DNA of 64,000 nucleotides from Burkholderiales bacterium. GTDB lineage: Bacteria; Pseudomonadota; Gammaproteobacteria; Burkholderiales; SG8-41. The stretch is taken from the NCBI GenBank assembly GCA_022841375.1, contig JALHRQ010000004.1:62001-126000 (forward strand), read 5' to 3'. Below the pieces are notes generated by a model that saw only the letters and a list, made by a program, of their open reading frames with translations, ran no database searches and had not been told where the DNA came from. Below, piece after piece: positions 1 to 64,000 of the stretch. The first letter of the stretch is position 1. Each line of letters opens with the position of its first letter. The position numbers and the translations under genes were made by a program.

Positions 1-108
1 GATGGCGCCGAACCTGCGGGAAATACTCCGGAACATTTTGCTGCGTATATCCGCAGCGAACATGCCAAATGGGCGCAGGTCATTCGTGACGCCAAAATCA
101 GCCATTAA
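1..108 (+). CDS. C-terminal fragment of a Bug/TctC-type substrate-binding protein
   Basis: The first 35 codons of the window are open and end at a TAA (106-108); the start lies outside the window. The peptide contains PEHFAAYIRSEHAKW followed by a short VIRDA-type tail. This resembles the C-terminal helix of tripartite-tricarboxylate-type periplasmic binding proteins (Bug family), which usually ends in a PEQFAAFIRxExxKW-like segment. The downstream PrpD-family gene follows after 24 bases, so the two may be co-transcribed. Family assignment rests on this one short segment and is therefore only moderately sure. Confidence 0.6.
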   Translation, partial: DGAEPAGNTPEHFAAYIRSEHAKWAQVIRDAKISH

Positions 109-132
109 ATTATTTAATTAAATCAAATACTT

Positions 133-1527
133 ATGAATTCACCCGCGATTGTCCCTGCTATTCCCGAAATCGCCCATGACGCCAGCCGCAAGCTGGCGTG
201 TTATGTGGCTGAGCTCGAAACCCGCAAATTGCCGGAGGCTGCGGTACATGCGTTCCGTCGTGCGCTGCTCGACTACCTGACCTGTGCAGTGGCTGGGTCG
301 GGGACCGATGCCGCGCGCATGGTTCTCGATTATCTGCAGTCATGGGATCAGTCAGCGCAGGCTTGTGTGATCGGAACGCCGCACCGCCTTGCCGCGCAGA
401 ATGCGGCCTTCGTCAACGGCGCGGCAACACACGGTCTGGATTTTGACGACGGCATGACCCGCGGTTCGGTACATCCCGGCGGTTCGGTGTTTCCAGCACT
501 GCTGGCAATGGCGGAAAAACTCGGTTCATCGGCAGAGGATCTGATTGCGGCCGGCGTGGCGGCGTACGATGTCACGCTGCGCATTGCTTCCGCTGTTCAT
601 CCACATACTTCTCGTCGCGGCTTTCACAACACGCCGACAGCGGGCGTGTTCGGCGCGACCGCGGCGGCGGCACGGCTGATGCGGCTGGATGCGCAAACCA
701 CGCTGCATGCGCTGGGACTGGCGGGGAGTTTTTCCGGCGGCCTGCGTGCCTATCTGCAGGACGGCGCCGAAGTCAAACGTATCCATCCGGGCAAGGCGGC
801 ACGCGACGGCATTGTTTGTGCGGAATTAGCTAAACGCGGCCTGACCGGCCCGGGCGCGGTCATCGAAGGGCCTTACGGGTTCATCCAGGCCATGGCCGGC
901 GGCAACGCGGAATGGGAGCGGCTGACCGGCGCGCTGGGCGAGCGTTTCGAAATCAGCAACGCCTATTTCAAACCCTATCCGGCGTGCCGCCATTTTCATG
1001 CTTCGCTCGACGCGGTGCGCACCATCGGCCGTCGTACGCCGTTCAACATCGATGAGGTGACCCGTGTGCGCATCGGCATGTATGAGGCCGGCGCTGCAGG
1101 ACATGACCAGAAAACCGCGGAGAATCTGCTGGATGCGCAGATGAGCGCGCCGGTGACAACGGCGCTGGCGATGGCCTTCGGCAATGTCACGGTGCCGAGT
1201 TTTGATCGCGCGAATCTGGATCGTCCCGAAATCCGCCGGCTGATTGATATCACCGACGTGTATGTCGATGAAGAATGCGAGCGCATCTATCCGGGCCGCC
1301 GTTCCGGCGTGGCGCGTATTGAACTGCGCGACGGTCGCGTACTCGAGGAGCGGGTCCTTGATCCCAAGGGTGAGGGTGAAAATCCGATGACTGACGATGA
1401 TCTTGCCACCAAGTTTTCGTCCAACTGCGCGCCACTCATCGGTGATGCGCGCAGCCGCAAGCTGCTGGATCTGGTGATGCGTCTCAAACCCGGCAGCGCG
1501 CTGGACGAACTGTATCGCTGGTCCTGA
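133..1527 (+). CDS. MmgE/PrpD family protein (2-methylcitrate dehydratase-like)
   Basis: The product is 464 residues, the usual length for the MmgE/PrpD family, whose known members dehydrate 2-methylcitrate or isomerise/decarboxylate small tricarboxylates such as cis-aconitate. The helical N-terminal domain carries the family signature FVNGAATHGLDFDDG (around residues 94-108), then GFHNTPTAGVFGA (around 162-174) and KRIHPGKAARDG (around 215-226). The C-terminal small alpha/beta domain follows from about residue 270. No prpB, prpC or prpF lies nearby. It follows an apparent Bug-type binding protein, a common pairing in Burkholderiales for catabolism of an unknown carboxylate, so the real substrate need not be methylcitrate. 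The start at 133 has no strong ribosome-binding site. Confidence 0.85.
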   Translation: MNSPAIVPAIPEIAHDASRKLACYVAELETRKLPEAAVHAFRRALLDYLTCAVAGSGTDAARMVLDYLQSWDQSAQACVIGTPHRLAAQNAAFVNGAATHGLDFDDGMTRGSVHPGGSVFPALLAMAEKLGSSAEDLIAAGVAAYDVTLRIASAVHPHTSRRGFHNTPTAGVFGATAAAARLMRLDAQTTLHALGLAGSFSGGLRAYLQDGAEVKRIHPGKAARDGIVCAELAKRGLTGPGAVIEGPYGFIQAMAGGNAEWERLTGALGERFEISNAYFKPYPACRHFHASLDAVRTIGRRTPFNIDEVTRVRIGMYEAGAAGHDQKTAENLLDAQMSAPVTTALAMAFGNVTVPSFDRANLDRPEIRRLIDITDVYVDEECERIYPGRRSGVARIELRDGRVLEERVLDPKGEGENPMTDDDLATKFSSNCAPLIGDARSRKLLDLVMRLKPGSALDELYRWS

Positions 1528-1724
1528 TCCGCATCAGTTCATGATCTGGGCGCTTGGGCGGTGCTGCAGACCGGCTATTGCGTCCATCACAGGGGATCAG
1601 ATGTCACGTCCAGACCATTATGTGGCCGTCTGCGGTTTCGCCGGTTAGCCCGATGCGTTAAAATCCCTGTTGTGCACAGGCGTATTGCCGTGCCGAAATC
1701 CCTGAATTCCTTTCCGGAGCATTC

Positions 1725-2474
1725 ATGAAGGTTCTAGTGACAGTCAAACGAGTCATCGACCCGTACGTGAAAGTGCGCGTCAAGTCGGATGGCACCGGCG
1801 TGGAGACCGCCAACGTCAAGATGGCGATGAATCCGTTCTGCGAAATTGCCGTCGAACAGGCGGTGCGCATGAAAGAAGCCGGCATCGTGTCCGAGATCGT
1901 CGCGGTGTCGATCGGCACGCTGCAGTCGCAGGAGACGCTGCGCACCGCAATGGCGATGGGCGCCGACCGCGGCATTCTCGTTGAAGTTGCCGGTGAAGTG
2001 CAGCCGCTGGCGGTGGCCAAGCTGGTCAAGGCCATCGTCGACAAGGAGCAGCCCAAACTGGTGATCATGGGCAAGCAGGCGATTGATGATGATTCCAACC
2101 AGGCGGGCCAGATGACCGCAGCGCTGCTCGGCTGGCCGCAGGCGGCATTCACCTCGGCGATCACCGTCAATGGGGATACTGCTGACGTTACCCGCGAAAT
2201 CGACGGCGGTCTCGAGAAGCTGACCATCAAGCTGCCGGCGGTGGTCACCACCGATCTGCGTTTGAACGAGCCGCGTTATGTGACGCTGCCCAATATCATG
2301 AAGGCGAAGAAAAAACCGCTGGAAGTGCTGAAGCCCGAGGCGCTGGGCGTTGATGTCGTGCCGCGTCTTAAGACGATCAAGGTTGAAGAGCCGGCCAAGC
2401 GCAGCGCCGGCGTCAAGGTGGCGGATGTGCAGGAACTCGTCGCCAAACTCAAGAACGAAGCCAGGGTGATCTGA
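1725..2474 (+). CDS. etfB: Electron transfer flavoprotein subunit beta
   Basis: The 249-residue product is the small subunit of the soluble FAD/AMP electron-transfer flavoprotein that takes electrons from acyl-CoA dehydrogenases to the quinone pool through ETF-ubiquinone oxidoreductase. It begins [20 protein letters not shown] and contains the [17 protein letters not shown] and [12 protein letters not shown] segments typical of the adenine-nucleotide-binding fold of EtfB. The ATG follows a TCCGGAG ribosome-binding site. Its last base is the first base of the etfA ATG, so the two subunits are translationally coupled. The acyl-CoA dehydrogenase gene downstream is a plausible electron donor. Confidence 0.96.
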
Positions 2475-3400
2475 TGTCCATACTCGTAATCGCCGAACAC
2501 GACGGCAAACTGCTTAAACCCGGCACCACCAATACCGTCACCGCGGCTGTCAAAATCGGCGGCGATATCACGGTGCTGGTCGCCGGCCACCAGTGCGCCG
2601 ATGCGGCGCAGGTTGCGGCAAAGATTGCCGGTGTCGGCAAAGTGCTGCTCGCCGATTCGCCGCTGTATGCCGGTGGTGCTGCCGAGAACCTCACCGCATT
2701 GCTCCAGACCATTGCCGGTCAGTACACGCATATTCTTGCGTCGGCTACCGGCTACGGCAAAAACTTCATGCCGCGCCTTTCGGCACTGCTCGACGTGCAG
2801 CAGATCTCGGATATCAGCGCGGTGGTGTCAGCCGATACCTTTGTGCGGCCGATTTATGCCGGTAACGCCATGGCCACGGTGCAATCTGCCGACAAGATCA
2901 AGGTGATCACGGTGCGTGCCACCGGTTTTGATGCCGCTGCCGAAGGCGGCAGCGCCACAGTGGAGAACCTTGCGGCGGGTCCGGATACGGGGCTGGCGAC
3001 ATTCAACGGCCAGGAGCTGTCGAAATCCGACCGTCCTGAACTGACCGCAGCACGCATCATCGTGTCCGGCGGCCGCGGCATGGGCAGTGGCGAGAACTTC
3101 AAGCTTCTTGAGGCGCTGGCTGACAAGCTGGGCGCTGCGGTGGGGGCTTCGCGCGCCGCAGTCGATTCCGGTTATGTGCCCAACGATTATCAGGTCGGGC
3201 AGACCGGCAAGATCGTTGCGCCCGAGCTGTACATCGCCGTAGGCATTTCCGGCGCGATCCAGCATCTGGCCGGCATGAAGGACAGCAAGGTCATCATCGC
3301 CATCAACAAGGATCCGGAGGCGCCGATTTTTGCGGTGGCCGATTACTGGCTGGTGGAAGATCTGTTCAAGGCTGTGCCGGAGCTGACGCAGCAGATTTAA
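2474..3400 (+). CDS. etfA: Electron transfer flavoprotein subunit alpha
   Basis: The 308-residue product matches the full length of EtfA. The N-terminal half has the ETF alpha/beta fold starting [16 protein letters not shown]. The C-terminal FAD-binding domain has the signature [12 protein letters not shown] (around residues 195-206), [12 protein letters not shown] and [20 protein letters not shown], which contact FAD in known structures. It overlaps the etfB stop and is followed by a strong rho-independent terminator, so etfBA forms a closed two-gene unit. The heterodimer acts in the cytoplasm. Confidence 0.96.
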
Positions 3401-3420
3401 GCGCTCAGACATGGGGTAAC

Positions 3421-3456
3421 ATCAAAGGGCGTCTGCACGGCGCCCTTTGATTTTTG
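3421..3456 (+). terminator. Rho-independent terminator after etfA
   Basis: Arms ATCAAAGGGCG (3421-3431) and CGCCCTTTGAT (3441-3451) are perfectly complementary around a 9-base loop and are followed directly by TTTTG. It lies 20 bases after the etfA stop. Confidence 0.85.
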
Positions 3457-3482
3457 TGCGAACCTTTTGTTGGAATCATGAC

Positions 3483-5273
3483 ATGTCAACCTATACCGCG
3501 CCGCTGAAGGACATGCAATTCGCAATAGCCGAGTTCGCCGGCTTGGACAGCATTGCCTCCTTGCCCGGCTGCGGAGACGTCAATGCCGAACTGGTCGAGG
3601 CCGTGCTTACCGAAGCCGGCAAGTTTGCGCAGGGCGTGCTCGATCCGCTGAACCGCAGCGGCGACAAACAGGGTGCGCAATGGCACGACGGCGTGGTCAC
3701 TGCACCCGACGGCTTCAAGGAGGCCTACGCGCAGTTCATCACCGCCGGCTGGAATGGCCTCGGCGGGGCGACGCAATACGGCGGTCAGGGTCTGCCGCGT
3801 ATCGTCGCCATGCCGCTGCAGGAGATGTGGAACAGCGCGAACATGGCGTTCTGTCTGTGTCCGATGCTGACCACCGGTGTGCAGGAGGCGCTGCTGCATC
3901 ACGGCTCAACCGCGCTGCTGGAAACCTATATGCACAAACTGGTGTCGGGGGAATGGACCGGCACCATGAACCTGACCGAGCCGCAGGCCGGTTCCGACCT
4001 GTCGGCGGTGCGCGCGCGTGCGGTGCCCGAGGGTGACCATTACCGCATTCACGGCACCAAGATTTTTATCACCTGGGGCGAGCACGACATGGCGGCGAAC
4101 ATCGTGCACCTGGTGCTCGCGCGACTGCCCGATGCGCCGGAAGGGGTGAAGGGCATATCCCTGTTTGTGGTGCCCAAGTTCATGGTTAACGCAGACGGCG
4201 GCATCGGCGCGCGTAACGACATCCGCTGCGTGTCGATTGAACACAAGCTGGGCATTCACGGCAGTCCGACCTGCGTGCTGGCCTACGGCGACGGTCCCGG
4301 CGCGGTCGGTTATCTGGTCGGCCAGCCGCACCGCGGTCTTGAATACATGTTCACGATGATGAACCATGCGCGGCTGGGCGTCGGCATGGAAGGCATCGCG
4401 ATTTCCGAACGCGCCTACCAGCACGCCCTCGAATATGCGCGGACGCGCGTGCAGGGGCGCGCCATCGGTCAGCGCAGTGGTGACCGCGTCACCATCATTC
4501 ATCACCCGGATGTGCGGCGCATGCTGATGACCATGAAGGCGCAGATCGAAGCGATGCGCGCGCTGGGTTATTACGCAGCGGGAGAACTCGACCGCGCTCA
4601 ATACCAGCCGGACATTCAGACACGCGCGCGGCACCAGGCGCGGCTCGATTTGCTGACGCCGGTGGTCAAGGGCTGGTGCACTGAACTCGCAGTGGAAATT
4701 GCCTCGATCGGCGTGCAGATCCATGGTGGCATGGGATTCATTGAAGAGACCGGCGCCGCGCAATACCTGCGGGATGCGCGCATTTCGACCATTTATGAAG
4801 GCACCACCGGCATCCAGGCCAACGACCTGATCGGCCGCAAGGTCGGCGCCGAAAAGGGCGTAACCGCGCTGGCGTTGATTGATGAGATGCGCGAACTCGA
4901 CGCCGGTCTTGCGGCGGCGGGTGAGTCGTTTGCGGGCATGCATCGCGGTTATGTGCAGGCGGTGCATGCACTGGACACGGGGACGCGCTGGCTGGTGGAT
5001 CACTACCATCAGCAGCCAGAAGCTGCGGCAGCCGTGGCGGTACCCTATCTGAAACTGTTCGGCACCGTGGCCGGCGGCTGGCTGATGGCGCGTGCTGCGT
5101 TGATTGCGCGCGGGCAGCTGGCGGCGCCGGGTGCCGACCGCGAATTTCTCGAGGCCAAGCTGGCCACCGCGCGATTTTATCTGGAGCATCTGCTGCCGCA
5201 GGCGGTGGCACTGTCACAGACCGTAACCGCCGGTGCAGCCAGTACGCTCGCGCTGGATCCGGCGGCGTTTTGA
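3483..5273 (+). CDS. Acyl-CoA dehydrogenase, DmdC-like long form
   Basis: The product (596 residues from the ATG at 3483) is longer than the roughly 380-residue short- and medium-chain enzymes and fits the DmdC-like group with an extra C-terminal domain. That group oxidises acyl-CoA or 3-methylthiopropionyl-CoA thioesters in the cytoplasm and passes electrons to ETF. It shows the flavin-loop motif TGTMNLTEPQAGSDLSAVRA and a conserved IYEGTTGIQANDLIGRK near residue 437, whose glutamate matches the catalytic base. IHGGMGFIEETG precedes it. The ATG at 3483 is preferred over a codon 36 bases upstream because that one lies in the tail of the etfA terminator. The adjacent etfBA genes supply the likely acceptor. 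The substrate cannot be told from sequence. Confidence 0.93.
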   Translation: MSTYTAPLKDMQFAIAEFAGLDSIASLPGCGDVNAELVEAVLTEAGKFAQGVLDPLNRSGDKQGAQWHDGVVTAPDGFKEAYAQFITAGWNGLGGATQYGGQGLPRIVAMPLQEMWNSANMAFCLCPMLTTGVQEALLHHGSTALLETYMHKLVSGEWTGTMNLTEPQAGSDLSAVRARAVPEGDHYRIHGTKIFITWGEHDMAANIVHLVLARLPDAPEGVKGISLFVVPKFMVNADGGIGARNDIRCVSIEHKLGIHGSPTCVLAYGDGPGAVGYLVGQPHRGLEYMFTMMNHARLGVGMEGIAISERAYQHALEYARTRVQGRAIGQRSGDRVTIIHHPDVRRMLMTMKAQIEAMRALGYYAAGELDRAQYQPDIQTRARHQARLDLLTPVVKGWCTELAVEIASIGVQIHGGMGFIEETGAAQYLRDARISTIYEGTTGIQANDLIGRKVGAEKGVTALALIDEMRELDAGLAAAGESFAGMHRGYVQAVHALDTGTRWLVDHYHQQPEAAAAVAVPYLKLFGTVAGGWLMARAALIARGQLAAPGADREFLEAKLATARFYLEHLLPQAVALSQTVTAGAASTLALDPAAF

Positions 5274-5284
5274 GGGTGACGCCC

Positions 5285-5581
5285 GTGTTGACGCGTGTGT
5301 TGTTGTTTGCCGCCGGTATCGCCGTGGTTTTTCCGGCGCATGCCGAGTTGACCTGTGAGCAGATCGTTGCCAGTGCGCAGACGGCAGTATCCCTCCGCGA
5401 CCAAGGCATGACCCTCAGCCGCGTGCTGGCTGAGACTGAAACTGCTGCAATGCGCGAGCGTTTCCGTCCCGATGAACTGGGCATGCTGCGCCGGGCCATC
5501 CGTCTCACTTATACCGGCGAAGTATCGGTTTACGAGCTTTCGGACAGCTGCGCCGAGAGCCGGGGCGGCAAAAAGCGCTGA
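5285..5581 (+). CDS. Small exported protein of unknown function
   Basis: A 98-residue protein begins at a GTG (5285), placed eight bases after a GAGGG that overlaps the end of the dehydrogenase gene; a TTG at 5270 in frame is an alternative. Residues 1-20 form a signal peptide with a likely cleavage after AHA. The mature part has one cysteine near its start (ELTCEQI) and one near its end (SDSCAES), which could form a disulfide, and it is otherwise helical and charged. I recognise no family. It is the last gene before the exported methyltransferase-like array and may belong with it. Confidence 0.7.
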   Translation: MLTRVLLFAAGIAVVFPAHAELTCEQIVASAQTAVSLRDQGMTLSRVLAETETAAMRERFRPDELGMLRRAIRLTYTGEVSVYELSDSCAESRGGKKR

Positions 5582-5635
5582 ATGCGTTATATTGACGCGC
5601 GCTTTACAGGGCGTATTCAAAGGGAGAGGGCGGCG

Positions 5636-6526
5636 ATGAACAGCAGTTGGCGATATGCGGCAGTGATTATGGGTGCGATGTTGTCGTTTGCTGCGGTGGC
5701 GCAGAAGCCGCCGGCACAAAAGCAGCCGTTGAAGCAACTTAATGTGCCGCCGGAATACGAGCGTAGCGGTGGCCCTTATGTGCCGACGCCCAATGTTGTC
5801 GTTGATCAGATGCTGGGCATGGCCAATGTCGGTGCCCGCGATTTTGTGATGGATCTCGGTTCCGGTGACGGCATCATCGTGCTGACTGCAGGGCACAAGC
5901 TGAAGGCCAGCGGCTACGGCGTCGATATCGACGAGGAACTGATCCGTCTGAGCAATGAGCGCGCCAAAAGTCTGGGTATTGCCGACCGGGTGCGTTTTGA
6001 GGCAAAGGACATATTCAAAACCGACGTCAGCAAGGCCACGGTGATCACGCTGTACCTGCTGCCCGAAATGATGCGCAAGCTGCGCACCAAGCTGTTTACG
6101 GAGCCGCGGCCGGGCACACGCATTGTGTCGCATGATTACCACTTCGACGAATGGATGCACGATTCCGAAGTCAGTTTCGACGTGCCCGAAAAGGAATTTA
6201 TATCCGGCGTGCCGCGCGCGACGTTATATCTGTGGGTGGTGCCGGCGAGGATTGACGGCGCCTGGCGCATGCAGATCGACGGTCAGGGCGACTACGAAGT
6301 GGCGTTGAAGCAAAACTACCAGAAGTTCGAAGGCAAGGCTGAATCGGCGTCACGCAAGATCACTCTGATGGAGCCTCAGCTCAGCGGCACCGAAATCCGT
6401 TTTGTAATGCCGCTGACCGCGGGACGCGGACGGTTTCTCGGCAAGGTCGATGGCGAGCGCATGGAAGGCACTGCGAATCTCGACGGCAAGACCCTGCGCT
6501 GGCGCGCAACAAAAGTAAAAAGCTGA
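5636..6526 (+). CDS. Exported class I SAM methyltransferase-like protein, paralog 1
   Basis: The 296-residue protein starts at the ATG at 5636 after an AAGGGAGAG ribosome-binding site; an in-frame ATG at 5582 would put about 18 charged residues before the signal peptide. Residues 1-22 look like a signal peptide ending AAVAQ. A Pro/Lys/Gln-rich linker follows, then YVPTPNVVVDQML, SAM-binding motif I DLGSGDGIIV, the acidic loop GVDIDEE, and DIFKTDVSKATVITLYLLP. This resembles the small Rossmann methyltransferases related to the FAM173/ATPSCKMT lysine methyltransferases. A beta-rich domain of about 100 residues starts after WVVPARIDGAW. It is the only paralog with the extended linker and with Ile in place of Arg in motif I (GDGI). 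Export of a SAM-binding fold is odd because SAM is cytoplasmic. Confidence 0.85.
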   Translation: MNSSWRYAAVIMGAMLSFAAVAQKPPAQKQPLKQLNVPPEYERSGGPYVPTPNVVVDQMLGMANVGARDFVMDLGSGDGIIVLTAGHKLKASGYGVDIDEELIRLSNERAKSLGIADRVRFEAKDIFKTDVSKATVITLYLLPEMMRKLRTKLFTEPRPGTRIVSHDYHFDEWMHDSEVSFDVPEKEFISGVPRATLYLWVVPARIDGAWRMQIDGQGDYEVALKQNYQKFEGKAESASRKITLMEPQLSGTEIRFVMPLTAGRGRFLGKVDGERMEGTANLDGKTLRWRATKVKS

Positions 6527-6540
6527 ACGAGGTCCGCCCG

Positions 6541-8139
6541 CTAGTTCATCAGCAGTGCCGGCGGGGCATTTTCGAGAACGCCCTGACGGAAGCCGGCCTG
6601 ACTCGCGGCAATGTCCAGCGCCGCGGCATTCCACGCGTCATGAATGATTTTGCCGCCGGCAGTCAGTTCAGCACCGACGGCGCGCGGTTTCGCCAGCATG
6701 TCCCACAGCGTGGCCGAGTGCCGCTCCGGCACGTCGGTCATGGTGACGCGTTGTGGTGCCGGTAACGGCGAGGCCGAGGCCACCAGGAAGCTGTTGATAC
6801 GTCGCGCGCCCGGCCACTCCGGGCGATACAGCGCGGCATGCGGCATTTCACTGGTCAGCGTGGCCAGCAGGTGAGCGTAGGCGCGCGGGTCTTCGACGTC
6901 GGCGAAGGTGTTGAACACGGCCACTCCACCCGGCCGCAGACAGCGTTTCAGGTCGCTGAAAAATTCCCGCGTGATCAGGTAATCCGGCGTGCCGTCGCCG
7001 TGGAAAAGATCAACCAATACGACGTCATGGCGCGGTGTGCATTGACCGACATAAGTGCGTGCATCGGCCTGGTGTGTGGTGACGCGGCGTGCATCGAAGC
7101 CGAAATAACGCGTCGCGACTTCGACCGAGGACGGATCGATTTCGACGACTTCAACAGTGCTGCCGCTGGCGGCAAAACGCGACGGCACGATGCCGGCGCC
7201 GAGGCCCAGCATCAGCACCTGCTGCGGTTGCGGCCGGTAGGCGCGGGCCAGTGCCTCTAGCGCATAGGTGTAAAACGACACCGAGCGCTGGTTCGAATCC
7301 ACGGTGTTCTGGATCAGGCCGTCATGAAAATACAGACGCAGGAATTTGCCTTCACTGTCCTTGTCGCTGCGCAATACCTTGACCGTACCGAACAACGAAC
7401 TGTGCACGGCCTCGACCTGCCATAACGCACCGCTGAAGGCCAGCGGCCCTTGCCGCCCGGTGTAACGGTCGCCCTGCCAGGCGAGCAGCCCGGCGCTGAT
7501 GATCGCGGTGATGGCGCAGGCGGTGACCAGGCCGCGCCGGGTCATCGGCAGTTTTGAGTTTGCAGCAACCAATGACAGCCCGCCGAGCAGCAGCGCGACC
7601 ATCAGGGTCGCGGTGTAATTGCTGATGTAGGGAATCAGGCCGAAGGCGGTGATCAGCACGCCGGCGACGGAGCCCAGGGTGCTGACAAAAAACACCAGTC
7701 CGGAACCGGCATCGCCCTGGCTGCCGCCTTTCTGGCGCTGCAGCAGCAGCGCGACCAGCAGCGGGTTCATCGCCGAGGTGGCGATCAGCGGCAGCAGCAG
7801 CAGGATCAGGCAGGCGGCGAATGCGCCGCCGACCAGGCTCCAGCGCGCCAGCGGATGAAAGGCGTAGGGGTAAATCAGACAGGCGGCGACGATGGCGATG
7901 CCGGCCAGTGCCGGCATGACCGAAAACAGCAGCGCCAGGCGTTGCGGCGCAGGTGCTTTGGCGCCGCCGGCGAGGCGGCCGCCCCACCAGTAGCCGAAGG
8001 CCAGCGAAATCAGCGTGATCGACAGGATGCCGGTCCAGATGTACAGGCTGACGCCAAAGTACGGCGTCATGATGCGCGACGCGAGCAATTCCAGCGCGAG
8101 AATCGCGCCGCCGGATATGAAAATGAGGGCGAAAGGCAT
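6541..8139 (-). CDS. Membrane-anchored spermidine synthase-like protein
   Basis: The 532-residue product starts MPFALIFISGGAILALELLA at 8139. The N-terminal half (about residues 1-215) holds six or seven hydrophobic helices of the MFS/spermidine-synthase fusion type. The C-terminal half carries a polyamine-synthase Rossmann domain with MLGLGAGIVPSRFAASG, VEVVEIDPSS, a nucleotide-pocket DAR and VVLVDLFHGDG, whose aspartate corresponds to the aminopropyl-transfer base, then TREFF and LRPGGVAVFN. Homologues are annotated as spermidine synthases but few have a proven product. An open frame continues upstream on this strand across the neighbouring methyltransferase gene; I reject that extension because it has no family features. 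It lies head-to-head with paralog 2, sharing the 8140-8280 promoter region. Confidence 0.85.
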   Translation of the reverse strand: MPFALIFISGGAILALELLASRIMTPYFGVSLYIWTGILSITLISLAFGYWWGGRLAGGAKAPAPQRLALLFSVMPALAGIAIVAACLIYPYAFHPLARWSLVGGAFAACLILLLLPLIATSAMNPLLVALLLQRQKGGSQGDAGSGLVFFVSTLGSVAGVLITAFGLIPYISNYTATLMVALLLGGLSLVAANSKLPMTRRGLVTACAITAIISAGLLAWQGDRYTGRQGPLAFSGALWQVEAVHSSLFGTVKVLRSDKDSEGKFLRLYFHDGLIQNTVDSNQRSVSFYTYALEALARAYRPQPQQVLMLGLGAGIVPSRFAASGSTVEVVEIDPSSVEVATRYFGFDARRVTTHQADARTYVGQCTPRHDVVLVDLFHGDGTPDYLITREFFSDLKRCLRPGGVAVFNTFADVEDPRAYAHLLATLTSEMPHAALYRPEWPGARRINSFLVASASPLPAPQRVTMTDVPERHSATLWDMLAKPRAVGAELTAGGKIIHDAWNAAALDIAASQAGFRQGVLENAPPALLMN

Positions 8140-8280
8140 GGGGGAAGTGAGAAGCTGTCGGTTATAATTCGCCGCCAATCTACCACACGCGCCGTCGCAT
8201 CCCGGTGCCGACAACAAGGCCTGTGGTGGCCTCCGGTTTACGGGAAGACCAAGACCGACATTTCGGCGGTGGAGACAATC

Positions 8281-9204
8281 ATGCAGCGTCTGAGGATGGT
8301 GGTGAAAGCAGTTCTGTTGCCGCTGGCGATGGTTACGGCAATTGCCGCAGGCCATGCCGCCGATGTCCGCCCCAGCGTGCCTTATGTGCCGACGCCGCAG
8401 GCGGTTGTCGATCGCATGCTGGCCATGGGGCGGGTCACTGCCCAGGACTACCTGATCGATCTCGGCTCCGGTGATGGCCGCATTGTGGTGACTGCCGCGA
8501 AAAAATTCGGCACCCGCGGTTTCGGTGTGGACCTCAATCCGGTACGCATCACTGAAGCCAATGACAATGCGCGCCGCAACGACGTCACCGACAAGGTGGG
8601 GTTTTACCAGCGCGACCTGTTCGAGACCGATCTGTCGCAGGCGACGGTGATCACCATGTATCTGCTGCCGCGGGTGAATCTCGCGTTGCGGCCGAAGCTG
8701 CTTGAACTTAAACCCGGCACCCGCCTGGTCTCGCATGATTTCGACATGGGCGACTGGAAGGCCGATGAATCCCTGCGTATGGATGCCGCGGACAAATTCT
8801 CCGGCGCCGGCGGTGACAGTGATGTTTATTTGTGGATCGTGCCGGCACGCATCGCCGGCGCGTGGCGCGTGCAATTGCCGGTGTCCGGCAAGTCGCAGAC
8901 TTACGAAATCAGTTTTGAGCAGCAATACCAGCAGGTCTCGGGTGCGGCGAGGGTCAACAGCCGAATGGCCAAAATTGAAGGCGCCAAACTGCGCGGGGAT
9001 GAACTGACGTTCATGTTTTCCGCCGAGGTCAATGGCACGATGGTCAAGCACGAATTCAGCGGCCGTGTTTCCGGCAACGAGATGACGGGGCAGGTGGCCC
9101 TTTCCGGCAGCCGCATGGCGGCGCGGGTGGAGTGGACGGCCGAACGCGCGGCGCGTACGGCCGCAATACCGCCATTGGCGGGAGAGAGGAATGTGGTTTA
9201 TTGA
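8281..9204 (+). CDS. Exported class I SAM methyltransferase-like protein, paralog 2
   Basis: The 307-residue protein starts at the ATG at 8281 with a GGAGA ribosome-binding site. Its signal peptide runs to about residue 26 (AGHA). Then come PYVPTPQAVVDRML, motif I DLGSGDGRIV, acidic loop GVDLNP, DLFETDLSQATVITMYLLP, and RLVSHDFDMGDWKAD. A beta-rich domain starts after WIVPARIAGAW and includes QQYQQVSGAA. It opens a run of five co-directional paralogs; the next starts inside its stop codon (TGATG). The divergent spermidine-synthase-like gene shares its upstream region, which holds a TTATAAT at 8164-8170 that could serve as a -10 element. The reaction is unknown; the SAM site looks intact. Confidence 0.88.
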   Translation: MQRLRMVVKAVLLPLAMVTAIAAGHAADVRPSVPYVPTPQAVVDRMLAMGRVTAQDYLIDLGSGDGRIVVTAAKKFGTRGFGVDLNPVRITEANDNARRNDVTDKVGFYQRDLFETDLSQATVITMYLLPRVNLALRPKLLELKPGTRLVSHDFDMGDWKADESLRMDAADKFSGAGGDSDVYLWIVPARIAGAWRVQLPVSGKSQTYEISFEQQYQQVSGAARVNSRMAKIEGAKLRGDELTFMFSAEVNGTMVKHEFSGRVSGNEMTGQVALSGSRMAARVEWTAERAARTAAIPPLAGERNVVY

Positions 9205-10103
9205 TGCAAGGTTTATTGACCAGGAAAATGGCGGCCGGAGTGGCCGCGGTGGTGTGGATGGCAACAGCGGCAGCCCAGGATTTTGGCGATACGCCTTACG
9301 TGCAGACGCCACAGGTGGTGGTTGATGCGATGCTGGAGACCGCCAAAGTCACCAAAACCGATTACGTGATCGACCTGGGTTCCGGTGACGGGCGCATGGT
9401 GATCACCGCGGCAAAAAAAATCGGCGCGCGCGGTTTCGGCGTGGATCTCGACAAGCGGCTGGTGGCCCTGGCGAACAACAATGCACGCAAGGCCGGCGTT
9501 GCTGACCGCGCCAGATTCTACGCGCGCGACCTGTTCGAGACCGATCTGTCACCGGCCAGCGTGATCACCATTTATCTGCTGCCTGAAGTGAATCTGATGG
9601 CGCGGGCCAAGTTGCTGGCGCTGGCACCGGGCACGCGCATTGTGTCGCACGACTACGGCATCGGCGACTGGATACCCGATCAGGAATTCGAGATGGATGC
9701 GCCGGGCAAGCCGGTCGGCCGCTCGCAGAAAAGCAAGGTGCTGTTCTGGGTGGTACCCGACAAGGTGGCTGGACGCTGGGTATGGCCGGTGACCGTGGGC
9801 GGACAGAAGCAGCAGGTCGAACTGATGCTGAAGCAGAATTTCCAGAAATTGGAAGCCACAGCCAGACTCGATGGCCGCGCCGTGGTAGTCGATGAAGCGA
9901 AGCTGACCGGCCGTAGGGTGGACGTCACGCTGACACTGCCGGAACTCGGCAAGGTTATATTCAGCGGGCTGCGCATTAATCAGGCGCTTGAAGGTGAGAT
10001 GCGGGTGGAGGGTAAACCGGCGCCATGGAGCGCGGTGCGGGTAGAGATCCTCGACCCCGTTCATGTTACGGCACCGCCGCCGGTGATTCGCGAAATCTAT
10101 TAA
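9204..10103 (+). CDS. Exported class I SAM methyltransferase-like protein, paralog 3
   Basis: The 299-residue protein begins at the ATG at 9204, which shares one base with the preceding stop, so translation is probably coupled. Residues 1-23 form a signal peptide ending ATAAAQ. The methyltransferase domain shows PYVQTPQVVVDAML, DLGSGDGRMV, GVDLDKR, and DLFETDLSPASVITIYLLP, then HDYGIGDW. The C-terminal domain begins near WVVPDKVAGRW and is the usual length. It replaces the second proline-tyrosine part of the YVPTP motif by YVQTP. It has all the SAM-contacting motifs of its neighbours. Confidence 0.88.
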   Translation: MQGLLTRKMAAGVAAVVWMATAAAQDFGDTPYVQTPQVVVDAMLETAKVTKTDYVIDLGSGDGRMVITAAKKIGARGFGVDLDKRLVALANNNARKAGVADRARFYARDLFETDLSPASVITIYLLPEVNLMARAKLLALAPGTRIVSHDYGIGDWIPDQEFEMDAPGKPVGRSQKSKVLFWVVPDKVAGRWVWPVTVGGQKQQVELMLKQNFQKLEATARLDGRAVVVDEAKLTGRRVDVTLTLPELGKVIFSGLRINQALEGEMRVEGKPAPWSAVRVEILDPVHVTAPPPVIREIY

Positions 10104-10117
10104 GTGTTGCGTGTGTG

Positions 10118-10975
10118 ATGAATAAATATATGTTTTTAAAGAGAATTATTTGCGGCCTCGCTGTGCTGTCAGTATTTTTGCCGGCTGCGCAAGCGCAGCA
10201 ACAGCAGCAGTATTTCGATGTGCCGTTTGTGCCGACGCCCTATGTGGTAATCGAGGAAATGCTGCGTCTCGCCAAAGTCACGCCGCAGGATTACGTGATG
10301 GATCTGGGTTCGGGCGACGGCCGCGTGTTGATTACCGCAGCGAAGCGTTATGGCGCGCGGGGAATGGGCGTTGATCTTGATGAGGATCTGGTGGCGCAAA
10401 GTCTGGCGTCGGCTGCCGAGGCCGGCGTTGCCGAACGCGTGACCTTCCAGCAGCAGGATTTGTTCAAGACCGATTTCAGCCGTGCGACGGTGATCACGAT
10501 GTATCTGCTGCCGGGGGTGATGATGCGTCTGCAGCCACGGCTGCTCGAGCTGAAACCCGGCACGCGACTGGTGTCGCATGATTTCAGTCTCGGCGACTGG
10601 AAGCCGGATGTCACCACGCAGATCCGCAAGAATACTTTTCTGTGGATCGTGCCGGCGAAGGTGGCGGGGCCGTGGCTGATCAAGGCAGCGTTGCCGGGCG
10701 AACAACAGGATATTGAAGTGGAATTGCGTCAGCGTTACCAGGAGGTTGACGGTCATGGCAAATTCGGCGGACGACATGCGCAGGTCTGGGAATCCCGGCT
10801 GTCCGGCGACCAGTTGAGTTTTGTGATGGTCGATGACCGCGACCGCGACAACGAGGCGGCGTTGTATTTCGAGGGGCGTATCAACGGCGATGTCATCGAG
10901 GGGCGTGTCCGTCGTGGCACCGGTAATGCCCGGACCGTGCATGCCTGGCGTGCGGTGCGCCCACCCGTCAAATGA
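10118..10975 (+). CDS. Exported class I SAM methyltransferase-like protein, paralog 4
   Basis: The 285-residue protein is the shortest of the six. The start is taken at the ATG at 10118; an in-frame upstream extension would lie inside paralog 3. The ribosome-binding site is weak. The signal peptide is rich in Val/Leu and ends PAAQAQ, followed by a QQQQQ tract. The domain shows PFVPTPYVVIEEML, DLGSGDGRVL, GVDLDED, and DLFKTDFSRATVITMYLLP, with HDFSLGDWKPD. The C-terminal domain keeps LRQRYQEVDG. The beginning has unusually AT-rich codons (MNKYMF) compared with its neighbours. Confidence 0.87.
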   Translation: MNKYMFLKRIICGLAVLSVFLPAAQAQQQQQYFDVPFVPTPYVVIEEMLRLAKVTPQDYVMDLGSGDGRVLITAAKRYGARGMGVDLDEDLVAQSLASAAEAGVAERVTFQQQDLFKTDFSRATVITMYLLPGVMMRLQPRLLELKPGTRLVSHDFSLGDWKPDVTTQIRKNTFLWIVPAKVAGPWLIKAALPGEQQDIEVELRQRYQEVDGHGKFGGRHAQVWESRLSGDQLSFVMVDDRDRDNEAALYFEGRINGDVIEGRVRRGTGNARTVHAWRAVRPPVK

Positions 10976-11871
10976 TGGAGGTGCCGTTTAGCGGCAAGAT
11001 GCGCCGCGGCCTGCTGGTTTTGGCATTGTGCGCACCGCTGGCGGTTTCGGCCTCGGACGTGCCGTACGTGCCGACGCCGATGAATGTGGTGGATGCGATT
11101 CTGGAAATGGGCGGTGTCGGGCCCGGCGATTTTCTGGTTGATCTCGGGTCCGGCGACGGCCGCATTTCGATCCGTGCAGCGAAGCAGTTCGGCACCCGCG
11201 GTTTTGGCGTTGAGATTGAGCACCACCTGGTGCAAATGGCACGTGACGACGCGCGCAGCCAGGGTGTGGCCGACAAGGTGACTTTTGACGCGCGCGATCT
11301 GTTCGGCACTGACCTCGGTCGCGCGACGGTGATCACTGCTTATCTGCTGCCGTCGTTGAACCTGCGGCTGCGGCCGCAGTTGTTCGAACAGCTGCGGCCC
11401 GGCTCACGAATCCTGACCCATGATTTTGATTTTGGCGACTGGCAGCCCGACCGCAAACTGACGATTGCCGTGCCCGACAAGCCGTACGGCGCGCCGCGCA
11501 GCGATATCATGCTGTGGGTGGTGCCGGCGGACTTCAGCGGTGTCTGGCAATGGACAGTGCCCGGTGCCGATGGCGAAGTGCGCTACGAGGCGCGGATTAA
11601 ACAGCGCTTCCAGATCCCTGAACTGGTGCTGACGACCCAGGGCCTGCGTCTGGCGGTCAATGAGGCGCGGATCCGCGGCAACACGCTGAGTTTTATGATC
11701 AACGGAACTGCGGGGCCGCAGCGCTTCAGCGGAGAATTGAGCGGCAACAGGCTCAGCGGGCAGACAGTTCGCGGCAGTGGCCAGGGCGTGTCCTGGCAGG
11801 CAACACGCATCAAAACAGGCAAAATGGATATCGGGACGGGTGGCGCAACGCCTGTCGCGGTCGGTAATTGA
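10972..11871 (+). CDS. Exported class I SAM methyltransferase-like protein, paralog 5
   Basis: The 299-residue protein starts at an ATG overlapping the previous stop by four bases (ATGA), a typical coupling arrangement; an internal ATG at 10999 would give the same signal peptide without nine leading residues. The signal peptide ends near AVSAS. The domain shows PYVPTPMNVVDAIL, DLGSGDGRIS, acidic loop GVEIEHH and DLFGTDLGRATVITAYLLP, then THDFDFGDWQPD. The C-terminal domain keeps IKQRFQIPE. The acidic loop is Glu-Ile-Glu rather than the Asp-Leu-Asp of its neighbours, and His-His follows it, so its ligand preference may differ. Confidence 0.87.
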   Translation: MMEVPFSGKMRRGLLVLALCAPLAVSASDVPYVPTPMNVVDAILEMGGVGPGDFLVDLGSGDGRISIRAAKQFGTRGFGVEIEHHLVQMARDDARSQGVADKVTFDARDLFGTDLGRATVITAYLLPSLNLRLRPQLFEQLRPGSRILTHDFDFGDWQPDRKLTIAVPDKPYGAPRSDIMLWVVPADFSGVWQWTVPGADGEVRYEARIKQRFQIPELVLTTQGLRLAVNEARIRGNTLSFMINGTAGPQRFSGELSGNRLSGQTVRGSGQGVSWQATRIKTGKMDIGTGGATPVAVGN

Positions 11872-11884
11872 CCAAGGAGCGGTG

Positions 11885-12787
11885 ATGAAACTGGTAAATG
11901 TGTTGGGCGGTATCGCAGTAATGGGTTTGGCGCTGGCCTGGCCGGCAACGGCACAGGAAGGCCGCGGCGATGTGGTGTATGTGCCGACGCCGCAGATCGT
12001 CGTCGATACCATGCTGGAGATGGCCAAGGTCGGCCCCAATGATTTTGTCATCGACCTGGGGTCGGGCGACGGGCGGATCATCATCACCGCGGCAAGCAAA
12101 CGCGGCGCCAGGGGTTTTGGTGTCGATCTCGATACCGTGCTGCTGAAAATGGCCAATCAGAACGCGCAAAAAGCCGGCGTCACTGACAAGGTGCATTTTG
12201 TCGAGCAGAACCTGTTTCTGACCGACCTTTCCAAGGCGACGGTGCTGACCAGCTATTTGCTGCCGACGATGAATCTGCGGCTGCGCCCCAAGGTCCTGTC
12301 GCTGAAGCCGGGCACCCGGGTGGTCGCCCATGACTACCATTTCGGTGACTGGCATCCGGATGAACAGCGCGAGCTGATCGTTCCCGAGAAAAAAGTCGGC
12401 ACGCCGGGCGTGAGCTACATCTTTTCGTATGTGGTGCCGGCACGGGTTCCGGGCAAGTGGCAGTCATTGATGAATATCGATGGCCGTGAAACGCCTTTTG
12501 AATTCACGCTGCAGCAGGAGTTCCAGGAACTGGAAGGCAAGGTCGATATCCGCGACCGCAGCGCCGATTTGCGCGGCCGCCTCGACGGCGAGCGCATCCG
12601 CATGATCGCGGGCGGTCGCAACGGCATTCTGCGTCACGAGTTCACCGGTCAGGTTGACGGCGGCATCATTACCGGCACGTTGGCTCTCGGTGAGGGCGCG
12701 ACACGCAAGCAGCTGCCGTGGACCGCAAAGCAGGTGTTGCGCGGCCAGCTGAAGCGCGCGGCCGACGAACCTGAAGCTGAAAAATAA
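11885..12787 (+). CDS. Exported class I SAM methyltransferase-like protein, paralog 6
   Basis: The 300-residue protein starts at the ATG at 11885 behind AAGGAG, the best ribosome-binding site in the array. The signal peptide ends near ATAQ. The domain shows VYVPTPQIVVDTML, DLGSGDGRII, GVDLDTV, and NLFLTDLSKATVLTSYLLP, then HDYHFGDWHPD, as in paralog 1. The C-terminal domain begins after VVPARVPGKW and contains LQQEFQELEG. It closes the array; the next gene is an amino-acid permease 59 bases on. Its own strong ribosome-binding site and small gap from paralog 5 suggest it is translated independently within the same transcript. Confidence 0.88.
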   Translation: MKLVNVLGGIAVMGLALAWPATAQEGRGDVVYVPTPQIVVDTMLEMAKVGPNDFVIDLGSGDGRIIITAASKRGARGFGVDLDTVLLKMANQNAQKAGVTDKVHFVEQNLFLTDLSKATVLTSYLLPTMNLRLRPKVLSLKPGTRVVAHDYHFGDWHPDEQRELIVPEKKVGTPGVSYIFSYVVPARVPGKWQSLMNIDGRETPFEFTLQQEFQELEGKVDIRDRSADLRGRLDGERIRMIAGGRNGILRHEFTGQVDGGIITGTLALGEGATRKQLPWTAKQVLRGQLKRAADEPEAEK

Positions 12788-12846
12788 TCCGCACTTGCAG
12801 TCATCACAAACAGCTGTGGCGATAACGTTGCGGCGGGGGAGCATGC

Positions 12847-14190
12847 ATGAGCACTGAACAGACTGCGGCCACGCCGCGCCAGACGCTGTCCGTCACCGAC
12901 GCCTGCGCGATGATCGTCGGGCTGATCGTCGGCGCCGGTATTTTCGGCACACCGTCGGTTGTTGCCGGTGCAGTAGGGGATGAAACGACGCTTTATGCGG
13001 TATGGATCGCCGGCGGCGTGTTTTCGATCATCGGCGCGCTGTGTTACGCCGAACTGGCGACGGCATTTCCCTCCGCCGGGGGCGAATATCATTTCCTGCA
13101 GCGCGCCTTCGGCCGTTCGCTGGCCTTTTTGTATGGCTGGGCACGGATGACGGTGATCGTCGCCGGTTCGATTGCGGTGTTTGCCTATCTGTTCGGCGAT
13201 TACCTGTCGCGGGTGATCAACCTCGGGGCGCATTCTTCGGCGATCTGGGCGGCGCTGGTGGTCGTGGTGCTGACAGCGGTCAACTACCGCGGCATCCGTG
13301 AAGGCAAGGCGACGCAGAACCTGTTCACGGTGCTCGAGGTCGGCGGACTGCTGCTGATCGTGGTGGCGGGATTGTTCTTTGCGGCGCCGCCGGCTGCCGC
13401 CGTGCCTGCAGCCGCGGGCGCCGGGCAGCCCTGGTACATGGGCGCCGGCATCGGTTCGGCGATGATTTTTGTATTGTTCACGTATGGTGGCTGGAATGAT
13501 GCCGCGTATATCTCGGCTGAAGTGCGCGATCGTGAGCGCAATATGGCGCGCGCGCTGCTGATTGCCATCAGCGTGGTGGCGCTTCTTTATCTGTTGGTCA
13601 ACTTCGCCTACCTGAAGGGGCTGGGTTACGACCAGATGGCGCGCTCCAATGCAGTGGCGGCCGATCTGATGAAAGCCGTGTGGGGGCCGACCGGGGAAAA
13701 AATCATTGCGATCATGATCGCAATCGCCGCGCTGACCTCGGTCAACGGTTCGATGATTGTCGGCGCGCGTTCCAACTATGCGCTGGGTCGCGACTGGCCG
13801 ATGCTCAGCTACCTCGGGCAGTGGCACGAAGCCAGCGGTTCGCCGCGCAATGCGATGCTGGTGCAGGGCGTCATCGCACTGGCGCTGGTGGGGTTGGGCG
13901 CGATCCAGAATTCCGGGTTCAAGGGTCTGGTTGAATATTCACTGCCGGTGTTCTGGGGTTTTTTCCTGCTCACCGGTATTGCGCTGTTCGTGCTGCGGGT
14001 AAAAGAACCGGATGCGCCGCGGCCGTTCAAGGTGCCTTTTTACCCGGTGGTGCCGGCGATATTCGTATTGATGTGCGGCTACCTGCTGTATTCCAGCCTG
14101 ACTTATCACCAGACGCATGCGCTGGTGGGACTTGGAGTGCTTGCCGTAGGCGCTGTTGTTCTGCTGATTGCAAGAATAAAAAAGAAATAA
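12847..14190 (+). CDS. APC-family amino acid permease
   Basis: The 447-residue product is an integral inner-membrane transporter of the amino acid/polyamine/organocation superfamily. Twelve hydrophobic segments can be seen. TM1 carries the unwound substrate-binding stretch GLIVGAGIFGTPS (about residues 21-33), and TM3 has the typical FPSAGGEYHFLQRAFG (about residues 74-89). TM6 contains FVLFTYGGWNDAAYISAEV. The substrate is unknown. The gene starts 59 bases after the exported methyltransferase array with GGGGGAG near its ATG and could be read with it or alone. Because a spermidine-synthase-like gene lies nearby, a polyamine-related role is possible but unproven. Confidence 0.9.
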   Translation: MSTEQTAATPRQTLSVTDACAMIVGLIVGAGIFGTPSVVAGAVGDETTLYAVWIAGGVFSIIGALCYAELATAFPSAGGEYHFLQRAFGRSLAFLYGWARMTVIVAGSIAVFAYLFGDYLSRVINLGAHSSAIWAALVVVVLTAVNYRGIREGKATQNLFTVLEVGGLLLIVVAGLFFAAPPAAAVPAAAGAGQPWYMGAGIGSAMIFVLFTYGGWNDAAYISAEVRDRERNMARALLIAISVVALLYLLVNFAYLKGLGYDQMARSNAVAADLMKAVWGPTGEKIIAIMIAIAALTSVNGSMIVGARSNYALGRDWPMLSYLGQWHEASGSPRNAMLVQGVIALALVGLGAIQNSGFKGLVEYSLPVFWGFFLLTGIALFVLRVKEPDAPRPFKVPFYPVVPAIFVLMCGYLLYSSLTYHQTHALVGLGVLAVGAVVLLIARIKKK

Positions 14191-14318
14191 AAACAAATAC
14201 TTAGATATTATTCCGGGGTGTGGTCCCGCCACCCCCGGTGCGATCGCTTGCGCTTGAAATCGCCTCGCACCGCCCCCAGATTTCTGTCACCGTTTTGTTC
14301 ACCCTTTCCGGAGTAGCG

Positions 14319-16229
14319 ATGTCCGATACCGCCAATAAAGAGACCCTGGGCTTCCAGGCCGAAGTCAAACAGCTGCTGCAACTGATGATCCATTCCTTGT
14401 ACAGCAACAAGGAAATATTCCTGCGCGAACTGGTCTCCAATGCGTCGGATGCCTGCGACAAACTCCGCTTCGAGGCACTGACTGACAAGGCGCTGCTGGA
14501 GAATGATGCCGAACTGAAGATCCACGTCGCATTTGATGCGCAAGCGCGTACGGTGACGATTTCGGACAACGGGATCGGCATGTCGCGGCAGGAAGTGATT
14601 GAAAACGTCGGCACCATCGCGCGTTCGGGCACCCGCGAGTTTTTATCCAAACTCACCGGTGATGCGGCCAAGGATGCCAACCTGATCGGACAGTTCGGTG
14701 TCGGCTTCTATTCTTCGTTTGTCGTGGCTGATCGCGTCACGCTGACCACACGTCGCGCCGGCCTGACCGCCGAACACGGCGTGCGCTGGGAATCCGACGG
14801 CGGCGGCGAATACTCGCTGGAAATCATCGAGAAGGCGGAGCGCGGCACTACGGTGACGCTGCATTTGCGCATAGGTGAAGAAGAGTTTTCCGATAACTCG
14901 CGCCTGCGCACGATTCTGCGCAAATACTCCGACCACATCACACTGCCGATCCTGATGAAGGAGGAGGAGTGGGACAAGGATGCGGGCAAGTACCGCACGA
15001 CGGACAAGGATGAAACCGTCAACCAGGCCAGCGCGTTGTGGGCGCGGCCCAAGTCAGAAATTACCGACGACCAGTACACCGAGTTTTACAAGCATGTCGC
15101 CCATGATTTCGAGGCGCCGCTGGCGTGGTCGCATAACCGGGTTGAGGGGCGCAAGGAATATACGCAACTGCTGTACATTCCGGCGCGGGCACCGTTCGAT
15201 CTATGGGACCGCGAACACCGCCGCGGCATCAAGCTGTATGTGCGGCGGGTGTTTATCATGGACGATGCCGAACACCTGATGCCGCACTATCTGCGCTTCG
15301 TACGCGGCGTCATCGACTCCAGCGACCTGCCGCTGAATGTGTCGCGTGAGATTCTCCAGGAATCCAAAGATATTGAAGCCATACGCGCCGGTTCGGTGAA
15401 GCGCGTGCTGTCGATGGTCGAAGACCTGGCGGAGAACCATAAGGACAAGTTCGTCACGTTCTGGCGCGAATTCGGCAAGGTATTCAAGGAAGGTGTTGGC
15501 GAAGACCAGCCCAACCGTGAGCGCATCGCCAAGTTGCTGCGTTTTGCATCAACCCAAAAAGATACCGCCGACGAGGAGGTGTCCCTGGCCGATTACATCG
15601 CGCGGATGAAACCCGAGCAGGAAAAGATCTATTACGTGACCGCTGATACCTTTACTTCGGCCAAGGCCAGCCCGCACCTCGAAATATTCCGCAAGAAGGG
15701 GGTCGAGGTGTTGCTGCTGGCGGACCGCGTCGATGAGTGGATGATGTCGTTTTTCACCGAATTCGAGGGCAAGAAACTGCAGTCAGTGGCCAAGGGCGCG
15801 CTGGATTTGGGCAAGCTTGAAGACGATGCCGATAAAAAGGCGCAGGAACAGGCTGCCGGCGAACACAAGGATCTGGTCGAGCGCATCAAGAAGGCACTGG
15901 GTGAGCGGGTCAAGGATGTGCGGGTCACGCTGCGCCTGACCGAATCCCCGGCCTGTCTGGTGGCAGATGATCACGACATGACGGCACACCTGCAGCGCAT
16001 GCTGAAAGCGGCCGGTCAGGCGGTGCCGGGGTCCCAACCCATACTCGAGATCAATCCCGGTCATCCGCTGGTGCAGCGCCTGCAGGCCGTGACCGACGAG
16101 TCGCAGTTCAATGATCTTGCGGCTGTGCTGTTTGACCAGTCGCTGCTGGCAGAAGGCGGCCAGTTGGAAGACCCCGCCGGTTTCGTCAAGCGGCTGAACC
16201 AGCTGATGCTGGCGCTGGGTGGAAAGTAA
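14319..16229 (+). CDS. htpG: Chaperone protein HtpG (Hsp90)
   Basis: The 636-residue product is a full-length bacterial Hsp90, a dimeric ATP-dependent cytoplasmic chaperone. The GHKL ATPase domain has [17 protein letters not shown] with the catalytic glutamate, [22 protein letters not shown] and the lid motif [11 protein letters not shown]. The middle domain holds the [12 protein letters not shown] segment with the catalytic arginine. The dimerisation domain ends in MLALGGK; there is no MEEVD tail, as expected for bacteria. The ATG at 14319 follows CCGGAG; a GTG 99 bases upstream would add an unconserved leader. A strong terminator follows. No sigma-32 promoter was assigned. Confidence 0.97.
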
Positions 16230-16246
16230 CCGGGGAAAGCACAAAA

Positions 16247-16282
16247 AAAAGCCCGGGTATCTGAACTGGACCCCGGGCTTTT
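16247..16282. terminator. Bidirectional terminator between htpG and the convergent gene
   Basis: Arms AAAAGCCCGGG (16247-16257) and CCCGGGCTTTT (16272-16282) pair perfectly, with A-tracts upstream and T-tracts downstream, so it can end transcription from both convergent genes. Confidence 0.85.
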
Positions 16283-16299
16283 GATTTTCTGCCAGCTGG

Positions 16300-17370
16300 T
16301 TAGCTGGTTTTTTTGCGGTTTTTCTCCAGCCAGCCTTCAACCAGCATGACCGTACGGTCGAGTTCGGCCAGTTGCTGGCCTTTTTGCCCGGCAATGGTCT
16401 TGACCAGCAGGTCGACGCGTTCGATATTCGGAGCGCCTGCCCCCAGCGCACGCGCTGCGGAAGACGGGCTGCCCAGTGAAAGCGCAGCGTTGGCATATTT
16501 CTCGAACGGTACCATGTCTTTTTCGCTTGCACCCAGTGAAACACACAGTTTCACCACCCAGTTGTAGACGGTGCGGGTGGCTTCAAGATCGCTGTGCACC
16601 GCATCCTTGATCGGACGCATTGCATCGGCCTGCACGCAACGATAGTTGCCGGCGACCAGCATGGCCCATTTGGCGAGGGGCACAAACACCGAATCATGCA
16701 CTTTGAGTTTAACCGGCAGTTCGATTTTTTTGCCGTCGCCGGCGTCGAAACGGATGGCCTCGATGTCGGCTTCGAGGTTGCGCAGGATCGCGGTGTGGGC
16801 GTCGGAATCAAAACGCGCGGCCTTGAAGTTGGTCGGCAGCCGCACCTGCAGCACGTTGATTTTTTCTTCGGGCGGACGAAAGGCCTGCGGATCGGGGCTG
16901 CACAGTGTCAGCGTTTTGGGGTCAAAACTGTCCCATACCGAGGCGTCGGTGAAGCAGTTGCGCAGGCCGTCGACATTGAGGCCGGGAATGCGTTTCAGGT
17001 AGGGCAGCGGCGGCATGTTCATGATGGACATGCAGGGCACGCGCGATTTGGCGACCTTGTCGAGCAGTTCGCGCACGCCGGGGGAGCGGTATTGCGGTTC
17101 CTGCATCGCCAGCGCAATCAGATCATAGTCTGACGGGTTGACCGACTCCGGGCTGCCGGCAGAGAGCTTTCCGGGCAGATCGCGGGAGCGGATTTCCACC
17201 AGACCTTCGCGACCCTTGATCGGCATGCGTACGATGGCGCCCTCGGTGTTGAACAGATCGGCTTCGGCCGGGAGACACACCATTTTTACGGTATGTCCTG
17301 CGAGCAGCAGCTTGGTGGCCAGCAGCGAACCGTAAGACGCGCCAAGGATCAGAATCTTGTAAGTGGGCAT
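16300..17370 (-). CDS. Ketopantoate reductase-like NAD(P)-binding protein
   Basis: The 356-residue product begins MPTYKILILGASYGSLLATK. This is a Rossmann beta-alpha-beta turn with GASYGS in place of the usual GxGxxG. A helical C-terminal domain holds a conserved-looking LAGNYRC region. The layout resembles ApbA/PanE-like reductases, which reduce 2-ketopantoate, but the typical PanE catalytic lysine and glutamate were not confidently located, so the reaction is unknown. The start at 17370 is chosen because TAAGG lies nine bases upstream; an ATG at 17379 would sit on that site. The gene is convergent with htpG. Confidence 0.6.
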   Translation of the reverse strand: MPTYKILILGASYGSLLATKLLLAGHTVKMVCLPAEADLFNTEGAIVRMPIKGREGLVEIRSRDLPGKLSAGSPESVNPSDYDLIALAMQEPQYRSPGVRELLDKVAKSRVPCMSIMNMPPLPYLKRIPGLNVDGLRNCFTDASVWDSFDPKTLTLCSPDPQAFRPPEEKINVLQVRLPTNFKAARFDSDAHTAILRNLEADIEAIRFDAGDGKKIELPVKLKVHDSVFVPLAKWAMLVAGNYRCVQADAMRPIKDAVHSDLEATRTVYNWVVKLCVSLGASEKDMVPFEKYANAALSLGSPSSAARALGAGAPNIERVDLLVKTIAGQKGQQLAELDRTVMLVEGWLEKNRKKTS

Positions 17371-17577
17371 GCGGAACATCCTTAATTGATTGAGCAGGTA
17401 TTGCGTGGCATGCCGAGGCTTTGTTGTTGTTATGGCCTCATTGCAAAGCTGCGCTGGCGCAATGTTAGTCAGTAACGACGGCGGGTGCAATGAACGTTGT
17501 AAGGAATCAGCGATCAAGACAGTGAAGATTCCGCAATGCGGGTTTTGCAGTGCAGCATCGCAACCGCAGCCTCAATT

Positions 17578-18183
17578 TTACGGCTGATCAGGCATGAGGC
17601 GACCGATCCACTGTAACGCGCCTTGCGCGCCCGGGCGCGTTATGAAGATTTCGCCTTCAGCGGGATATTCGCCAGTCAGCGCGGTGATATTGACCTGATG
17701 AGTGACCATCACCAGATTGCCCGGCCCGCTGAATGATTGGATACGTGCACGTATAGCGGCAGTTTGCTGTTGACCTTGAGCACTGCGTTCGCCGAAAAAA
17801 GAATCAAGCGCGGGTTCGGGTGTAACCGAACCGAATGTAAGGCGGGCGGTGTCCAGACAACGGCACCATCGGCTCGACAGCACTGCGCTGATGGGGATGC
17901 CGCGTTCGGTTACCCGTTTCCCAATGCGCGCAGCCTGTGCTTTTCCGGATGCGGACAGGTTGCGTTGAGTCTGACAGTCCTGCAAGTTGAATTGCGGCGG
18001 GTCGCCGATGCCGGGATTGGTGGCGGCATGGCGCATCAGCAGTACGTGTCCGCCGCTGCGCAGCGCCGCCCACAGATTTTCATCGGCATGGGCAGGATGA
18101 GGCAATACGGTCAACAACAGCAGGAGCTTGCAGCCCCAGGGTTTAAGGTATTTCACACGTCGAGCCGATTGCAGCTTGCGCAA
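17578..18183 (-). CDS. Exported histidine phosphatase family protein
   Basis: The 201-residue product has a signal peptide (residues 1 to about 33, ending HPAHA). The mature part is a histidine-phosphatase domain: LLMRHAAT supplies the phosphorylated histidine and arginine, NLSASGKAQAARIG follows, LSSRWCRCLDTA gives the second arginine, and MVTHQVNITAL supplies the second catalytic histidine. It should act as a periplasmic phosphomonoesterase or phosphohydrolase of unknown substrate. It lies 21 bases downstream of the beta-propeller gene on the same strand, so the two exported products are probably co-transcribed. Confidence 0.85.
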   Translation of the reverse strand: MRKLQSARRVKYLKPWGCKLLLLLTVLPHPAHADENLWAALRSGGHVLLMRHAATNPGIGDPPQFNLQDCQTQRNLSASGKAQAARIGKRVTERGIPISAVLSSRWCRCLDTARLTFGSVTPEPALDSFFGERSAQGQQQTAAIRARIQSFSGPGNLVMVTHQVNITALTGEYPAEGEIFITRPGAQGALQWIGRLMPDQP

Positions 18184-18204
18184 AAAAGCCGGTTCCGGAA
18201 TCGC

Positions 18205-19167
18205 TCAATCGATGACCCCAAGTTTGCCGTTATGTGAGCCCACGTACCAGATGCGACCCAGTGCATCGGCGGCAAGATGCCGTACTCCGGTATTGGGCGA
18301 AGGCAGACGTATGGTTTGCATGGCATCGGTGGCGCTGTCCAGGCGGATGACGGTATCGTTTTTAAGTTCGTTGATCCAGACGGCTCCGGAAGTGCCGACG
18401 GTAACCGATTGGGCCCCTGCGTTGCCGCCGGGCAAGGGGTAGGTTTTGACGACCTTCATGGTCTGCGGATTGACCTTGACGAGTTGGCCCTTGCCGTACA
18501 ACGTAACCCATAACATGCCATCAGCTGAGGTCGCGATGCCCCGCGGCCGGCTGCCGCGACCAAGGTCGATTTCACTGACTTTCCCGGTTAACGGTTCGAT
18601 GCGGCCGAGTTTGTTGTCAGTGCTGCGGCACCACCAGATATTACCGGCACGATCCAGTGTGATGCCGCTGGGACTGCCCGAAGTCTCATACTCGGCAATG
18701 CGGCCGGTGGCGGTATCGAGGCTGCCCAGTTTGTCGCCCGTTTGCATCGTGAACCAAAGGGTTTCCCCGTCTTCGCTGATGACCAAAGAGTGCGGTCCGC
18801 CGCCCGCTGATGGCACGGTGAACTCTGCAATCATGCCGGTGGCGGGGCGAAGCCGCGCAATACTCCCGTTGCCATAACCGGTTGTCCACACGGTGCCGGT
18901 GCGATCAACCAGGATACCTGTCGGCTGGTGAGCGCGGGGCATCTCCCAGTTGCTAAAGGTTTGGGTGCGCGGATCAAAGCGGGCAACTTTATTGTCGTTG
19001 GGAACGGCAATATAGATCATGCCGTCGGGCCCCGCAGCCGTAGTGCGCCCGAACATCGGCGATGGCAATTGCCATTCGGAGATTTTCGGCGCTGAGAAGG
19101 TGGGTGTCGCCCCGGCGCGGTAAATCGGCAACAGCAGTGTGAGTACAGCCAGTAGTTTCAGCAGCAT
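18205..19167 (-). CDS. Exported SGL/NHL-type beta-propeller, virginiamycin B lyase-like
   Basis: The 320-residue product has a signal peptide (MLLKLLAVLTLLLP to about AGA) and then six or seven repeats of about 42 residues. Examples are GPDGMIYIAVPNDNKVARFD, DRTGTVWTTGYGNGSIARL, ADGMLWVTLYGKGQLVKVN, and TSGAVWINELKNDTVIRLD. This is the pattern of virginiamycin B (streptogramin) lyase and related propellers. The lyase family has catalytic histidines in fixed blades; here PHSLV and TGVRHLAADA contain histidines at plausible positions, but antibiotic cleavage is not implied. The function could equally be binding or a periplasmic lactonase. Confidence 0.8.
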   Translation of the reverse strand: MLLKLLAVLTLLLPIYRAGATPTFSAPKISEWQLPSPMFGRTTAAGPDGMIYIAVPNDNKVARFDPRTQTFSNWEMPRAHQPTGILVDRTGTVWTTGYGNGSIARLRPATGMIAEFTVPSAGGGPHSLVISEDGETLWFTMQTGDKLGSLDTATGRIAEYETSGSPSGITLDRAGNIWWCRSTDNKLGRIEPLTGKVSEIDLGRGSRPRGIATSADGMLWVTLYGKGQLVKVNPQTMKVVKTYPLPGGNAGAQSVTVGTSGAVWINELKNDTVIRLDSATDAMQTIRLPSPNTGVRHLAADALGRIWYVGSHNGKLGVID

Positions 19168-19257
19168 GGTTGCGTCACCGGAGCTGCCGGCGTGGCGTAT
19201 CCGCCGGACCGGCTGAGAAGGGTGTTGTCATATTCGACGCTGGGTGCTGCGCGAAGT

Positions 19258-20199
19258 TCAGACAATCCGGTTCCGCAGCACCATGGCTGGTTTTTCAAAA
19301 GCGCATTCAACAACATCGCCCGGCTTCAGATACAGCGCCTCGGCGTCGGCCTTGCCTACGGCAACACCGCCCGGGGCGCCTGTAGCGAACATGTCGCCGG
19401 GCTGCAGATCCAGCAGACGTGAAAAATGCGGGATGATGTCCGGCAGTTTCCAGATCTGGTCGCTGGTGTTAACGCGCATGCGTTGTACGCCATTGACGCT
19501 GCAGGTGACCCAGATGTCATACGGGTTCGGAAATTCGTCCATGGTGATGATGCACGGACCGAGCGGGCCGAAAGAGGGGGCATTTTTCGAAGTCCAGAAA
19601 CGCGAGCCGGAGGCAACTTCGGCTTTTTGCGTGTCGCGGCAGGTCAGGTCGTTGAGGATGGTAATGCCGGCGATGTAGCTCAGCGCATCCTCGCGTTTCG
19701 CGCCGTAGGCGCGTTTACCGAGCACAAACACCAGTTCCGGTTCGTAATCGAGGCGGGATACCGTGGCGGGCCGCGGCACGTCGGCACCGTGACCGGTGAG
19801 GCAGGAGTTGAGCTTGACGAAGCCGGTGGGTTCTCCAGGCATTTCCTTGATCAGGTCGTTGCGCTTCAGTTCCTCGAGGTGGGTGCGGTAGTTCTTGCCG
19901 ACGCAGAGGAACTTGTCGGCATCGGGTACCGGCGGCAGGTAGTGCACGTCGGCATCAGGCGCAAGCGTTGTATTTTCCAGTTTTGCGGCGTTTTTGCTGG
20001 CGTATTCCAATACCGCGCGGGCGCGGGCGAGTCCGGGCTCGCCGAGCGCCAGCAGGCCTTTCATTGAAGCGGGAATCATGCTCTTTCCGTCCCCCATCGC
20101 GCGTTCGCCGGCGACCAGGTCGAGCATCTTGCCGTTAAGTTGGGCGCCGATGCGCACGGTTTGCGGGACGGAGAGCAAGGTGTAGGTGGCCAGTCGCAT
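19258..20199 (-). CDS. Fumarylacetoacetate hydrolase family protein
   Basis: The 313-residue product has the FAH catalytic fold in its C-terminal two thirds. It shows FLCVGKNYRTHLEELKRN, then YEPELVFVLGKRAYGA with metal-binding acidic residues, ALSYIAGITILNDLTCRD, and the closing TGAPGGVAVGK and LKPGDVVECAFE. Family members hydrolyse or decarboxylate acyl-pyruvates and related 2-keto acids in aromatic catabolism, using Mg2+ or Mn2+. It starts 167 bases downstream of the LysR gene on the same strand. A terminator-like hairpin with a T-tract ends only about 15 bases before its start codon, so expression may be attenuated. Confidence 0.92.
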   Translation of the reverse strand: MRLATYTLLSVPQTVRIGAQLNGKMLDLVAGERAMGDGKSMIPASMKGLLALGEPGLARARAVLEYASKNAAKLENTTLAPDADVHYLPPVPDADKFLCVGKNYRTHLEELKRNDLIKEMPGEPTGFVKLNSCLTGHGADVPRPATVSRLDYEPELVFVLGKRAYGAKREDALSYIAGITILNDLTCRDTQKAEVASGSRFWTSKNAPSFGPLGPCIITMDEFPNPYDIWVTCSVNGVQRMRVNTSDQIWKLPDIIPHFSRLLDLQPGDMFATGAPGGVAVGKADAEALYLKPGDVVECAFEKPAMVLRNRIV

Positions 20200-20214
20200 T
20201 GCGTAATCCTCAGG

Positions 20215-20244
20215 TAAAAAAAACGGCGCGAGAGCCGCGCCGTT
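20215..20244 (-). terminator. Rho-independent terminator or attenuator between the LysR and FAH genes
   Basis: On the minus strand AACGGCGCG (20244-20236) pairs perfectly with CGCGCCGTT (20230-20222) around a five-base loop and is followed by a run of eight T. It sits 123 bases after the LysR stop and immediately before the GAGGA ribosome-binding site of the FAH-family gene. Confidence 0.85.
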
Positions 20245-20366
20245 CTGTTGGAACCAACGGTTGAAAATGGCATTTTACGACCTTGACGGCGATTTTTTCC
20301 AGCTTTTTGCTCTGGCTGCCCGGCTCCGCGTACCGTTACCGGGCATAGAGCCGCAGAAAGCCCGTG

Positions 20367-21314
20367 TCAGGGACGGGAAAGGTGTTCAAAGACCAGCGAC
20401 TGCGCGTGCTGCAAGGTGAATTCCATGAAGCTGCGCGCAACGATGGGCGGTTGCTTGCCCGCGGGGGTGACGAACTGCCAGCCGTGGTCGACGGGCAGCC
20501 CTTCTACATCGAGGACCGCTATTTGTTGATGCGGCATGTCCAGTCCCAGCGCGTAACGGGACATGATGGAGACCCCCAATCCGGCGATGATCGCGTGCTT
20601 GATGGCTTCGTTGTTGGAGAGTTCCATGCGTACGCGGGGTTCCAGGCCGTGCGCCGCAAACAGTTTGCGCGCGAGCGTGCGACTGTTGGATCCGGTTTCA
20701 CGAATCAGGAAGGGTTCTTCGGCGAATCGCGCAAACGGCACGTGTCCTGCCTTGGCCAGCGGATGATCGATGTGCGCAAGAGCGACGACAGGATTGGGAA
20801 GGATGTGGCGGGAGACTATATCGATGCCCTCAGGGGCGCCGCCGAACACGTACAGGTCATCAAGGTTCCTTGCCATCCTTTCCACCAACGCGCTGCGATT
20901 GAGAATCTGCAGCGATACCTCAATCTTCGGATGCTGCTTGACGAACTCTGCGAGCACCCGGGGTATGAAGTATTCCGCAGTGGTGCTGACCGCAAGTTGC
21001 AACCGCCCGGACTCCAGTCCGCGCAAATCAGAGAGATTGTGTTCGACGCGTGCCAAAGCGCGGAACAGGTCGAGACAGCCTTCATGGAGCACGAGACCGG
21101 CATCGGTCAACTGCACGCGTTTCCCGACCTGTTCGACCAGCGGCAGGCCTACGGTTTCTGCCAGTTTTTTCATCTGTACGGAAACCGTGGGCTGGGCCAT
21201 GTACAGTTCTTCACCGGCTTTGGTGAAACTGCCCAGACGGGCCACAGCCTCGAACACACTCAGTTGCGGCAGCGTGCCGTGCTTAAGATAGCGGCGGATT
21301 GCGGATTGCGGCAT
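20367..21314 (-). CDS. LysR-type transcriptional regulator
   Basis: The 315-residue product has an N-terminal winged helix-turn-helix (LSVFEAVARLGSFTKAGEELYMAQPTVSVQMKKLAETVG, positions about 18-56 by pattern; key residues Ala-Gln-Pro-Thr-Val-Ser) and a LysR substrate-binding domain from about residue 95 (LQLAVSTTAEYFIPRVL). It resembles the CbbR-like branch of the family, but the inducer is unknown. Its leader on the minus strand contains a yybP-ykoY-type riboswitch (21440-21571), which is unusual for a regulator gene. It is divergent from the first TerC gene and precedes the FAH-family gene on its own strand. Confidence 0.93.
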   Translation of the reverse strand: MPQSAIRRYLKHGTLPQLSVFEAVARLGSFTKAGEELYMAQPTVSVQMKKLAETVGLPLVEQVGKRVQLTDAGLVLHEGCLDLFRALARVEHNLSDLRGLESGRLQLAVSTTAEYFIPRVLAEFVKQHPKIEVSLQILNRSALVERMARNLDDLYVFGGAPEGIDIVSRHILPNPVVALAHIDHPLAKAGHVPFARFAEEPFLIRETGSNSRTLARKLFAAHGLEPRVRMELSNNEAIKHAIIAGLGVSIMSRYALGLDMPHQQIAVLDVEGLPVDHGWQFVTPAGKQPPIVARSFMEFTLQHAQSLVFEHLSRP

Positions 21315-21350
21315 TTCGTCCCTTTCGGTGCATCGATGACAGAACGCTGG

Positions 21351-21418
21351 TGCCGCAGGGCGGCAACCGGCGCAACTTCACCTCGGACGGACAGGCTGGC
21401 AGAGGACCGCAGGGCGGC
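21351..21418. repeat. Two copies of a 12-base hairpin-forming repeat in the LysR leader
   Basis: CCGCAGGGCGGC occurs at 21353-21364 and 21407-21418. Each copy is internally complementary (CCGC/GCGG); the copy nearer the LysR gene extends to a six-base-pair stem (TGCCGC/GCGGCA). They lie between the riboswitch aptamer and the LysR start, so they could belong to the expression platform. Confidence 0.6.
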
Positions 21419-21427
21419 TTTAAGGCA

Positions 21428-21571
21428 GACCTTGCCCATTCAGGCAAAGGTCTCGCTCGCAAGGGGTGATGCGGACCGCGTCCCGTTGCCGGTACAGCCG
21501 AGGACCAAAAAGCGCCCCGAATTGACGACTGCACTGCTGCGGCCGGAGCCGCTCAAGCTACTCCCCTTTGG
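21428..21571 (-). ncRNA. yybP-ykoY (Mn2+) riboswitch upstream of the LysR gene
   Basis: Read on the minus strand, the element starts CAAAGGGGAGTAGC (21570-21557), continues with GTCGTCAATTCG (21529-21518), and closes with GCGAGACCTTTG (21457 to about 21445). The first and last blocks pair CAAAGG with CCTTTG to form the P1 helix. These three blocks are the conserved signatures of the yybP-ykoY class, whose two loops join to bind Mn2+. A second hairpin (ACC-TTGCC with GGCAA-GGT, 21451-21429) overlaps the P1 3' strand and may be the alternative fold. It reads toward the LysR start 114 bases downstream. The class is usually found before manganese exporters, not regulators. Confidence 0.82.
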
Positions 21572-21612
21572 AGGGGCCGCGCGTTGCCGCGCAAGCGGGA
21601 TGCATTACAGCA

Positions 21613-21650
21613 CATGATGTATGTCATGACAAGTTGAAGGGCTAAGCCCT
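21613..21650. promoter_or_regulatory. Two operator-like palindromes in the divergent region
   Basis: CATGA-TGTATG-TCATG (21613-21628) and AGGGCT-A-AGCCCT (21638-21650) are perfect inverted repeats between the divergent LysR and TerC leaders. ATGA-N6-TCAT is the size of a LysR-type box, so autoregulation is possible. The remaining sequence 21572-21800 is more AT-rich than its surroundings and must hold both promoters; I could not assign them confidently. Confidence 0.4.
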
Positions 21651-21800
21651 GATTTGGCAGTTTTGTAATCCATCACATTGCGTTTTTTCATTTTACTTGG
21701 GGGTGTGGTCTTTTGATAATCCTCAGGCGTAATGAAGATGTCGCGCAACGACCGCCCACATAAGTAATTTGCAGCATTATTACAGCGGTCGTCGTTTAGG

Positions 21801-21926
21801 CAGTGCCGGGGGAGTAGCTTCGGCGGCATCGCAACGGTGCCGCGAGTGGTGTCGTCGTCAATACGGGTTTTAGCCCCGGCGGCACCGGCAGTGTTCCTGC
21901 TGCAAGCGAGACCAGGCGGTAACAGG
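21801..21926 (+). ncRNA. yybP-ykoY (Mn2+) riboswitch upstream of the TerC-UspA fusion gene
   Basis: The leader shows GGGGAGTAGC (21809-21818), GTCGTCAATACG (21854-21865) and GCGAGACC (21906-21913), the conserved blocks of the yybP-ykoY class. P1 can form from GTGCC-GG before the first block with CC-A-GGC after the last. About 60 bases of possible expression platform follow, up to the GTG start at 21987. TerC-family genes are among the commonest targets of this Mn2+-sensing riboswitch, so the gene is probably induced by manganese. Confidence 0.88.
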
Positions 21927-21986
21927 CGTGAAATACCGGCGCCGTGTGCTGATGGTTTACTTGCACCCATACTTGGAGTTCTGTCC

Positions 21987-23231
21987 GTGGAACTGATGTC
22001 AGCTGAATTTTTGTCGGCCCTGCTGGCCATCATCATCATCGACCTGGTGCTCGCCGGCGACAACGCCATTGTTATTGCGCTTGCGGCGCGCAACCTGCCT
22101 GCCGACTTGCGCAAAAAAGCCATTATCTGGGGCACCTTCGGCGCCATTGCGGTCCGCACGGCAATGACTTTGGTGGTGGTCTGGCTGCTCAAAATTCCGG
22201 GGCTGATGCTGCTGGGTGGCGCGCTCCTGGTGTGGATCGCATACAAGCTGCTGGCCGACAGCGATGACGACGGTCATGAGGTCAGTGCGGCCAACAGTTT
22301 CTGGGGAGCGATGAAAACCATCGTCGTTGCCGATGCAGTGATGGGCCTCGACAATGTACTCGCGGTGGCAGGTGCGGCTCACGGTAATTTCATGCTGGTG
22401 GTGATCGGTCTGCTGATCAGCATCCCGATCGTGATCTGGGGCAGCCAGATCATTCTCAAGTATGTGGAACGTTATCCCGGCATCATCTACATCGGCGGCG
22501 CAGTGCTGGCGTGGACGGCCGCAAAGATGATTATGAGCGAACCGCTGGCCAGGGATTTCTTCGATGCGAATCCGGCGGTCACGGGGATTGTCTATATCGC
22601 CATCATCGGTGGAGTGCTCGGCGGCGGCTTCTGGGTCAATCAAGCGCCGGCTCGCGCCCGCGTTGTCGGGCATGTGGTCGAGCCGGGCGTAGCCGCCCTG
22701 ACAACGGCTGACGCAGGCGTGACCCGTATCCTGCTGCCGGTCGATGCCTCGGTCAATTCACTGAAGGCCGTGGAACATGTCATTGCCCGGCACGCTGCCG
22801 GTGCGCAGCTCGAAGTTCATTTACTGCACGTGCGCGTGCCGTTATCCCGGTTCGTTTCCCGGTTTGTCAGACGGGGCGACCATGAGGCCTATCATCGCCA
22901 GGAAGCTGAGCGCGCGCTGGCTCCGGCCCGCAAAGTGTTCAACCGCGCCGGCGTACGCCATATTGAGCATGTCGAGTTCGGCGACAAGGCTGAAACCATA
23001 CGCGGGATGGCGAATCGCCTGAAGGTGAACCAAATCGTCATGGGTACCGCACGCAAGAACTCGCTGACACGAATGATCGAGGATTCCGTGACCAATCGCG
23101 TGCTCGAAATCGTCGAAGTGCCGGTTGAAATCCTCGTTGGCCGCGCGGTTTCGCGGATCGAAACCATAGGACTGCCCGCGGGCGCTAGTGCCTTAGCCGC
23201 CGTTCTGCTTGTTGTATCCCTGCAGTTATAA
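21987..23231 (+). CDS. TerC-family membrane protein fused to a UspA-like domain
   Basis: From the GTG at 21987 (GGAG nine bases upstream) the product is 414 residues; an ATG three codons on is an alternative. Residues about 5-210 are a TerC/YkoY-type membrane domain with IIIIDLVLAGDNAIVIALAA and VVADAVMGLDNVLAVAGAA, whose paired aspartates/asparagines are conserved in this group of presumed metal exporters. Residues about 245-390 form a universal-stress-protein domain (TRILLPVDASVNSLKAVEHV to VEVPVEILVG). Its nucleotide-binding glycine motif looks incomplete (MGTARKNSLTRMIEDS). The protein ends in a further hydrophobic segment. The fusion suggests cytoplasmic control of the transporter. The Mn2+ riboswitch upstream supports a manganese role. 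Confidence 0.88.
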   Translation: MELMSAEFLSALLAIIIIDLVLAGDNAIVIALAARNLPADLRKKAIIWGTFGAIAVRTAMTLVVVWLLKIPGLMLLGGALLVWIAYKLLADSDDDGHEVSAANSFWGAMKTIVVADAVMGLDNVLAVAGAAHGNFMLVVIGLLISIPIVIWGSQIILKYVERYPGIIYIGGAVLAWTAAKMIMSEPLARDFFDANPAVTGIVYIAIIGGVLGGGFWVNQAPARARVVGHVVEPGVAALTTADAGVTRILLPVDASVNSLKAVEHVIARHAAGAQLEVHLLHVRVPLSRFVSRFVRRGDHEAYHRQEAERALAPARKVFNRAGVRHIEHVEFGDKAETIRGMANRLKVNQIVMGTARKNSLTRMIEDSVTNRVLEIVEVPVEILVGRAVSRIETIGLPAGASALAAVLLVVSLQL

Positions 23232-23256
23232 CGCAACTCCCCTATGCAGGGACTTG

Positions 23257-23285
23257 AATCCCGCCCTCGTGGCGGGATTTTTTTG
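23257..23285 (+). terminator. Rho-independent terminator after the TerC-UspA gene
   Basis: AATCCCGCC (23257-23265) pairs with GGCGGGATT (23271-23279) around CTCGT and is followed by seven T. The stretch from here to 23580 holds no gene that I can support; it must contain the promoter of the next riboswitch-controlled gene. Confidence 0.88.
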
Positions 23286-23585
23286 TATGTAGTGCAAATT
23301 ACAAAGCGTTATTGCAGGCATCGCAACTAATCATGTTTGCTTTGTGGAGCCTTTGTTGGATGGCTTGATAAAATCAGAAATTGAAGTTGTTGATTCAGCA
23401 GACGGCCCAATCGGCAATTTCCCTTCGGCCCGGAAGAGATCGAGGGCGTAGTTGTGTCAATTGGGTGTTCCAACTCATTCCGGCAGCGGCACTGCAGCCG
23501 GGGAGTGTAAGGAGATTGATGAAAATAAATAACCGAATCAAGTAAATAACGTTAGTAACGGCTGGATGGCTGATGCCGTCCGCCG

Positions 23586-23700
23586 AACAGAAGGGGAGTA
23601 GCTCAACAACCGCGCACCGTCATTCCGGGGAATATACTTCCTCCGGTGCCCGGGGATCCTTATCGGTCCGAGCGAGACCTTCGCCAGCAGCTGGCGAAGG
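23586..23700 (+). ncRNA. yybP-ykoY (Mn2+) riboswitch upstream of the Alx-type gene
   Basis: Conserved blocks are GAAGGGGAGTAGC (about 23591-23602), CCGTCATTCCG (about 23617-23627) and GCGAGACCTTC (23672-23682), with P1 formed by GAAGG and CCTTC. A perfect hairpin, CCTTCGCCAG with CTGGCGAAGG (23678-23700), competes with P1 for the same bases and is a good candidate for the switching helix. It lies 62 bases before the start codon of an Alx-type gene; the Escherichia coli alx gene has the same riboswitch class. Confidence 0.88.
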
Positions 23701-23762
23701 CGCTTACGGGCTGCCTGCGTCCGGCACAGACAAAGTCGATTTGTTGAAAAAAGAGGCCGGGA

Positions 23763-24731
23763 ATGGAAAGTATAGGGACTTGGTGGATGTGGGCCGCATT
23801 TGCGGCTTTTGTCGTTGTTGCGCTTGTGGTTGACCTTGTCGCACTGGAATCCAAAGGATCGGCCAAGGTGTCGTTCAAGGAGGCGCTCAACTGGTCGATC
23901 GTCTGGATCGTCCTTTCATTCGTATTCAACGGTTTGTTGTGGTGGTATCTCGATGCCAACCACGGGCGTGAACTCGCCAACGAGAAGTCGATGGAGTTCT
24001 TTACCGGCTATCTCATCGAGAAGTCACTTGCCGTAGACAACATTTTTGTGTTCCTGATGCTGTTTACGTTTTTTGGCGTGCCGATCCAATACCAGAAACG
24101 GGTGTTGATACTGGGCATCATCGGCGCGATCGTGCTGCGCGCGATTATGATCCTGATCGGCGCCTGGCTGATTTCTCAGTTTCACTGGGTGCTCTATCTC
24201 TTCGGACTATTCCTGCTGGTTACAGGCATCAAAATGCTGATGATGGCGGAGGTGGAATCAGACCTTGAAAAGAACCCGCTGTTAAAGTGGATGCGCAGTC
24301 ATTTCCGCATCACTGAAGGTTTCCATGGCGAGAATTTCATGGTCATGAAAGATGGCGTGCGCTGGTTCACGCCCCTTTTTGTGGTGATGGTGATGATCGG
24401 AATAACTGACGTGATCTTTGCGGTGGACAGTATTCCGGCAATTTTCGCGGTGACGCTTGACCCCTTCATTGTGCTCACCTCGAACGTGTTCGCGATTCTC
24501 GGCCTGCGCGCGATGTATTTCATGCTGGCCGATCTTGCGGATCGTTTCCATCTGCTGAAATACGGTCTGGCCTTCATCCTGGTGTTTATCGGCATAAAGA
24601 TGTTGCTGCTCGACATCTACAAGATCCCGATCGGATTTGCGCTGGCTGTAGTCGGTATCGTGCTGGTGGCCTCGATGCTGGCGAGCCTGTGGGTGACGCG
24701 CCCCGGACAGAAGCAAGTCAAAAAACCCTGA
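23763..24731 (+). CDS. alx: TerC-family manganese exporter-like protein, Alx type
   Basis: The 322-residue product has about nine hydrophobic segments. It carries the diagnostic Alx stretches SWSIVWIVLSF-like WSIVWIVLSFVFNGLLWWYL, FFTGYLIEKSLAVDNIFVF, VLRAIMILIGAWLISQFHW, ITDVIFAVDSIPAIFAVT, and SNVFAILGLRAMYFML. The acidic residues in the EKSLAVDN and DVIFAVDS segments are conserved and are thought to line the metal path. Escherichia coli Alx is controlled by a yybP-ykoY riboswitch and lowers cell manganese, and this gene sits behind the same riboswitch. It is a second TerC protein next to the UspA fusion, but the two belong to different subfamilies. It ends in a strong terminator. Confidence 0.92.
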   Translation: MESIGTWWMWAAFAAFVVVALVVDLVALESKGSAKVSFKEALNWSIVWIVLSFVFNGLLWWYLDANHGRELANEKSMEFFTGYLIEKSLAVDNIFVFLMLFTFFGVPIQYQKRVLILGIIGAIVLRAIMILIGAWLISQFHWVLYLFGLFLLVTGIKMLMMAEVESDLEKNPLLKWMRSHFRITEGFHGENFMVMKDGVRWFTPLFVVMVMIGITDVIFAVDSIPAIFAVTLDPFIVLTSNVFAILGLRAMYFMLADLADRFHLLKYGLAFILVFIGIKMLLLDIYKIPIGFALAVVGIVLVASMLASLWVTRPGQKQVKKP

Positions 24732-24753
24732 TTGCGCTGCACAGCGCGCAATG

Positions 24754-24785
24754 ACGGCCGGCCACATCTGTGGCCGGCCGTTTTG
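24754..24785 (+). terminator. Rho-independent terminator after alx
   Basis: ACGGCCGGCCACA (24754-24766) pairs perfectly with TGTGGCCGGCCGT (24769-24781), followed by TTTG. The loop is very short and the stem unusually strong. Confidence 0.8.
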
Positions 24786-24837
24786 CTTGCTGGAGTATTA
24801 TTGCCATCCCTTATCGATAACGATTCTGTGTCATTGC

Positions 24838-26076
24838 ATGAGTATTTCACAACCTTCGGGCGAATTGCCCGCGCGTGACATGTTCGAGCGTGTCAGGAAT
24901 TTCCTGTCCGGCGAGGCCGTGCCTGGCGTGTTGCTTTTGCTTGCCGCGATCACGGCCATGGCAATTGCCAATTCCCCTCTCGCGCCTTACTACCACAGCC
25001 TGTTCGCGGTGCCGATTTCTGTTCGTATCCATGATTTTTTTATCGACAAGCCGCTGCTGCTTTGGGTCAATGACGGGCTGATGGCGCTGTTCTTCTTTCT
25101 TGTCGGGCTGGAGCTCAAGCGCGAATTGCTTGAGGGGGAGTTGTCTGATCCGCGTCAGGCGCTGTTGCCGACAGCGGCGGCGATGGGAGGTATCGCGGTG
25201 CCGGCAATGATTTATGCCGCGTTCAATGCCGGTGACGAGATGGCACTGCGCGGCTGGGCGATTCCTGCTGCGACCGACATCGCTTTTGCACTGGGGGTTC
25301 TTGCCTTGCTCGGAGATCGGGTGCCGCGCGGACTCAAGGTGTTTCTGCTGACCGTGGCAATCGTTGATGACATCGGCGCGATTATAATAATCGCGGTGTT
25401 CTATTCGACCACTCCGCCTGCGCTGTCGCTCGCCGTCTCGGGTACTGCATTGCTGACTCTGGCGGTGTTTAACATTGTGGGGGTGCGGCGGGTGTCTGCC
25501 TATCTGCTGGTCGGCCTGGTGCTGTGGGCCGCGGTGCTTAAGTCGGGTGTCCATGCCACCATCGCCGGCGTGTTGCTGGCGATGGTCATACCGCTGCGCA
25601 CCGGCGAAATGCCGTCGCCGGCGCGGCAACTTGAGAGTGACCTGCATGGCCCGGTACAGTTTGCGATCCTGCCGCTGTTTGCCCTGGCCAATGCCGGGGT
25701 GACATTTCAGGGCATGTCGTTAGCTGACTTTGGCGAATCGATTACATTGGGCATCGCCGCAGGACTGTTCTTCGGCAAACAGATCGGCATCATGGCGGTT
25801 TCTGCGGCGCTGATCTTTGCCGGTTTCGCGCGGTTGCCGCAGGGTGCAACCTGGCTCAGCTTTTACGCGGTGACCGTGATCTGCGGTATCGGTTTCACGA
25901 TGAGCTTGTTCATCGGAAGCCTGGCTTTTTACGGGCACCTGGAGACCGCAGTGGACGAGCGCGTCGGCATCCTGCTGGGATCGGCCGTGTCCGCCATCGT
26001 CGGCTATCTGGTACTGCGTTTCGCAACATCCGGCAAGTCAGCAGAGGCGGAAAAATCATCCGGACCGGCCTGGTGA
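24838..26076 (+). CDS. nhaA: Na+/H+ antiporter NhaA
   Basis: The product is 412 residues from the ATG at 24838, within the normal range for NhaA. This inner-membrane antiporter exchanges two protons for one sodium. Visible features are the N-terminal LLLLAAITAMAIANSPL helix, FFFLVGLELKRELLEGEL, AIPAATDIAFALGVLALLG, the two transport aspartates in VAIVDDIGAIIIIA, and GIGFTMSLFIGSLAF near the end. The start is uncertain because no candidate has a good ribosome-binding site; an in-frame ATG at 24880 is possible. The gene follows the alx terminator and is therefore probably expressed separately. Confidence 0.94.
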   Translation: MSISQPSGELPARDMFERVRNFLSGEAVPGVLLLLAAITAMAIANSPLAPYYHSLFAVPISVRIHDFFIDKPLLLWVNDGLMALFFFLVGLELKRELLEGELSDPRQALLPTAAAMGGIAVPAMIYAAFNAGDEMALRGWAIPAATDIAFALGVLALLGDRVPRGLKVFLLTVAIVDDIGAIIIIAVFYSTTPPALSLAVSGTALLTLAVFNIVGVRRVSAYLLVGLVLWAAVLKSGVHATIAGVLLAMVIPLRTGEMPSPARQLESDLHGPVQFAILPLFALANAGVTFQGMSLADFGESITLGIAAGLFFGKQIGIMAVSAALIFAGFARLPQGATWLSFYAVTVICGIGFTMSLFIGSLAFYGHLETAVDERVGILLGSAVSAIVGYLVLRFATSGKSAEAEKSSGPAW

Positions 26077-26080
26077 GGGA

Positions 26081-26629
26081 TTAAAAGCGCGGTTTGCGCG
26101 AGGCCTTCTTGTAACGTTTGATGCCTTCGACGATTTCCTTCTTGGCTTCTTCGGTACCGACCCAGCCGATGACCTTGACCCATTTGCCGGGTTCAAGGTC
26201 CTTGTAATGCTCGAAAAAATGCGCAATCTGCGCCAGTGAACTCTGCGGCAGATCGCGGGGGGCCTGGATTTTCGAATAGAGCGGAGTCAGTTTGTCGATC
26301 GGTGCTGCAAGGATCTTGGTGTCGTCGCCGGCCTCATCTTCCATTTTGAGCATGCCCACCGGGCGGCAGCGCACGACCACGCCGGTGATCAGCGGCACCG
26401 GCGACAGAACCAGCACGTCGACGGGATCACCGTCACCGGAAAGGGTATGCGGCACATAGCCGTAATTGCACGGATATCTCATCGAGGTCGACATGAAGCG
26501 GTCGACGAACATGGCCCCCGTGCTTTTTTCCATTTCGTACTTGATCGGTTCGGCATGCATCGGGATTTCAATGATCACATTAAAATCGTTGGGCACATCG
26601 AAGCCAGAGTTGACTCGGTCCAGATTCAC
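26081..26629 (-). CDS. ppa: Inorganic pyrophosphatase, family I
   Basis: The 182-residue product is a full-length soluble family I pyrophosphatase that hydrolyses PPi to two phosphates with Mg2+. It has [44 protein letters not shown] with the metal-binding aspartates of the family signature DGDPVDVL, and [13 protein letters not shown]. It converges with nhaA, with only four bases between the stops, and diverges from the GST gene. A membrane-bound proton-pumping pyrophosphatase is encoded 5 kb away, so this genome has both ways of disposing of PPi. Confidence 0.97.
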
Positions 26630-26730
26630 GGCATATTCCCCTCGGGATGGATGTCCGCATTATACGTTGCTGCCTGCCGCCACATGTCCTGCGTGCTAGG
26701 ATCAGGGTTCGATTAATCAGGGAGTGTCAT

Positions 26731-27321
26731 ATGAAACTGTACATCACCAAAACTTCCGGCAATGCCTGGAAAGTGCGCCTGCTGCTGTCCATGCTGAAGG
26801 TGCCGTTTGAGACGGTCGTTCTCGATTCTGACAAGAAAGAAAACAAGGCCCCGGATTTCCTGAAACTGAATCCGCGCGGCCAGGTGCCGGTGCTGGTCGA
26901 CGGCGACCAGGTGTTCTGGGATTCGACAGCCTGCCTGGTGTATCTCGCCCGCAAATTCGGTGGCGAGCAATGGCTGCCCTCTGATGCCGTCGGAATGGCG
27001 GAGGTGCAGCAGTGGCTGGCGCTGTCCAACAACGAACTGCATTACGGTCTGCAGTGGGCGCGCGGCAAGAAAATCGGTATCCGCAGCATCGGAGATTACG
27101 AGGAGTATGCGACCTACGGCCGCAACGGTCTGGCCGTGCTGGAAAGCCGTCTGAAATCCAATCAGTGGCTGGCGTGCGGCCGGCCGACCATCGCGGATCT
27201 GGCCTGTTACTGCTATACCTCGGTAGCACCCGAGGGCGGTTTTGATCTGAATGTGCACCCGTCGGTAGCCGCCTGGCTCAAGCGCGTCGAAGCGCTGCCG
27301 GGTTGGATCAAGCGCGTCTGA
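26731..27321 (+). CDS. Glutathione S-transferase family protein
   Basis: The 196-residue product has a thioredoxin-like N-terminal domain (MKLYITKTSGNAWKVRLLLS) with the glutathione-binding PRGQVPVLVDGD and the DSTACLVYLA segment in place of the usual ESxAI. The helical C-terminal domain contains RPTIADLACYCY, the N-capping box of the family. The ATG at 26731 follows GGGAG. It could conjugate glutathione to an electrophile, but the substrate is unknown. The next gene starts eight bases after its stop, so the two form an operon. Confidence 0.9.
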   Translation: MKLYITKTSGNAWKVRLLLSMLKVPFETVVLDSDKKENKAPDFLKLNPRGQVPVLVDGDQVFWDSTACLVYLARKFGGEQWLPSDAVGMAEVQQWLALSNNELHYGLQWARGKKIGIRSIGDYEEYATYGRNGLAVLESRLKSNQWLACGRPTIADLACYCYTSVAPEGGFDLNVHPSVAAWLKRVEALPGWIKRV

Positions 27322-27328
27322 TCCGCAA

Positions 27329-28435
27329 GTGCTGAAGCGATTCCGCCTCGGTCATGCCGGCGCTGCCGACTGGCGTGCCGCGGCGGACGCCTGCATTGCG
27401 CAATTGGGTTCGGATGCAGGCAATCTGGGATTTCTTTACGTCACCGATTTTTTTGCCGACGTGCTGCCTGAGATCCATCGTTATATCGCTGACCGGACCG
27501 GTGTTGCGCATTGGACCGGCACTGTCGGCATTGGTGTGTGCGCCACCGGCAAGGAGTATCTTGATCAACCTGGAATAGTGACGCTGACCGGAGATTTTCA
27601 AGCAGACAGCTTTTGCGTTTTTGGCTCCGGAACGGCTGTGCCGGATGCCGCTGAATTGTATTGTGGTGGGACCCCGGCCAGCATCGCGGTCGTTCACGGC
27701 GATCCTCTGCGTGGCGATATCGCCAAACAGATTCAGCAATTGGCGCTGGTTACCGAAAGCGGTTTTCTGGTTGGCGGCCTGGCCAGTTCAAGACGTGGTT
27801 TCCGTTTTGTTGCCGACGGAGCTGCGGAAGGAGCGTTGTCGGGGGTGGCTTTTTCCGATGCCGTGACCGTGGCGACGCGTTTGACTCAGGGTTGCTCGCC
27901 ACTGCGTGGCGGAGGCCATGAAATCTCCGGTGCCCAGAATAATATTGTCCTGGAACTTGACGGTCGCCCGGCGCTCGATGTGTTGCGTGAAGACGTCGGC
28001 ATTGACGAGAATGAGGAGTTGTCCCGTCTGGGCGGACAGATTTTTGTCGGACTTTCAGTGACGGGCAGCGACACCGCTGAGTATGTTGTGCGCAATCTTA
28101 TCGGCATCGATCCCGGTAACCGGCTGATTGCGATCGGGGATATTGCGCAAATAGGCCAGCGCCTGCAGTTTTTCCGGCGCGACCACGATACTGCGCGCGC
28201 CGACATGACGCGCATGCTCGACAGTATCCGTGAGGGGCTTTACACCAAACCCCGGGGTGCACTTTATTACTCCTGTCTGGGTCGCGGCGGCGCCTTGCTT
28301 GGCGGCGAGTCTGAGGAACTGCGCATGATTGAGGCGGCGCTAGGCGATGTGCCCCTGGCCGGTTTTTTCGGCAATGGTGAAATATCTCACAACCGGCTGT
28401 ATGGCTATACTGGAGTTCTTACCCTTTTTCTCTGA
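27329..28435 (+). CDS. FIST N/C-domain sensory protein
   Basis: The 368-residue protein starts at a GTG eight bases after the GST stop. The N-terminal part (about 20-200) has the FIST_N pattern, including GNLGFLYVTDFFADVLPEI, GTVGIGVCATG and LVGGLASSRRGFRF. The C-terminal FIST_C part (about 205-360) ends with RGALYYSCLGRGGALLG, then PLAGFFGNGEISHNRLYGYTGVLTLF. FIST proteins are thought to bind small ligands, probably amino acids, as sensory modules. Here there is no attached histidine kinase, cyclase or methyl-accepting domain, so how the signal leaves is unclear. The DUF599 membrane protein 14 bases downstream is a candidate partner. Confidence 0.87.
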   Translation: MLKRFRLGHAGAADWRAAADACIAQLGSDAGNLGFLYVTDFFADVLPEIHRYIADRTGVAHWTGTVGIGVCATGKEYLDQPGIVTLTGDFQADSFCVFGSGTAVPDAAELYCGGTPASIAVVHGDPLRGDIAKQIQQLALVTESGFLVGGLASSRRGFRFVADGAAEGALSGVAFSDAVTVATRLTQGCSPLRGGGHEISGAQNNIVLELDGRPALDVLREDVGIDENEELSRLGGQIFVGLSVTGSDTAEYVVRNLIGIDPGNRLIAIGDIAQIGQRLQFFRRDHDTARADMTRMLDSIREGLYTKPRGALYYSCLGRGGALLGGESEELRMIEAALGDVPLAGFFGNGEISHNRLYGYTGVLTLFL

Positions 28436-28449
28436 GGCGGCTCGATTCC

Positions 28450-29190
28450 ATGGACGGTATTTTGAGCTCACGCATCCTGATGGAACTCAGCCTGACCTGG
28501 CTCGACATTGCAGGCGTTATTTTCTTTGTTTTCTCGTGGGTCGGTTACGCGCTTTTTGCGCAATGGCACGCGCGCAACGAGCCGTCGTTGCACAACACGA
28601 TGGACCGTTACCGCCGTGAGTGGATGCTGCGCATGATCGAGCGCGACAATCGCATGGTCGATGTCAACATCATGCGCAACTTGACCCGAAGCTCGCAGTT
28701 TTTTGCATCGACCACGATGCTGGTTCTCGGCGCGCTGATCGCGCTGCTCGGTTACGTGCAGCAGGCGATGGATGTGGTGTCCGGTCTTCCGTTCACGGTC
28801 AAGGCTTCGACGCGACTGCTTGAGATCAAGGTGGTGATGATGGTGCTGATTTTTGTCTACGCCTTTTTCAAGTTTTCCTGGGCAATCCGCCAGCTCGGTT
28901 TTTCTTCTACGTTGATCGGTGCCGCGCCGAAACCGCCCAAGGAAAATCCGGAGCAATATGCAGCGCGCATCAACCGCATCGCCGCGGTCACGTCCTACGC
29001 CGGCACCAATTTCAACGACGGCCTGCGGGCTTATTATTTTGCGCTGGCGGGGATGACCTGGTTTTTGCATCCCTACCTGATGTTGATCGCAACAGCCTGG
29101 GTGGTCTACGTGCTGTATCACCGAGAGTTTGCATCGAAGACCCTGCGCGCACTGATCAATGAAGATCTTTCATCGCCTCCGGGAAGCTAG
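28450..29190 (+). CDS. DUF599 family membrane protein
   Basis: The 246-residue product has about four membrane segments (near residues 17-40, 83-105, 125-145 and 195-220). It matches the DUF599 pattern WLDIAGVIFFVFSWVGYALF, MRNLTRSSQFFASTTMLVLG, FFKFSWAIRQLGFSSTLIGA and AGTNFNDGLRAYYFALAGMTWF. Its function is unknown. It probably shares a transcript with the FIST protein and GST genes. The 112 bases after it contain no gene and hold the AGGAGG ribosome-binding site of the next gene. Confidence 0.87.
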   Translation: MDGILSSRILMELSLTWLDIAGVIFFVFSWVGYALFAQWHARNEPSLHNTMDRYRREWMLRMIERDNRMVDVNIMRNLTRSSQFFASTTMLVLGALIALLGYVQQAMDVVSGLPFTVKASTRLLEIKVVMMVLIFVYAFFKFSWAIRQLGFSSTLIGAAPKPPKENPEQYAARINRIAAVTSYAGTNFNDGLRAYYFALAGMTWFLHPYLMLIATAWVVYVLYHREFASKTLRALINEDLSSPPGS

Positions 29191-29302
29191 CGGCGACAGC
29201 TGTTTGGAGGTGAGGGTTTGACGGACCGTCAGGCACAAAAATAAATGTTAATCGTCCGGCAATTCTTTTTTTCGGACCAATAATTTTCCAGCAGGAGGAA
29301 CC

Positions 29303-30298
29303 GTGGCACTTGATCGACTGAAATGTTTGATATTGGAAATTTCCCCGATTGTTGTGGGCGTTTTTTTTGCCCTGACCGCGCAGCATTCGTTGGCGCAGGC
29401 CTGGAAGCCTGAAAAGGCGGTGGAGGTGGTGGTTTCATCCGCGCCGGGCGGCAGTAATGACCGGGTGGCGCGAATCATCCAGAAAATCGTTCAGGACCAG
29501 AAACTGGTTGCGACCCCGGTTGCGGTACTCAACAAGCCCGGCGGCAACCAGACGATTTCGCGCGCTTATATCAACCAGAACCCGGGCGACGCGCACTATC
29601 TCGAGATCGGAAACCCGACGCTGATAGCCAACCAGGTTGTGGGCCGGCAGTTGTACACCGATTTCACGCCGATTGCGCTGATGATCAATGAATTTGCCGC
29701 ATTTACGGTCCGCGCGGATTCGCCGTTCAGGAACGCCCAGGACCTGATCGCGCAGTTGCGCAAGGATCCGGGGTCGGTGGTGATTGGCGTCAGTAACCTC
29801 GGAGGCACCAACCACCTGACCCTGTCGCTGCTGGCCAAGGCCGGTGGAGTGGATATCAAGCGCCTCAGGGTGGTGGTATTCAAAACCAATGCCGAGGGGC
29901 TGACCGCCCTGTTGGGTGGACATATCCATCTGGTGACGTCGGCGGTGGCGACGGCGATCGGCCAAATGCGCGAAGGCAAGGCGAAAATCATTTCGGTCAG
30001 TTCACCGCTACGCATGGCTGGCGATCTTGCCCAGGTGCCTACGCTGCGCGAGCAGGGCTATGACGTCTCGTTGTCCAACTGGCGGGCAATCATCGGCCCC
30101 AAGGGCCTGACAGCCGCGCAGATCGGCTACTGGGAAGCCGTGCTGGCCAAAGTGGTGGCCACCGCCGAATGGAAATCAACGCTTGAGCAGCAATTCTGGG
30201 ACGGCAACTTTCTGCGCAGTAATGAGTTTGCCAAATACATGGACAACGAATACGCCCAGACCAAGCCGGTCATGCTCGAACTCGGTCTTTCCAGGTAA
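29303..30298 (+). CDS. Bug/TctC-type tripartite tricarboxylate binding protein
   Basis: The 331-residue product starts at a GTG behind AGGAGG and has a signal peptide ending near SLAQA. The mature protein shows the Bug-family VEVVVSSAPGGSNDRVARII loop that wraps the ligand carboxylate, DFTPIALMINEFAAFTV, and LLGGHIHLVTSAV. It should bind a carboxylate in the periplasm and deliver it to a TctAB-type transporter or a sensor. No tctA or tctB lies in the window, as is common for these expanded families. It resembles the Bug gene at 43149 more closely than the one at 42131. The OCD-family gene starts 12 bases later. Confidence 0.9.
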   Translation: MALDRLKCLILEISPIVVGVFFALTAQHSLAQAWKPEKAVEVVVSSAPGGSNDRVARIIQKIVQDQKLVATPVAVLNKPGGNQTISRAYINQNPGDAHYLEIGNPTLIANQVVGRQLYTDFTPIALMINEFAAFTVRADSPFRNAQDLIAQLRKDPGSVVIGVSNLGGTNHLTLSLLAKAGGVDIKRLRVVVFKTNAEGLTALLGGHIHLVTSAVATAIGQMREGKAKIISVSSPLRMAGDLAQVPTLREQGYDVSLSNWRAIIGPKGLTAAQIGYWEAVLAKVVATAEWKSTLEQQFWDGNFLRSNEFAKYMDNEYAQTKPVMLELGLSR

Positions 30299-30310
30299 GG
30301 CGCATCCACC

Positions 30311-31405
30311 ATGGCTGAAGATGTCCTGGTGCTGGACAATGATGATGTCGCCGGTGTTTTTGACCTTGAAGCCTGCATGGCTGCTCTGGAGGGTGCCTAC
30401 CGCGCAATGGCCGAAGGCCGGTCCGTTGAACGCGCGCGCAGCCAGACGCGGGTGCCGCTGGACGAGCCCGGCATCAATTATTGCTTCAAGAGCATGGAAG
30501 GGGCGCTGTTCGGCGACGGCTACATGACACTGCGCATCACATCGGATGCGGTGTTTGAGGGCAGGATTGACGGCCGCGCCCGGCGTGACAAGCTGGCGCG
30601 CGGACCCGGCGGCACCTATTGCGGACTGATCCTGCTGTTCAGTACCCGCGATGTCGCGCCGGTCGCAATCATTCACGACGGATTGATCCAGCTGGCGCGT
30701 GTGGCCTGCACCAGTGCATTGAGCGTACGCCTGCTGGCGCGAGAGGACGCCGGTGACCTTGCGCTGCTCGGCGCGGGCGAACAGGCGTGGTGGCATTTGC
30801 GGGCAGCCGCGAAGGTGCGCCAGTTGCGACGTGTGCGTGTATATGCGCCGACGAGGTCAAAGCTCGACGCGTTTGTGGCGCGGGCGCGGACTGAACTCAA
30901 CATCGCGGCCGAAGCTTCGATCACGGCCCGGGCGGCGGTGGAGGGTGCCGATATTGTTATCGCAGCGACCAATGCCAGCGAGCCGGTCCTTGACGGGCGG
31001 TGGCTCGCACCCGGTGCCCATGTGGTGTCCATTGTCAGCGGCGACAAGGGCAGCACGCGGCGTGAGCTGGATGATCAATGCCTGCGTCGCGCCGCACTGG
31101 TGGTCGCGCATTCCAAGGCGGGTGCGATCGAGCACGGCAACGGCGATCTCGCCGGTCCGGTGGCGGCGGGCATTCTCAGCTGGGAAAAAATCTTCGACCT
31201 GCCCGATCTGGTAGCCGGAAATTCACCGCGCCGGCACAACCGTGACGACATCACCCTGTTCAAGAACAACGGCGGCACGGGACTCCAGTTCGCCGCGGTG
31301 GTGCCGGTGGTTTACGAGCGCGCCCGCGGCGCCGGTCTGGGCCGGAAACTGCCGACAGCCTGGTTTCTGGAGAACATGAAGTCCTGCGGGGTGGTGTTGA
31401 AATAA
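30311..31405 (+). CDS. Ornithine cyclodeaminase/mu-crystallin family protein
   Basis: The 364-residue product has the OCD fold. The N-terminal substrate domain holds RSQTRVPLDEPGINYCFKSM, and a Rossmann domain has LLGAGEQAWWHLRAAAKV (around residue 155) for NAD(H), followed by ADIVIAATNASEPVLDGRWL and APGAHVVSIVSGD. Family members include ornithine cyclodeaminase, alanine dehydrogenase, delta-pyrroline-2-carboxylate reductase and opine-type dehydrogenases, so the substrate is open. It is coupled by a 12-base gap to a Bug receptor, hinting that the receptor and enzyme handle the same imported acid. A bidirectional terminator follows. Confidence 0.88.
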   Translation: MAEDVLVLDNDDVAGVFDLEACMAALEGAYRAMAEGRSVERARSQTRVPLDEPGINYCFKSMEGALFGDGYMTLRITSDAVFEGRIDGRARRDKLARGPGGTYCGLILLFSTRDVAPVAIIHDGLIQLARVACTSALSVRLLAREDAGDLALLGAGEQAWWHLRAAAKVRQLRRVRVYAPTRSKLDAFVARARTELNIAAEASITARAAVEGADIVIAATNASEPVLDGRWLAPGAHVVSIVSGDKGSTRRELDDQCLRRAALVVAHSKAGAIEHGNGDLAGPVAAGILSWEKIFDLPDLVAGNSPRRHNRDDITLFKNNGGTGLQFAAVVPVVYERARGAGLGRKLPTAWFLENMKSCGVVLK

Positions 31406-31435
31406 AAAAACGGCCGGGAGACCCGGCCGTTTTTA
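31404..31435. terminator. Bidirectional terminator between the OCD-family gene and hppA
   Basis: AAAAAACGGCCGGG pairs with CCCGGCCGTTTTT around a three- or four-base loop, with A-tract and T-tract on either side, suitable for both converging genes. Confidence 0.85.
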
Positions 31436-31450
31436 TTGAGGCTTGGCTGA

Positions 31451-33520
31451 TTACAGCAGCGGTACGATCAGCAGCGCCACGATGTTGATGATCTTGATCA
31501 GCGGATTGATCGCCGGGCCGGCAGTGTCCTTGTAGGGATCACCCACAGTGTCGCCGGTGACCGCTGCCTTGTGGGCTTCGGAACCTTTGCCGCCGTGATT
31601 GCCGTCCTCGATGTATTTCTTCGCATTGTCCCAGGCGCCGCCACCGGTGCACATGGAGATCGCAACGAACAAGCCGGTGACGATGGTGCCCATCAGCATG
31701 CCGCCGAGGGCCTGTACACCGGCATCCTTGCCCATCAGTGTGCCGACAATCAGCGCCACTGCGACCGGCGCCAGCACCGGCAGCAGCGACGGCGCGATCA
31801 TTTCCTTGATCGCCGCACGGGTCAGCATATCCACCGCGCGCGAATAATCGGGCTTGGCGGTGCCTTCCATGATGCCGGGGATTTCCTTGAACTGGCGGCG
31901 TACTTCGACCACTACAGAACCGGCGGCACGGCCGACGGCCTCCATCGCCATGGCGCCGAACAGATAGGGAATCAGGCCGCCGGCAAACAGACCGATGATG
32001 ACGGCCGGGTTTGACAGGTCAAAGGTGATGACGCGGCCGGTTTCCTCGATCTTGTGGGTGTAGTCGGCGAACAGCACCAGAGCGGCCAAACCGGCGGAGC
32101 CGATGGCATAACCCTTGGTCACCGCCTTGGTGGTGTTGCCCACCGCGTCCAGCGGATCGGTTACGGCGCGCACTTCCTTGGGCATATCCGACATCTCGGC
32201 GATGCCGCCGGCGTTGTCGGTGATCGGACCGTAGGCGTCGAGCGCGACGATGATGCCGGCCATCGACAGCATCGAAGTGGCGGCGATGGCGATGCCGTAG
32301 AGGCCACCCAGTGTGTAAGAGACATAAATTGCCACGCACACCGCAAGAACAGGCCACGCGGTGGAGCGCATCGACACGCCAAGACCAGCGATGATGTTGG
32401 TGCCGTGACCGGTGGTCGAAGCGGCGGCGACGTGCTGCACCGGCGCGTATTGCGTGCCGGTGTAGTACTCGGTGATCCACACCAGGAACGCAGTCAGCAC
32501 CAGGCCGACGACGGCACTGCCGTAGAGCTTCATCACCGACAGCGCCGGGTAATGCTCGCTGATGTTGCCGAGCATCCAGCTGGTGATCGGGTAGAACGCG
32601 ATCAACGCCAGTACGCCGGCGACGATCAGGCCGCGGTACAACGCGCCCATGATGTTCTTGCCATCGGAGGTCTTGACGAAAAAGGCGCCGACGATGGAGG
32701 CGATGATGGCAAAGCCGCCGAGGACCAGCGGATACATCACCGCGCCCTGGACGATTTCGGGTTTCGGCAGCATCAACGCGGCGAGCACCATCGTTGCGAT
32801 GATGGTGACCGCGTAGGTCTCGAACAGGTCGGCGGCCATGCCGGCGCAGTCGCCGACGTTGTCACCGACGTTGTCGGCGATCACTGCGGGATTGCGCGGA
32901 TCATCCTCGGGGATACCGGCTTCGACTTTACCCACCAGGTCAGCGCCGACGTCGGCACCCTTGGTGAAAATGCCGCCACCCAGTCGCGCGAAAATCGAAA
33001 TCAGCGAGGAACCGAAAGCCAGGCCGATCAGCGGCTTGATCACGTCGCTCATCTTGACGCCAGCACCGGCGGTGCTGGTCAGATACCAGAAAAACAGCAC
33101 GGTGCCGAGAAGGCCCAGACCGACCACCAGCATGCCGGTGATCGCGCCGCCGCGGAAGGCGATGTCCAGCGCGGGATTGATGCCTTTGCGCGCGGCTTCG
33201 GCCGTACGCACATTGGCGCGCACCGACACGTTCATGCCGATATAACCGGCGAGGCCCGAGAGGATGGCGCCGACGGCGAAAGCAGCAGCCGTGGTGGCGC
33301 CCAGTGCAATCCAGATCAGCACGAACAGCACGGCGCCGACGATGGCGATGGTGGTGTATTGGCGATTCAAGTAGGCCTGCGCCCCGGCTTGAATTGCTGC
33401 AGCGATTTCGCGCATGCGGTCATTGCCGTCAGGCTGCGCGACGATCCAGCGGATCGACACGACGCCGTAGACGAGTGCGGCGATGGCGCAAACCAGCGCA
33501 AAGATCAAACCATTCGTCAT
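31451..33520 (-). CDS. hppA: Membrane proton-translocating pyrophosphatase, K+-independent type
   Basis: The 689-residue protein has about sixteen membrane helices and pumps protons while hydrolysing PPi. Substrate and metal motifs are clear: [20 protein letters not shown], then [19 protein letters not shown], then [15 protein letters not shown]. Near residue 460 the sequence is [10 protein letters not shown]; Lys in this place (Ala in K+-dependent enzymes) marks the K+-independent H+-pumping group. The ATG at 33520 follows TAGGAG. The upstream region 33521-33741 contains no gene. The neighbouring phosphofructokinase of the PPi-related branch and adk are transcribed in the same direction upstream. 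Confidence 0.96.
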
Positions 33521-33741
33521 GATTACTCCTAAACTATTGTTTTAATTGAATAAAATTTGCCGGTGCGTAGCCGGGGCCGCGCTAGGGTGCCTTTATTCCG
33601 GTATATGCGCAAGACCCATACGGAATTGTGGTCTGAACGCCGCTGAATTTACCCACACCTTGGATTGTAACGACCCCGCATTATAAGACCCTCGGCACCG
33701 GGCTTCCACCCTCTGTGGAGGGCAGAAAAAGCGATGGGGCT

Positions 33742-35010
33742 TCAGCCCGGAGACCGGAATGCGGACTGCAGTCGCCGCGGCACGGTTTTGAATTTCAACC
33801 GGGCGTGTACTGGCAGGCCGTCGGCGAACGGCGGCCAGGCTTCGCCCTGGATCAGCGGACCGAAATAAGTGCGGGCGCGGGCGGTGAGTCGCCAGCCATC
33901 CGCGGTCAGAAAGCCGCGGGGCAGGCGTTTTTCGCGATTCATGATGGCGGCCAGCGGCGCAGCCTCAATTTGCCAACGGTATGGTTTGCAGCTTATGCGG
34001 CGGATCACCGGCATCACATCCGAGCGGCCTGCAACTGCATATTTCACGGCGGCTTTGCCGACGGCATAGGCCTGTTCAACGTCAGTGGCTGAAGCGAGGT
34101 GACGCGCCGAGCGCTGTACGTAATCGAGCACGCTCCAGTGCACTTTGACGTTCAGTGCGGTGCGCACCATCGCCGCGATGATCGGCGCGACACCGCCCAG
34201 CTGTTCGTGGCCGGGGATGCCATCACCGCCGGCCTGGGTCAGGCGCATGCCATCACGCAGTTGCAGGCCTTCGGCAACTGCAATCGCACACCAGCCATGG
34301 CGTTCGATGCGCGACTTCACCGCAGCCAGGAATTTTTTACGATCAAAATGGATTTCCGGCACCAGTAATAGCAGCGGACCGTCTTCTCCACCGGGCAGCG
34401 CCAGGCCGCAGGCGGCGGCAATCCACCCGGTGTAACGGCCCATCACTTCCATCACAAATACCTTGGTCGAACTGTGGGCCATCGATGCGAGATCGGCCAT
34501 GGCTTCGCGCATGCTGGTGGCAACGTATTTTGCGACAGAGCCGAATCCCGGGCTCGAATCCGAGCGTACGATGTCGTTGTCTATGGTTTTCGGCACGGCG
34601 ACGGACACGACAGGCCAGCCCAGGCGGGGCAGGAGGGTCGCGATCTGGTGCGCGGTTTCCGCCGATCCGTTGCCGCCGTTATAAAAAAAGTAACCGATGT
34701 TGTGGGCGCGAAACACGGCCGCCAGCCTTTCGAAATGGGCGCGACCCTGCGGCAAAGACGGCAAGTCGTAACGGCAGGAACCGAAGGCACCACCGGGAGT
34801 GTGGCGCAGTGCGCGGATTGCCGCGAGCGACTCCACGGATGTGTCGATCAGGTCTTCGTGCAGCGCACCGAGAATGCCGTTGCGAGCTGCATAGATGCGG
34901 CCGATATGTTTCCTGTTGCGGCGCGCCGATTCAATCACGCCGCAGGCTGAGGCGTTGATGGTGGCGGTGACGCCGCCGGACTGCGCGTATAGGGCGTTCT
35001 GGATAGCCAC
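33742..35010 (-). CDS. 6-phosphofructokinase, PPi-dependent-like branch
   Basis: The 422-residue product phosphorylates fructose 6-phosphate at C1. It shows the sugar-phosphate motifs PKTIDNDI (residues 140-147, catalytic aspartates) and MEVMGRYTGW. In place of GGDG the donor site reads NGGNGS (112-116). Lys before TIDND is typical of PPi-dependent enzymes, but those normally have Asp where this protein has Gly after GGN. The Gly-plus-Lys combination is also found in some ATP-dependent members of this branch, so the donor is ambiguous. Adjacent hppA suggests PPi metabolism. It lies 25 bases downstream of adk. Confidence 0.85.
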   Translation of the reverse strand: MAIQNALYAQSGGVTATINASACGVIESARRNRKHIGRIYAARNGILGALHEDLIDTSVESLAAIRALRHTPGGAFGSCRYDLPSLPQGRAHFERLAAVFRAHNIGYFFYNGGNGSAETAHQIATLLPRLGWPVVSVAVPKTIDNDIVRSDSSPGFGSVAKYVATSMREAMADLASMAHSSTKVFVMEVMGRYTGWIAAACGLALPGGEDGPLLLLVPEIHFDRKKFLAAVKSRIERHGWCAIAVAEGLQLRDGMRLTQAGGDGIPGHEQLGGVAPIIAAMVRTALNVKVHWSVLDYVQRSARHLASATDVEQAYAVGKAAVKYAVAGRSDVMPVIRRISCKPYRWQIEAAPLAAIMNREKRLPRGFLTADGWRLTARARTYFGPLIQGEAWPPFADGLPVHARLKFKTVPRRLQSAFRSPG

Positions 35011-35035
35011 GAAACAGGAGGTGCCGGCGGCCGCT

Positions 35036-35707
35036 TTATTTACGCAACGGGTGTTTGTCGATCGCGGCGAACATCTTGTCGCGGATGTCGTTAACCATTC
35101 CCAGGCCCTGGATGTTCACGTAATGCGGCGCGCGCGCGTCGCCGCTTGCCGACCATTGCATGTAGTAGTCAACCAGCGGTTTGGTCTGGTCATGGTAGGT
35201 CTTGATGCGCTGCTTCACCGTTTCTTCATTGTCGTCCGAACGCTGCACCAGCGGTTCTCCGGTGACGTCGTCCTTGCCGGGCACGTGCGGCGGGTTGAAC
35301 TCGACGTGGTAGGAACGGCCGGAGGCGAGGTGCACGCGCCGGCCGATCATGCGGCGCAGTATCTCGTCGTCGCCCACTTCAATCTCGACCACGAAATTGA
35401 TGTCGACTCCGGCGCGACGCAGCGCTTCAGCCTGAGGCAGGGTGCGCGGGAAGCCGTCCATGATGTAGCCGTTGGCGCAGTCCGGCGCCTTGATCCGTTC
35501 CTTGGCCAGTTCGATGACCACCGGGTCCGGTACCAGCGCGCCGCGGTCCATGTACGACCGCGCCTCCTTGCCCAGCGCAGTGCCTGCCTTGATTGCTTCA
35601 CGCAGCATGTCGCCGGTGGAAATCTGCGGGATCTTGTAGCGCTGGATCAGAAACTGGGCTTGAGTACCTTTGCCGGCACCGGGCAGGCCGAGAAGAAGAA
35701 TGCGCAT
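35036..35707 (-). CDS. adk: Adenylate kinase
   Basis: The 223-residue product is the long LID-bearing form that interconverts ATP plus AMP and 2 ADP in the cytoplasm. It has the P-loop [10 protein letters not shown] (residues 7-16), AMP-binding [11 protein letters not shown], the [12 protein letters not shown] signature (around 85-96), and a LID reading [20 protein letters not shown] with no zinc cysteines. In betaproteobacteria adk commonly follows kdsB, as here. The kdsB gene lies 99 bases upstream on the same strand. Confidence 0.97.
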
Positions 35708-35806
35708 GAAATGGGTCCGTTTAAAGGGCAGCGATGATGTTGGAATAATTTTTTGTCAAGTATAGCCCCGCGAACTGCAGGGACAAAATTCTGCGCGGTC
35801 AAGGTC

Positions 35807-36565
35807 TCAGTGTTTCAACATCCGGCGCACCCGCAGCAGGTCGGCCGGCGTATCCACGCCGGGGTGCGGCATGCCGGCGGTGACGGCAACGCTGATGCGA
35901 TAACCGTGGGCCAGTGCGCGCAGTTGTTCCAGGGCTTCCGCCTGTTCGAGGGCAACGGGTCGCAACTTGCTGTATGCACGGAGAAAACTGCAGCGATACG
36001 CGTAGATGCCGAGGTGGCGCAGCGCCGGCAGCCTTGGCGGCAATGCGCGGATGCCGTTGCTGAACGCCTCGCGCGCCCACGGAACCGGCGCTCGGCTGAA
36101 ATACAGCGCGAGACCGTTGTTGTCGAGAACGACTTTCACTACATTCGGATTTGACATGTCGCGGGCGTCGCGGATGCGGCAGGCCGCAGTGGCAATGGCC
36201 GCATCGCGGTGGGCAGCAAGGTTTTCGGCGACCTTGCGGATCAGCGCCGGTGAGATCAACGGCTCGTCACCCTGCACATTGACGACGATCTGCTGCGCGC
36301 CGAGACGCAGTTTCGATGCGACCTCGGCGATACGGTCGGTACCGGAGGGATGATCGCTGCGCGTCATCATGGCGCGGTGTCCATGCGCCTCGACCACATC
36401 GAAGATCCGCGTGTCGTCGGTGGCCACCACAATCTGTGCCGCGCCGCTGCGGGCTGCGCGTTCAGCGACGCGTACTATCATCGGCTTGCCGTCAATGTCA
36501 GCCAGCGGTTTGCCGGGGAAACGGGACGAGGCGTAGCGCGCCGGGATGACGACGGTGAATTTCAT
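35807..36565 (-). CDS. kdsB: 3-deoxy-manno-octulosonate cytidylyltransferase
   Basis: The 252-residue product activates KDO with CTP to CMP-KDO for the lipid A core. It starts [21 protein letters not shown], the nucleotide-binding loop of the family, and contains VVATDD and [10 protein letters not shown] with metal/CTP-contacting residues, then HLGIYAYR. The ATG at 36565 is chosen because the family starts exactly here; an upstream in-frame ATG adds 15 unconserved residues. It stands with lpxK and the Trm112-like gene, the conserved lpxK-ycaR-kdsB order. Confidence 0.97.
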
Positions 36566-36633
36566 GATGGAGTGGAGCAAGGAGTGAGGGTGGGATTGCG
36601 GGTTTCTCAATCTCTAATCCTGGATCCTCGTTC

Positions 36634-36813
36634 CTAAACTTCCTCCTCGGGCGGAAGTTTGCGCGCATCGTCCTCAAGCATCACCGGGATGCCGTCCTGA
36701 ACCGGGTAACCCAGGCGGCAGGGTTTGCACAGAAGTTCTGCGGCGGCTTTGCGGTAAAGCAGCGGTCCTTTGCAGATCGGGCAAACCAATATGTCGAGCA
36801 GTTTTTCATCCAT
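36634..36813 (-). CDS. Trm112/YcaR family small zinc-binding protein
   Basis: A 59-residue protein beginning [18 protein letters not shown] with a second cysteine pair in [20 protein letters not shown]. This is the Trm112/YcaR (UPF0434) pattern. In other organisms Trm112 activates several methyltransferases, but the bacterial YcaR role is unclear. It overlaps the lpxK end by eight bases, so translation is coupled, and kdsB follows after 68 bases. The preferred start is the ATG at 36813; an ATG at 36831 is in frame but adds a nonconserved leader. Confidence 0.92.
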
Positions 36814-37801
36814 GGCGGCTGTTCTCTGCAAGCCGGGCGAGAATCATTTCGCCCAGGCGGGGATCGGGTTCGGCGTTGACGATGAGCGCCCAATGACGGG
36901 CGTTCGCGAATGCGCTGCATTTTACCGCATCCTTTTCAGTCATCACGACTTCGTTGTCGCCGGCGAACGCCAGGTCTTGTGCGGTGTAGGCGTGATGATC
37001 GGCGAACGGGCTCGGCATGCAGGACAGGCCGAGCCTCCCGAGTTGCGCGAAAAACCGCTGCGGGTTGCCGATGCCGGCAATGGCATACACCCGCCGGCCT
37101 TTGAAATACGCGGCGTCGACGATATTCTGCGGTTGCAGCAGGTTGCGAAATTCACTGCCGTTCAGCTGCATGGCCAGCGCCTGCGGCCATACTCTTGCAT
37201 CATCATGCCCGTTGATAACCACGGCATCGACTTCGGTCAGTCGCGATGCCGGTTCGCGCAGGGGTCCTGCCGGCAGCGGCCAGCCGTTGCCGAGGCCGCG
37301 CGCGCCGTCGATCAAGGCAATCTCAAAATCGCGACCGAGGCGGTAATGCTGCAGGCCGTCGTCGCTGATCAGGACGTCGGTTTCCGGGTGCGCCATCAAC
37401 AGTGCACGGGCAACCGCGACGCGGTCGGTGCCGACCCACACCGGACAGCCCGCGCGCTGTGCCATCAGGCAGGGTTCGTCGCCATAGTCCTGCGGTTTGC
37501 CGTCTGCAGGCACGGCGCGCGCATGGGTGTCGGATGCGCCGTAACCCCGGCTGATGACGCCGGGCTGACGCCCCTGACGGCGCAGGAACTGTGCGAGCCA
37601 GAGGGTGAGCGGTGTTTTGCCGGTGCCGCCGGCAGTGATGTTGCCAACGACGATGACCGGCACGCCGGGATGCTGTGCAGTCAGCAGGCCGTTGCGCCAC
37701 GCGGCGCGGCGTAATGCGACCACAGCCGCATAGGCAGCGGACAACGGCAACAGCAGCAGGGCGATTGCGCCCCGATGCTGCCAGTGGGTGGGGGTGGCCA
37801 T
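36806..37801 (-). CDS. lpxK: Tetraacyldisaccharide 4'-kinase
   Basis: The 331-residue inner-membrane enzyme phosphorylates the lipid A disaccharide precursor at the 4' position. The N-terminal hydrophobic helix (about 12-30) is followed by [19 protein letters not shown] with the Walker A loop (GGTGKT). The family motif [17 protein letters not shown] follows, then VTEKDAVK near the C-terminus. It sits after exbD on the same strand and before the Trm112-like gene, which it overlaps. Confidence 0.96.
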
Positions 37802-37843
37802 GGCGCGGTCAGGCTAACGGGTTTGCCGCAACGCGTCGAGATG

Positions 37844-38260
37844 CTACTTGCGGGCCTGGGTGGTGAAGGTGATTTTTGCGTAGCCGGCGATTTGCGCAGC
37901 CTCCATCACCCGCACCACCGATTGGTGAGAGGCGTTGGCGTCGGCATTGATCACGATCACCGGATCCTTCATGTCGCCGGCGGCACGTTTCAGCGCTTCG
38001 CTCAAGGCCGCAGGAGTGCCGCTGGGCGCGGCACTGCGGTTGATCGTGGTATTGCCCTTGGCGTCAACTGCTACATCAAGTTGCGCCGGTCGCTCGGGCG
38101 GCTGACCGGCTTCCGCTGTCGGCAGATTGATCTGCAATTCCGCAAAACGCGAATAAGTGGTGGTGACCATCAGGAAAATCAGGATCACCAGCAACACGTC
38201 GATCAACGGGATGAAATTAATCTCAGGCTCTTCGCGCATGGGGCGCCTGCGGAATGCCAT
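37844..38260 (-). CDS. exbD: ExbD/TolR-type biopolymer transport protein
   Basis: The 138-residue protein has one N-terminal transmembrane helix (INFIPLIDVLLVILIFLMV, about residues 14-32) with the conserved channel aspartate in LIDVLLV, and a periplasmic domain ending in KITFTTQARK. With ExbB it converts proton flow to work on a TonB- or TolA-like partner. No tonB or TonB-dependent receptor is in the window. It is four bases downstream of exbB and followed by lpxK, an arrangement common in betaproteobacteria. Confidence 0.93.
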   Translation of the reverse strand: MAFRRRPMREEPEINFIPLIDVLLVILIFLMVTTTYSRFAELQINLPTAEAGQPPERPAQLDVAVDAKGNTTINRSAAPSGTPAALSEALKRAAGDMKDPVIVINADANASHQSVVRVMEAAQIAGYAKITFTTQARK

Positions 38261-38264
38261 GAGA

Positions 38265-38873
38265 TCAGGCGTCCCGGTCGCCGTGGATGATTTCGATCAG
38301 CTTTACCGCCTGCATCTGCATTTCGACCAGCAGCGCATCGACCTTGGTGCGGAAGTAACGGTAGAACACCATGCTCGGAACGGCAACCACCAGACCGAAG
38401 GCGGTGTTGTAAAGCGCTATCGAGATGCCGTGGGCAAGCACCAGCGGATTGGTGCCGGAAGGCGTTTGCGCGCCGAAAATTTCAATCATGCCGATGACTG
38501 TGCCGAAAAGGCCCAGCAGCGGCGAAATGGCGGCAATTGTTCCCAGTGTGGTCAGAAAACGTTCGAGTTCGATGGCCACCGAGTGACTGGATTCCTCAAT
38601 GGCTTCTTTCATGATCGCTGCAGAATGTTTTTCGTTGCGCAGGCCGGCGGACAGGATCTGGCCGAGCGGCGCGGTGGCGGCGAGCTGCGACAACAGTTGC
38701 GGGGTGACGCCGTTCTGGCGGTAGGCCTGGATGGTGTGCACCAGCATGTTGTTCGGCAGCACCACGTTCTGGCGTAAAGACCAAAGCCGTTCGCCGATGA
38801 TGGCCAGCGCAATGACGGAACACAGAATCAATGGCCAGATGGGCCAGCCGGCGGCTTCAATGATGGATAACAC
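38265..38873 (-). CDS. exbB: ExbB/TolQ/MotA-type proton channel protein
   Basis: The 202-residue protein has three membrane segments, near residues 5-25, 100-125 and 140-165, the ExbB layout. The conserved TLGTIAAISPLLGLFGTVIGM stretch is in the second and GISIALYNTAFGLVVAVPSMV in the third. It forms the inner-membrane proton channel with ExbD, four bases downstream. It is the first gene of the leftward block that runs through lpxK to adk and probably hppA. Confidence 0.93.
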   Translation of the reverse strand: MLSIIEAAGWPIWPLILCSVIALAIIGERLWSLRQNVVLPNNMLVHTIQAYRQNGVTPQLLSQLAATAPLGQILSAGLRNEKHSAAIMKEAIEESSHSVAIELERFLTTLGTIAAISPLLGLFGTVIGMIEIFGAQTPSGTNPLVLAHGISIALYNTAFGLVVAVPSMVFYRYFRTKVDALLVEMQMQAVKLIEIIHGDRDA

Positions 38874-39305
38874 GCGGGATTTTCCGAAAAAAAGTTATCA
38901 AACGAGTTGAACAAGTCGCAAAAAAGTGGCGTAACTGTAGCCGCCATGCGCCGGATCGGCAAGCGCAAAGGGGCAAGACATTGCGCAAAGCCGTTGAGCC
39001 GCAAGGCATTTTCCGGCTTGTCCACAATTGCTGTGGATAAGCCTGTGCACACCCTGTAAATGAAACGCCTAAGTAGTGCTCCAGCCTGAATTTTTTGTCT
39101 ATTGCCTATTTGTTAAACTGATTAAAAATAACAATAAAAACATATAGTTAGCAATAATCCTCGGGGATGACAAAGAAACAGGCGCTACCACGACATCGCG
39201 GAGAGTGATGCTGTGGATGGGTGTTGCCGGGAAAAACCGTTACGCGTCCGTGAGTTGCGGATGCTAACGAACAAAGTTTAAATAATCAGCAGCTATACTT
39301 GGGTG
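38874..39305. promoter_or_regulatory. Divergent intergenic region with DnaA-box-like pair and AT-rich stretch
   Basis: No gene is seen in these 430 bases between divergent exbB and uup. TTGTCCACA (39018-39026) and TGTGGATAA (39032-39040) are an inverted pair of DnaA-box-like nonamers, the second a perfect TTATCCACA on the minus strand. About 35 bases later begins an AT-rich stretch (39092-39162) in otherwise GC-rich DNA. Both promoters must lie here, and no specific promoter was assigned. Confidence 0.4.
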
Positions 39306-41123
39306 ATGGCCTTACTGACTATAGACTCCGCCGAACTTGCTTTCGGCCTGCATCCGCTGCTTGACCGTGCCAACCTGACCGTCCATGACGGCGAACGCAT
39401 CGGCTTCATCGGCCGCAACGGCACCGGCAAATCCTCGCTGCTCAGCATCATCGCCGGTCGCGGCGTGCTCGACGACGGCGAAATCCGCCGCCAGGACGGG
39501 CTGCGCGTGGTCAGCGTCGAACAGGAGCCGCTGCTGCCGGACGCCGACAGCCTGCATGCCAGCCTGACCGCACGCGGCGGGCTGGAGGACATGCATGATG
39601 AACGCGATCGCTGGCGCGCCGATGCGCGGCTGTTTGAATACCTGCACCGCTTCGGCCTTGATGAATCGCGGCCGCCGCAGACCGCTTCCGGCGGTGAACG
39701 CAAACGTGCGGCGCTGGCATTGGCTTTGGCCATGCAACCCGACCTGTTGCTGCTTGATGAGCCGACCAATCATCTCGACATCGCGGGCATCACGCTGATT
39801 GAAGATCTGCTGATCAAGGGGCAGATCAAATCCGCGATCATCATCACCCATGACCGCACTTTCCTTGACCGTGTCGCTACGCGCATCGTCGAACTCGACC
39901 GCGGCCTGCTGCGGTCGTACCCGGGCAATTTTGCCGCGTACGAGGCGCGCAAGGCCGACCAGCTTGCCGAAGAGGAAAAAGCCAGTCGTCGTTTCGATAA
40001 ATTCTGGGCGCAGGAAGAAGTGTGGATCCGCCAGGGCATCAAGGCACGGCGTACCCGCAATGAAGGCCGCGTGCGGCGTCTGGAATCGCTGCGGGTTGAA
40101 CGCGCCGAGCGCCGCGAGCGCATCGGCAACGTCAAGCTGGCACTGGATGCCGGGGAGCGTTCAGGCAAGCTGGTCGCCGAACTGACCAATGTCAGCAAGG
40201 CCTTTGACGACAAATCGCTGATCAGCAACCTCGATCTGCGCATCCTGCGGGGCGACCGCATCGGTCTGATCGGCGCCAATGGCGCCGGCAAATCGACACT
40301 GATCAAAATCATTCTCGGCGAACTCTCACCGGATACTGGTGAGGTGCGTCTGGGAACCAAGCAGGAAATTGCCTATTTCGACCAGTTGCGCGATCAACTG
40401 GATCCCGAAAAGTCGCTGGTCGAAACCATCAGTCCCGGTTCCGAATGGGTGGAAACGGCGGACGGCCGCAAGCATGTGATGAGTTACCTGTCGGATTTCC
40501 TGTTTCCGCCGCAACGCGCCCAGGCGAAGGTCAGCATGCTGTCCGGCGGCGAACGCAACCGGCTGCTGCTGGCGCGTCTGTTCGCACAGCCTGCCAATGT
40601 GCTGGTACTCGACGAGCCGACGAATGATCTGGATATCGAATCGCTTGAGCTGCTCGAGGATACCCTGCAGTCGTATACCGGAACCCTGCTGCTGGTCAGC
40701 CACGACCGCGCGTTTCTCGATAACGTGGTGACACAGACGCTGGCGGCGGAAGGTGAGGGGCGATGGAAGGAATATGTCGGCGGTTACACAGACTGGCTGG
40801 CGCAGCGGCCTCAGCCGGACGCTCCCGCAGCCGGCAAGACGCCAGTGGAAGAAAAATCTCCGCGAAATGCGATTCCGGTCAAGGCCAGGCTCAGTTTCAA
40901 GGAGCAGCGGGAACTCGCCCAGTTGCCCGATGAACTCGACGCGCTGGAGCGCGAGCAGGCGGCGCTGATGGCGCGCATGAGTGGAGTCGATTATCACAAG
41001 CAGAGCCCCACGCAGCTGAAAGCCGATCGTGAGCGCCTCGAGGAAATCGAACGTCAACAGGCCATCAAATTCGAGCGTTGGGAACGGCTTGATCAGCGTG
41101 CCGCCCAACCGGCGGGTGCGTAA
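39306..41123 (+). CDS. uup: ABC-F ATPase, Uup-like
   Basis: The 605-residue cytoplasmic protein has two ABC ATPase domains and no membrane part. The first has GFIGRNGTGKSSLLS (Walker A), SGGERKRAALALALAMQP (signature) and LLLLDEPTNHLDI. The second has GLIGANGAGKSTLIK, LSGGERNRLLLARLFAQP and LVLDEPTNDLDI. A long linker rich in Arg/Glu joins them. The YVGGYTDWLAQR segment and a C-terminal coiled coil of about 60 residues are typical of Uup, which binds DNA or ribosome-like substrates and affects transposon excision in Escherichia coli. ATG at 39306 follows an overlapping GTG at 39303. Confidence 0.93.
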   Translation: MALLTIDSAELAFGLHPLLDRANLTVHDGERIGFIGRNGTGKSSLLSIIAGRGVLDDGEIRRQDGLRVVSVEQEPLLPDADSLHASLTARGGLEDMHDERDRWRADARLFEYLHRFGLDESRPPQTASGGERKRAALALALAMQPDLLLLDEPTNHLDIAGITLIEDLLIKGQIKSAIIITHDRTFLDRVATRIVELDRGLLRSYPGNFAAYEARKADQLAEEEKASRRFDKFWAQEEVWIRQGIKARRTRNEGRVRRLESLRVERAERRERIGNVKLALDAGERSGKLVAELTNVSKAFDDKSLISNLDLRILRGDRIGLIGANGAGKSTLIKIILGELSPDTGEVRLGTKQEIAYFDQLRDQLDPEKSLVETISPGSEWVETADGRKHVMSYLSDFLFPPQRAQAKVSMLSGGERNRLLLARLFAQPANVLVLDEPTNDLDIESLELLEDTLQSYTGTLLLVSHDRAFLDNVVTQTLAAEGEGRWKEYVGGYTDWLAQRPQPDAPAAGKTPVEEKSPRNAIPVKARLSFKEQRELAQLPDELDALEREQAALMARMSGVDYHKQSPTQLKADRERLEEIERQQAIKFERWERLDQRAAQPAGA

Positions 41124-41152
41124 CTCTGTTAACCCATTGGTCAGAGGAACAG

Positions 41153-41974
41153 ATGAGCAGCGATGAATTGAAGGGCAAGGTGGCCATTGTCACCGGCGCC
41201 ACGCGCAAACGCGGCCTCGGCCGCGCGATCGCCCTGTGTCTGGCGAGGGCAGGTGCCGATGTTGTGGTTACCGGTGCAAGCGCCTCGGGCAGCCTGACTG
41301 ATGACGAGCGCCAGGATGGCTGGTGCGGTTTGTCCAGCGTTGTCGACGAGGTTCGTGCGCTGGGCCGCCGCGCTCATGGCGTTTATATGGATGTCAGCAA
41401 TGCCGGTGAAGTGCAGCGCATGGTCGCGGAGGCGGTTGCAGAACTCGGTCGCGTCGACATCCTGGTCAATAACGCGGCCTACCCGCGTACCCTTGATCGC
41501 GTGCCGGTGCAGGACCTTGATGACGACCTGTGGCGGCGGATTGTCGAAGTCAATCTGAACGGCGCCATGTTCTGCTCGAAGTACGCTGCGCGGCAAATGC
41601 TTGCGCAGGGACAGGGTGGCAGCATTGTCAGCATATCGTCCGGTGCTGCGATCAAGGCGCCGGTCAATTTCGCCGCCTATGCAGCGTCGAAAGCGGGAGT
41701 GCATGCACTGACCTCTTCGCTGGCGGATGAACTGGGGCCTGCCGGCATTACAGCCAACGTCGTGGCGCCGGGATTTCTCGATACCGCACGCATCGACATG
41801 TTGCGCGAAGGCGGGCGCTGGGAAAAACGGCTGTCGACCATTCCGATCAAGCGGCCCGGTACAACCGATGAAGTTGCTGAACTGGTGCGCTACCTGTGCG
41901 GGCCGCATGCGCGCTGGATCAGCGGCGAAGTGTTCATGATCAACGGCGGCGAAGTGCGGCGCGCGGCGAACTAG
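41153..41974 (+). CDS. Short-chain dehydrogenase/reductase
   Basis: The 273-residue product is a classical SDR with the cofactor motif TGATRKRGLGRAIA (about residues 15-28), NNAAY as the structural motif, SISSGAA with the catalytic serine, and YAASKAG with the catalytic Tyr and Lys. It ends with NVVAPGFLDTARI and SGEVFMINGG. It oxidises or reduces an unknown alcohol/ketone with NAD(P). It precedes two Bug receptor genes after 156 bases; the pairing suggests catabolism of an imported compound. Confidence 0.92.
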   Translation: MSSDELKGKVAIVTGATRKRGLGRAIALCLARAGADVVVTGASASGSLTDDERQDGWCGLSSVVDEVRALGRRAHGVYMDVSNAGEVQRMVAEAVAELGRVDILVNNAAYPRTLDRVPVQDLDDDLWRRIVEVNLNGAMFCSKYAARQMLAQGQGGSIVSISSGAAIKAPVNFAAYAASKAGVHALTSSLADELGPAGITANVVAPGFLDTARIDMLREGGRWEKRLSTIPIKRPGTTDEVAELVRYLCGPHARWISGEVFMINGGEVRRAAN

Positions 41975-42130
41975 ATCAGGTATTCTGCCTGCCGGCGTAC
42001 CATGGTTAGTCGAAACAATTGGGCGAAACAAACTTACGAAATAGACGGGCGAACAGACGGGCGAAATAATCCGCATCGCCGCAACGCTTCGGGCAAGTCG
42101 GAACAGATCATCTTCAAGCGGGGGGGGTGG

Positions 42131-43120
42131 ATGGGCGGGCATACGCAGCGCATTGCAATGGGGCAAAAGGTTCTGGTTGCTATGCTGTTTTCGGGCTCAC
42201 TGGCGTCGTTCGCTTACGGTGCCGATACATTTCCGCTGCGCCCGATACGCATCATCGTTTCCAGCGCACCCGGTTCCGGCCCCGATGTGATTGCCCGGCT
42301 TTTCGGGCCTCAGCTGACCGGTATTCTTGGGCAGTCAATCGTCGTCGACAACCGGACCGGGGCTGGCGGCAATATCGGCGGTGAGCTGGCTGCGCATGCC
42401 GCGGCTGACGGTTATACGCTGTTGATGGCGACTGCAAATCACGCCATCGGCATGAGCCTGTATTCGAAACTGAACTACGACCTGCTGCGTGATTTTTCCG
42501 CAATCAGCCAACTCGCCGCTACACCCTACCTGCTGGTGGTTTATCCAGCCTTCCCGGCGAAAACCGTTGCGGAGCTTGTTGCCATTGCCAGGCAGCGTCC
42601 CGGCACGGTGAATTACGGATCGGGCGGCAGTGGTTCGCCGCCCCATCTGGCGACGGAAGTGTTCAGCAGCCTGTCCGGGATCCGCATGACGCACGTGCCC
42701 TATAAAGGTGTATCGCCTGCACTGGCTGACCTTGCCGCGGGGCGGTTGGAGTTGGTGTTTTCTGCGCTACCTGCAGCGTTGCCCCTGGTCAAATCGGGCA
42801 GGCTGCGTGCGATCGGAATCAGCAGCGGTCAGCGCAGCGTGTTGGCGCCGGAGGTGCCGTTGATCCGTGACGCCGTGCCGGGATACGAGGTAACGGGATG
42901 GTACGGCCTGGTTGTGCCGGCGCGGACTGCGCCAGTCGTATTGAGCCGCCTCCATGCGGCAGCAGTCCAGTCGCTGCAATCCGATGAACTGCGCCAGCGT
43001 TTGCTGGCCAGCGGCGCCGAACCCATGGGTACTGCCCCGGCGCAGTTCGCCGGGGTGCTGCGCGCCGAAGTGGCGCGCTGGCGTCAGGCAGTGCAGGAGT
43101 CTGGGGCTCGTGTCGAATGA
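42131..43120 (+). CDS. Bug/TctC-type tripartite tricarboxylate binding protein
   Basis: The 329-residue product starts at the ATG at 42131 after a G-rich GCGGGGGGG tract; ATG 42158 is also plausible. A signal peptide ends near FAYGA. The mature protein has FPLRPIRIIVSSAPGSGPDV, the ligand loop AHAAADGYTLLMATANHAIG and PYKGVSPALADLAAGRLEL, standard for Bug proteins. It binds a carboxylate in the periplasm. A second Bug gene follows after 28 bases. No permease subunit lies nearby. Confidence 0.92.
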   Translation: MGGHTQRIAMGQKVLVAMLFSGSLASFAYGADTFPLRPIRIIVSSAPGSGPDVIARLFGPQLTGILGQSIVVDNRTGAGGNIGGELAAHAAADGYTLLMATANHAIGMSLYSKLNYDLLRDFSAISQLAATPYLLVVYPAFPAKTVAELVAIARQRPGTVNYGSGGSGSPPHLATEVFSSLSGIRMTHVPYKGVSPALADLAAGRLELVFSALPAALPLVKSGRLRAIGISSGQRSVLAPEVPLIRDAVPGYEVTGWYGLVVPARTAPVVLSRLHAAAVQSLQSDELRQRLLASGAEPMGTAPAQFAGVLRAEVARWRQAVQESGARVE

Positions 43121-43148
43121 GCAGGCAATGCGGATAAGGGAGAAACAT

Positions 43149-44144
43149 ATGGTCTGCGTTCGTTACAACATGATGCTGGCGGTTTTTGCGCTGTCATTCG
43201 CAAGCACATTGGGGCTGACCGATGCGCTTGCGCAACCTGCCTGGAAACCGTCGAAGAACGTCGAAATTCTGGTGACCACGGCGCCGGGCAGCGGGTCCGA
43301 CCGGACTGCACGCGTCATTCAGCGCATCCTCCAGGATCAACGTCTGATCGACGTCAGTGCGGTGGTGGTGAATCGCTCGGGCGGCGGTGGTGCTGCGGTG
43401 TATTCATTACTGCAGCAGAAAAAAGGCGAGGCCCATTCGATAGGCATTTCGGCGCGCAATCTCGTCGCCAATCCGATCATGGGTCGTGGTGTCGGTTACC
43501 GCGACCTGACGCCGATCGCCCGACTCACCGGCGAATATATTGCGATCGGGGTGCGCGCTGACTCGCCGCTGAAATCCGGCCGCGACGTTATTGCCGCGCT
43601 GAAAGCCAATCCGGGCGCGCTGAGTTTCGGTATTGCCAACAGCCTTGGCAACTCCAATCACCAGGCGGTGGCGCGCGCGCTGAAGGCCGGCGGCATCGAA
43701 CCGGCGATCGTAAAAAACGTGGTTTTCCAGTCAGGCGGCAATGCCATTGCGGCTTTGCTGGGCGGTCATGTCGACGTGGTGCCGGCATCGTTGGGCGTGT
43801 GGACCGGACCTTTGAAAGCCGGGCAGGTCCGGCTGATCGCGATTACTGCGCCGGCGCGGATTGCCGGTGATTTTGCCGGCGTGCCCACCTGGCGTGAGCA
43901 GGGGCTGGATGCCGTGGTGTCCAACTGGCGTGCGATGGTCGGTGCACCCGCAATGGGTGCGCAGCCGCTGGCCTTCTGGGTAGCGGCACTGAAGCGGGTG
44001 ACGGGCACTCCCGAGTGGAAGCGCGAACTGGAGGATCAGTATCTGAGTGATGAATTTCTCGCCGGCCCCGCGCTGACCCGTTATCTGGATCAGGAACATG
44101 CCGATCTGAAGACTTTTCTCGCCGACGCCCGGCTCGCACAATAA
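43149..44144 (+). CDS. Bug/TctC-type tripartite tricarboxylate binding protein
   Basis: The 331-residue protein begins at an ATG behind AAGGGAG and has a signal peptide ending DALAQ. The mature part, PAWKPSKNVEILVTTAPGSG then SDRTARVIQRILQDQ, closely parallels the Bug at 29303 (WKPEKAVEVVVSSAPGG), so these two belong to one subgroup. It shows IGVRADSPLKSG and LLGGHVDVVPAS. Its last base overlaps an in-frame upstream ATG of xseA, whose chosen start is 42 bases further on. Confidence 0.92.
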   Translation: MVCVRYNMMLAVFALSFASTLGLTDALAQPAWKPSKNVEILVTTAPGSGSDRTARVIQRILQDQRLIDVSAVVVNRSGGGGAAVYSLLQQKKGEAHSIGISARNLVANPIMGRGVGYRDLTPIARLTGEYIAIGVRADSPLKSGRDVIAALKANPGALSFGIANSLGNSNHQAVARALKAGGIEPAIVKNVVFQSGGNAIAALLGGHVDVVPASLGVWTGPLKAGQVRLIAITAPARIAGDFAGVPTWREQGLDAVVSNWRAMVGAPAMGAQPLAFWVAALKRVTGTPEWKRELEDQYLSDEFLAGPALTRYLDQEHADLKTFLADARLAQ

Positions 44145-44185
44145 TGCGCAGTTCCGGCAACAGTCCGCCCGCTTACAATGGGAAC

Positions 44186-45526
44186 ATGTCCGATCTTCTT
44201 GAACAAACCACCCGGCAAACGGTCATTTCGGTCGCCGAGCTGAACCGGATGGCGCGCACCGCTGTCGAGCGCGGTGTGCCGCTGGTGTGGGTGGCCGGCG
44301 AGATTTCCAATTTCAAGCGCTACGACAGCGGCCACTGTTATTTCACGCTGAAGGACGAATCCGCGCAGGTCGATGCGGTGATGTTCCGTCACAAGGCGCA
44401 ATACCTCGACTGGCAGCCGCAGAACGGCATGCAGGTCGAAGTGCGCGCAACGGCGACGGTGTACGAGGCGCGCGGCAAGTTCCAGTTGGCGGTGGATGCG
44501 ATGCGCCGCGCCGGGCTGGGGGCGTTGTATGCCGCATTCGAGAAACTCAAGGCGAAGCTGGAGCAGGAGGGCCTGTTCGATCCGGCGCTGAAGCGCGAGC
44601 TGCCGGCGTTCCCGCGCACGGTTGGCGTAGTGACTTCGCCGCAGGCCGCCGCGCTGCGCGACGTCATTACTGCGCTGCGGCGGCGCATGCCGGGGATCAA
44701 TGTGATCATTTATCCAACGCCGGTGCAGGGAGAGGGCGCCGGCGCCAAAATTGCCGAGGCGATCACGCTGGCCGGTGAGCGCGCCGAGTGTGATGTGCTG
44801 ATCGTCTGCCGCGGCGGCGGCAGCATTGAAGATTTGTGGGCTTACAACGAAGAAGTGGTGGCCAGGGCGATCCGCGCCTGCCCGTTGCCGGTGGTCAGCG
44901 GCGTCGGGCATGAAACCGATTTCACCATTGCCGACTTTGCCGCTGACGTGCGTGCGCCGACGCCGACCGCGGCGGCCGAACTGGTCAGCCCTGACGGCGC
45001 CGCGCTGCGGCGCGATGTGGGGCTGCTCGGCCAGCAACTGCTGCGCGTATTCCAGCGCGGCGTGGATGATCGCATGCAGCGGCTGGATTTCCTGTCGCGG
45101 CGGCTGACCCATCCCGGAGAACGCATCCGCAACCAGCAAGTGCACCTGCAGCATCTGGCAACCCGCTTGCGTGGTGCCTGGTTGCACGGTACGGACGAGC
45201 GTTCATGGCAGTTGCGCGATACCGCGCAGCGTTTGCACGGTTCGGCGCCGGACGCCATTGCCCTGCTGCTGCAACAGCAGGAACTGACTCGCCGCCTGCA
45301 AGGCGCGATGCGCAACATGATGACTGCGGCGGTCGAACGCGTCCACGGCGCGCGGTCCCATCTGCTGCATTTGAGCCCCGAGCGCGTTCTCGATCGTGGC
45401 TACAGCATTACGGAAACCGCGGATGGTGCGATCGTCAGGGACAGCGCGCAACTGGCGCCTGAGCAGGCGCTTAAGGTGACGCTGGCCCGCGGTTGGGCCG
45501 GGGTTCTCGTCAAAAACACCGGATGA
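44186..45526 (+). CDS. xseA: Exodeoxyribonuclease VII large subunit
   Basis: The 446-residue protein is the catalytic subunit of exonuclease VII, which degrades single-stranded DNA in both directions with the small XseB subunit (not in this window). The N-terminal OB-fold reads VPLVWVAGEISNFKRYDSG and HCYFTLKDESAQVDAVMF. The catalytic core has VGVVTSPQAAALRDVI, VDVLIVCRGGGS-like CDVLIVCRGGGSIEDLWAYN and PLPVVSGVGHETDFTIADF. A helical C-terminal segment ends with LSPERVLDRGYSIT. The ATG at 44186 matches the family start. Confidence 0.96.
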   Translation: MSDLLEQTTRQTVISVAELNRMARTAVERGVPLVWVAGEISNFKRYDSGHCYFTLKDESAQVDAVMFRHKAQYLDWQPQNGMQVEVRATATVYEARGKFQLAVDAMRRAGLGALYAAFEKLKAKLEQEGLFDPALKRELPAFPRTVGVVTSPQAAALRDVITALRRRMPGINVIIYPTPVQGEGAGAKIAEAITLAGERAECDVLIVCRGGGSIEDLWAYNEEVVARAIRACPLPVVSGVGHETDFTIADFAADVRAPTPTAAAELVSPDGAALRRDVGLLGQQLLRVFQRGVDDRMQRLDFLSRRLTHPGERIRNQQVHLQHLATRLRGAWLHGTDERSWQLRDTAQRLHGSAPDAIALLLQQQELTRRLQGAMRNMMTAAVERVHGARSHLLHLSPERVLDRGYSITETADGAIVRDSAQLAPEQALKVTLARGWAGVLVKNTG

Positions 45527-45647
45527 TCCTTGCGGTGGCTTGACGCGCCCGGCTTTGCTGCCTATAAGATTTTCAACTGAACGTCGGGGGTGGGTATCCT
45601 GCGACGCAAAAATAAGCCGCTGCGGCGGCAAACGAAGGAGGATTTAC

Positions 45648-46481
45648 ATGGATGATTTCGATTTCACGCGTCCCGCGCAAAGCGAGGTCTATAACGCCAA
45701 CGTGGCGCGGCAGTTTTTTCAAGCCAATGGCAAAGTCCGCAGCGTTGCCGCAGGCGGCACGCTGTTTGCCGAGAACACGGCCGGCAAGAGCATGTATTTC
45801 CTGAACAGCGGCGAGGTTGCGCTGACCCGCGGCGGCAAGCCGCTGGATGTGATCAAGGCCGGTGAAGTGCTGGGCGAGATGTCGGTGCTGACCGGCGAGC
45901 CGCGCAGCGCGACCGCGACAGCGAAGGTGGCCTGTGAGGTGATCGAGCTTGATGCCGGTGGTTTTGCCGAAGCGATCCGCAAGGCACCGGAATTCGCCCT
46001 GATGCTGCTGGCGATCCTGATCAAACGCCTGCGGCTGGCGCTGGTGATGCGGATGCTGGGCAAGGGGCAGCCGGCCGGCACCGTCGAGACCATTCCGACT
46101 TCGGGCGCGGTGTTCGATGCGGCGCTGCTCAAAGACCTTACGTCCAACTTCCCGGCGCGGCCACCGGCCTATCAGCCGAAAAACGCAGTGATCATGCGCG
46201 AAGGTGAGGCCGGCATATTCATGTACGTGGTGATCGATGGCGCCGTGCGCATCACCGCCAACGAAAAAATAATCGAAGTGGTCAAGGCGGGGGGTGTATT
46301 CGGCGAAATGGCGCTGGTGGATCAATCCAAAAGGGCGGCAAGCGCCGCCGCCGCGTCAGACTGCAATCTGATGTCGATCAACCGCAACGACTTTCTGACG
46401 CTGGTCAAGACCAATCCGGCGTTTGGGGTTTCGCTGCTGAAAACATTGGCCACACGCCTGCGCAATACTGGCCGTAAATAA
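45648..46481 (+). CDS. Protein with two tandem cyclic-nucleotide-binding domains
   Basis: The 277-residue protein starts at an ATG after AAGGAGG. Residues about 15-140 are one CNB domain with a phosphate-binding-cassette-like LGEMSVLTGEPRSATATA; residues about 160-275 are a second with FGEMALVDQSKRAASAAA. Both retain Gly-Glu and Arg at the nucleotide phosphate sites. There is no helix-turn-helix, kinase, channel or cyclase domain, so it may act as a ligand-binding regulator or as part of a complex. It converges with the hydrolase gene. Confidence 0.85.
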   Translation: MDDFDFTRPAQSEVYNANVARQFFQANGKVRSVAAGGTLFAENTAGKSMYFLNSGEVALTRGGKPLDVIKAGEVLGEMSVLTGEPRSATATAKVACEVIELDAGGFAEAIRKAPEFALMLLAILIKRLRLALVMRMLGKGQPAGTVETIPTSGAVFDAALLKDLTSNFPARPPAYQPKNAVIMREGEAGIFMYVVIDGAVRITANEKIIEVVKAGGVFGEMALVDQSKRAASAAAASDCNLMSINRNDFLTLVKTNPAFGVSLLKTLATRLRNTGRK

Positions 46482-46495
46482 CGCCGCAGTCGCCC

Positions 46496-47365
46496 TCAGG
46501 CGGATTTGTTCACGGACCGCGGGTCGCGCGGTTTCCAGCGGCCGCTGTCCACCAGGGTCAGGAAATCCAGCAGATTGCGATTGAACAGCTCCGGTTCTTC
46601 GGTGTTCAGCGTGTGTCCTGATGCAGGACAAATCCACAAGCGGGCGTTGCGGCAGTTGCGCTTGATGAACAACGCCGGACCGATGCTGCCGTCATCCCCA
46701 TCGCCACACATCACCAGCAGTGGCGGACGGAAACCGCGCAATTCGCGCTCAAGGTCGTAGACCGGCGGCCGTTTCGCCTGTACTCCGCGCAATACCCGCG
46801 CCAGGCCGGTGCCCGAATGGCTTTCGTGGATGCGCCGGAACTCGGCGAAGCCGCGTGGATCCTTCAGCATTTGTGGAATGCGCGCAGTTGAAAAACCGCG
46901 CTGTTTCAGCGCGGCCGGCGTGCCGATGGTTTCGAACAACTGCGCATGCGCTTCGGTGTTCTTCAGGAACGCCTTGCGTGTCGCCGGATCGGAACCCGCG
47001 CCGGCGCCCAGCGCCGTCACCGACAGCGCCATGGCCGGATAACGCAGGCCGAACTGCAGCGCCGAATAGGCGCCCATTGAACAACCGGCGATATGCGCCT
47101 TGCGGATGCCGAGATGGCGCAGCACGCCGGCAATGTCGTCCACGGCGATGCGCCACGAGTATTTTGATTGCGCATGAGGCACGTCAGACGGCGGGTAACC
47201 GCGGGCGTTAAAGGCAATGCAGCGATAGCGTCGCGAAAAAAACCGCATCTGCGCTTCCCAGCTGCGGGCGTCGCCCGAAAATTCATGCACAAAAATCAGC
47301 GGCGTGCCTTTGCCGGCCTCCTCGAAATGAAGTTTGGTCTGATCGCTTGCGATGGCGTAGGGCAT
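46496..47365 (-). CDS. Alpha/beta hydrolase
   Basis: The 289-residue product has the alpha/beta-hydrolase fold: TPLIFVHEFSGDARSW for the oxyanion region, HIAGCSMGAYSALQFG with the nucleophilic serine (about residue 97), LLVMCGDGDDGS with the probable acid, and CPASGHTLNTEEPELFN with the catalytic histidine. The substrate is unknown. It is 13 bases downstream of miaA and probably co-transcribed with miaA and mutL. Confidence 0.9.
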   Translation of the reverse strand: MPYAIASDQTKLHFEEAGKGTPLIFVHEFSGDARSWEAQMRFFSRRYRCIAFNARGYPPSDVPHAQSKYSWRIAVDDIAGVLRHLGIRKAHIAGCSMGAYSALQFGLRYPAMALSVTALGAGAGSDPATRKAFLKNTEAHAQLFETIGTPAALKQRGFSTARIPQMLKDPRGFAEFRRIHESHSGTGLARVLRGVQAKRPPVYDLERELRGFRPPLLVMCGDGDDGSIGPALFIKRNCRNARLWICPASGHTLNTEEPELFNRNLLDFLTLVDSGRWKPRDPRSVNKSA

Positions 47366-47378
47366 GGGGCGTGACGGT

Positions 47379-48344
47379 TCAGGATTCGCTGTCGATGATC
47401 ATGGCTTCGAGTTCCTGGCGGATGTATTCCAGCACCAGGTCACTGACGTTTTCGGTCAGGCAATCAAATTCGGTGAGGTTTTCCGTTGAACGAAGCCACG
47501 TCAGCTGGCGTTTGGCGAGCTGGCGTGTTGCCGCGATGCCCTGCTCCAGCAGTTCGGCGCGGCTGATGCGTTCGTTGATGAAATCCCAGGCCTGACGGTA
47601 GCCGACGCAGCGCATCGAGGGCATGTCCGGTTCCAGCGCGTATTCATCGAGCAGCGCGCGCAGTTCATCAACCAGGCCGGCATCGATCATGGCTTCGAAA
47701 CGTTGCGCAATGCGGTCATGCAGCACGGCGCGGTCGCCGGGCAACAGCGCAATACGGATCGGCGTGTACGGGAAATAAACGTATTTCGGTTTTTTCAGCA
47801 GGTCGGTCATCGACTTGCCGGTGATGTAATAGATTTCCAGTGCGCGCTGCACGCGTTGCGAATCATTGGGTTCAAGCCGTGCCGCAGTTTCCGGGTCGAC
47901 CTTGCGCAGCTTTTCATGCACGGCGGGCCAGCCTTCCTCCTCGGCCATGGTTTCGATGATCAGGCGCACTGTTGAATCCGCTTCCGGCAGATCATTGAGC
48001 CCTTCAACAAGTGCCTTGAAATACAGCATCGTGCCGCCGACCAGCAGCGGGATGTTGCCGCGTTCGGTGATTTCCCGCATCAGCGCCAGCGCATCGTCAC
48101 GAAAGCGCGCCGCCGAATAACTCTCATGCGGTTCAATGATATTGATCAGGTGATGCGGCGCTCGCGCCAGCGTTTGGGCATCCGGCTTGGCAGTACCGAT
48201 ATTCATGTGCTTGTAGACCAGCGCGGAGTCGACGCTGATGATTTCGCAGGGCAGCGAGCTGGCCAGTTTCACCGCTACGGCGGTTTTGCCGCTGGCGGTG
48301 GGGCCCATCAGCAGGATCGCAGGCGGGTGAGCGGACTTGGCCAT
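47379..48344 (-). CDS. miaA: tRNA dimethylallyltransferase
   Basis: The 321-residue enzyme transfers a dimethylallyl group to A37 of tRNAs reading UNN codons. It has the P-loop LLMGPTASGKTAVA (about residues 11-24), ISVDSALVYKHMNIGTAKP, PLLVGGTMLYFKAL and MRCVGYRQAWDFI. It lies 36 bases downstream of mutL on the same strand, the mutL-miaA order found in many proteobacteria. No hfq follows; instead an alpha/beta hydrolase does. Confidence 0.97.
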   Translation of the reverse strand: MAKSAHPPAILLMGPTASGKTAVAVKLASSLPCEIISVDSALVYKHMNIGTAKPDAQTLARAPHHLINIIEPHESYSAARFRDDALALMREITERGNIPLLVGGTMLYFKALVEGLNDLPEADSTVRLIIETMAEEEGWPAVHEKLRKVDPETAARLEPNDSQRVQRALEIYYITGKSMTDLLKKPKYVYFPYTPIRIALLPGDRAVLHDRIAQRFEAMIDAGLVDELRALLDEYALEPDMPSMRCVGYRQAWDFINERISRAELLEQGIAATRQLAKRQLTWLRSTENLTEFDCLTENVSDLVLEYIRQELEAMIIDSES

Positions 48345-48380
48345 TTATATAATAAAAACAGATGGTTACTGTTTAATGCG

Positions 48381-50186
48381 CTATTCACCACGGCGGAACA
48401 GGCGGTCGAGCTGGGCAACGCTGAGCGCATGCCATGTCGGCCGGCCGTGGTTGCACTGTCCCGAACGTTCGGTGGCTTCCATGTCGCGCAGCAGTGCGTT
48501 CATTTCGGGCACCGTCAGCTTGCGATTGGCGCGCACCGCGGCATGGCAGGCCATGGTGCCCAGCAACTCGTTGCGGCGTTCGGTGGCGATGCGGCTGGCA
48601 CCGTACTCGCGCACTTCGTGCAGCACGTCGAGCGCGAGCGCTTGCGCGTCGGCATTGGCGAGTAATGCCGGCACACCGCGCACGATCAGCGCGCCGGGGC
48701 CGGCAGGGGCAATGTCGAAACCGAGATCCTGCAGCGCTTCCAGTTCGTCTTCCGCGGTGGCTACATCCAGCGCCTCGGCATTGAAATGCACGGGCACCAG
48801 CAGCGGCTGCATCGGAAGGGCCTGGCCGTCGAGCGCATTTTTGAGTTTTTCATACATGATGCGTTCGTGCGCGGCATGCATGTCGATGATGATCAGGCCG
48901 CGGCTGTTTTCGGCGAGGATGTAAATGCCGGCAAGTTGCGCCAGTGCGAATCCCAGCGGATGTTCTTCGCCGGTGGGCGGTAGCGGGGGCCGGGCTTCGA
49001 CCGCTGTTGCCGACGCAGAAGTCTGTGACGCGAACATCGTTGCATAGGCGCCGACGGGCTGGGCGATACCCAGGCCCATCGCACCCTGACCGCGGTACTG
49101 CGGCATTAACGGCGGCGGCATCGACGGCGGCTGTGCCGACGATGGATAGGATGCGTGGATCATTATCGGTGCAGGGGACAGGCCGATGGCGCCGTCGCCG
49201 GCGGGACGCGACAGTGTCTTGTGCAGCGCATGGAATATGAACTGGTGCACCGCCCGCGAATCGCGGAAGCGTACTTCGGCCTTGGCCGGATGCACGTTGA
49301 CGTCGACCAGTTGCGGATCGATGTCAATAAACAGCACAAACGCCGGATGGCGGTCGTGGTGCAACACGTCGGCATAGGCCTGGCGGATGGCATGGGCGAC
49401 CACTTTGTCGCGTACGCAGCGGCCGTTGACGAAAAAATACTGTGCATCGCGCGTGCCCTTGGCATGCGCGGGTGAACTGATCGCGCCACGGATGGAAATC
49501 TGGCCGCCGGATTCTTCAATTTCAAGTGCGCCGGCTTCGAAATCGTCACCGAGCACCGCGGCAACGCGAGCGGACAGTGGCTGCGGTTTGACCTGCAGCC
49601 GCGAGCGGCCGTTGTGAGTCAATGAGAATGCAACGTCAGGGCGGGACAAGGCAATGCGGCGGAACGCTTCTTCGCAATGCGCGAACTCGGTCTGCTCGGA
49701 TTTCAGGAATTTGCGCCGCGCCGGGGTGTTGAAATACAGCTCGCGCACGTCGATGCGGGTGCCGCGGGGCAGTGTTGCCGGCTCCGGCGGCGACAGCACC
49801 GGTCCTTCGGACGCGACGCGCCAGGCATGGCGATCATCAGTGGTGCGGCTGGTCAGTTCCAGACGTGACACCGAGGCAATGCTGGCCAGCGCCTCACCGC
49901 GAAAGCCAAGGCTGCCGACGTGTTCGAGGTCGTCGAGCGAGGTGATCTTGCTGGTGGCATGGCGGGCCAATGCGAACTTGAGATCGTCGCGGGTAATGCC
50001 GCTGCCGTCATCGGTTACCGAGACCAGTTTGACACCCCCGGCGGCGAGTTCGACGCTAATCGCCCGAGCGCCGGCGTCGAGGCTGTTTTCCAGTAATTCC
50101 TTCAATGCCGAAGCCGGGCGTTCAATGACTTCGCCCGCGGCGATCTGGTTGATCAGGAGTTCGGGCAGAACACGAATCGCGGACAT
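48381..50186 (-). CDS. mutL: DNA mismatch repair protein MutL, endonuclease type
   Basis: The 601-residue protein has the N-terminal GHKL ATPase domain with GEVIERPASALKELLENSLD, VTDDGSGI, LARHATSKI and GSLGFRGEALASI, a proline-rich linker (about residues 330-400) and a C-terminal dimerisation domain. Near residue 432 it reads IIIDMHAAHERIMYE, which fits the DxHAxxExxxxE endonuclease metal-binding motif absent from Escherichia coli MutL. It therefore probably nicks DNA itself, as in mutH-less bacteria. It heads the leftward mutL-miaA-hydrolase operon. Upstream is the pntA promoter region. Confidence 0.97.
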   Translation of the reverse strand: MSAIRVLPELLINQIAAGEVIERPASALKELLENSLDAGARAISVELAAGGVKLVSVTDDGSGITRDDLKFALARHATSKITSLDDLEHVGSLGFRGEALASIASVSRLELTSRTTDDRHAWRVASEGPVLSPPEPATLPRGTRIDVRELYFNTPARRKFLKSEQTEFAHCEEAFRRIALSRPDVAFSLTHNGRSRLQVKPQPLSARVAAVLGDDFEAGALEIEESGGQISIRGAISSPAHAKGTRDAQYFFVNGRCVRDKVVAHAIRQAYADVLHHDRHPAFVLFIDIDPQLVDVNVHPAKAEVRFRDSRAVHQFIFHALHKTLSRPAGDGAIGLSPAPIMIHASYPSSAQPPSMPPPLMPQYRGQGAMGLGIAQPVGAYATMFASQTSASATAVEARPPLPPTGEEHPLGFALAQLAGIYILAENSRGLIIIDMHAAHERIMYEKLKNALDGQALPMQPLLVPVHFNAEALDVATAEDELEALQDLGFDIAPAGPGALIVRGVPALLANADAQALALDVLHEVREYGASRIATERRNELLGTMACHAAVRANRKLTVPEMNALLRDMEATERSGQCNHGRPTWHALSVAQLDRLFRRGE

Positions 50187-50344
50187 GCACGAATTATACG
50201 GGGTGCAGACTGCTTAAAAGCGGGGCGCCTAACATCAACAGGCGGCATCGAATTACACTGTGCTGGCGGGGCCGAAAAACGTGTTTTTGTCTTATAATCA
50301 AAACCATAACTAAATACAATGCGCAAGTAATTATTGTGGATTCT

Positions 50345-50360
50345 TGTGATCTGCATCACT
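50345..50360. promoter_or_regulatory. CRP/FNR-family-like binding site upstream of pntA
   Basis: TGTGATCTGCATCACT matches the CRP consensus in both half-sites (TGTGA-N6-TCAC). Its centre lies about 111 bases before the pntA start, within the 277-base gap after mutL. No -10 element was assigned with confidence; TATAAT occurs upstream at 50293-50298. Confidence 0.5.
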
Positions 50361-50381
50361 TCCGCTTGGTCTGATCTATCT

Positions 50382-50413
50382 CAATATCCAGCGTTCAATA
50401 TCCTCCAATATCC
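50382..50413. repeat. Three copies of CAATATCC in the pntA leader
   Basis: CAATATCC occurs at 50382-50389, 50396-50403 and 50406-50413; the first and third are followed by AG. The copies lie downstream of the CRP-like site and 50-80 bases before the pntA start. They may be a small direct-repeat binding array or chance. Confidence 0.4.
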
Positions 50414-50463
50414 AGTTCCGAACCAATTCCAGTGCCAACAGAGAATTAAACAAAGGGGAATCC

Positions 50464-52050
50464 ATGCCTCAGATCATTGGTGTGCCAAAAGAAACAGCGG
50501 CAGGTGAAAAACGCGTTGCGACCGTGCCCGAAGTTGTTGAGAAGCTGATCAAGCTGGGCTTCAAGGTGATGGTGCAGTCCGGCGCCGGAGATGCTGCCAA
50601 CTGCAGTGACGACACCTATCGCGCCGCGGGCGCGGAAATTGCGGCAACTGCAGCCCAGTTGTGGTCAGGGGCTGACATTGTGTTCAAGGTCGGTGTTCCG
50701 ACGGCGGAGGATGTTGGTTTGCTGCGTCAAGGCGGCACCCTGATCGGCTTTATCTGGCCGGCTCAAAACCCGGAGTTGATGCAGCAGCTGGCGGCGAAAA
50801 AAGCCACTGTGCTGGCCATCGATGCGTTGCCGCGCACCCTCTCCCGTGCCCAGAAAATGGATGCACTGACTTCCCAAGCCGGGGTTGCCGGCTACCGCGC
50901 CGTTATCGAGGCCGCGAATGCTTTCGGCCGCTTTTTCAACGGCCAGATCACTGCCGCGGGCAAGGTTCCCCCGGCCAAGGTCTTCATCGCCGGTGCCGGC
51001 GTCGCAGGTCTCGCGGCAATCGGCACGGCAGCCGGTCTGGGCGCCATTGTGCGCGCCAACGACACCCGCGCTGAAGTTGCCGACCAGGTGGTTTCGCTGG
51101 GCGGTGAGTTCGTCAAGGTCGATTTCGAAGAGGAAGGTTCCGGCGGCGGCGGCTACGCCAAAGTGATGAGCGAGGGCTTCCAGCAGGCCCAGCGCGAGAT
51201 GTATGCGAAGCAGGCGCGGGAAGTGGACATCATCATCACCACCGCGCTGATACCCGGCAAGCCCGCACCCCGGCTGATCACCGCCGAGATGGTGAAGAGC
51301 ATGAAGCCGGGCAGTGTCATCGTCGACATGGCGGCGGAGCGTGGCGGTAACTGCGAACTGACCGAACCCGGACAAGCCGTGGTGAAACACGGCGTGACCA
51401 TTGTCGGCTACACCGACCTGACTTCACGACTGGCCAAGCAGTCATCAACCTTGTACGCCAGCAACCTGTTCCGTCTTACTGAAGAGTTGTGCAAGACCAA
51501 GGACGGTGTCATCAACGTCAACATGGAAGACGAGGCCATCCGCGGCCTGACGGTAGTCAAGGAGGGCGGCATCACCTGGCCGCCACCGCCGCCCAAGCCG
51601 TCCGCTGCACCGCCGGCAGCCAAGCCGGTTGCGGCAGTGCCTGCTGCGAAAAAGGGCCATGGCCATGGCGCCGCCAGCGAACCCATGGCTGGCGGCAAAT
51701 TGGCCATCATGTTTGCAGTCGCTGCCTTGTTGTTCTGGTTCGTTGGCGCCAACGCCCCGCAGGCCTTCCTCGCTCACTTCACGGTTTTTGTGCTGGCCTG
51801 CTTCGTCGGCTATATGGTGGTTTGGAATGTGACGCCGGCCCTGCACACTCCGCTGATGAGTGTGACCAATGCCATTTCCAGCATCATCTGCATCGGCGCT
51901 TTGGTGCAGATCGCGCCGCCACTGGTGGGCGGCGTACCACCCGATCCGTGGATACGCTGGCTTGCCGTCGGCGGCATCGCGCTTACCGCAGTCAACATGT
52001 TCGGCGGATTCGCCGTGACCCAGCGCATGCTGGACATGTTCAGAAAATAA
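50464..52050 (+). CDS. pntA: NAD(P) transhydrogenase subunit alpha
   Basis: The 528-residue subunit contains both the NAD(H)-binding domain I and the alpha membrane part in one chain, as in Escherichia coli. It begins [20 protein letters not shown], shows [20 protein letters not shown], the Rossmann turn [17 protein letters not shown], and [19 protein letters not shown]. An Ala/Pro/Lys linker (about residues 380-400) leads to four membrane helices. The enzyme couples proton entry to hydride transfer from NADH to NADP+. The ATG follows AAAGGGG. pntB starts 15 bases after. Confidence 0.96.
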
Positions 52051-52065
52051 CCCGGGAGACACGAC

Positions 52066-53481
52066 ATGTCTGGAAATCTCGCAACCGTCTCCTACATCGG
52101 GGCAATCATTCTTTTCATTCTCAGTCTCGGCGGGCTGTCCAACCCCGAGACTTCGCGGCGCGGCAATCTCTACGGCATGATCGGCATGACCATCGCCGTG
52201 CTGGCCACCGTGTTCGGCCCGCGCGTCACGGCCGCCGGCATCCCCTGGATCATCGGTTCCATGGTGGTTGGCGGCGCTATCGGCCTGTATGCCGCGAAAG
52301 TCGTCAAGATGACGCAGATGCCCGAACTGGTTGCGCTGATGCACAGCCTGGTCGGTCTCGCCGCGTGTCTCGTCGGCTTTGCCAGCTACATCGATACCTC
52401 GGCCCCGCTCGCCGGTGCGGAAAAGACCATCCACGAGCTGGAAATCTACATCGGCATCCTGATCGGCGCGGTGACCTTCTCCGGTTCGTTGATCGCCTTC
52501 GGCAAGCTGAACGGCAAGATCGGCGGTTCGCCGCTGCTGCTGCCGGCGCGCCACTGGCTCAATCTCATCGGTTTGCTGGTGGTGATCTGGTTCGGCCGCG
52601 AGTTCATCAGCGCGAATTCGATCAGCGATGGCATGACGCCGCTGTTCGTGATGACGGTGATTGCGCTGCTGTTCGGCATCCATATGGTGATGGCGATCGG
52701 CGGCGCCGACATGCCGGTGGTGGTGTCGATGCTCAACAGCTACTCAGGTTGGGCTGCTGCGGCGACCGGTTTCATGTTGTCGAACGACCTGCTGATCGTG
52801 GTCGGGGCGCTGGTGGGTTCCTCCGGTGCGATCCTGTCCTACATCATGTGTCAGGCCATGAACCGCAACTTTATCAGCGTTATTGCCGGCGGCTTCGGCA
52901 CCGGCGGGGGTACTCCGGCACCCAAGGCCGACGGCACTGCCGAGCCCGCGGGAGAGGTCAACCCCGTTCTTGCGCTGGAGACCGCGGAACTGCTGAAGGA
53001 CGCCAAGAGCGTGATTATTGTTCCCGGCTATGGCATGGCAGTGGCGCAGGCGCAGCACACGGTATTTGAAATCACCAAGCTGCTGCGCGAGAAGGGTGTC
53101 AACGTGCGTTTCGGCATCCATCCGGTGGCGGGGCGCATGCCGGGCCACATGAACGTATTGCTGGCCGAGGCCAAAGTCCCCTACGACATCGTGTTTGAAA
53201 TGGACGAACTCAATGAGGACTTCCCGGATACCGACGTCGCGATGGTCATCGGCGCCAACGATATCGTCAATCCGGCGGCGCAGGATGATCCGGCCAGCCC
53301 GATTGCCGGCATGCCGGTGCTCGAAGTGTGGAAGGCGAAAACCTCGATTGTGATGAAACGCAGCATGGCTTCAGGATATGCCGGCGTCGACAATCCGCTG
53401 TTCTACAAGGAAAACAACCGCATGCTTTTCGGTGACGCCAAGAAAATGCTGGATGAGGTGCTGGTGGTTCTCAAGACTTGA
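52066..53481 (+). CDS. pntB: NAD(P) transhydrogenase subunit beta
   Basis: The 471-residue subunit has eight or nine membrane helices in the first 260 residues, forming the proton channel with the alpha membrane part, and a cytoplasmic NADP(H)-binding domain III. The latter shows [57 protein letters not shown], and [19 protein letters not shown]-type [16 protein letters not shown] strong terminator follows, closing the pntAB unit. Confidence 0.97.
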
Positions 53482-53496
53482 CCATTCAGTGCAGGG

Positions 53497-53530
53497 AAAA
53501 AGAGGCCGCGATTGCGGCCTCTTTTTTTTG
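53497..53530 (+). terminator. Rho-independent terminator after pntB
   Basis: AAAAAGAGGCCGC (53497-53509) pairs with GCGGCCTCTTTTT around GATT and is followed by further T residues. Confidence 0.9.
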
Positions 53531-53818
53531 CGAGGACGAAATCAGTCGGCTCAAGTCTTCCTGCAGCGGACGCCATTCCAAGTCCATTTTTTGGACACCA
53601 TCAATTGACTGAAATATTCGGGGCAGATGATTTTAGTGATGTAGAAGCTTGATGAAGGTTTTGATTTAAATGTGAACGAAGTTAAGCCTGAGTCCACATT
53701 GCCGGAGAGAGATTGTTCCTACAGTATTGATCGGAAAAATTATGACCGTTATGATCAGAATGAAAGTAACCGCAACGCTAACAGGCGTCGAACTCAAAAG
53801 AGTCCACAAAGAGGCTTC

Positions 53819-56029
53819 ATGTTCAACAATTCAGTGTACGAAGGTTTTCTTGAGGCGGCGCCCGATGCCATGGTCATTGTCAACGGCAATGGCGAAGTCG
53901 TGTTGTTCAACTCCCGGGCGGTAAAACTTTTCGGTTGGACTCACGCTGAACTTGCAGGGCAGCAGGTCAAAAACCTTATTCCCGAGGGATTTGCTGAGCG
54001 TCTGCTGGCCGATGCCTTGCGTTCGAGCGCTGAGGCGCTGGCCCAACAGATCGGTTCAGGCATCGAACTCATCGGGCAACGGAAGGGCGGCGGCAAGTTT
54101 CCCATCGAAATCATGCTAAGTCCTCTGCAAAGCGACGCCGGTTTGCTGGTGAACGTTGCCATCCGTGACATCACCATCCGCAAGGCGTCGGAAGGCACGA
54201 TCAGGCGGCTGAATCGGGTCCATGCCATGTTGAGCGGCATCCTGAGTGCGCGCGTTCATGATTGCGATGAGTTGTTCAAAGGTGCGTGCAAGGTTGCTGT
54301 TGATGTGGGGAAGTTCCAAATGGCCTGGATAGCCATGGTGAACAGCGAAACCGGGAATATTGTGCCCTCGGCTTCCACAGGAGTGAGCGAAGAACTGCTG
54401 ACCGCCATCAAAGACCGCTTCTTATTGGCAAAGGCCGGTTCGTTGGGGGATTCCCTGGCTGCACGGGCCATTTTGGGAAAAGAGGCGATAGTCATAAACG
54501 ATGTTTCGGCGGCGCAGGGTCTGATACTGGGCAAACCATATATCGCCGCCGGCATTCGCTCGATCGGCATATTTCCGTTGATCGTCAACGAGGCTGCGGT
54601 CGGTGTGCTGGCACTGTATTCCAGGGAGAAAGACTTTTTCCTGGATGACGAAATGCTGTTGTTGGCGGAACTCACCAACGACATTTCATTCACAATCGAT
54701 CATATCGAAAAGCAGGATAAGCTTAATTACCTTGCCTACTACGATGTGCTGACGGGGCTCGCAAACCACCGGCTGTTTCTTGACCGGGTGGCGCAGTATT
54801 TGCGGAGCGCTGCAGTCCGCAAGCACAAACTGGCCCTTTTCCTGATTGATCTGGAGCGATTCAAGAACATCAATGACAGTCTTGGTCAGGCTGCCGGGGA
54901 CAGCCTGCTGAAAAAGGTGGCAACCTGGCTCATTGAGAATGTCGGGGATGCCAATCTGCTGGCAAGGGTCGGGGCGGATCATTTTGTCGTGGTGCAGCCG
55001 GAAGTGACGCATGAAGAGGATATGGCGCGGAAGCTTGAAAAAACGCTGCGCGAGTTTCACGAACATCCGTTTTATCTGAACGGAACCGGATTCAGGATCT
55101 CGGCAAAAGTCGGGGTTGCAGTGTTCCCTGTGGATGGCGCGGATGCAGATACGTTGTTCAGTAACGCCGAGTCGGCGCTAAAAAAAGCCAAGCAGTCCGG
55201 CGATCCGTATCTGTTCTATACCCCAAGCATGAACGCGCGGGTTGCTGAAAAGCTGATGCTGGAAAACCGCTTGAGTAAAGCGATGGATAACGGGGAGTTT
55301 GTGCTGCACTATCAGCCAAAGCTGAACATTGCGAGCGGAAAACTCACCGGCGCAGAAGCACTGATCCGCTGGAACGATCCGCACACCGGGCTGGTGCCGC
55401 CGGGGCAGTTTATTCCGAGTCTGGAGGAAACCGGGCTGATTTATGAGGTCGGGCGCTGGGCGCTGAAGCAGGCCATCAATGACTATCTGGGCTGGCGGAA
55501 TGCGGGACTGGCGGCGGTGCGCATTGCGGTGAATGTGTCGCCACTGCAGTTGCGTCACCGTGATTTCAGCGATGAAATCAGGCGCGTCATCGAGATTGAC
55601 GCTCACGCTTCAGAAGGGTTGGAACTGGAAATTACCGAAAGCTTGCTGATGGAAAACGTCGAGCGCAGCGTTTCCAGGCTGAAATTAATCCGTGCCATGG
55701 GAATCCCCGTTGCCGTTGACGATTTTGGCACTGGTTTCTCATCGCTGAATTACCTGTCCAAGCTTCCGCTGGATACGCTGAAGATCGACCGCTCGTTCGT
55801 AATCGAAATGACCGCAGCGGCGGAGGGGTTGGCGCTGGTTTCCACCATAATTACCCTGGCACATTCGCTGAAACTCAAGGTCGTGGCGGAAGGAGTCGAA
55901 ACCCTGGAGCAGTCACGGTTGTTGCAGGAAATGAAGTGTGACGAGATGCAGGGGTTCCTGTTCAGCAAGGCTGTGCCGGCCGATATTTTTGAAGAAAAAT
56001 TTCTCCGCAAGCCCCCGGATGCGGTCTGA
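53819..56029 (+). CDS. PAS-GAF-GGDEF-EAL cyclic-di-GMP signalling protein
   Basis: The product (736 residues from the ATG at 53819, preceded by AAAGAGG; a GTG at 53672 would add 49 polar residues) holds a PAS domain (about 10-125, AAPDAMVIVNGNGEVVLFNS), a GAF domain (about 140-300), a GGDEF domain (about 305-465) and an EAL domain (about 480-730). The GGDEF signature is replaced by VGADHF, so cyclase activity is unlikely. The EAL domain is intact: GAEALIRWNDPHTG, VAVDDFGTGFSSLNYLSKLP, and DRSFV. It probably hydrolyses cyclic-di-GMP. No membrane segment is seen, so it is cytoplasmic. Its position between pntAB and the DUF3047 gene is isolated. Confidence 0.92.
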   Translation: MFNNSVYEGFLEAAPDAMVIVNGNGEVVLFNSRAVKLFGWTHAELAGQQVKNLIPEGFAERLLADALRSSAEALAQQIGSGIELIGQRKGGGKFPIEIMLSPLQSDAGLLVNVAIRDITIRKASEGTIRRLNRVHAMLSGILSARVHDCDELFKGACKVAVDVGKFQMAWIAMVNSETGNIVPSASTGVSEELLTAIKDRFLLAKAGSLGDSLAARAILGKEAIVINDVSAAQGLILGKPYIAAGIRSIGIFPLIVNEAAVGVLALYSREKDFFLDDEMLLLAELTNDISFTIDHIEKQDKLNYLAYYDVLTGLANHRLFLDRVAQYLRSAAVRKHKLALFLIDLERFKNINDSLGQAAGDSLLKKVATWLIENVGDANLLARVGADHFVVVQPEVTHEEDMARKLEKTLREFHEHPFYLNGTGFRISAKVGVAVFPVDGADADTLFSNAESALKKAKQSGDPYLFYTPSMNARVAEKLMLENRLSKAMDNGEFVLHYQPKLNIASGKLTGAEALIRWNDPHTGLVPPGQFIPSLEETGLIYEVGRWALKQAINDYLGWRNAGLAAVRIAVNVSPLQLRHRDFSDEIRRVIEIDAHASEGLELEITESLLMENVERSVSRLKLIRAMGIPVAVDDFGTGFSSLNYLSKLPLDTLKIDRSFVIEMTAAAEGLALVSTIITLAHSLKLKVVAEGVETLEQSRLLQEMKCDEMQGFLFSKAVPADIFEEKFLRKPPDAV

Positions 56030-56059
56030 ATCCGGTGTGTGCCGGCAAAAACCGCGGGA

Positions 56060-56839
56060 TCAGTCGTTTACTGCAGTTACTGTGGCAATAGGAGATTTGC
56101 GGAACACGATGTCACCGTAGTACGCATGGATGTTATCCCCCGTGTTGTCGGTGTCGGTCATGATGCCGATCGCTGTTATCGGCCCGGGATATTCACCGAA
56201 GGCGCGTTTGTAATCCTCGACAATGTTGCGCGTGACTTCCTGCCACCGGCCCAGCCGGTCACGTCCCGATTCGGCGACGATCATCTTGATGCGCGAGGTG
56301 TGGCGGTTGTCGATCACGGTTTCACGCGGCGCGCGGTTTTCCCAGATATACATCAAAGTGGCGTAGGGCATTTGCTGGCCGGTCAGCAGCCTCACGTTGT
56401 CGAAGAACATGCGGTCGCGAAGGTCCAGCGTATCCAGGTCGCCGCCGAAGCTCACCACCAGCCGCACCGGGGAGTCTTCCAGGTGTTTCTGCGTGTTGTC
56501 GGCTTTCTGGATCAGGTGGTCGACTTTCCAGTGCCAGTGCAGTACCGGAAAGGTTTTCGGATCGATCTTCAGCGGGTGGATGAGTCCCGAGGCCGAAGAC
56601 TCGGCACGGGCGCGAACCACGGTGCGCCCCTGTTCATTGACCAGTTTGTACGCCGTGGATCGCTTGAACCGCGACAGCACCCACGGCTGCCAGCCCGGCG
56701 GCAGGGTTTCGCCTTCGGGATGCCCGGAAAAACTGCGTACTTGCGGCAGCGCCACGGTCTCCGGCATTTCAGGCGTAGTGGCGCAACCGGCGCCGAGCGC
56801 CAGCACGGCTGCAAGCGCCACGCTTCGAACCCTGTTCAT
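56060..56839 (-). CDS. DUF3047 family lipoprotein
   Basis: The 259-residue protein starts MNRVRSVALAAVLALGAGC with a lipobox-like LGAGC, so the mature N-terminus is probably a lipidated cysteine anchored in the envelope. The rest contains LHWHWKVDHLIQKAD, DDSPVRLVVSFGGD-type LEDSPVRLVVSFGGDLDTLD, and TDTDNTGDNIHAYYGDIVF, the pattern of DUF3047, whose function is unknown. An in-frame ATG 33 bases upstream would add 11 residues. It lies 87 bases downstream of the amidase gene on the same strand. Confidence 0.83.
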   Translation of the reverse strand: MNRVRSVALAAVLALGAGCATTPEMPETVALPQVRSFSGHPEGETLPPGWQPWVLSRFKRSTAYKLVNEQGRTVVRARAESSASGLIHPLKIDPKTFPVLHWHWKVDHLIQKADNTQKHLEDSPVRLVVSFGGDLDTLDLRDRMFFDNVRLLTGQQMPYATLMYIWENRAPRETVIDNRHTSRIKMIVAESGRDRLGRWQEVTRNIVEDYKRAFGEYPGPITAIGIMTDTDNTGDNIHAYYGDIVFRKSPIATVTAVND

Positions 56840-56926
56840 CTTCCCCCTCCGGGTGTGCGCATGGATGCGCATCTGGGTGTGAATATCCTTAAGGCCGTAT
56901 CTTATTGCAAACCGGGTTCCCGGGTA

Positions 56927-58324
56927 TCAGGGGTTGTTGGCGACCTTTTCCGGCGCCAGTGGCGGATTTTTCGAGAAATAACGTTTGATGCCGGCGAATA
57001 TCGCGTCAGCCATCTTGTTCTGATAGACAGGATCGCGCAGCTTGCGTTCCTCGTCGGGATTGCTGATGAACGCGGTCTCGATCAGGATCGACGGAATGTC
57101 CGGCGCTTTAAGCACGGCGAAGCCCGCCTGTTCGACGTAGTTCTTGTGCAGCCGGTTGATGCCGCCCATTTCCTGTAACACGGCTTTGCCCAGCTTCAGG
57201 CTGTCGTTGATCGAGGCGGTTTGCGACAGGTCGAGCAGGGTCTGCTTCAGATAGGGGTCCTTGATGCCGAGGTTGACGCCGCCGATCAGGTCGGCGTCGT
57301 TTTCCTGTTTCGCCAGCCAGCGCGCCGCGACCGAGGTGGCGCCGCGTTCCGACAGCGCAAACACCGACGAGCCGTTGGCCGAGGGTTTTACGAAGGCATC
57401 CGCGTGTATCGACACAAACAGGTCGGCGCGCACCCGGCGTGCCTTCTCGACGCGCATATGCAAGGGGATGAAAAAGTCGCCGTCCCGGGTCAGCACTGCG
57501 CGCATGTTCGGTTCGGTTTCGATGCGCTCCTTCAGTTTTTGCGCGATCGACAGCGTGATGTTTTTTTCCAGTGTGCCGCTGCGGCCGCGGGCGCCCGGAT
57601 CCTCCCCACCGTGGCCGGGGTCGATGGCGATGGTGATCAGCCGTTCCGAAGCAGGGCGCGTTGCACGGGCTGCGGGTTTCGGTGCGGAGGACTCGTTTTT
57701 GGCGACAACCGGGGGCGGACCGACCTCGGGGGCTGCAAGTTCGGGGGGGGACGTCGATCCCGGGGCCGGTGTTGCTGCCGGGGTTTCCGGCTGTCCGGAT
57801 TCGCGTCGCTTGAGAAAGGCCAAGAGCGGATCGGGCGGCGTCAGCGGATAGATGTCGAGCACCAGCCGGTGGCCGTAACCGGCGATTGGTGCCAGCGCAA
57901 ACGCTTCGGGTTTGACCTTGGCTTTAAGATCGAACACCAGTCGGATCGTGCCCGGCTTGAAGCGGCCGGCGCGCACGCCCTTGATATACGGGTCTTCAGC
58001 GCTGATTTTGCCGGCAATATCGGTCAGGGCGGCGGTGAGCGCGACATCCTCCAGATCCAGCACCAGTCGATCGGGATTCTCGAGATTAAACAGCTTGTGG
58101 CGGATCGGCTGCTGCGATTCGATGGTGACGCGGGTGTAGTCGGGGGCCGGCCAGACGCGTGTCGAACTCACCAAGGTGTCGGCGGCGTGGGCTGTGTATC
58201 CCGTCAACAACGCGATGGCACAGCCAAGGAGCCATTGCATTAAACAACGGGAAAAACGATGCGCTGACTGCGGGTTTGCCGCAATGGGGGTGACGGGTCT
58301 CAGTCTGTCAGTTTGTCGAGACAA
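56927..58324 (-). CDS. N-acetylmuramoyl-L-alanine amidase, AmiC-like
   Basis: The protein has up to 465 residues. A signal peptide ends TAHAA, an AMIN domain follows (about 50-160; WPAPDYTRVTIESQQPIRH), then a Pro/Ala linker, and an Amidase_3 catalytic domain (about 230-450). The zinc motif is IAIDPGHGGEDPGARG; further conserved parts are ADLFVSIHADAFV and PSILIETAFISNPDEE. It cleaves the amide between peptide stems and glycan strands in the periplasm, which assists cell separation. The chosen TTG start at 58324 overlaps tsaE by 25 bases; an ATG at 58240 is an alternative but leaves an uncharged signal n-region. Confidence 0.93.
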   Translation of the reverse strand: MSRQTDRLRPVTPIAANPQSAHRFSRCLMQWLLGCAIALLTGYTAHAADTLVSSTRVWPAPDYTRVTIESQQPIRHKLFNLENPDRLVLDLEDVALTAALTDIAGKISAEDPYIKGVRAGRFKPGTIRLVFDLKAKVKPEAFALAPIAGYGHRLVLDIYPLTPPDPLLAFLKRRESGQPETPAATPAPGSTSPPELAAPEVGPPPVVAKNESSAPKPAARATRPASERLITIAIDPGHGGEDPGARGRSGTLEKNITLSIAQKLKERIETEPNMRAVLTRDGDFFIPLHMRVEKARRVRADLFVSIHADAFVKPSANGSSVFALSERGATSVAARWLAKQENDADLIGGVNLGIKDPYLKQTLLDLSQTASINDSLKLGKAVLQEMGGINRLHKNYVEQAGFAVLKAPDIPSILIETAFISNPDEERKLRDPVYQNKMADAIFAGIKRYFSKNPPLAPEKVANNP

Positions 58325-58758
58325 CGCCTGCCAACCTCCGTGTGCGCCGTGATGGTCATTGCACGCCCTTCGGCAATAACGTGCAGTTCAATGTCCAGAT
58401 CTGCGGGTGGCAGGTCCGGCACCTTTTCCGGCCACTCAATCAGGCATACGGACTGCGGATTGAAGTATTCCCGGAAGCCCGTATCCACCAGTTCCTTAGG
58501 ATCAAGGAAACGATAAAAATCAAAGTGATACAAGTATAACCTAGAAAAATTATAGGTTTCAAGCAAGGTGAAGGTCGGGCTTTTGACCCGACCCTCGTAA
58601 CCCAAGCCGCGCAGGATGCCGCGGACCAGCGTGGTTTTGCCCGCGCCGAGGTCACCGCGCAGGTGCACGGTCATGCCGGATTCAAGCAGTGGCGAGAGGG
58701 TGCGGCCGAAGGCCAGCGTGTCGGCTTCCGTTGCAGGAAAGCGGTTAACCTTGGTCAT
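58300..58758 (-). CDS. tsaE: tRNA threonylcarbamoyladenosine biosynthesis protein TsaE
   Basis: The 152-residue ATPase works with TsaB and TsaD in forming t6A37 in tRNAs. It has the P-loop LRGDLGAGKTTLVRGILRGLG (Walker residues GDLGAGKTT), SPTFTLLETY, and YHFDFYRFLDPKEL with family aspartates. It overlaps the amidase start, so translation is probably coupled, as tsaE and ami genes are in Enterobacteria. tsaB and tsaD are not in the window. Confidence 0.95.
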   Translation of the reverse strand: MTKVNRFPATEADTLAFGRTLSPLLESGMTVHLRGDLGAGKTTLVRGILRGLGYEGRVKSPTFTLLETYNFSRLYLYHFDFYRFLDPKELVDTGFREYFNPQSVCLIEWPEKVPDLPPADLDIELHVIAEGRAMTITAHTEVGRRCLDKLTD

Positions 58759-58780
58759 GGTTTAAGGGCAAAAATCGTTA

Positions 58781-58890
58781 GCCACAGAGGGCACAGAGAA
58801 CACAGAGGAAATCTAAACCGCAGTGACTTGACGCAAGGCGTTTAGCGCAGTCCGGCAGTGGTTTTTCTCGGTGTTCTCTGTGTACCCCTC
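58781..58890. repeat. Palindromic intergenic repeat between tsaE and queG
   Basis: CACAGAGAACAC (58792-58803) is the exact reverse complement of GTGTTCTCTGTG (58871-58882), separated by 67 bases, and both arms have extra CACAGAGG/CCTCTGTG-like flanks. The arrangement resembles dispersed palindromic repeats with CACAGAG cores seen in many proteobacterial intergenic regions. It is the only copy in the window. Confidence 0.55.
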
Positions 58891-58942
58891 AAGGGTTATT
58901 GTGAAGAATCCTTTGTGGCAAGGTTTTGAATTTGATCAGGTA

Positions 58943-60010
58943 ATGACTGACTACACCACTTTGCTCGCTGACATCCGTCGCTGGGGCGCCGAACTCGGTT
59001 TCCAGCAGGTCGCGGTCGCTGACTGCGATCTGTCGCATGCCGAGCCGCGTCTCGCCGAATGGCTGGCGCGGGGCTGGCATGGTGACATGGATTATATGGC
59101 ACGGCATGGCGTCAAACGTTCCCGACCCGCTGAACTGGTGCCGGGCACGCTGCGGGTGATTGCCGTGCGCCTGAATTACACGCCGCCTGCGGCACGCGAC
59201 AGCTGGGCCGTGATCCACGACGGCGCACAGGCCTTCATCTCGCGTTATGCGACAGGGCGGGATTATCACAAAGTGTTGCGCAACCGGCTGCAGCAACTTG
59301 CCGAACGCATTCAGGGCGTTGTCGGCGAATACCGCTACCGCGTGTTCACCGACAGCGCGCCAGTGATGGAAGTGGCGCTGGCCGAAAAAGCCGGTCTCGG
59401 CTGGCGTGGCAAACACACGCTGCTGCTCAACCGCGAAGGCGGTTCGGCGTTTTTTCTCGGCGAGATTTATACCGACCTGCCATTGCCGGTGGATCAACCC
59501 CAGACCGAACACTGCGGTACCTGCATGCGCTGCATCGATGTTTGCCCGACCCGGGCCATCGTCGCGCCGTACCAGCTGGAAGCGCGGCGCTGTATTTCCT
59601 ATCTCACCATTGAACTGAAGGGTGCCATTCCCGAAGCGCTGCGTCCGCTGATCGGCAACCGGGTTTACGGTTGTGACGACTGCCAACTGGTGTGCCCGTG
59701 GAACCGCTATGCCGAAATCAGCGCCGAGCCCGATTTCGCAGTGCGCAACGGCCTTGATGATGTGACGCTGGTCGAATTATTCACCTGGGATGCGGCGACT
59801 TTTGCGGCAAGATTGGCCGGCAGCGCGATTCATCGTATCGGCCACGAACGCTGGTTGCGCAACATCGCTGTCGGCCTCGGCAATGCACCGACCTCGCCGG
59901 CGGTGATCGCTGCTCTACGCGCTCGCGGGGATGACCCTTCGCCACTGGTGCGCGAACATGTAACTTGGGCGCTGACCCGGCATGGCGCGGGAATGAACGT
60001 CAGCAGTTGA
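58943..60010 (+). CDS. queG: Epoxyqueuosine reductase
   Basis: The 355-residue enzyme reduces epoxyqueuosine to queuosine in tRNA with cobalamin and two [4Fe-4S] clusters. The cluster motifs are CGTCMRCIDVCPTRAI (around residues 193-208) and YGCDDCQLVCPWN (around 244-256). DUF1730-like N-terminal sequence includes GDMDYMARHGVKRSRP. The ATG at 58943 matches the family start; an in-frame GTG upstream lies inside the palindromic repeat and is rejected. tsaE is divergent from it, in the place where tsaE adjoins queG in Enterobacteria. Confidence 0.96.
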   Translation: MTDYTTLLADIRRWGAELGFQQVAVADCDLSHAEPRLAEWLARGWHGDMDYMARHGVKRSRPAELVPGTLRVIAVRLNYTPPAARDSWAVIHDGAQAFISRYATGRDYHKVLRNRLQQLAERIQGVVGEYRYRVFTDSAPVMEVALAEKAGLGWRGKHTLLLNREGGSAFFLGEIYTDLPLPVDQPQTEHCGTCMRCIDVCPTRAIVAPYQLEARRCISYLTIELKGAIPEALRPLIGNRVYGCDDCQLVCPWNRYAEISAEPDFAVRNGLDDVTLVELFTWDAATFAARLAGSAIHRIGHERWLRNIAVGLGNAPTSPAVIAALRARGDDPSPLVREHVTWALTRHGAGMNVSS

Positions 60011-60022
60011 AGCGACTGCTTC

Positions 60023-60055
60023 AGAAAAAACGCCGGCAATACGCCGGCGTTTGCT
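60023..60055. terminator. Bidirectional terminator between queG and rimI
   Basis: AAACGCCGGC (60028-60037) pairs with GCCGGCGTTT (60043-60052) around AATAC. The upstream A6 run gives a T-tract for the minus-strand gene; the plus-strand T-tract is weaker. Confidence 0.75.
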
Positions 60056-60074
60056 GATAACTGCCAGCCGCCGC

Positions 60075-60563
60075 TTACTGCTCCGGCGTGGTGGCCATTG
60101 AACCCAGACGGCGTTGCATGCGCACCGCGGTTTCGATGTTCTGGTAATAACCGGCGACCTGTCCGGTGGGCAAAAATCCAAGCGCTTCGTAAAAGCTGCG
60201 CGCCGCAAAATTGTTGGAGCGCATTTCGACATCAATCTGCGTGACGCCGGCGGTCAATGCCGATTCCATGATCCATTCGATCATCGCCATGCCGATGCCG
60301 CGCCGCTGATAGGCGGGCTGCACGGCGAACAATGAGAGATGGGCACGGGTGTCGCCGAATTCGGTGATGGCAAACCCTGCGAAACGTTCCTCGGCTTCGG
60401 CTACCAGCACGCAGGTTTCTCGGCCGCGCAGCGCGCGCGCGATGCGGGTGGGGTGCCAGGTCCAGCCGCGCAAGCCGACTTCGATCAGACAGCGCGACAT
60501 CACAGCGATCTGCTGGATGTCGCCGCCACGGGCTAAGCGTATTGTGCAGGGCGTTTTGGACAA
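60075..60563 (-). CDS. rimI: GNAT acetyltransferase, RimI-like
   Basis: The 162-residue protein is a GNAT acetyltransferase with the acetyl-CoA loop VQPAYQRRGIGMAMIEWIME (Arg-Arg-Gly-Ile-Gly), VEMRSNNFAARSFYEALGF and a final GYYQN. RimI acetylates the N-terminus of ribosomal protein S18; the pattern NFAARSFYEALGF with GYY fits that branch, though other N-acetyltransferases look alike. It stands near queG and tsaE, which are often grouped with rimI and tsaB. Confidence 0.8.
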   Translation of the reverse strand: MSKTPCTIRLARGGDIQQIAVMSRCLIEVGLRGWTWHPTRIARALRGRETCVLVAEAEERFAGFAITEFGDTRAHLSLFAVQPAYQRRGIGMAMIEWIMESALTAGVTQIDVEMRSNNFAARSFYEALGFLPTGQVAGYYQNIETAVRMQRRLGSMATTPEQ

Positions 60564-60657
60564 AGGGTCGGCTCCTGCACGGCAGTGTAGCGCAATCGCC
60601 GGCCGTTGCGCGATTACCCGGTAATGATTCGGGGCCGGGCTTGCGCCTGGCTCCGCT

Positions 60658-61215
60658 TCACGCAGATTTGGGTATGAACTTCAGCGCCACACCGTTGTTG
60701 CACCAGCGCTGCCGCGTCGGTTGCGGACCGTCATCGAAGACATGGCCGTGATGCCCGCCGCAACGCATGCAGTGGTATTCGGTGCGCGGCGAAAACAGCA
60801 CATAGTCTTTTTTGGTGGCGAACACGCCGGGAATGGTGGTGAAAAAACTCGGCCAGCCGGTGCCTGATTCGTATTTCATATCCGAAGTGAACAGCGGCAG
60901 GTCGCAGCCGGCGCAGACGAACACGCCCGGGCGCTTTTCGCCGTTGAGCGGGCTGGTGGCTGCGCGCTCGGTGCCTTCTTCGCGCAGCACGTTGAATTGT
61001 GCCTTGTCGAGGCGTTTGCGCCATTCATCGTTGGTCAGCTTCAGGGCTTCGGTCGGCGCCGGGGCCTTGAAATTGGCGGCGAGCAGGGCCCGCCAGTTGT
61101 TCTGCATGGCCTGAATCTCCTTCATCGTACCCGCCGGGGCTGCGCCAGCGGTGTTATGGAAGGAAGTTCCGAATGCAGCCAATGTGAGTCCCTGCAAAAA
61201 TCCGCGTCGTTTCAT
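60658..61215 (-). CDS. msrB: Exported peptide-methionine (R)-S-oxide reductase
   Basis: The 185-residue protein starts at an ATG behind AGGAG with a Tat-type signal, MKRRGFLQGLTLAAFG. The MsrB domain (about 55-185) has CAGCDLPLF and CMRCGGHHGHVFDDGP, the two zinc cysteine pairs, and RWCNNGVALKF, with the catalytic cysteine in the slot of the usual RYCINS motif. It repairs R-methionine sulfoxide. The twin-arginine leader places it in the periplasm, so it repairs envelope proteins. A thioredoxin-like periplasmic donor is not seen nearby. Confidence 0.92.
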   Translation of the reverse strand: MKRRGFLQGLTLAAFGTSFHNTAGAAPAGTMKEIQAMQNNWRALLAANFKAPAPTEALKLTNDEWRKRLDKAQFNVLREEGTERAATSPLNGEKRPGVFVCAGCDLPLFTSDMKYESGTGWPSFFTTIPGVFATKKDYVLFSPRTEYHCMRCGGHHGHVFDDGPQPTRQRWCNNGVALKFIPKSA

Positions 61216-61379
61216 GATTTCTCCTGTTGCTGCCGTCTGACCGCATTTGCCGCGGAAAATTCCTTGGCGTTGACTGCTGTGGTTTGGTCGCGCCAATGTA
61301 GCAGTCCTTACATTCACCTGAAAGGCACACTCGGGATGCGGGATAATTCCGTTTTTACTGACAGCCACCATCCCTTTTC

Positions 61380-62375
61380 GTGAAAACCATCCAGATTCTT
61401 GAATACGGCGGTCCCGAAGTCCTGCAACGCATCGATGCGCCGGTGCCGAAGGCTGCACCCGGTACCTTGCTGGTTCGTGTGCACCATGCCGGCATCAATT
61501 TCATGGACATCCATACCCGCCAGGGCAAATATGCGCAGTCGCGTACTTATCCAGTGCGCCTGCCCTGCACGCTGGGCATGGAAGGCGCCGGCGAGGTGGT
61601 TGCCCTGGGTGAGGGCGTGACCGGTCATCGCGTCGGTGATCGCGTTGCGTGGTGCATCGTCTGGGGCAGTTATGCCGAATATGCGGTGGTGCCGGCCTGG
61701 CAGGCGGTCAAGGTGCCGGATGCGGTGGCTCTGGATCTGGCAGCGGCATCGGTGTTTCAGGGCTATACCGCGCATTACCTGGCCCATGATGTAGGACAAC
61801 TCGGCCCCGGCAAAACCTGTCTGGTGCATGCCGCGTCGGGCGGCATCGGCCAGCTATTGATTCAGCTGGCGAAACGCAGCGGCGCGCGGGTGATCGCCAC
61901 CACCAGTTCCACGGACAAGGCCGTGGTGGCGCGCGAACGCGGCGCTGATCTCGTCGTGCTCTACGACGGCGGTCGTTTTGTTGAGGCGGTGCGCGAGGCG
62001 ACCGGCGGCGTGGGCGTGGATGTGGTGTACGACTCGATCGGTAAGACTTCGCTGCGTGACAGCTTCCGCGCTGCGCGCACCCGCGGACTGATCATCAACT
62101 ACGGCAACGTTTCCGGTTCGGTGAAGGATCTTGATCCGATTGAATTGGGTGAAGCCGGTTCGTTGTTTCTGACGCGACCGCGACTGGCCGATCATTTGCG
62201 CGATGCCGGAGAAATCCGGCGTCGCGCCGATGACATTTTCGGCGCGCTGATCGAGGGTTCCCTGAAAATCCGTATTGCCGGGCGTTTCACGCTGGACAAC
62301 GTTGAAGAGGCGCATGCAGCCTATGAAGAACGTCGCATGGTCGGCAAGCCGGTGCTGGATATTAGCGGCAGTTAA
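61380..62375 (+). CDS. Zinc-independent quinone oxidoreductase, MDR family
   Basis: The 331-residue protein starts with a GTG and has the GroES-like N-terminal domain (GGPEVLQRIDAPVPK), MDIHTRQGKYA and GMEGAGEVVALGEGV. The Rossmann domain carries LVHAASGGIGQLLIQLAKRSG (about 147-167) for NADPH. It lacks the metal ligands of alcohol dehydrogenases. Family members reduce quinones in the cytoplasm. It diverges from msrB and is followed by a K+ channel gene after 126 bases. Confidence 0.9.
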   Translation: MKTIQILEYGGPEVLQRIDAPVPKAAPGTLLVRVHHAGINFMDIHTRQGKYAQSRTYPVRLPCTLGMEGAGEVVALGEGVTGHRVGDRVAWCIVWGSYAEYAVVPAWQAVKVPDAVALDLAAASVFQGYTAHYLAHDVGQLGPGKTCLVHAASGGIGQLLIQLAKRSGARVIATTSSTDKAVVARERGADLVVLYDGGRFVEAVREATGGVGVDVVYDSIGKTSLRDSFRAARTRGLIINYGNVSGSVKDLDPIELGEAGSLFLTRPRLADHLRDAGEIRRRADDIFGALIEGSLKIRIAGRFTLDNVEEAHAAYEERRMVGKPVLDISGS

Positions 62376-62501
62376 TTTCCCGGGAGGATTGTTTGATCCC
62401 TGAACTGCGATCAAGCATCATCGCATCGTAGTCGCGCCATCGTCGTCGCGCATTACCTTTCTGTAATGGGCCGATCATCGGTAATGTGGAGCAAAACTTA
62501 A

Positions 62502-62963
62502 ATGTATGAGAACTGGCCGGCCAATTTGATGGTGGTAGCAAGCGCAGTCACTGCTGTCGCGCTGTGTGTATTGCTTCATTACGAAGGCCTGTTGCTGACG
62601 TCGCGCGGCTTGCAGCGCATCGGCGGGCAGCAGCGCGTCAAGGTGTTGTATTGCATTTTTTCGTTGCTGATACTCCACTTGATCGAAATCTGGGTGTTCG
62701 GCGTCACGATCTGGCTGTTGCTGCGCTGGCCCGAATTCGGACATATTGTTTCCAGCGGATCGGTGCAGCCGGGGGCGCTGGGTTTGCTGGATTCGGTCTA
62801 TGTGTCGACAGTCACCTACACCACGGTCGGTTTCGGCGATGTGGTGCCGGTCGGCCCTATACGCTTCATGGCGGGCATGGAATCCCTGACCGGGTTCGTA
62901 ATGTTCGGCTGGACCGCATCATTCATCTACCTCGAAATGGAGCGGTTCTGGCGCGGAAGATAG
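62502..62963 (+). CDS. Small potassium-channel-like protein
   Basis: The 153-residue protein has an N-terminal hydrophobic segment, a long second segment (about 47-75) and a pore loop with the filter TVTYTTVGFGDVVP (about residues 103-116), then a last helix GMESLTGFVMFGWTASFIY. The TVGFG selectivity filter is characteristic of K+ channels. It lacks any RCK or voltage-sensor domain, so gating is unclear. It stands alone between the quinone oxidoreductase and the MATE gene. Confidence 0.88.
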   Translation: MYENWPANLMVVASAVTAVALCVLLHYEGLLLTSRGLQRIGGQQRVKVLYCIFSLLILHLIEIWVFGVTIWLLLRWPEFGHIVSSGSVQPGALGLLDSVYVSTVTYTTVGFGDVVPVGPIRFMAGMESLTGFVMFGWTASFIYLEMERFWRGR

Positions 62964-63058
62964 GGGGCGCTCGTCCCCCCCGTGCGTATTGGAGGTTTCT
63001 GACGCAAGAGGCATACCGGCTACGGGGTGTGGCTGGCGCAGTTTAGAATGCGATCCTC

Positions 63059-64000
63059 GTGACGCCCGCCGCGACATCCAGTACCGCAGTCAGCCATCGT
63101 CAGGTCTGGGCGATGGCTGCGCCGATCATCCTCGCCAATATTTCCATACCCTTGCTGGGTGCGGTGAATACCGCCGTGGTCGGGCACCTCCCCGAACCCT
63201 ATTACATTGGCGCCGTTGCCATCGGCGCGATGCTGTTCAACTTCATCTATCACCTGTTCAACTGCTTGCGCATGGGCACCACCGGCCCGACCGCGCAGGC
63301 GCGCGGTGCCGGCAATATGGCCGAAGTCAGGGCCATACTCAACCGTGCCTTGCTGCTGGCAGGGGCCATCGGAGCCGCGTTGCTGGCCCTGCAATTGCCG
63401 ATCCTCGAACTGGCAATGTGGCTGATCAAGGGCAGCCGGGAGGTGGAGCATTACGCCCGGGAATATTTTCTGATCAGGGTCTGGGCGCTGCCGGCCGTGC
63501 TTGGTACCTATGCCGTTATCGGTTGGTTATACGGCATGCGCGATGCGCGTACTCCGCTGACCATCCTGTTCGTCACCAACGGTTCCAACATCGTGCTCAG
63601 TCTGCTGTTTGTTTTTGGATTGGGCTGGGGAGTGCCGGGTGTCGCTGTTGCGTCACTGATTTCAGAGTACGCAGGGTTGATCGTGGGGCTGTTTTGTGTC
63701 CATCGCACATTGAGCCGGCTTCCGGATGACGGGCTGCGCAGCCGCCTGCTCGATCCCGTGCAGTTGTTACGCATGGTATCGATCAACGGCGATATCGTGC
63801 TGCGCACATTTTGTGTGGTTTCCGTGCTCGCCATATTCATGGCCAAAAGTGCAGAACTCGGCGACTTGCCGCTGGCCGCCAATCAAGTGCTGCACAATTT
63901 TTTGATGTTTACGTCGTTTGGCCTGGACGGTTTTGCGCATGCTGCGGAAGCGATTCTCGGCGAAGCCGTCGGCCGGCGCGACCGCAATGCCTTTCGCCGC
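63059..64000 (+). CDS. MATE-family efflux transporter (partial)
   Basis: From a GTG at 63059 the frame is open for 314 codons to the window end; the rest lies outside. It shows membrane segments and the MATE pattern WAMAAPIILANISIPLLGAVNTAVVGHLPEPYYIGA, LFNCLRMGTTGPTAQARGAGN, and TNGSNIVLSLLFVFGLGWGVPGVAVASLISE (described by its key Pro, Asn and Gly residues). It resembles the DinF branch of MATE proteins, which export cationic compounds using ion gradients. Confidence 0.9.
   Translation, partial: MTPAATSSTAVSHRQVWAMAAPIILANISIPLLGAVNTAVVGHLPEPYYIGAVAIGAMLFNFIYHLFNCLRMGTTGPTAQARGAGNMAEVRAILNRALLLAGAIGAALLALQLPILELAMWLIKGSREVEHYAREYFLIRVWALPAVLGTYAVIGWLYGMRDARTPLTILFVTNGSNIVLSLLFVFGLGWGVPGVAVASLISEYAGLIVGLFCVHRTLSRLPDDGLRSRLLDPVQLLRMVSINGDIVLRTFCVVSVLAIFMAKSAELGDLPLAANQVLHNFLMFTSFGLDGFAHAAEAILGEAVGRRDRNAFRR

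Follow-up and report, generated by a model that had tools for sequence, protein, structure and literature searches.

Among described enzymes, the closest to those studied here are aKMT and aKMT4 of Sulfolobus (5fa8, 5fad, 5jwj; NF041081), which have the same fold and motif I as six proteins encoded in the window (the whole stretch of 64,000 nucleotides analyzed) and about 45% identity to them over the methyltransferase domain. Unlike the window proteins, the solved aKMT chains start at this domain and lack both a leader and a barrel, and the known substrates of aKMT, in the excerpted text of PMC4639711, are intracellular proteins. Homologues of aKMT in alpha-proteobacteria are already in print, as excerpts of PMC9006661 state. 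FAM173A and FAM173B (ANT-KMT and ATPSc-KMT) are distant aKMT relatives with a hydrophobic N-terminus and carrier-supplied SAM; the likeness to FAM173 suggested in a preliminary description of the locus holds through aKMT. They differ from the window proteins, according to the same excerpts, in being mitochondrial with an uncleaved anchor (PMC9006661) and in using a SAM carrier of the mitochondrial carrier family; mitochondria obtain SAM via a carrier, through which SAH also leaves (PMC8539049 and PMC9006661, likewise in excerpt). A further structure, 5bxy of Salinibacter ruber, is a short, barrel-less member of the same family deposited as 'RNA methyltransferase'.

On the transport side, the nearest described systems are the LAT-type exchangers (BasC, with structure 6f2g, LAT1 and y+LAT1; TIGR00911, PF13520). 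A permease encoded in the window belongs to the same superfamily and aligns over nearly full length (198.3 bits against PF13520, above the Pfam gathering score of 27), but it falls in a clade of its own, marked by distinct conserved residues, and misses the curated TIGR00911 cut-off (215.7 against 701.8 bits). SAM in bacteria is generally taken as a cytoplasmic cofactor, and we know of no occurrence of a methyl donor outside the cell interior and of no bacterial SAM/SAH transporter of the APC superfamily. Among the literature matches listed, which were excerpts of open-licence papers and make for a weak negative, we recognized no such transporter and found no description of a periplasmic class I methyltransferase or of a methyltransferase–permease pair. 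Excerpts do report methylation of the outer-membrane protein Msp4 of Anaplasma, describing no exported enzyme there (PMC4636158). PilD, a membrane enzyme that methylates pilins, was among the listed matches (PMC3584216).

Six methyltransferase genes upstream of a permease gene

The six paralogs with leaders and SAM-methyltransferase motifs that the preliminary description had reported were confirmed as complete genes, here named A to F (Table 1). A and C–F match B at E values of 4e-58 to 4e-75, a paralogy beyond chance. Genes B–F are contiguous, in operon-like linkage, with overlaps at two junctions, as described earlier: B and C have one base in common (TGATG), and D and E overlap in ATGA. 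One pairing with a congeneric genome gave dN/dS values of 0.07–0.15 for all six genes, which are under purifying selection. The G+C content of the array (0.61–0.63) lies within the range of the window (0.55–0.64).

Table 1. Features of the methyltransferase array and adjacent genes (window coordinates)
Feature	Position	Strand	Details
Small protein, 103 aa ORF	5270-5581	+	leader-like N-terminus; directly upstream of A
A, exported-type class I methyltransferase, 296 aa	5636-6526	+	leader, methyltransferase and C-terminal domain; NF041081 96 bits
SpeE-like membrane protein, 532 aa	6541-8139	-	fused MFS/spermidine synthase (NF037959); between A and B
B, exported-type class I methyltransferase, 307 aa	8281-9204	+	mature form modelled, pLDDT 93.2
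C-terminal domain of B, all-beta barrel	8836-9150	+	fold like that of avidin/streptavidin (pLDDT 95.3 when predicted by itself); alignable domains in A, C-F
C, exported-type class I methyltransferase, 299 aa	9204-10103	+	start codon shares 1 nt with the stop codon of B
D, exported-type class I methyltransferase, 285 aa	10118-10975	+	
E, exported-type class I methyltransferase, 299 aa	10972-11871	+	4-nt overlap with D
F, exported-type class I methyltransferase, 300 aa	11885-12787	+	
Amino-acid permease, APC superfamily, LAT-like, 447 aa	12847-14190	+	59 nt downstream of F

The SpeE-like protein has seven predicted transmembrane segments, and its C-terminal enzyme domain is predicted to face the periplasm. 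Relatives of the 103-aa protein lie near the methyltransferase array in 8 of 154 loci, and other clustered neighbors include LysR regulators (9) and htpG (13). No tRNA was found in a scan of the window. A riboswitch link to SAM or SAH was rejected, as neither the window nor 25 loci had a SAM or SAH riboswitch match at Rfam gathering scores; a lax Rfam search of positions 4500–14300 gave chance-like matches only.

The methyltransferase domain retains a SAM-binding core

The motifs given earlier, one close to VPTPxxVVDxML and motif I as DLGSGDGRxx, stood in part: DLGSGDG is present in all six proteins, but A goes on with II in place of R and C reads VQTP. All six also have an acidic residue after beta-2, and their class I SAM-binding core is complete. 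Across 113 aligned rows, D34, G36, G38, D39 and G40 of motif I are invariant, and the post-I acid at position 58 is always D or E. Conservation extends outside the SAM motifs, to Y or F at 101 (113/113), R122 (111), H126 (105) and W133 (113). Because the scan for relatives used the DLGSGDG pattern, its motif I count of 206/210 is partly built in. In excerpts of the respective papers, G38R abolishes the activity of aKMT4 (PMC4639711) and the motif I substitution D94A that of FAM173B (PMC5828452).

The AlphaFold model of B has a class I (seven-beta-strand) fold and superposes on 5bxy with SAH (Z 26.6, rmsd 1.6 Å, 153 aligned residues, 52% identity) and on 5fa8 with SAM (Z 26.1, rmsd 1.6 Å, 154 aligned). 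Residues 3–139 of 5bxy are identical at 137/137 positions to a protein with a Sec-type leader encoded in genome G988 (L216), and a clade permease gene ends 50 nt upstream of the start of this twin. SAH binding by a trimmed family member is thus on record in a deposited crystal structure, titled as an SAH complex, although the protein may have acquired its ligand inside the host cells used for expression, in their cytoplasm. Binding of SAM, predicted for the window proteins, is well supported by these alignments and structures, and a different nucleotide-like ligand, an option raised earlier, is unlikely.

Leaders predict export

Proteins A–F all begin with a basic n-region and an 11-residue uncharged hydrophobic core (mean Kyte-Doolittle 2.0–2.8), followed by small-residue sites that by eye resemble cleavage sites (A, AVA-QK; B, GHA-AD; C, AAA-QD; D, AQA-QQ; E, VSA-SD; F, ATA-QE), so that the features of Sec export are predicted in 6/6. 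From residue 31 onward, none of the six contains Cys. Leader features were found in all nine copies of the genome that the window comes from.

A signal-peptide rule made for this purpose (not SignalP) was satisfied by 190/207 family ORFs, compared with 63/307 other long ORFs. The 207 are 210 family ORFs minus three truncated by the end of a locus; another 14 matches in which motif I could not be read, mostly edge-cut, had been left out of the family set. Most of the 17 that fail the rule are leader-like by eye, L046 being one that is not. Of 28 further regions, 26 could be read in frame, and 24 of the 26 passed. Seven of the 16 genomes surveyed for copy number gave weak matches (E above 1e-20) and were left out of these counts. 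Sixteen cyanobacterial regions comprised 12 with a lipobox, two with a Sec-type leader, one weak relative without a leader and one unreadable frame. Relatives in three phyla have Sec-type, lipoprotein-type and, in a few cases, Tat-like leaders. By prediction the leaders look cleavable or lipoprotein-type; the FAM173/ATPSc-KMT type has an uncleaved N-terminal anchor, with the enzyme on the side that contains SAM.

Export of the family is well supported by prediction, and the earlier alternative that the proteins are not exported appears unlikely. The preliminary description had also proposed action outside the cytoplasm with an unusual ligand; the leaders favor the location, and the motif and structure results favor SAM, the ordinary ligand, over an unusual one.

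Ordered lineages and a divergent C-terminal barrel

Tandem methyltransferase arrays recur in relatives, as the preliminary description had asked, and the family ranges past Betaproteobacteria into Alphaproteobacteria, Cyanobacteriota and Bacteroidota. The genome of the window has three further paralogs beyond A–F, one of them without the C-terminal domain. Copy numbers in the 16-genome survey are lower bounds, six candidates having been scored per genome. The six array positions are old, separate lineages that are collinear and recur in order.

The C-terminal domain spans about 105 aa; it was modelled for B and aligned in the other five. Its fold matches avidin/streptavidin-like barrels, the Cap15 receptor and the barrel domain of quinohemoprotein amine dehydrogenase, with several folds tied (Z 12.6–13.5 over 92–99 residues, 8–15% identity): Cap15, designed barrels and further folds tie with the best Z of 13.5, and the best Foldseek E value was 0.017. 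A Pfam identity was rejected, as matches were sub-threshold only: the first member had no family at cut-off, and four families appeared in one of 106 members each (E up to 0.01). Among the paralogs, the catalytic domain has 53% identity and the barrel 30%. The old ordered lineages and this concentration of divergence in the C-terminal domain lend indirect support to the earlier suggestion that the six copies have different targets.

Linkage of the permease to the methyltransferases

All clade permease genes found in Cyanobacteriota (14/14, 146 genomes) and in Bacteroidota (7/7, 198 genomes) lie at most 400 nt from a family match on the same strand, and co-occurrence is significant in both (Fisher 8e-17 and 4e-12, respectively, centre genomes included). 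Both gene orders were seen. In a Pseudomonadota sample, 5/11 clade permease genes are beside a methyltransferase; counting against linkage, 6 of the 11 clade genomes, which form one nested group, have no methyltransferase within the 4–5 kb examined. A maximum-likelihood tree placed 71 rows in the permease clade (support 99/100), 64 of them adjacent to a methyltransferase. In the neighbor survey, the 71 permease loci overlap in genomes, and many were chosen for a permease match. Of 15 rows outside the clade, 13 were seen as 2-kb pieces, so that the label 'none' means neighbors out of view. Starting from the methyltransferase, 39 of 80 scan loci have the permease; among the rest, several have short flanks. 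Residues R100, G214, G260, W326 and P367 are conserved in the clade, including the six unlinked rows.

The smallest unit, in cyanobacteria and others, is one permease with one short barrel-less methyltransferase. At the other extreme, a single clade permease gene is set against 9 methyltransferase genes in the genome of the window and against 19 in G041, a ratio more in keeping with a donor common to all than with a separate acceptor for each. Genome G677 has two more permease fragments (52% over 226 aa and 55% over 89 aa) at contig ends, not classifiable.

Discussion

The permease was absent from the preliminary description and is a possible route for SAM to reach extracytoplasmic enzymes. 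We propose that A–F are SAM-dependent methyltransferases that would be exported over the inner membrane and act in the periplasm, their cyanobacterial relatives doing so as lipoproteins. The catalytic domain would be of the aKMT type, a seven-beta-strand lysine methyltransferase distantly related to FAM173; the avidin-like barrel probably picks or docks the target; and the permease right after the array would carry SAM out in exchange for spent SAH, a need common to all copies. We give this explanation of extracytoplasmic methylation, with a permease swapping SAM for SAH, an even chance as a whole. Catalysis outside the cytoplasm is likely, SAM and SAH as the permease substrates could go either way, and lysine as methyl acceptor is a tentative assignment. 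Given similar catalytic parts and divergent barrels, the targets probably differ among A–F and are most likely lysines of envelope proteins.

Several observations count against this explanation. The window proteins score 93.5–120.5 bits against the archaeal lysine-methyltransferase model NF041081, below its curated cut-off of 200. The clade permease is absent from 16 of 44 methyltransferase-bearing genomes, and over 154 loci the LAT-like permease is the commonest transport neighbor, yet not the sole one (TctC-type receptor 11, ABC ATPase 8, sodium:solute symporter 5, TctA 4). The negative Rfam result for SAM and SAH riboswitches in the window and 25 loci also counts against it. The solved relatives of the permease are amino-acid transporters, and its own sequence has no pointer to SAM. 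Membership in an amino-acid permease superfamily would also suit a permease that moves an amino-acid-like acceptor or product, which the exported enzyme methylates in the periplasm while SAM arrives otherwise. The minimal unit with its single barrel-less enzyme agrees with this, as does a barrel that could hold a small ligand, but we consider it rather unlikely: the methyltransferase genes sharing a single clade permease are many and divergent, aKMT as nearest characterized relative methylates protein lysines, and the supply of SAM is left without explanation.

The intact SAM/SAH-binding core, and a cyanobacterial lipoprotein beside a permease much like a binding-protein layout, could instead indicate a catalytically idle binder, for example one scavenging SAM or SAH for the permease. 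This is improbable given that the residues beyond the SAM motifs (101, R122, H126 and W133) are kept and common to active aKMT, that six lineages are kept apart, and that APC-superfamily permeases, to our knowledge, do not use binding proteins. Adjacent genes, together with the carrier protein methylated by mitochondrial ANT-KMT (FAM173A; excerpts of PMC9006661), whose target is the adenine nucleotide carrier, raise the thought that the permease itself is the methylation target; with many methyltransferases per permease and no lysine conserved at ≥90% in the 65 clade permeases compared, we regard this as very improbable. Slighter still is the chance that the proteins remain cytoplasmic, anchored by the leader and methylating membrane proteins from the cytoplasmic side, as the uncleaved membrane segment of mitochondrial FAM173 proteins might suggest (excerpts of PMC9006661): the basic n-region ahead of the core predicts an enzyme outside, and this prediction agrees with the predicted lipoboxes, leaders of Tat-like type and cleavage sites with small residues in relatives, along with the Cys-free mature proteins.

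Extending extracytoplasmic methylation with SAM/SAH exchange beyond this locus, we tentatively suggest that at least three phyla may have an extracytoplasmic methylation compartment in which a LAT-like SAM/SAH exchanger feeds exported lysine methyltransferase-like enzymes, with one betaproteobacterial family having ordered arrays of old lineages and barrel-specific envelope targets, and with the pair also on plasmids. The 5bxy structure can be re-read as the trimmed form of an export-leader protein, not merely an 'RNA methyltransferase' by name. The cross-phylum enzyme–permease pair makes the question of extracytoplasmic SAM directly testable with two genes in laboratory strains. It might point to a SAM/SAH transporter of the APC superfamily in bacteria and to a further type of protein modification after export.

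Leader-bearing methyltransferases form a recurring array

The preliminary description had reported six methyltransferase genes, A standing apart and B to F contiguous, with overlaps at two junctions. Gene coordinates bear this out: B/C overlap by 1 nt and D/E by 4 nt, with gaps of 14 nt at C/D, 13 nt at E/F and 59 nt between F and the downstream permease gene. In each protein a leader is followed by a methyltransferase domain and then, at the C-terminus, by a further domain of about 105 residues. Nine copies are present in the genome in total; the three outside A–F (L009, L010 and L011) likewise bear leaders, and one of them is without the C-terminal domain.

Genes of the array and its neighbours
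Feature	Position	Strand	Remark
Small protein with leader-like N-terminus, upstream of A	5270-5581	+	Relatives near arrays in 8 loci
Methyltransferase genes A–F	5636-12787	+	
SpeE-like fused membrane protein, between A and B	6541-8139	-	Profile match
Amino-acid permease	12847-14190	+	
Protein with lipoprotein-like leader (by eye) and PCMT-type methyltransferase match	15232-15996 in locus L119	-	PF01135, 30.3 bits

Signal peptides had also been claimed, and 190 of the 207 family ORFs passed a fixed sequence rule, applied with some latitude in start choice: a basic n-region, 11 hydrophobic residues with none charged or strongly polar, and a small-residue or lipobox site. The same rule was passed by 63 of 307 other long ORFs from the same loci, which may include genuine membrane and exported proteins. 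By rule, most leaders are Sec-type and five are Tat-like; a lipobox is present in 12 of 16 cyanobacterial regions. Among the six, leader conservation is low (19% identity), and cysteine is absent from the mature proteins. Judged from these sequences, the kind of leader varies across the family while predicted export is retained. The original observation was right, and the puzzle it raises is real.

All 37 genomes searched from the window's GTDB family, its own included, carry 5–17 copies (E 1e-15). Any copy was found in 5 of 24 genomes from the rest of the order, and the class sample had copies in 6 of 229 genomes (the five others among these six with one match each). Tandem arrays do recur: among 15 array loci compared, one or two methyltransferase genes precede the SpeE-like gene in 13 (two loci are cut), and the permease is reached after another methyltransferase run in 14. 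In a 99-row tree, each of the six window genes belongs to a separate, supported group that also includes other genera. The A, B, C, D and F groups also contain G041, a genome of another family, indicating that five of the six predate the split from that family; the A group additionally holds one non-array paralog of the window's genome, and the D group a sister lineage. dN/dS, taken from a single comparison, lies at 0.07–0.15 and puts every one of the six under purifying selection. Among themselves they share 53% identity across their methyltransferase domains and 30% across their C-terminal ones. As far as our literature searches go, such old lineages in a recurring order are new.

The C-terminal domain alone was predicted to be an all-beta barrel (pLDDT 95.3), with avidins and streptavidin as its closest fold (Z 13.5, 2.1 Å, 92 residues); the Cap15 receptor and others tie with avidins as matches.

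SAM-binding residues and the 5bxy structure

The closest solved relatives are the Salinibacter ruber SAH complex 5bxy and the Sulfolobus lysine methyltransferase aKMT. A model of mature B, built from 113 sequences (pLDDT 93.2), superposed on 5bxy at 1.6 Å over 153 residues (52% identity) and on the aKMT SAM complex 5fa8 at 1.6 Å over 154 residues. The SAM-binding residues, described earlier as intact, are so in every aligned row: D34, G36, G38, D39 and G40 are present in 113/113, and the post-I acidic residue is D or E in 113/113. Activity is reported to be abolished by mutation of FAM173B D94 (PMC5828452) and of aKMT4 G38 (PMC4639711); in our own reading of the motif, these would correspond to D34 and G38 of the family.

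Over its printed part, 5bxy matches a protein from genome G988 at 137 of 137 residues. That protein has a clear leader at its start, and its gene begins 50 nt downstream of a permease gene belonging to the clade. The SAH-bound structure filed as an "RNA methyltransferase" is therefore a trimmed exported-type member. This sequence identity is the most direct support for predicted SAM/SAH binding by the family, and the identification is new as far as the literature was searched.

A clade of permeases is paired with the methyltransferases

An amino-acid permease was the commonest neighbour (71 of 154 loci; same strand for 68 of 71 genes). Since the 154 loci overlap in genomes and many had been retrieved for the permease, 39 of 80 methyltransferase-scan loci is the plainer figure. 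In 44 methyltransferase-holding genomes, 30 matches to the window permease had ≥42% identity over ≥390 residues; the remaining matches comprised 14 at ≤35% identity and 2 fragments at contig ends. Twenty-nine of the 30 adjoin a methyltransferase gene, and the thirtieth (G691) ends 247 bases short of its contig end. No permease-clade member was found in 16 of the 44.

Because these genomes had been selected for the methyltransferase, phylum samples were run, those of Cyanobacteriota and Bacteroidota each including the genome used as centre. Among 146 Cyanobacteriota, the methyltransferase occurred in 15 and the permease clade in 13, all within those 15, with 14/14 permease genes ≤400 nt from a methyltransferase on the same strand (Fisher p for co-occurrence, 8e-17). 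Among 198 Bacteroidota the counts were 8 and 7, all within those 8, with 7/7 permease genes likewise ≤400 nt from a methyltransferase on the same strand (p = 4e-12). In 398 Pseudomonadota, the window's genome included, the clade occurred in 11, adjacent in 5 and not adjacent in 6 (p = 7e-7).

A tree of 86 permeases resolved a clade of 71 rows (support 99/100): 64 adjacent to a methyltransferase, one at a contig end and six unlinked, forming one nested group. Among the 15 rows outside, one is adjacent and 13 are without neighbours in view. Within the 4–5 kb inspected, the nested group (L170–L175) had no methyltransferase; in G339, one of its genomes, the permease adjoins a TonB-dependent receptor gene. 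This group possibly underwent a change of function.

Gene order varies, with the permease first in some loci and the methyltransferase first in others. Short barrel-less members beside the permease (Nostoc, the 5bxy protein) had it upstream in the cases inspected, which makes a permease and a catalytic domain the minimal unit observed. Four of five methyltransferase-bearing plasmid records were examined: the pair is present on plasmids of Leptolyngbya boryana, Agrobacterium salinitolerans and Chelatococcus, and absent from that of Gloeothece. On the A. salinitolerans plasmid pDG3-1g (L229), typed conjugative, it has an IS3 transposase and RelE/ParD close by. As far as searches go, the cross-phylum pairing is new.

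Other neighbours

The SpeE-like gene lies near methyltransferases in 24 of 154 loci, on the opposite strand every time. Its product has seven predicted TM segments, with K/R mostly in loops 2, 4 and 6 (24 of 26 sequences, some near-identical), a placement by which the enzyme domain would also be outside, in the periplasm; this would fit the extracytoplasmic theme. The PCMT-type protein occurs close to the array in L035, L036, L119, L120 and L121, five loci in all, and may represent another type of exported methyltransferase. For the small protein upstream of A, a Pfam search gave no family at cut-off. TctC-type solute receptors stand beside a methyltransferase in 11 of 154 loci (L044, L053, L060, L096, L179 and others). 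Positions 24001–26000 have a strong AT skew (-0.258) relative to the remaining window.

A proposed mechanism

LAT-type proteins exchange amino acids. The permease would swap SAM for SAH, serving every methyltransferase copy, and the amino-acid head common to both compounds would be in line with LAT-type exchange. Mitochondria, home of the FAM173 relatives, reach the same end by another carrier, reported to bring in SAM and also export SAH (PMC8539049, PMC9006661). Against the scheme stand the genomes holding the methyltransferase without the permease clade (16/44), the clade without a nearby enzyme in 6 of 11 Pseudomonadota genomes, and the recurrence of other transport genes among the neighbours. 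It is a further weak point that an Rfam search found no riboswitch for SAM or SAH in the window or in 25 loci. Any methyl acceptor for the exported enzymes would be a guess. The system probably works by methylation outside the cytoplasm, and, given exported enzymes of lysine-methyltransferase type, one linked permease and many divergent barrels, the simplest scheme would be a shared donor with different targets.
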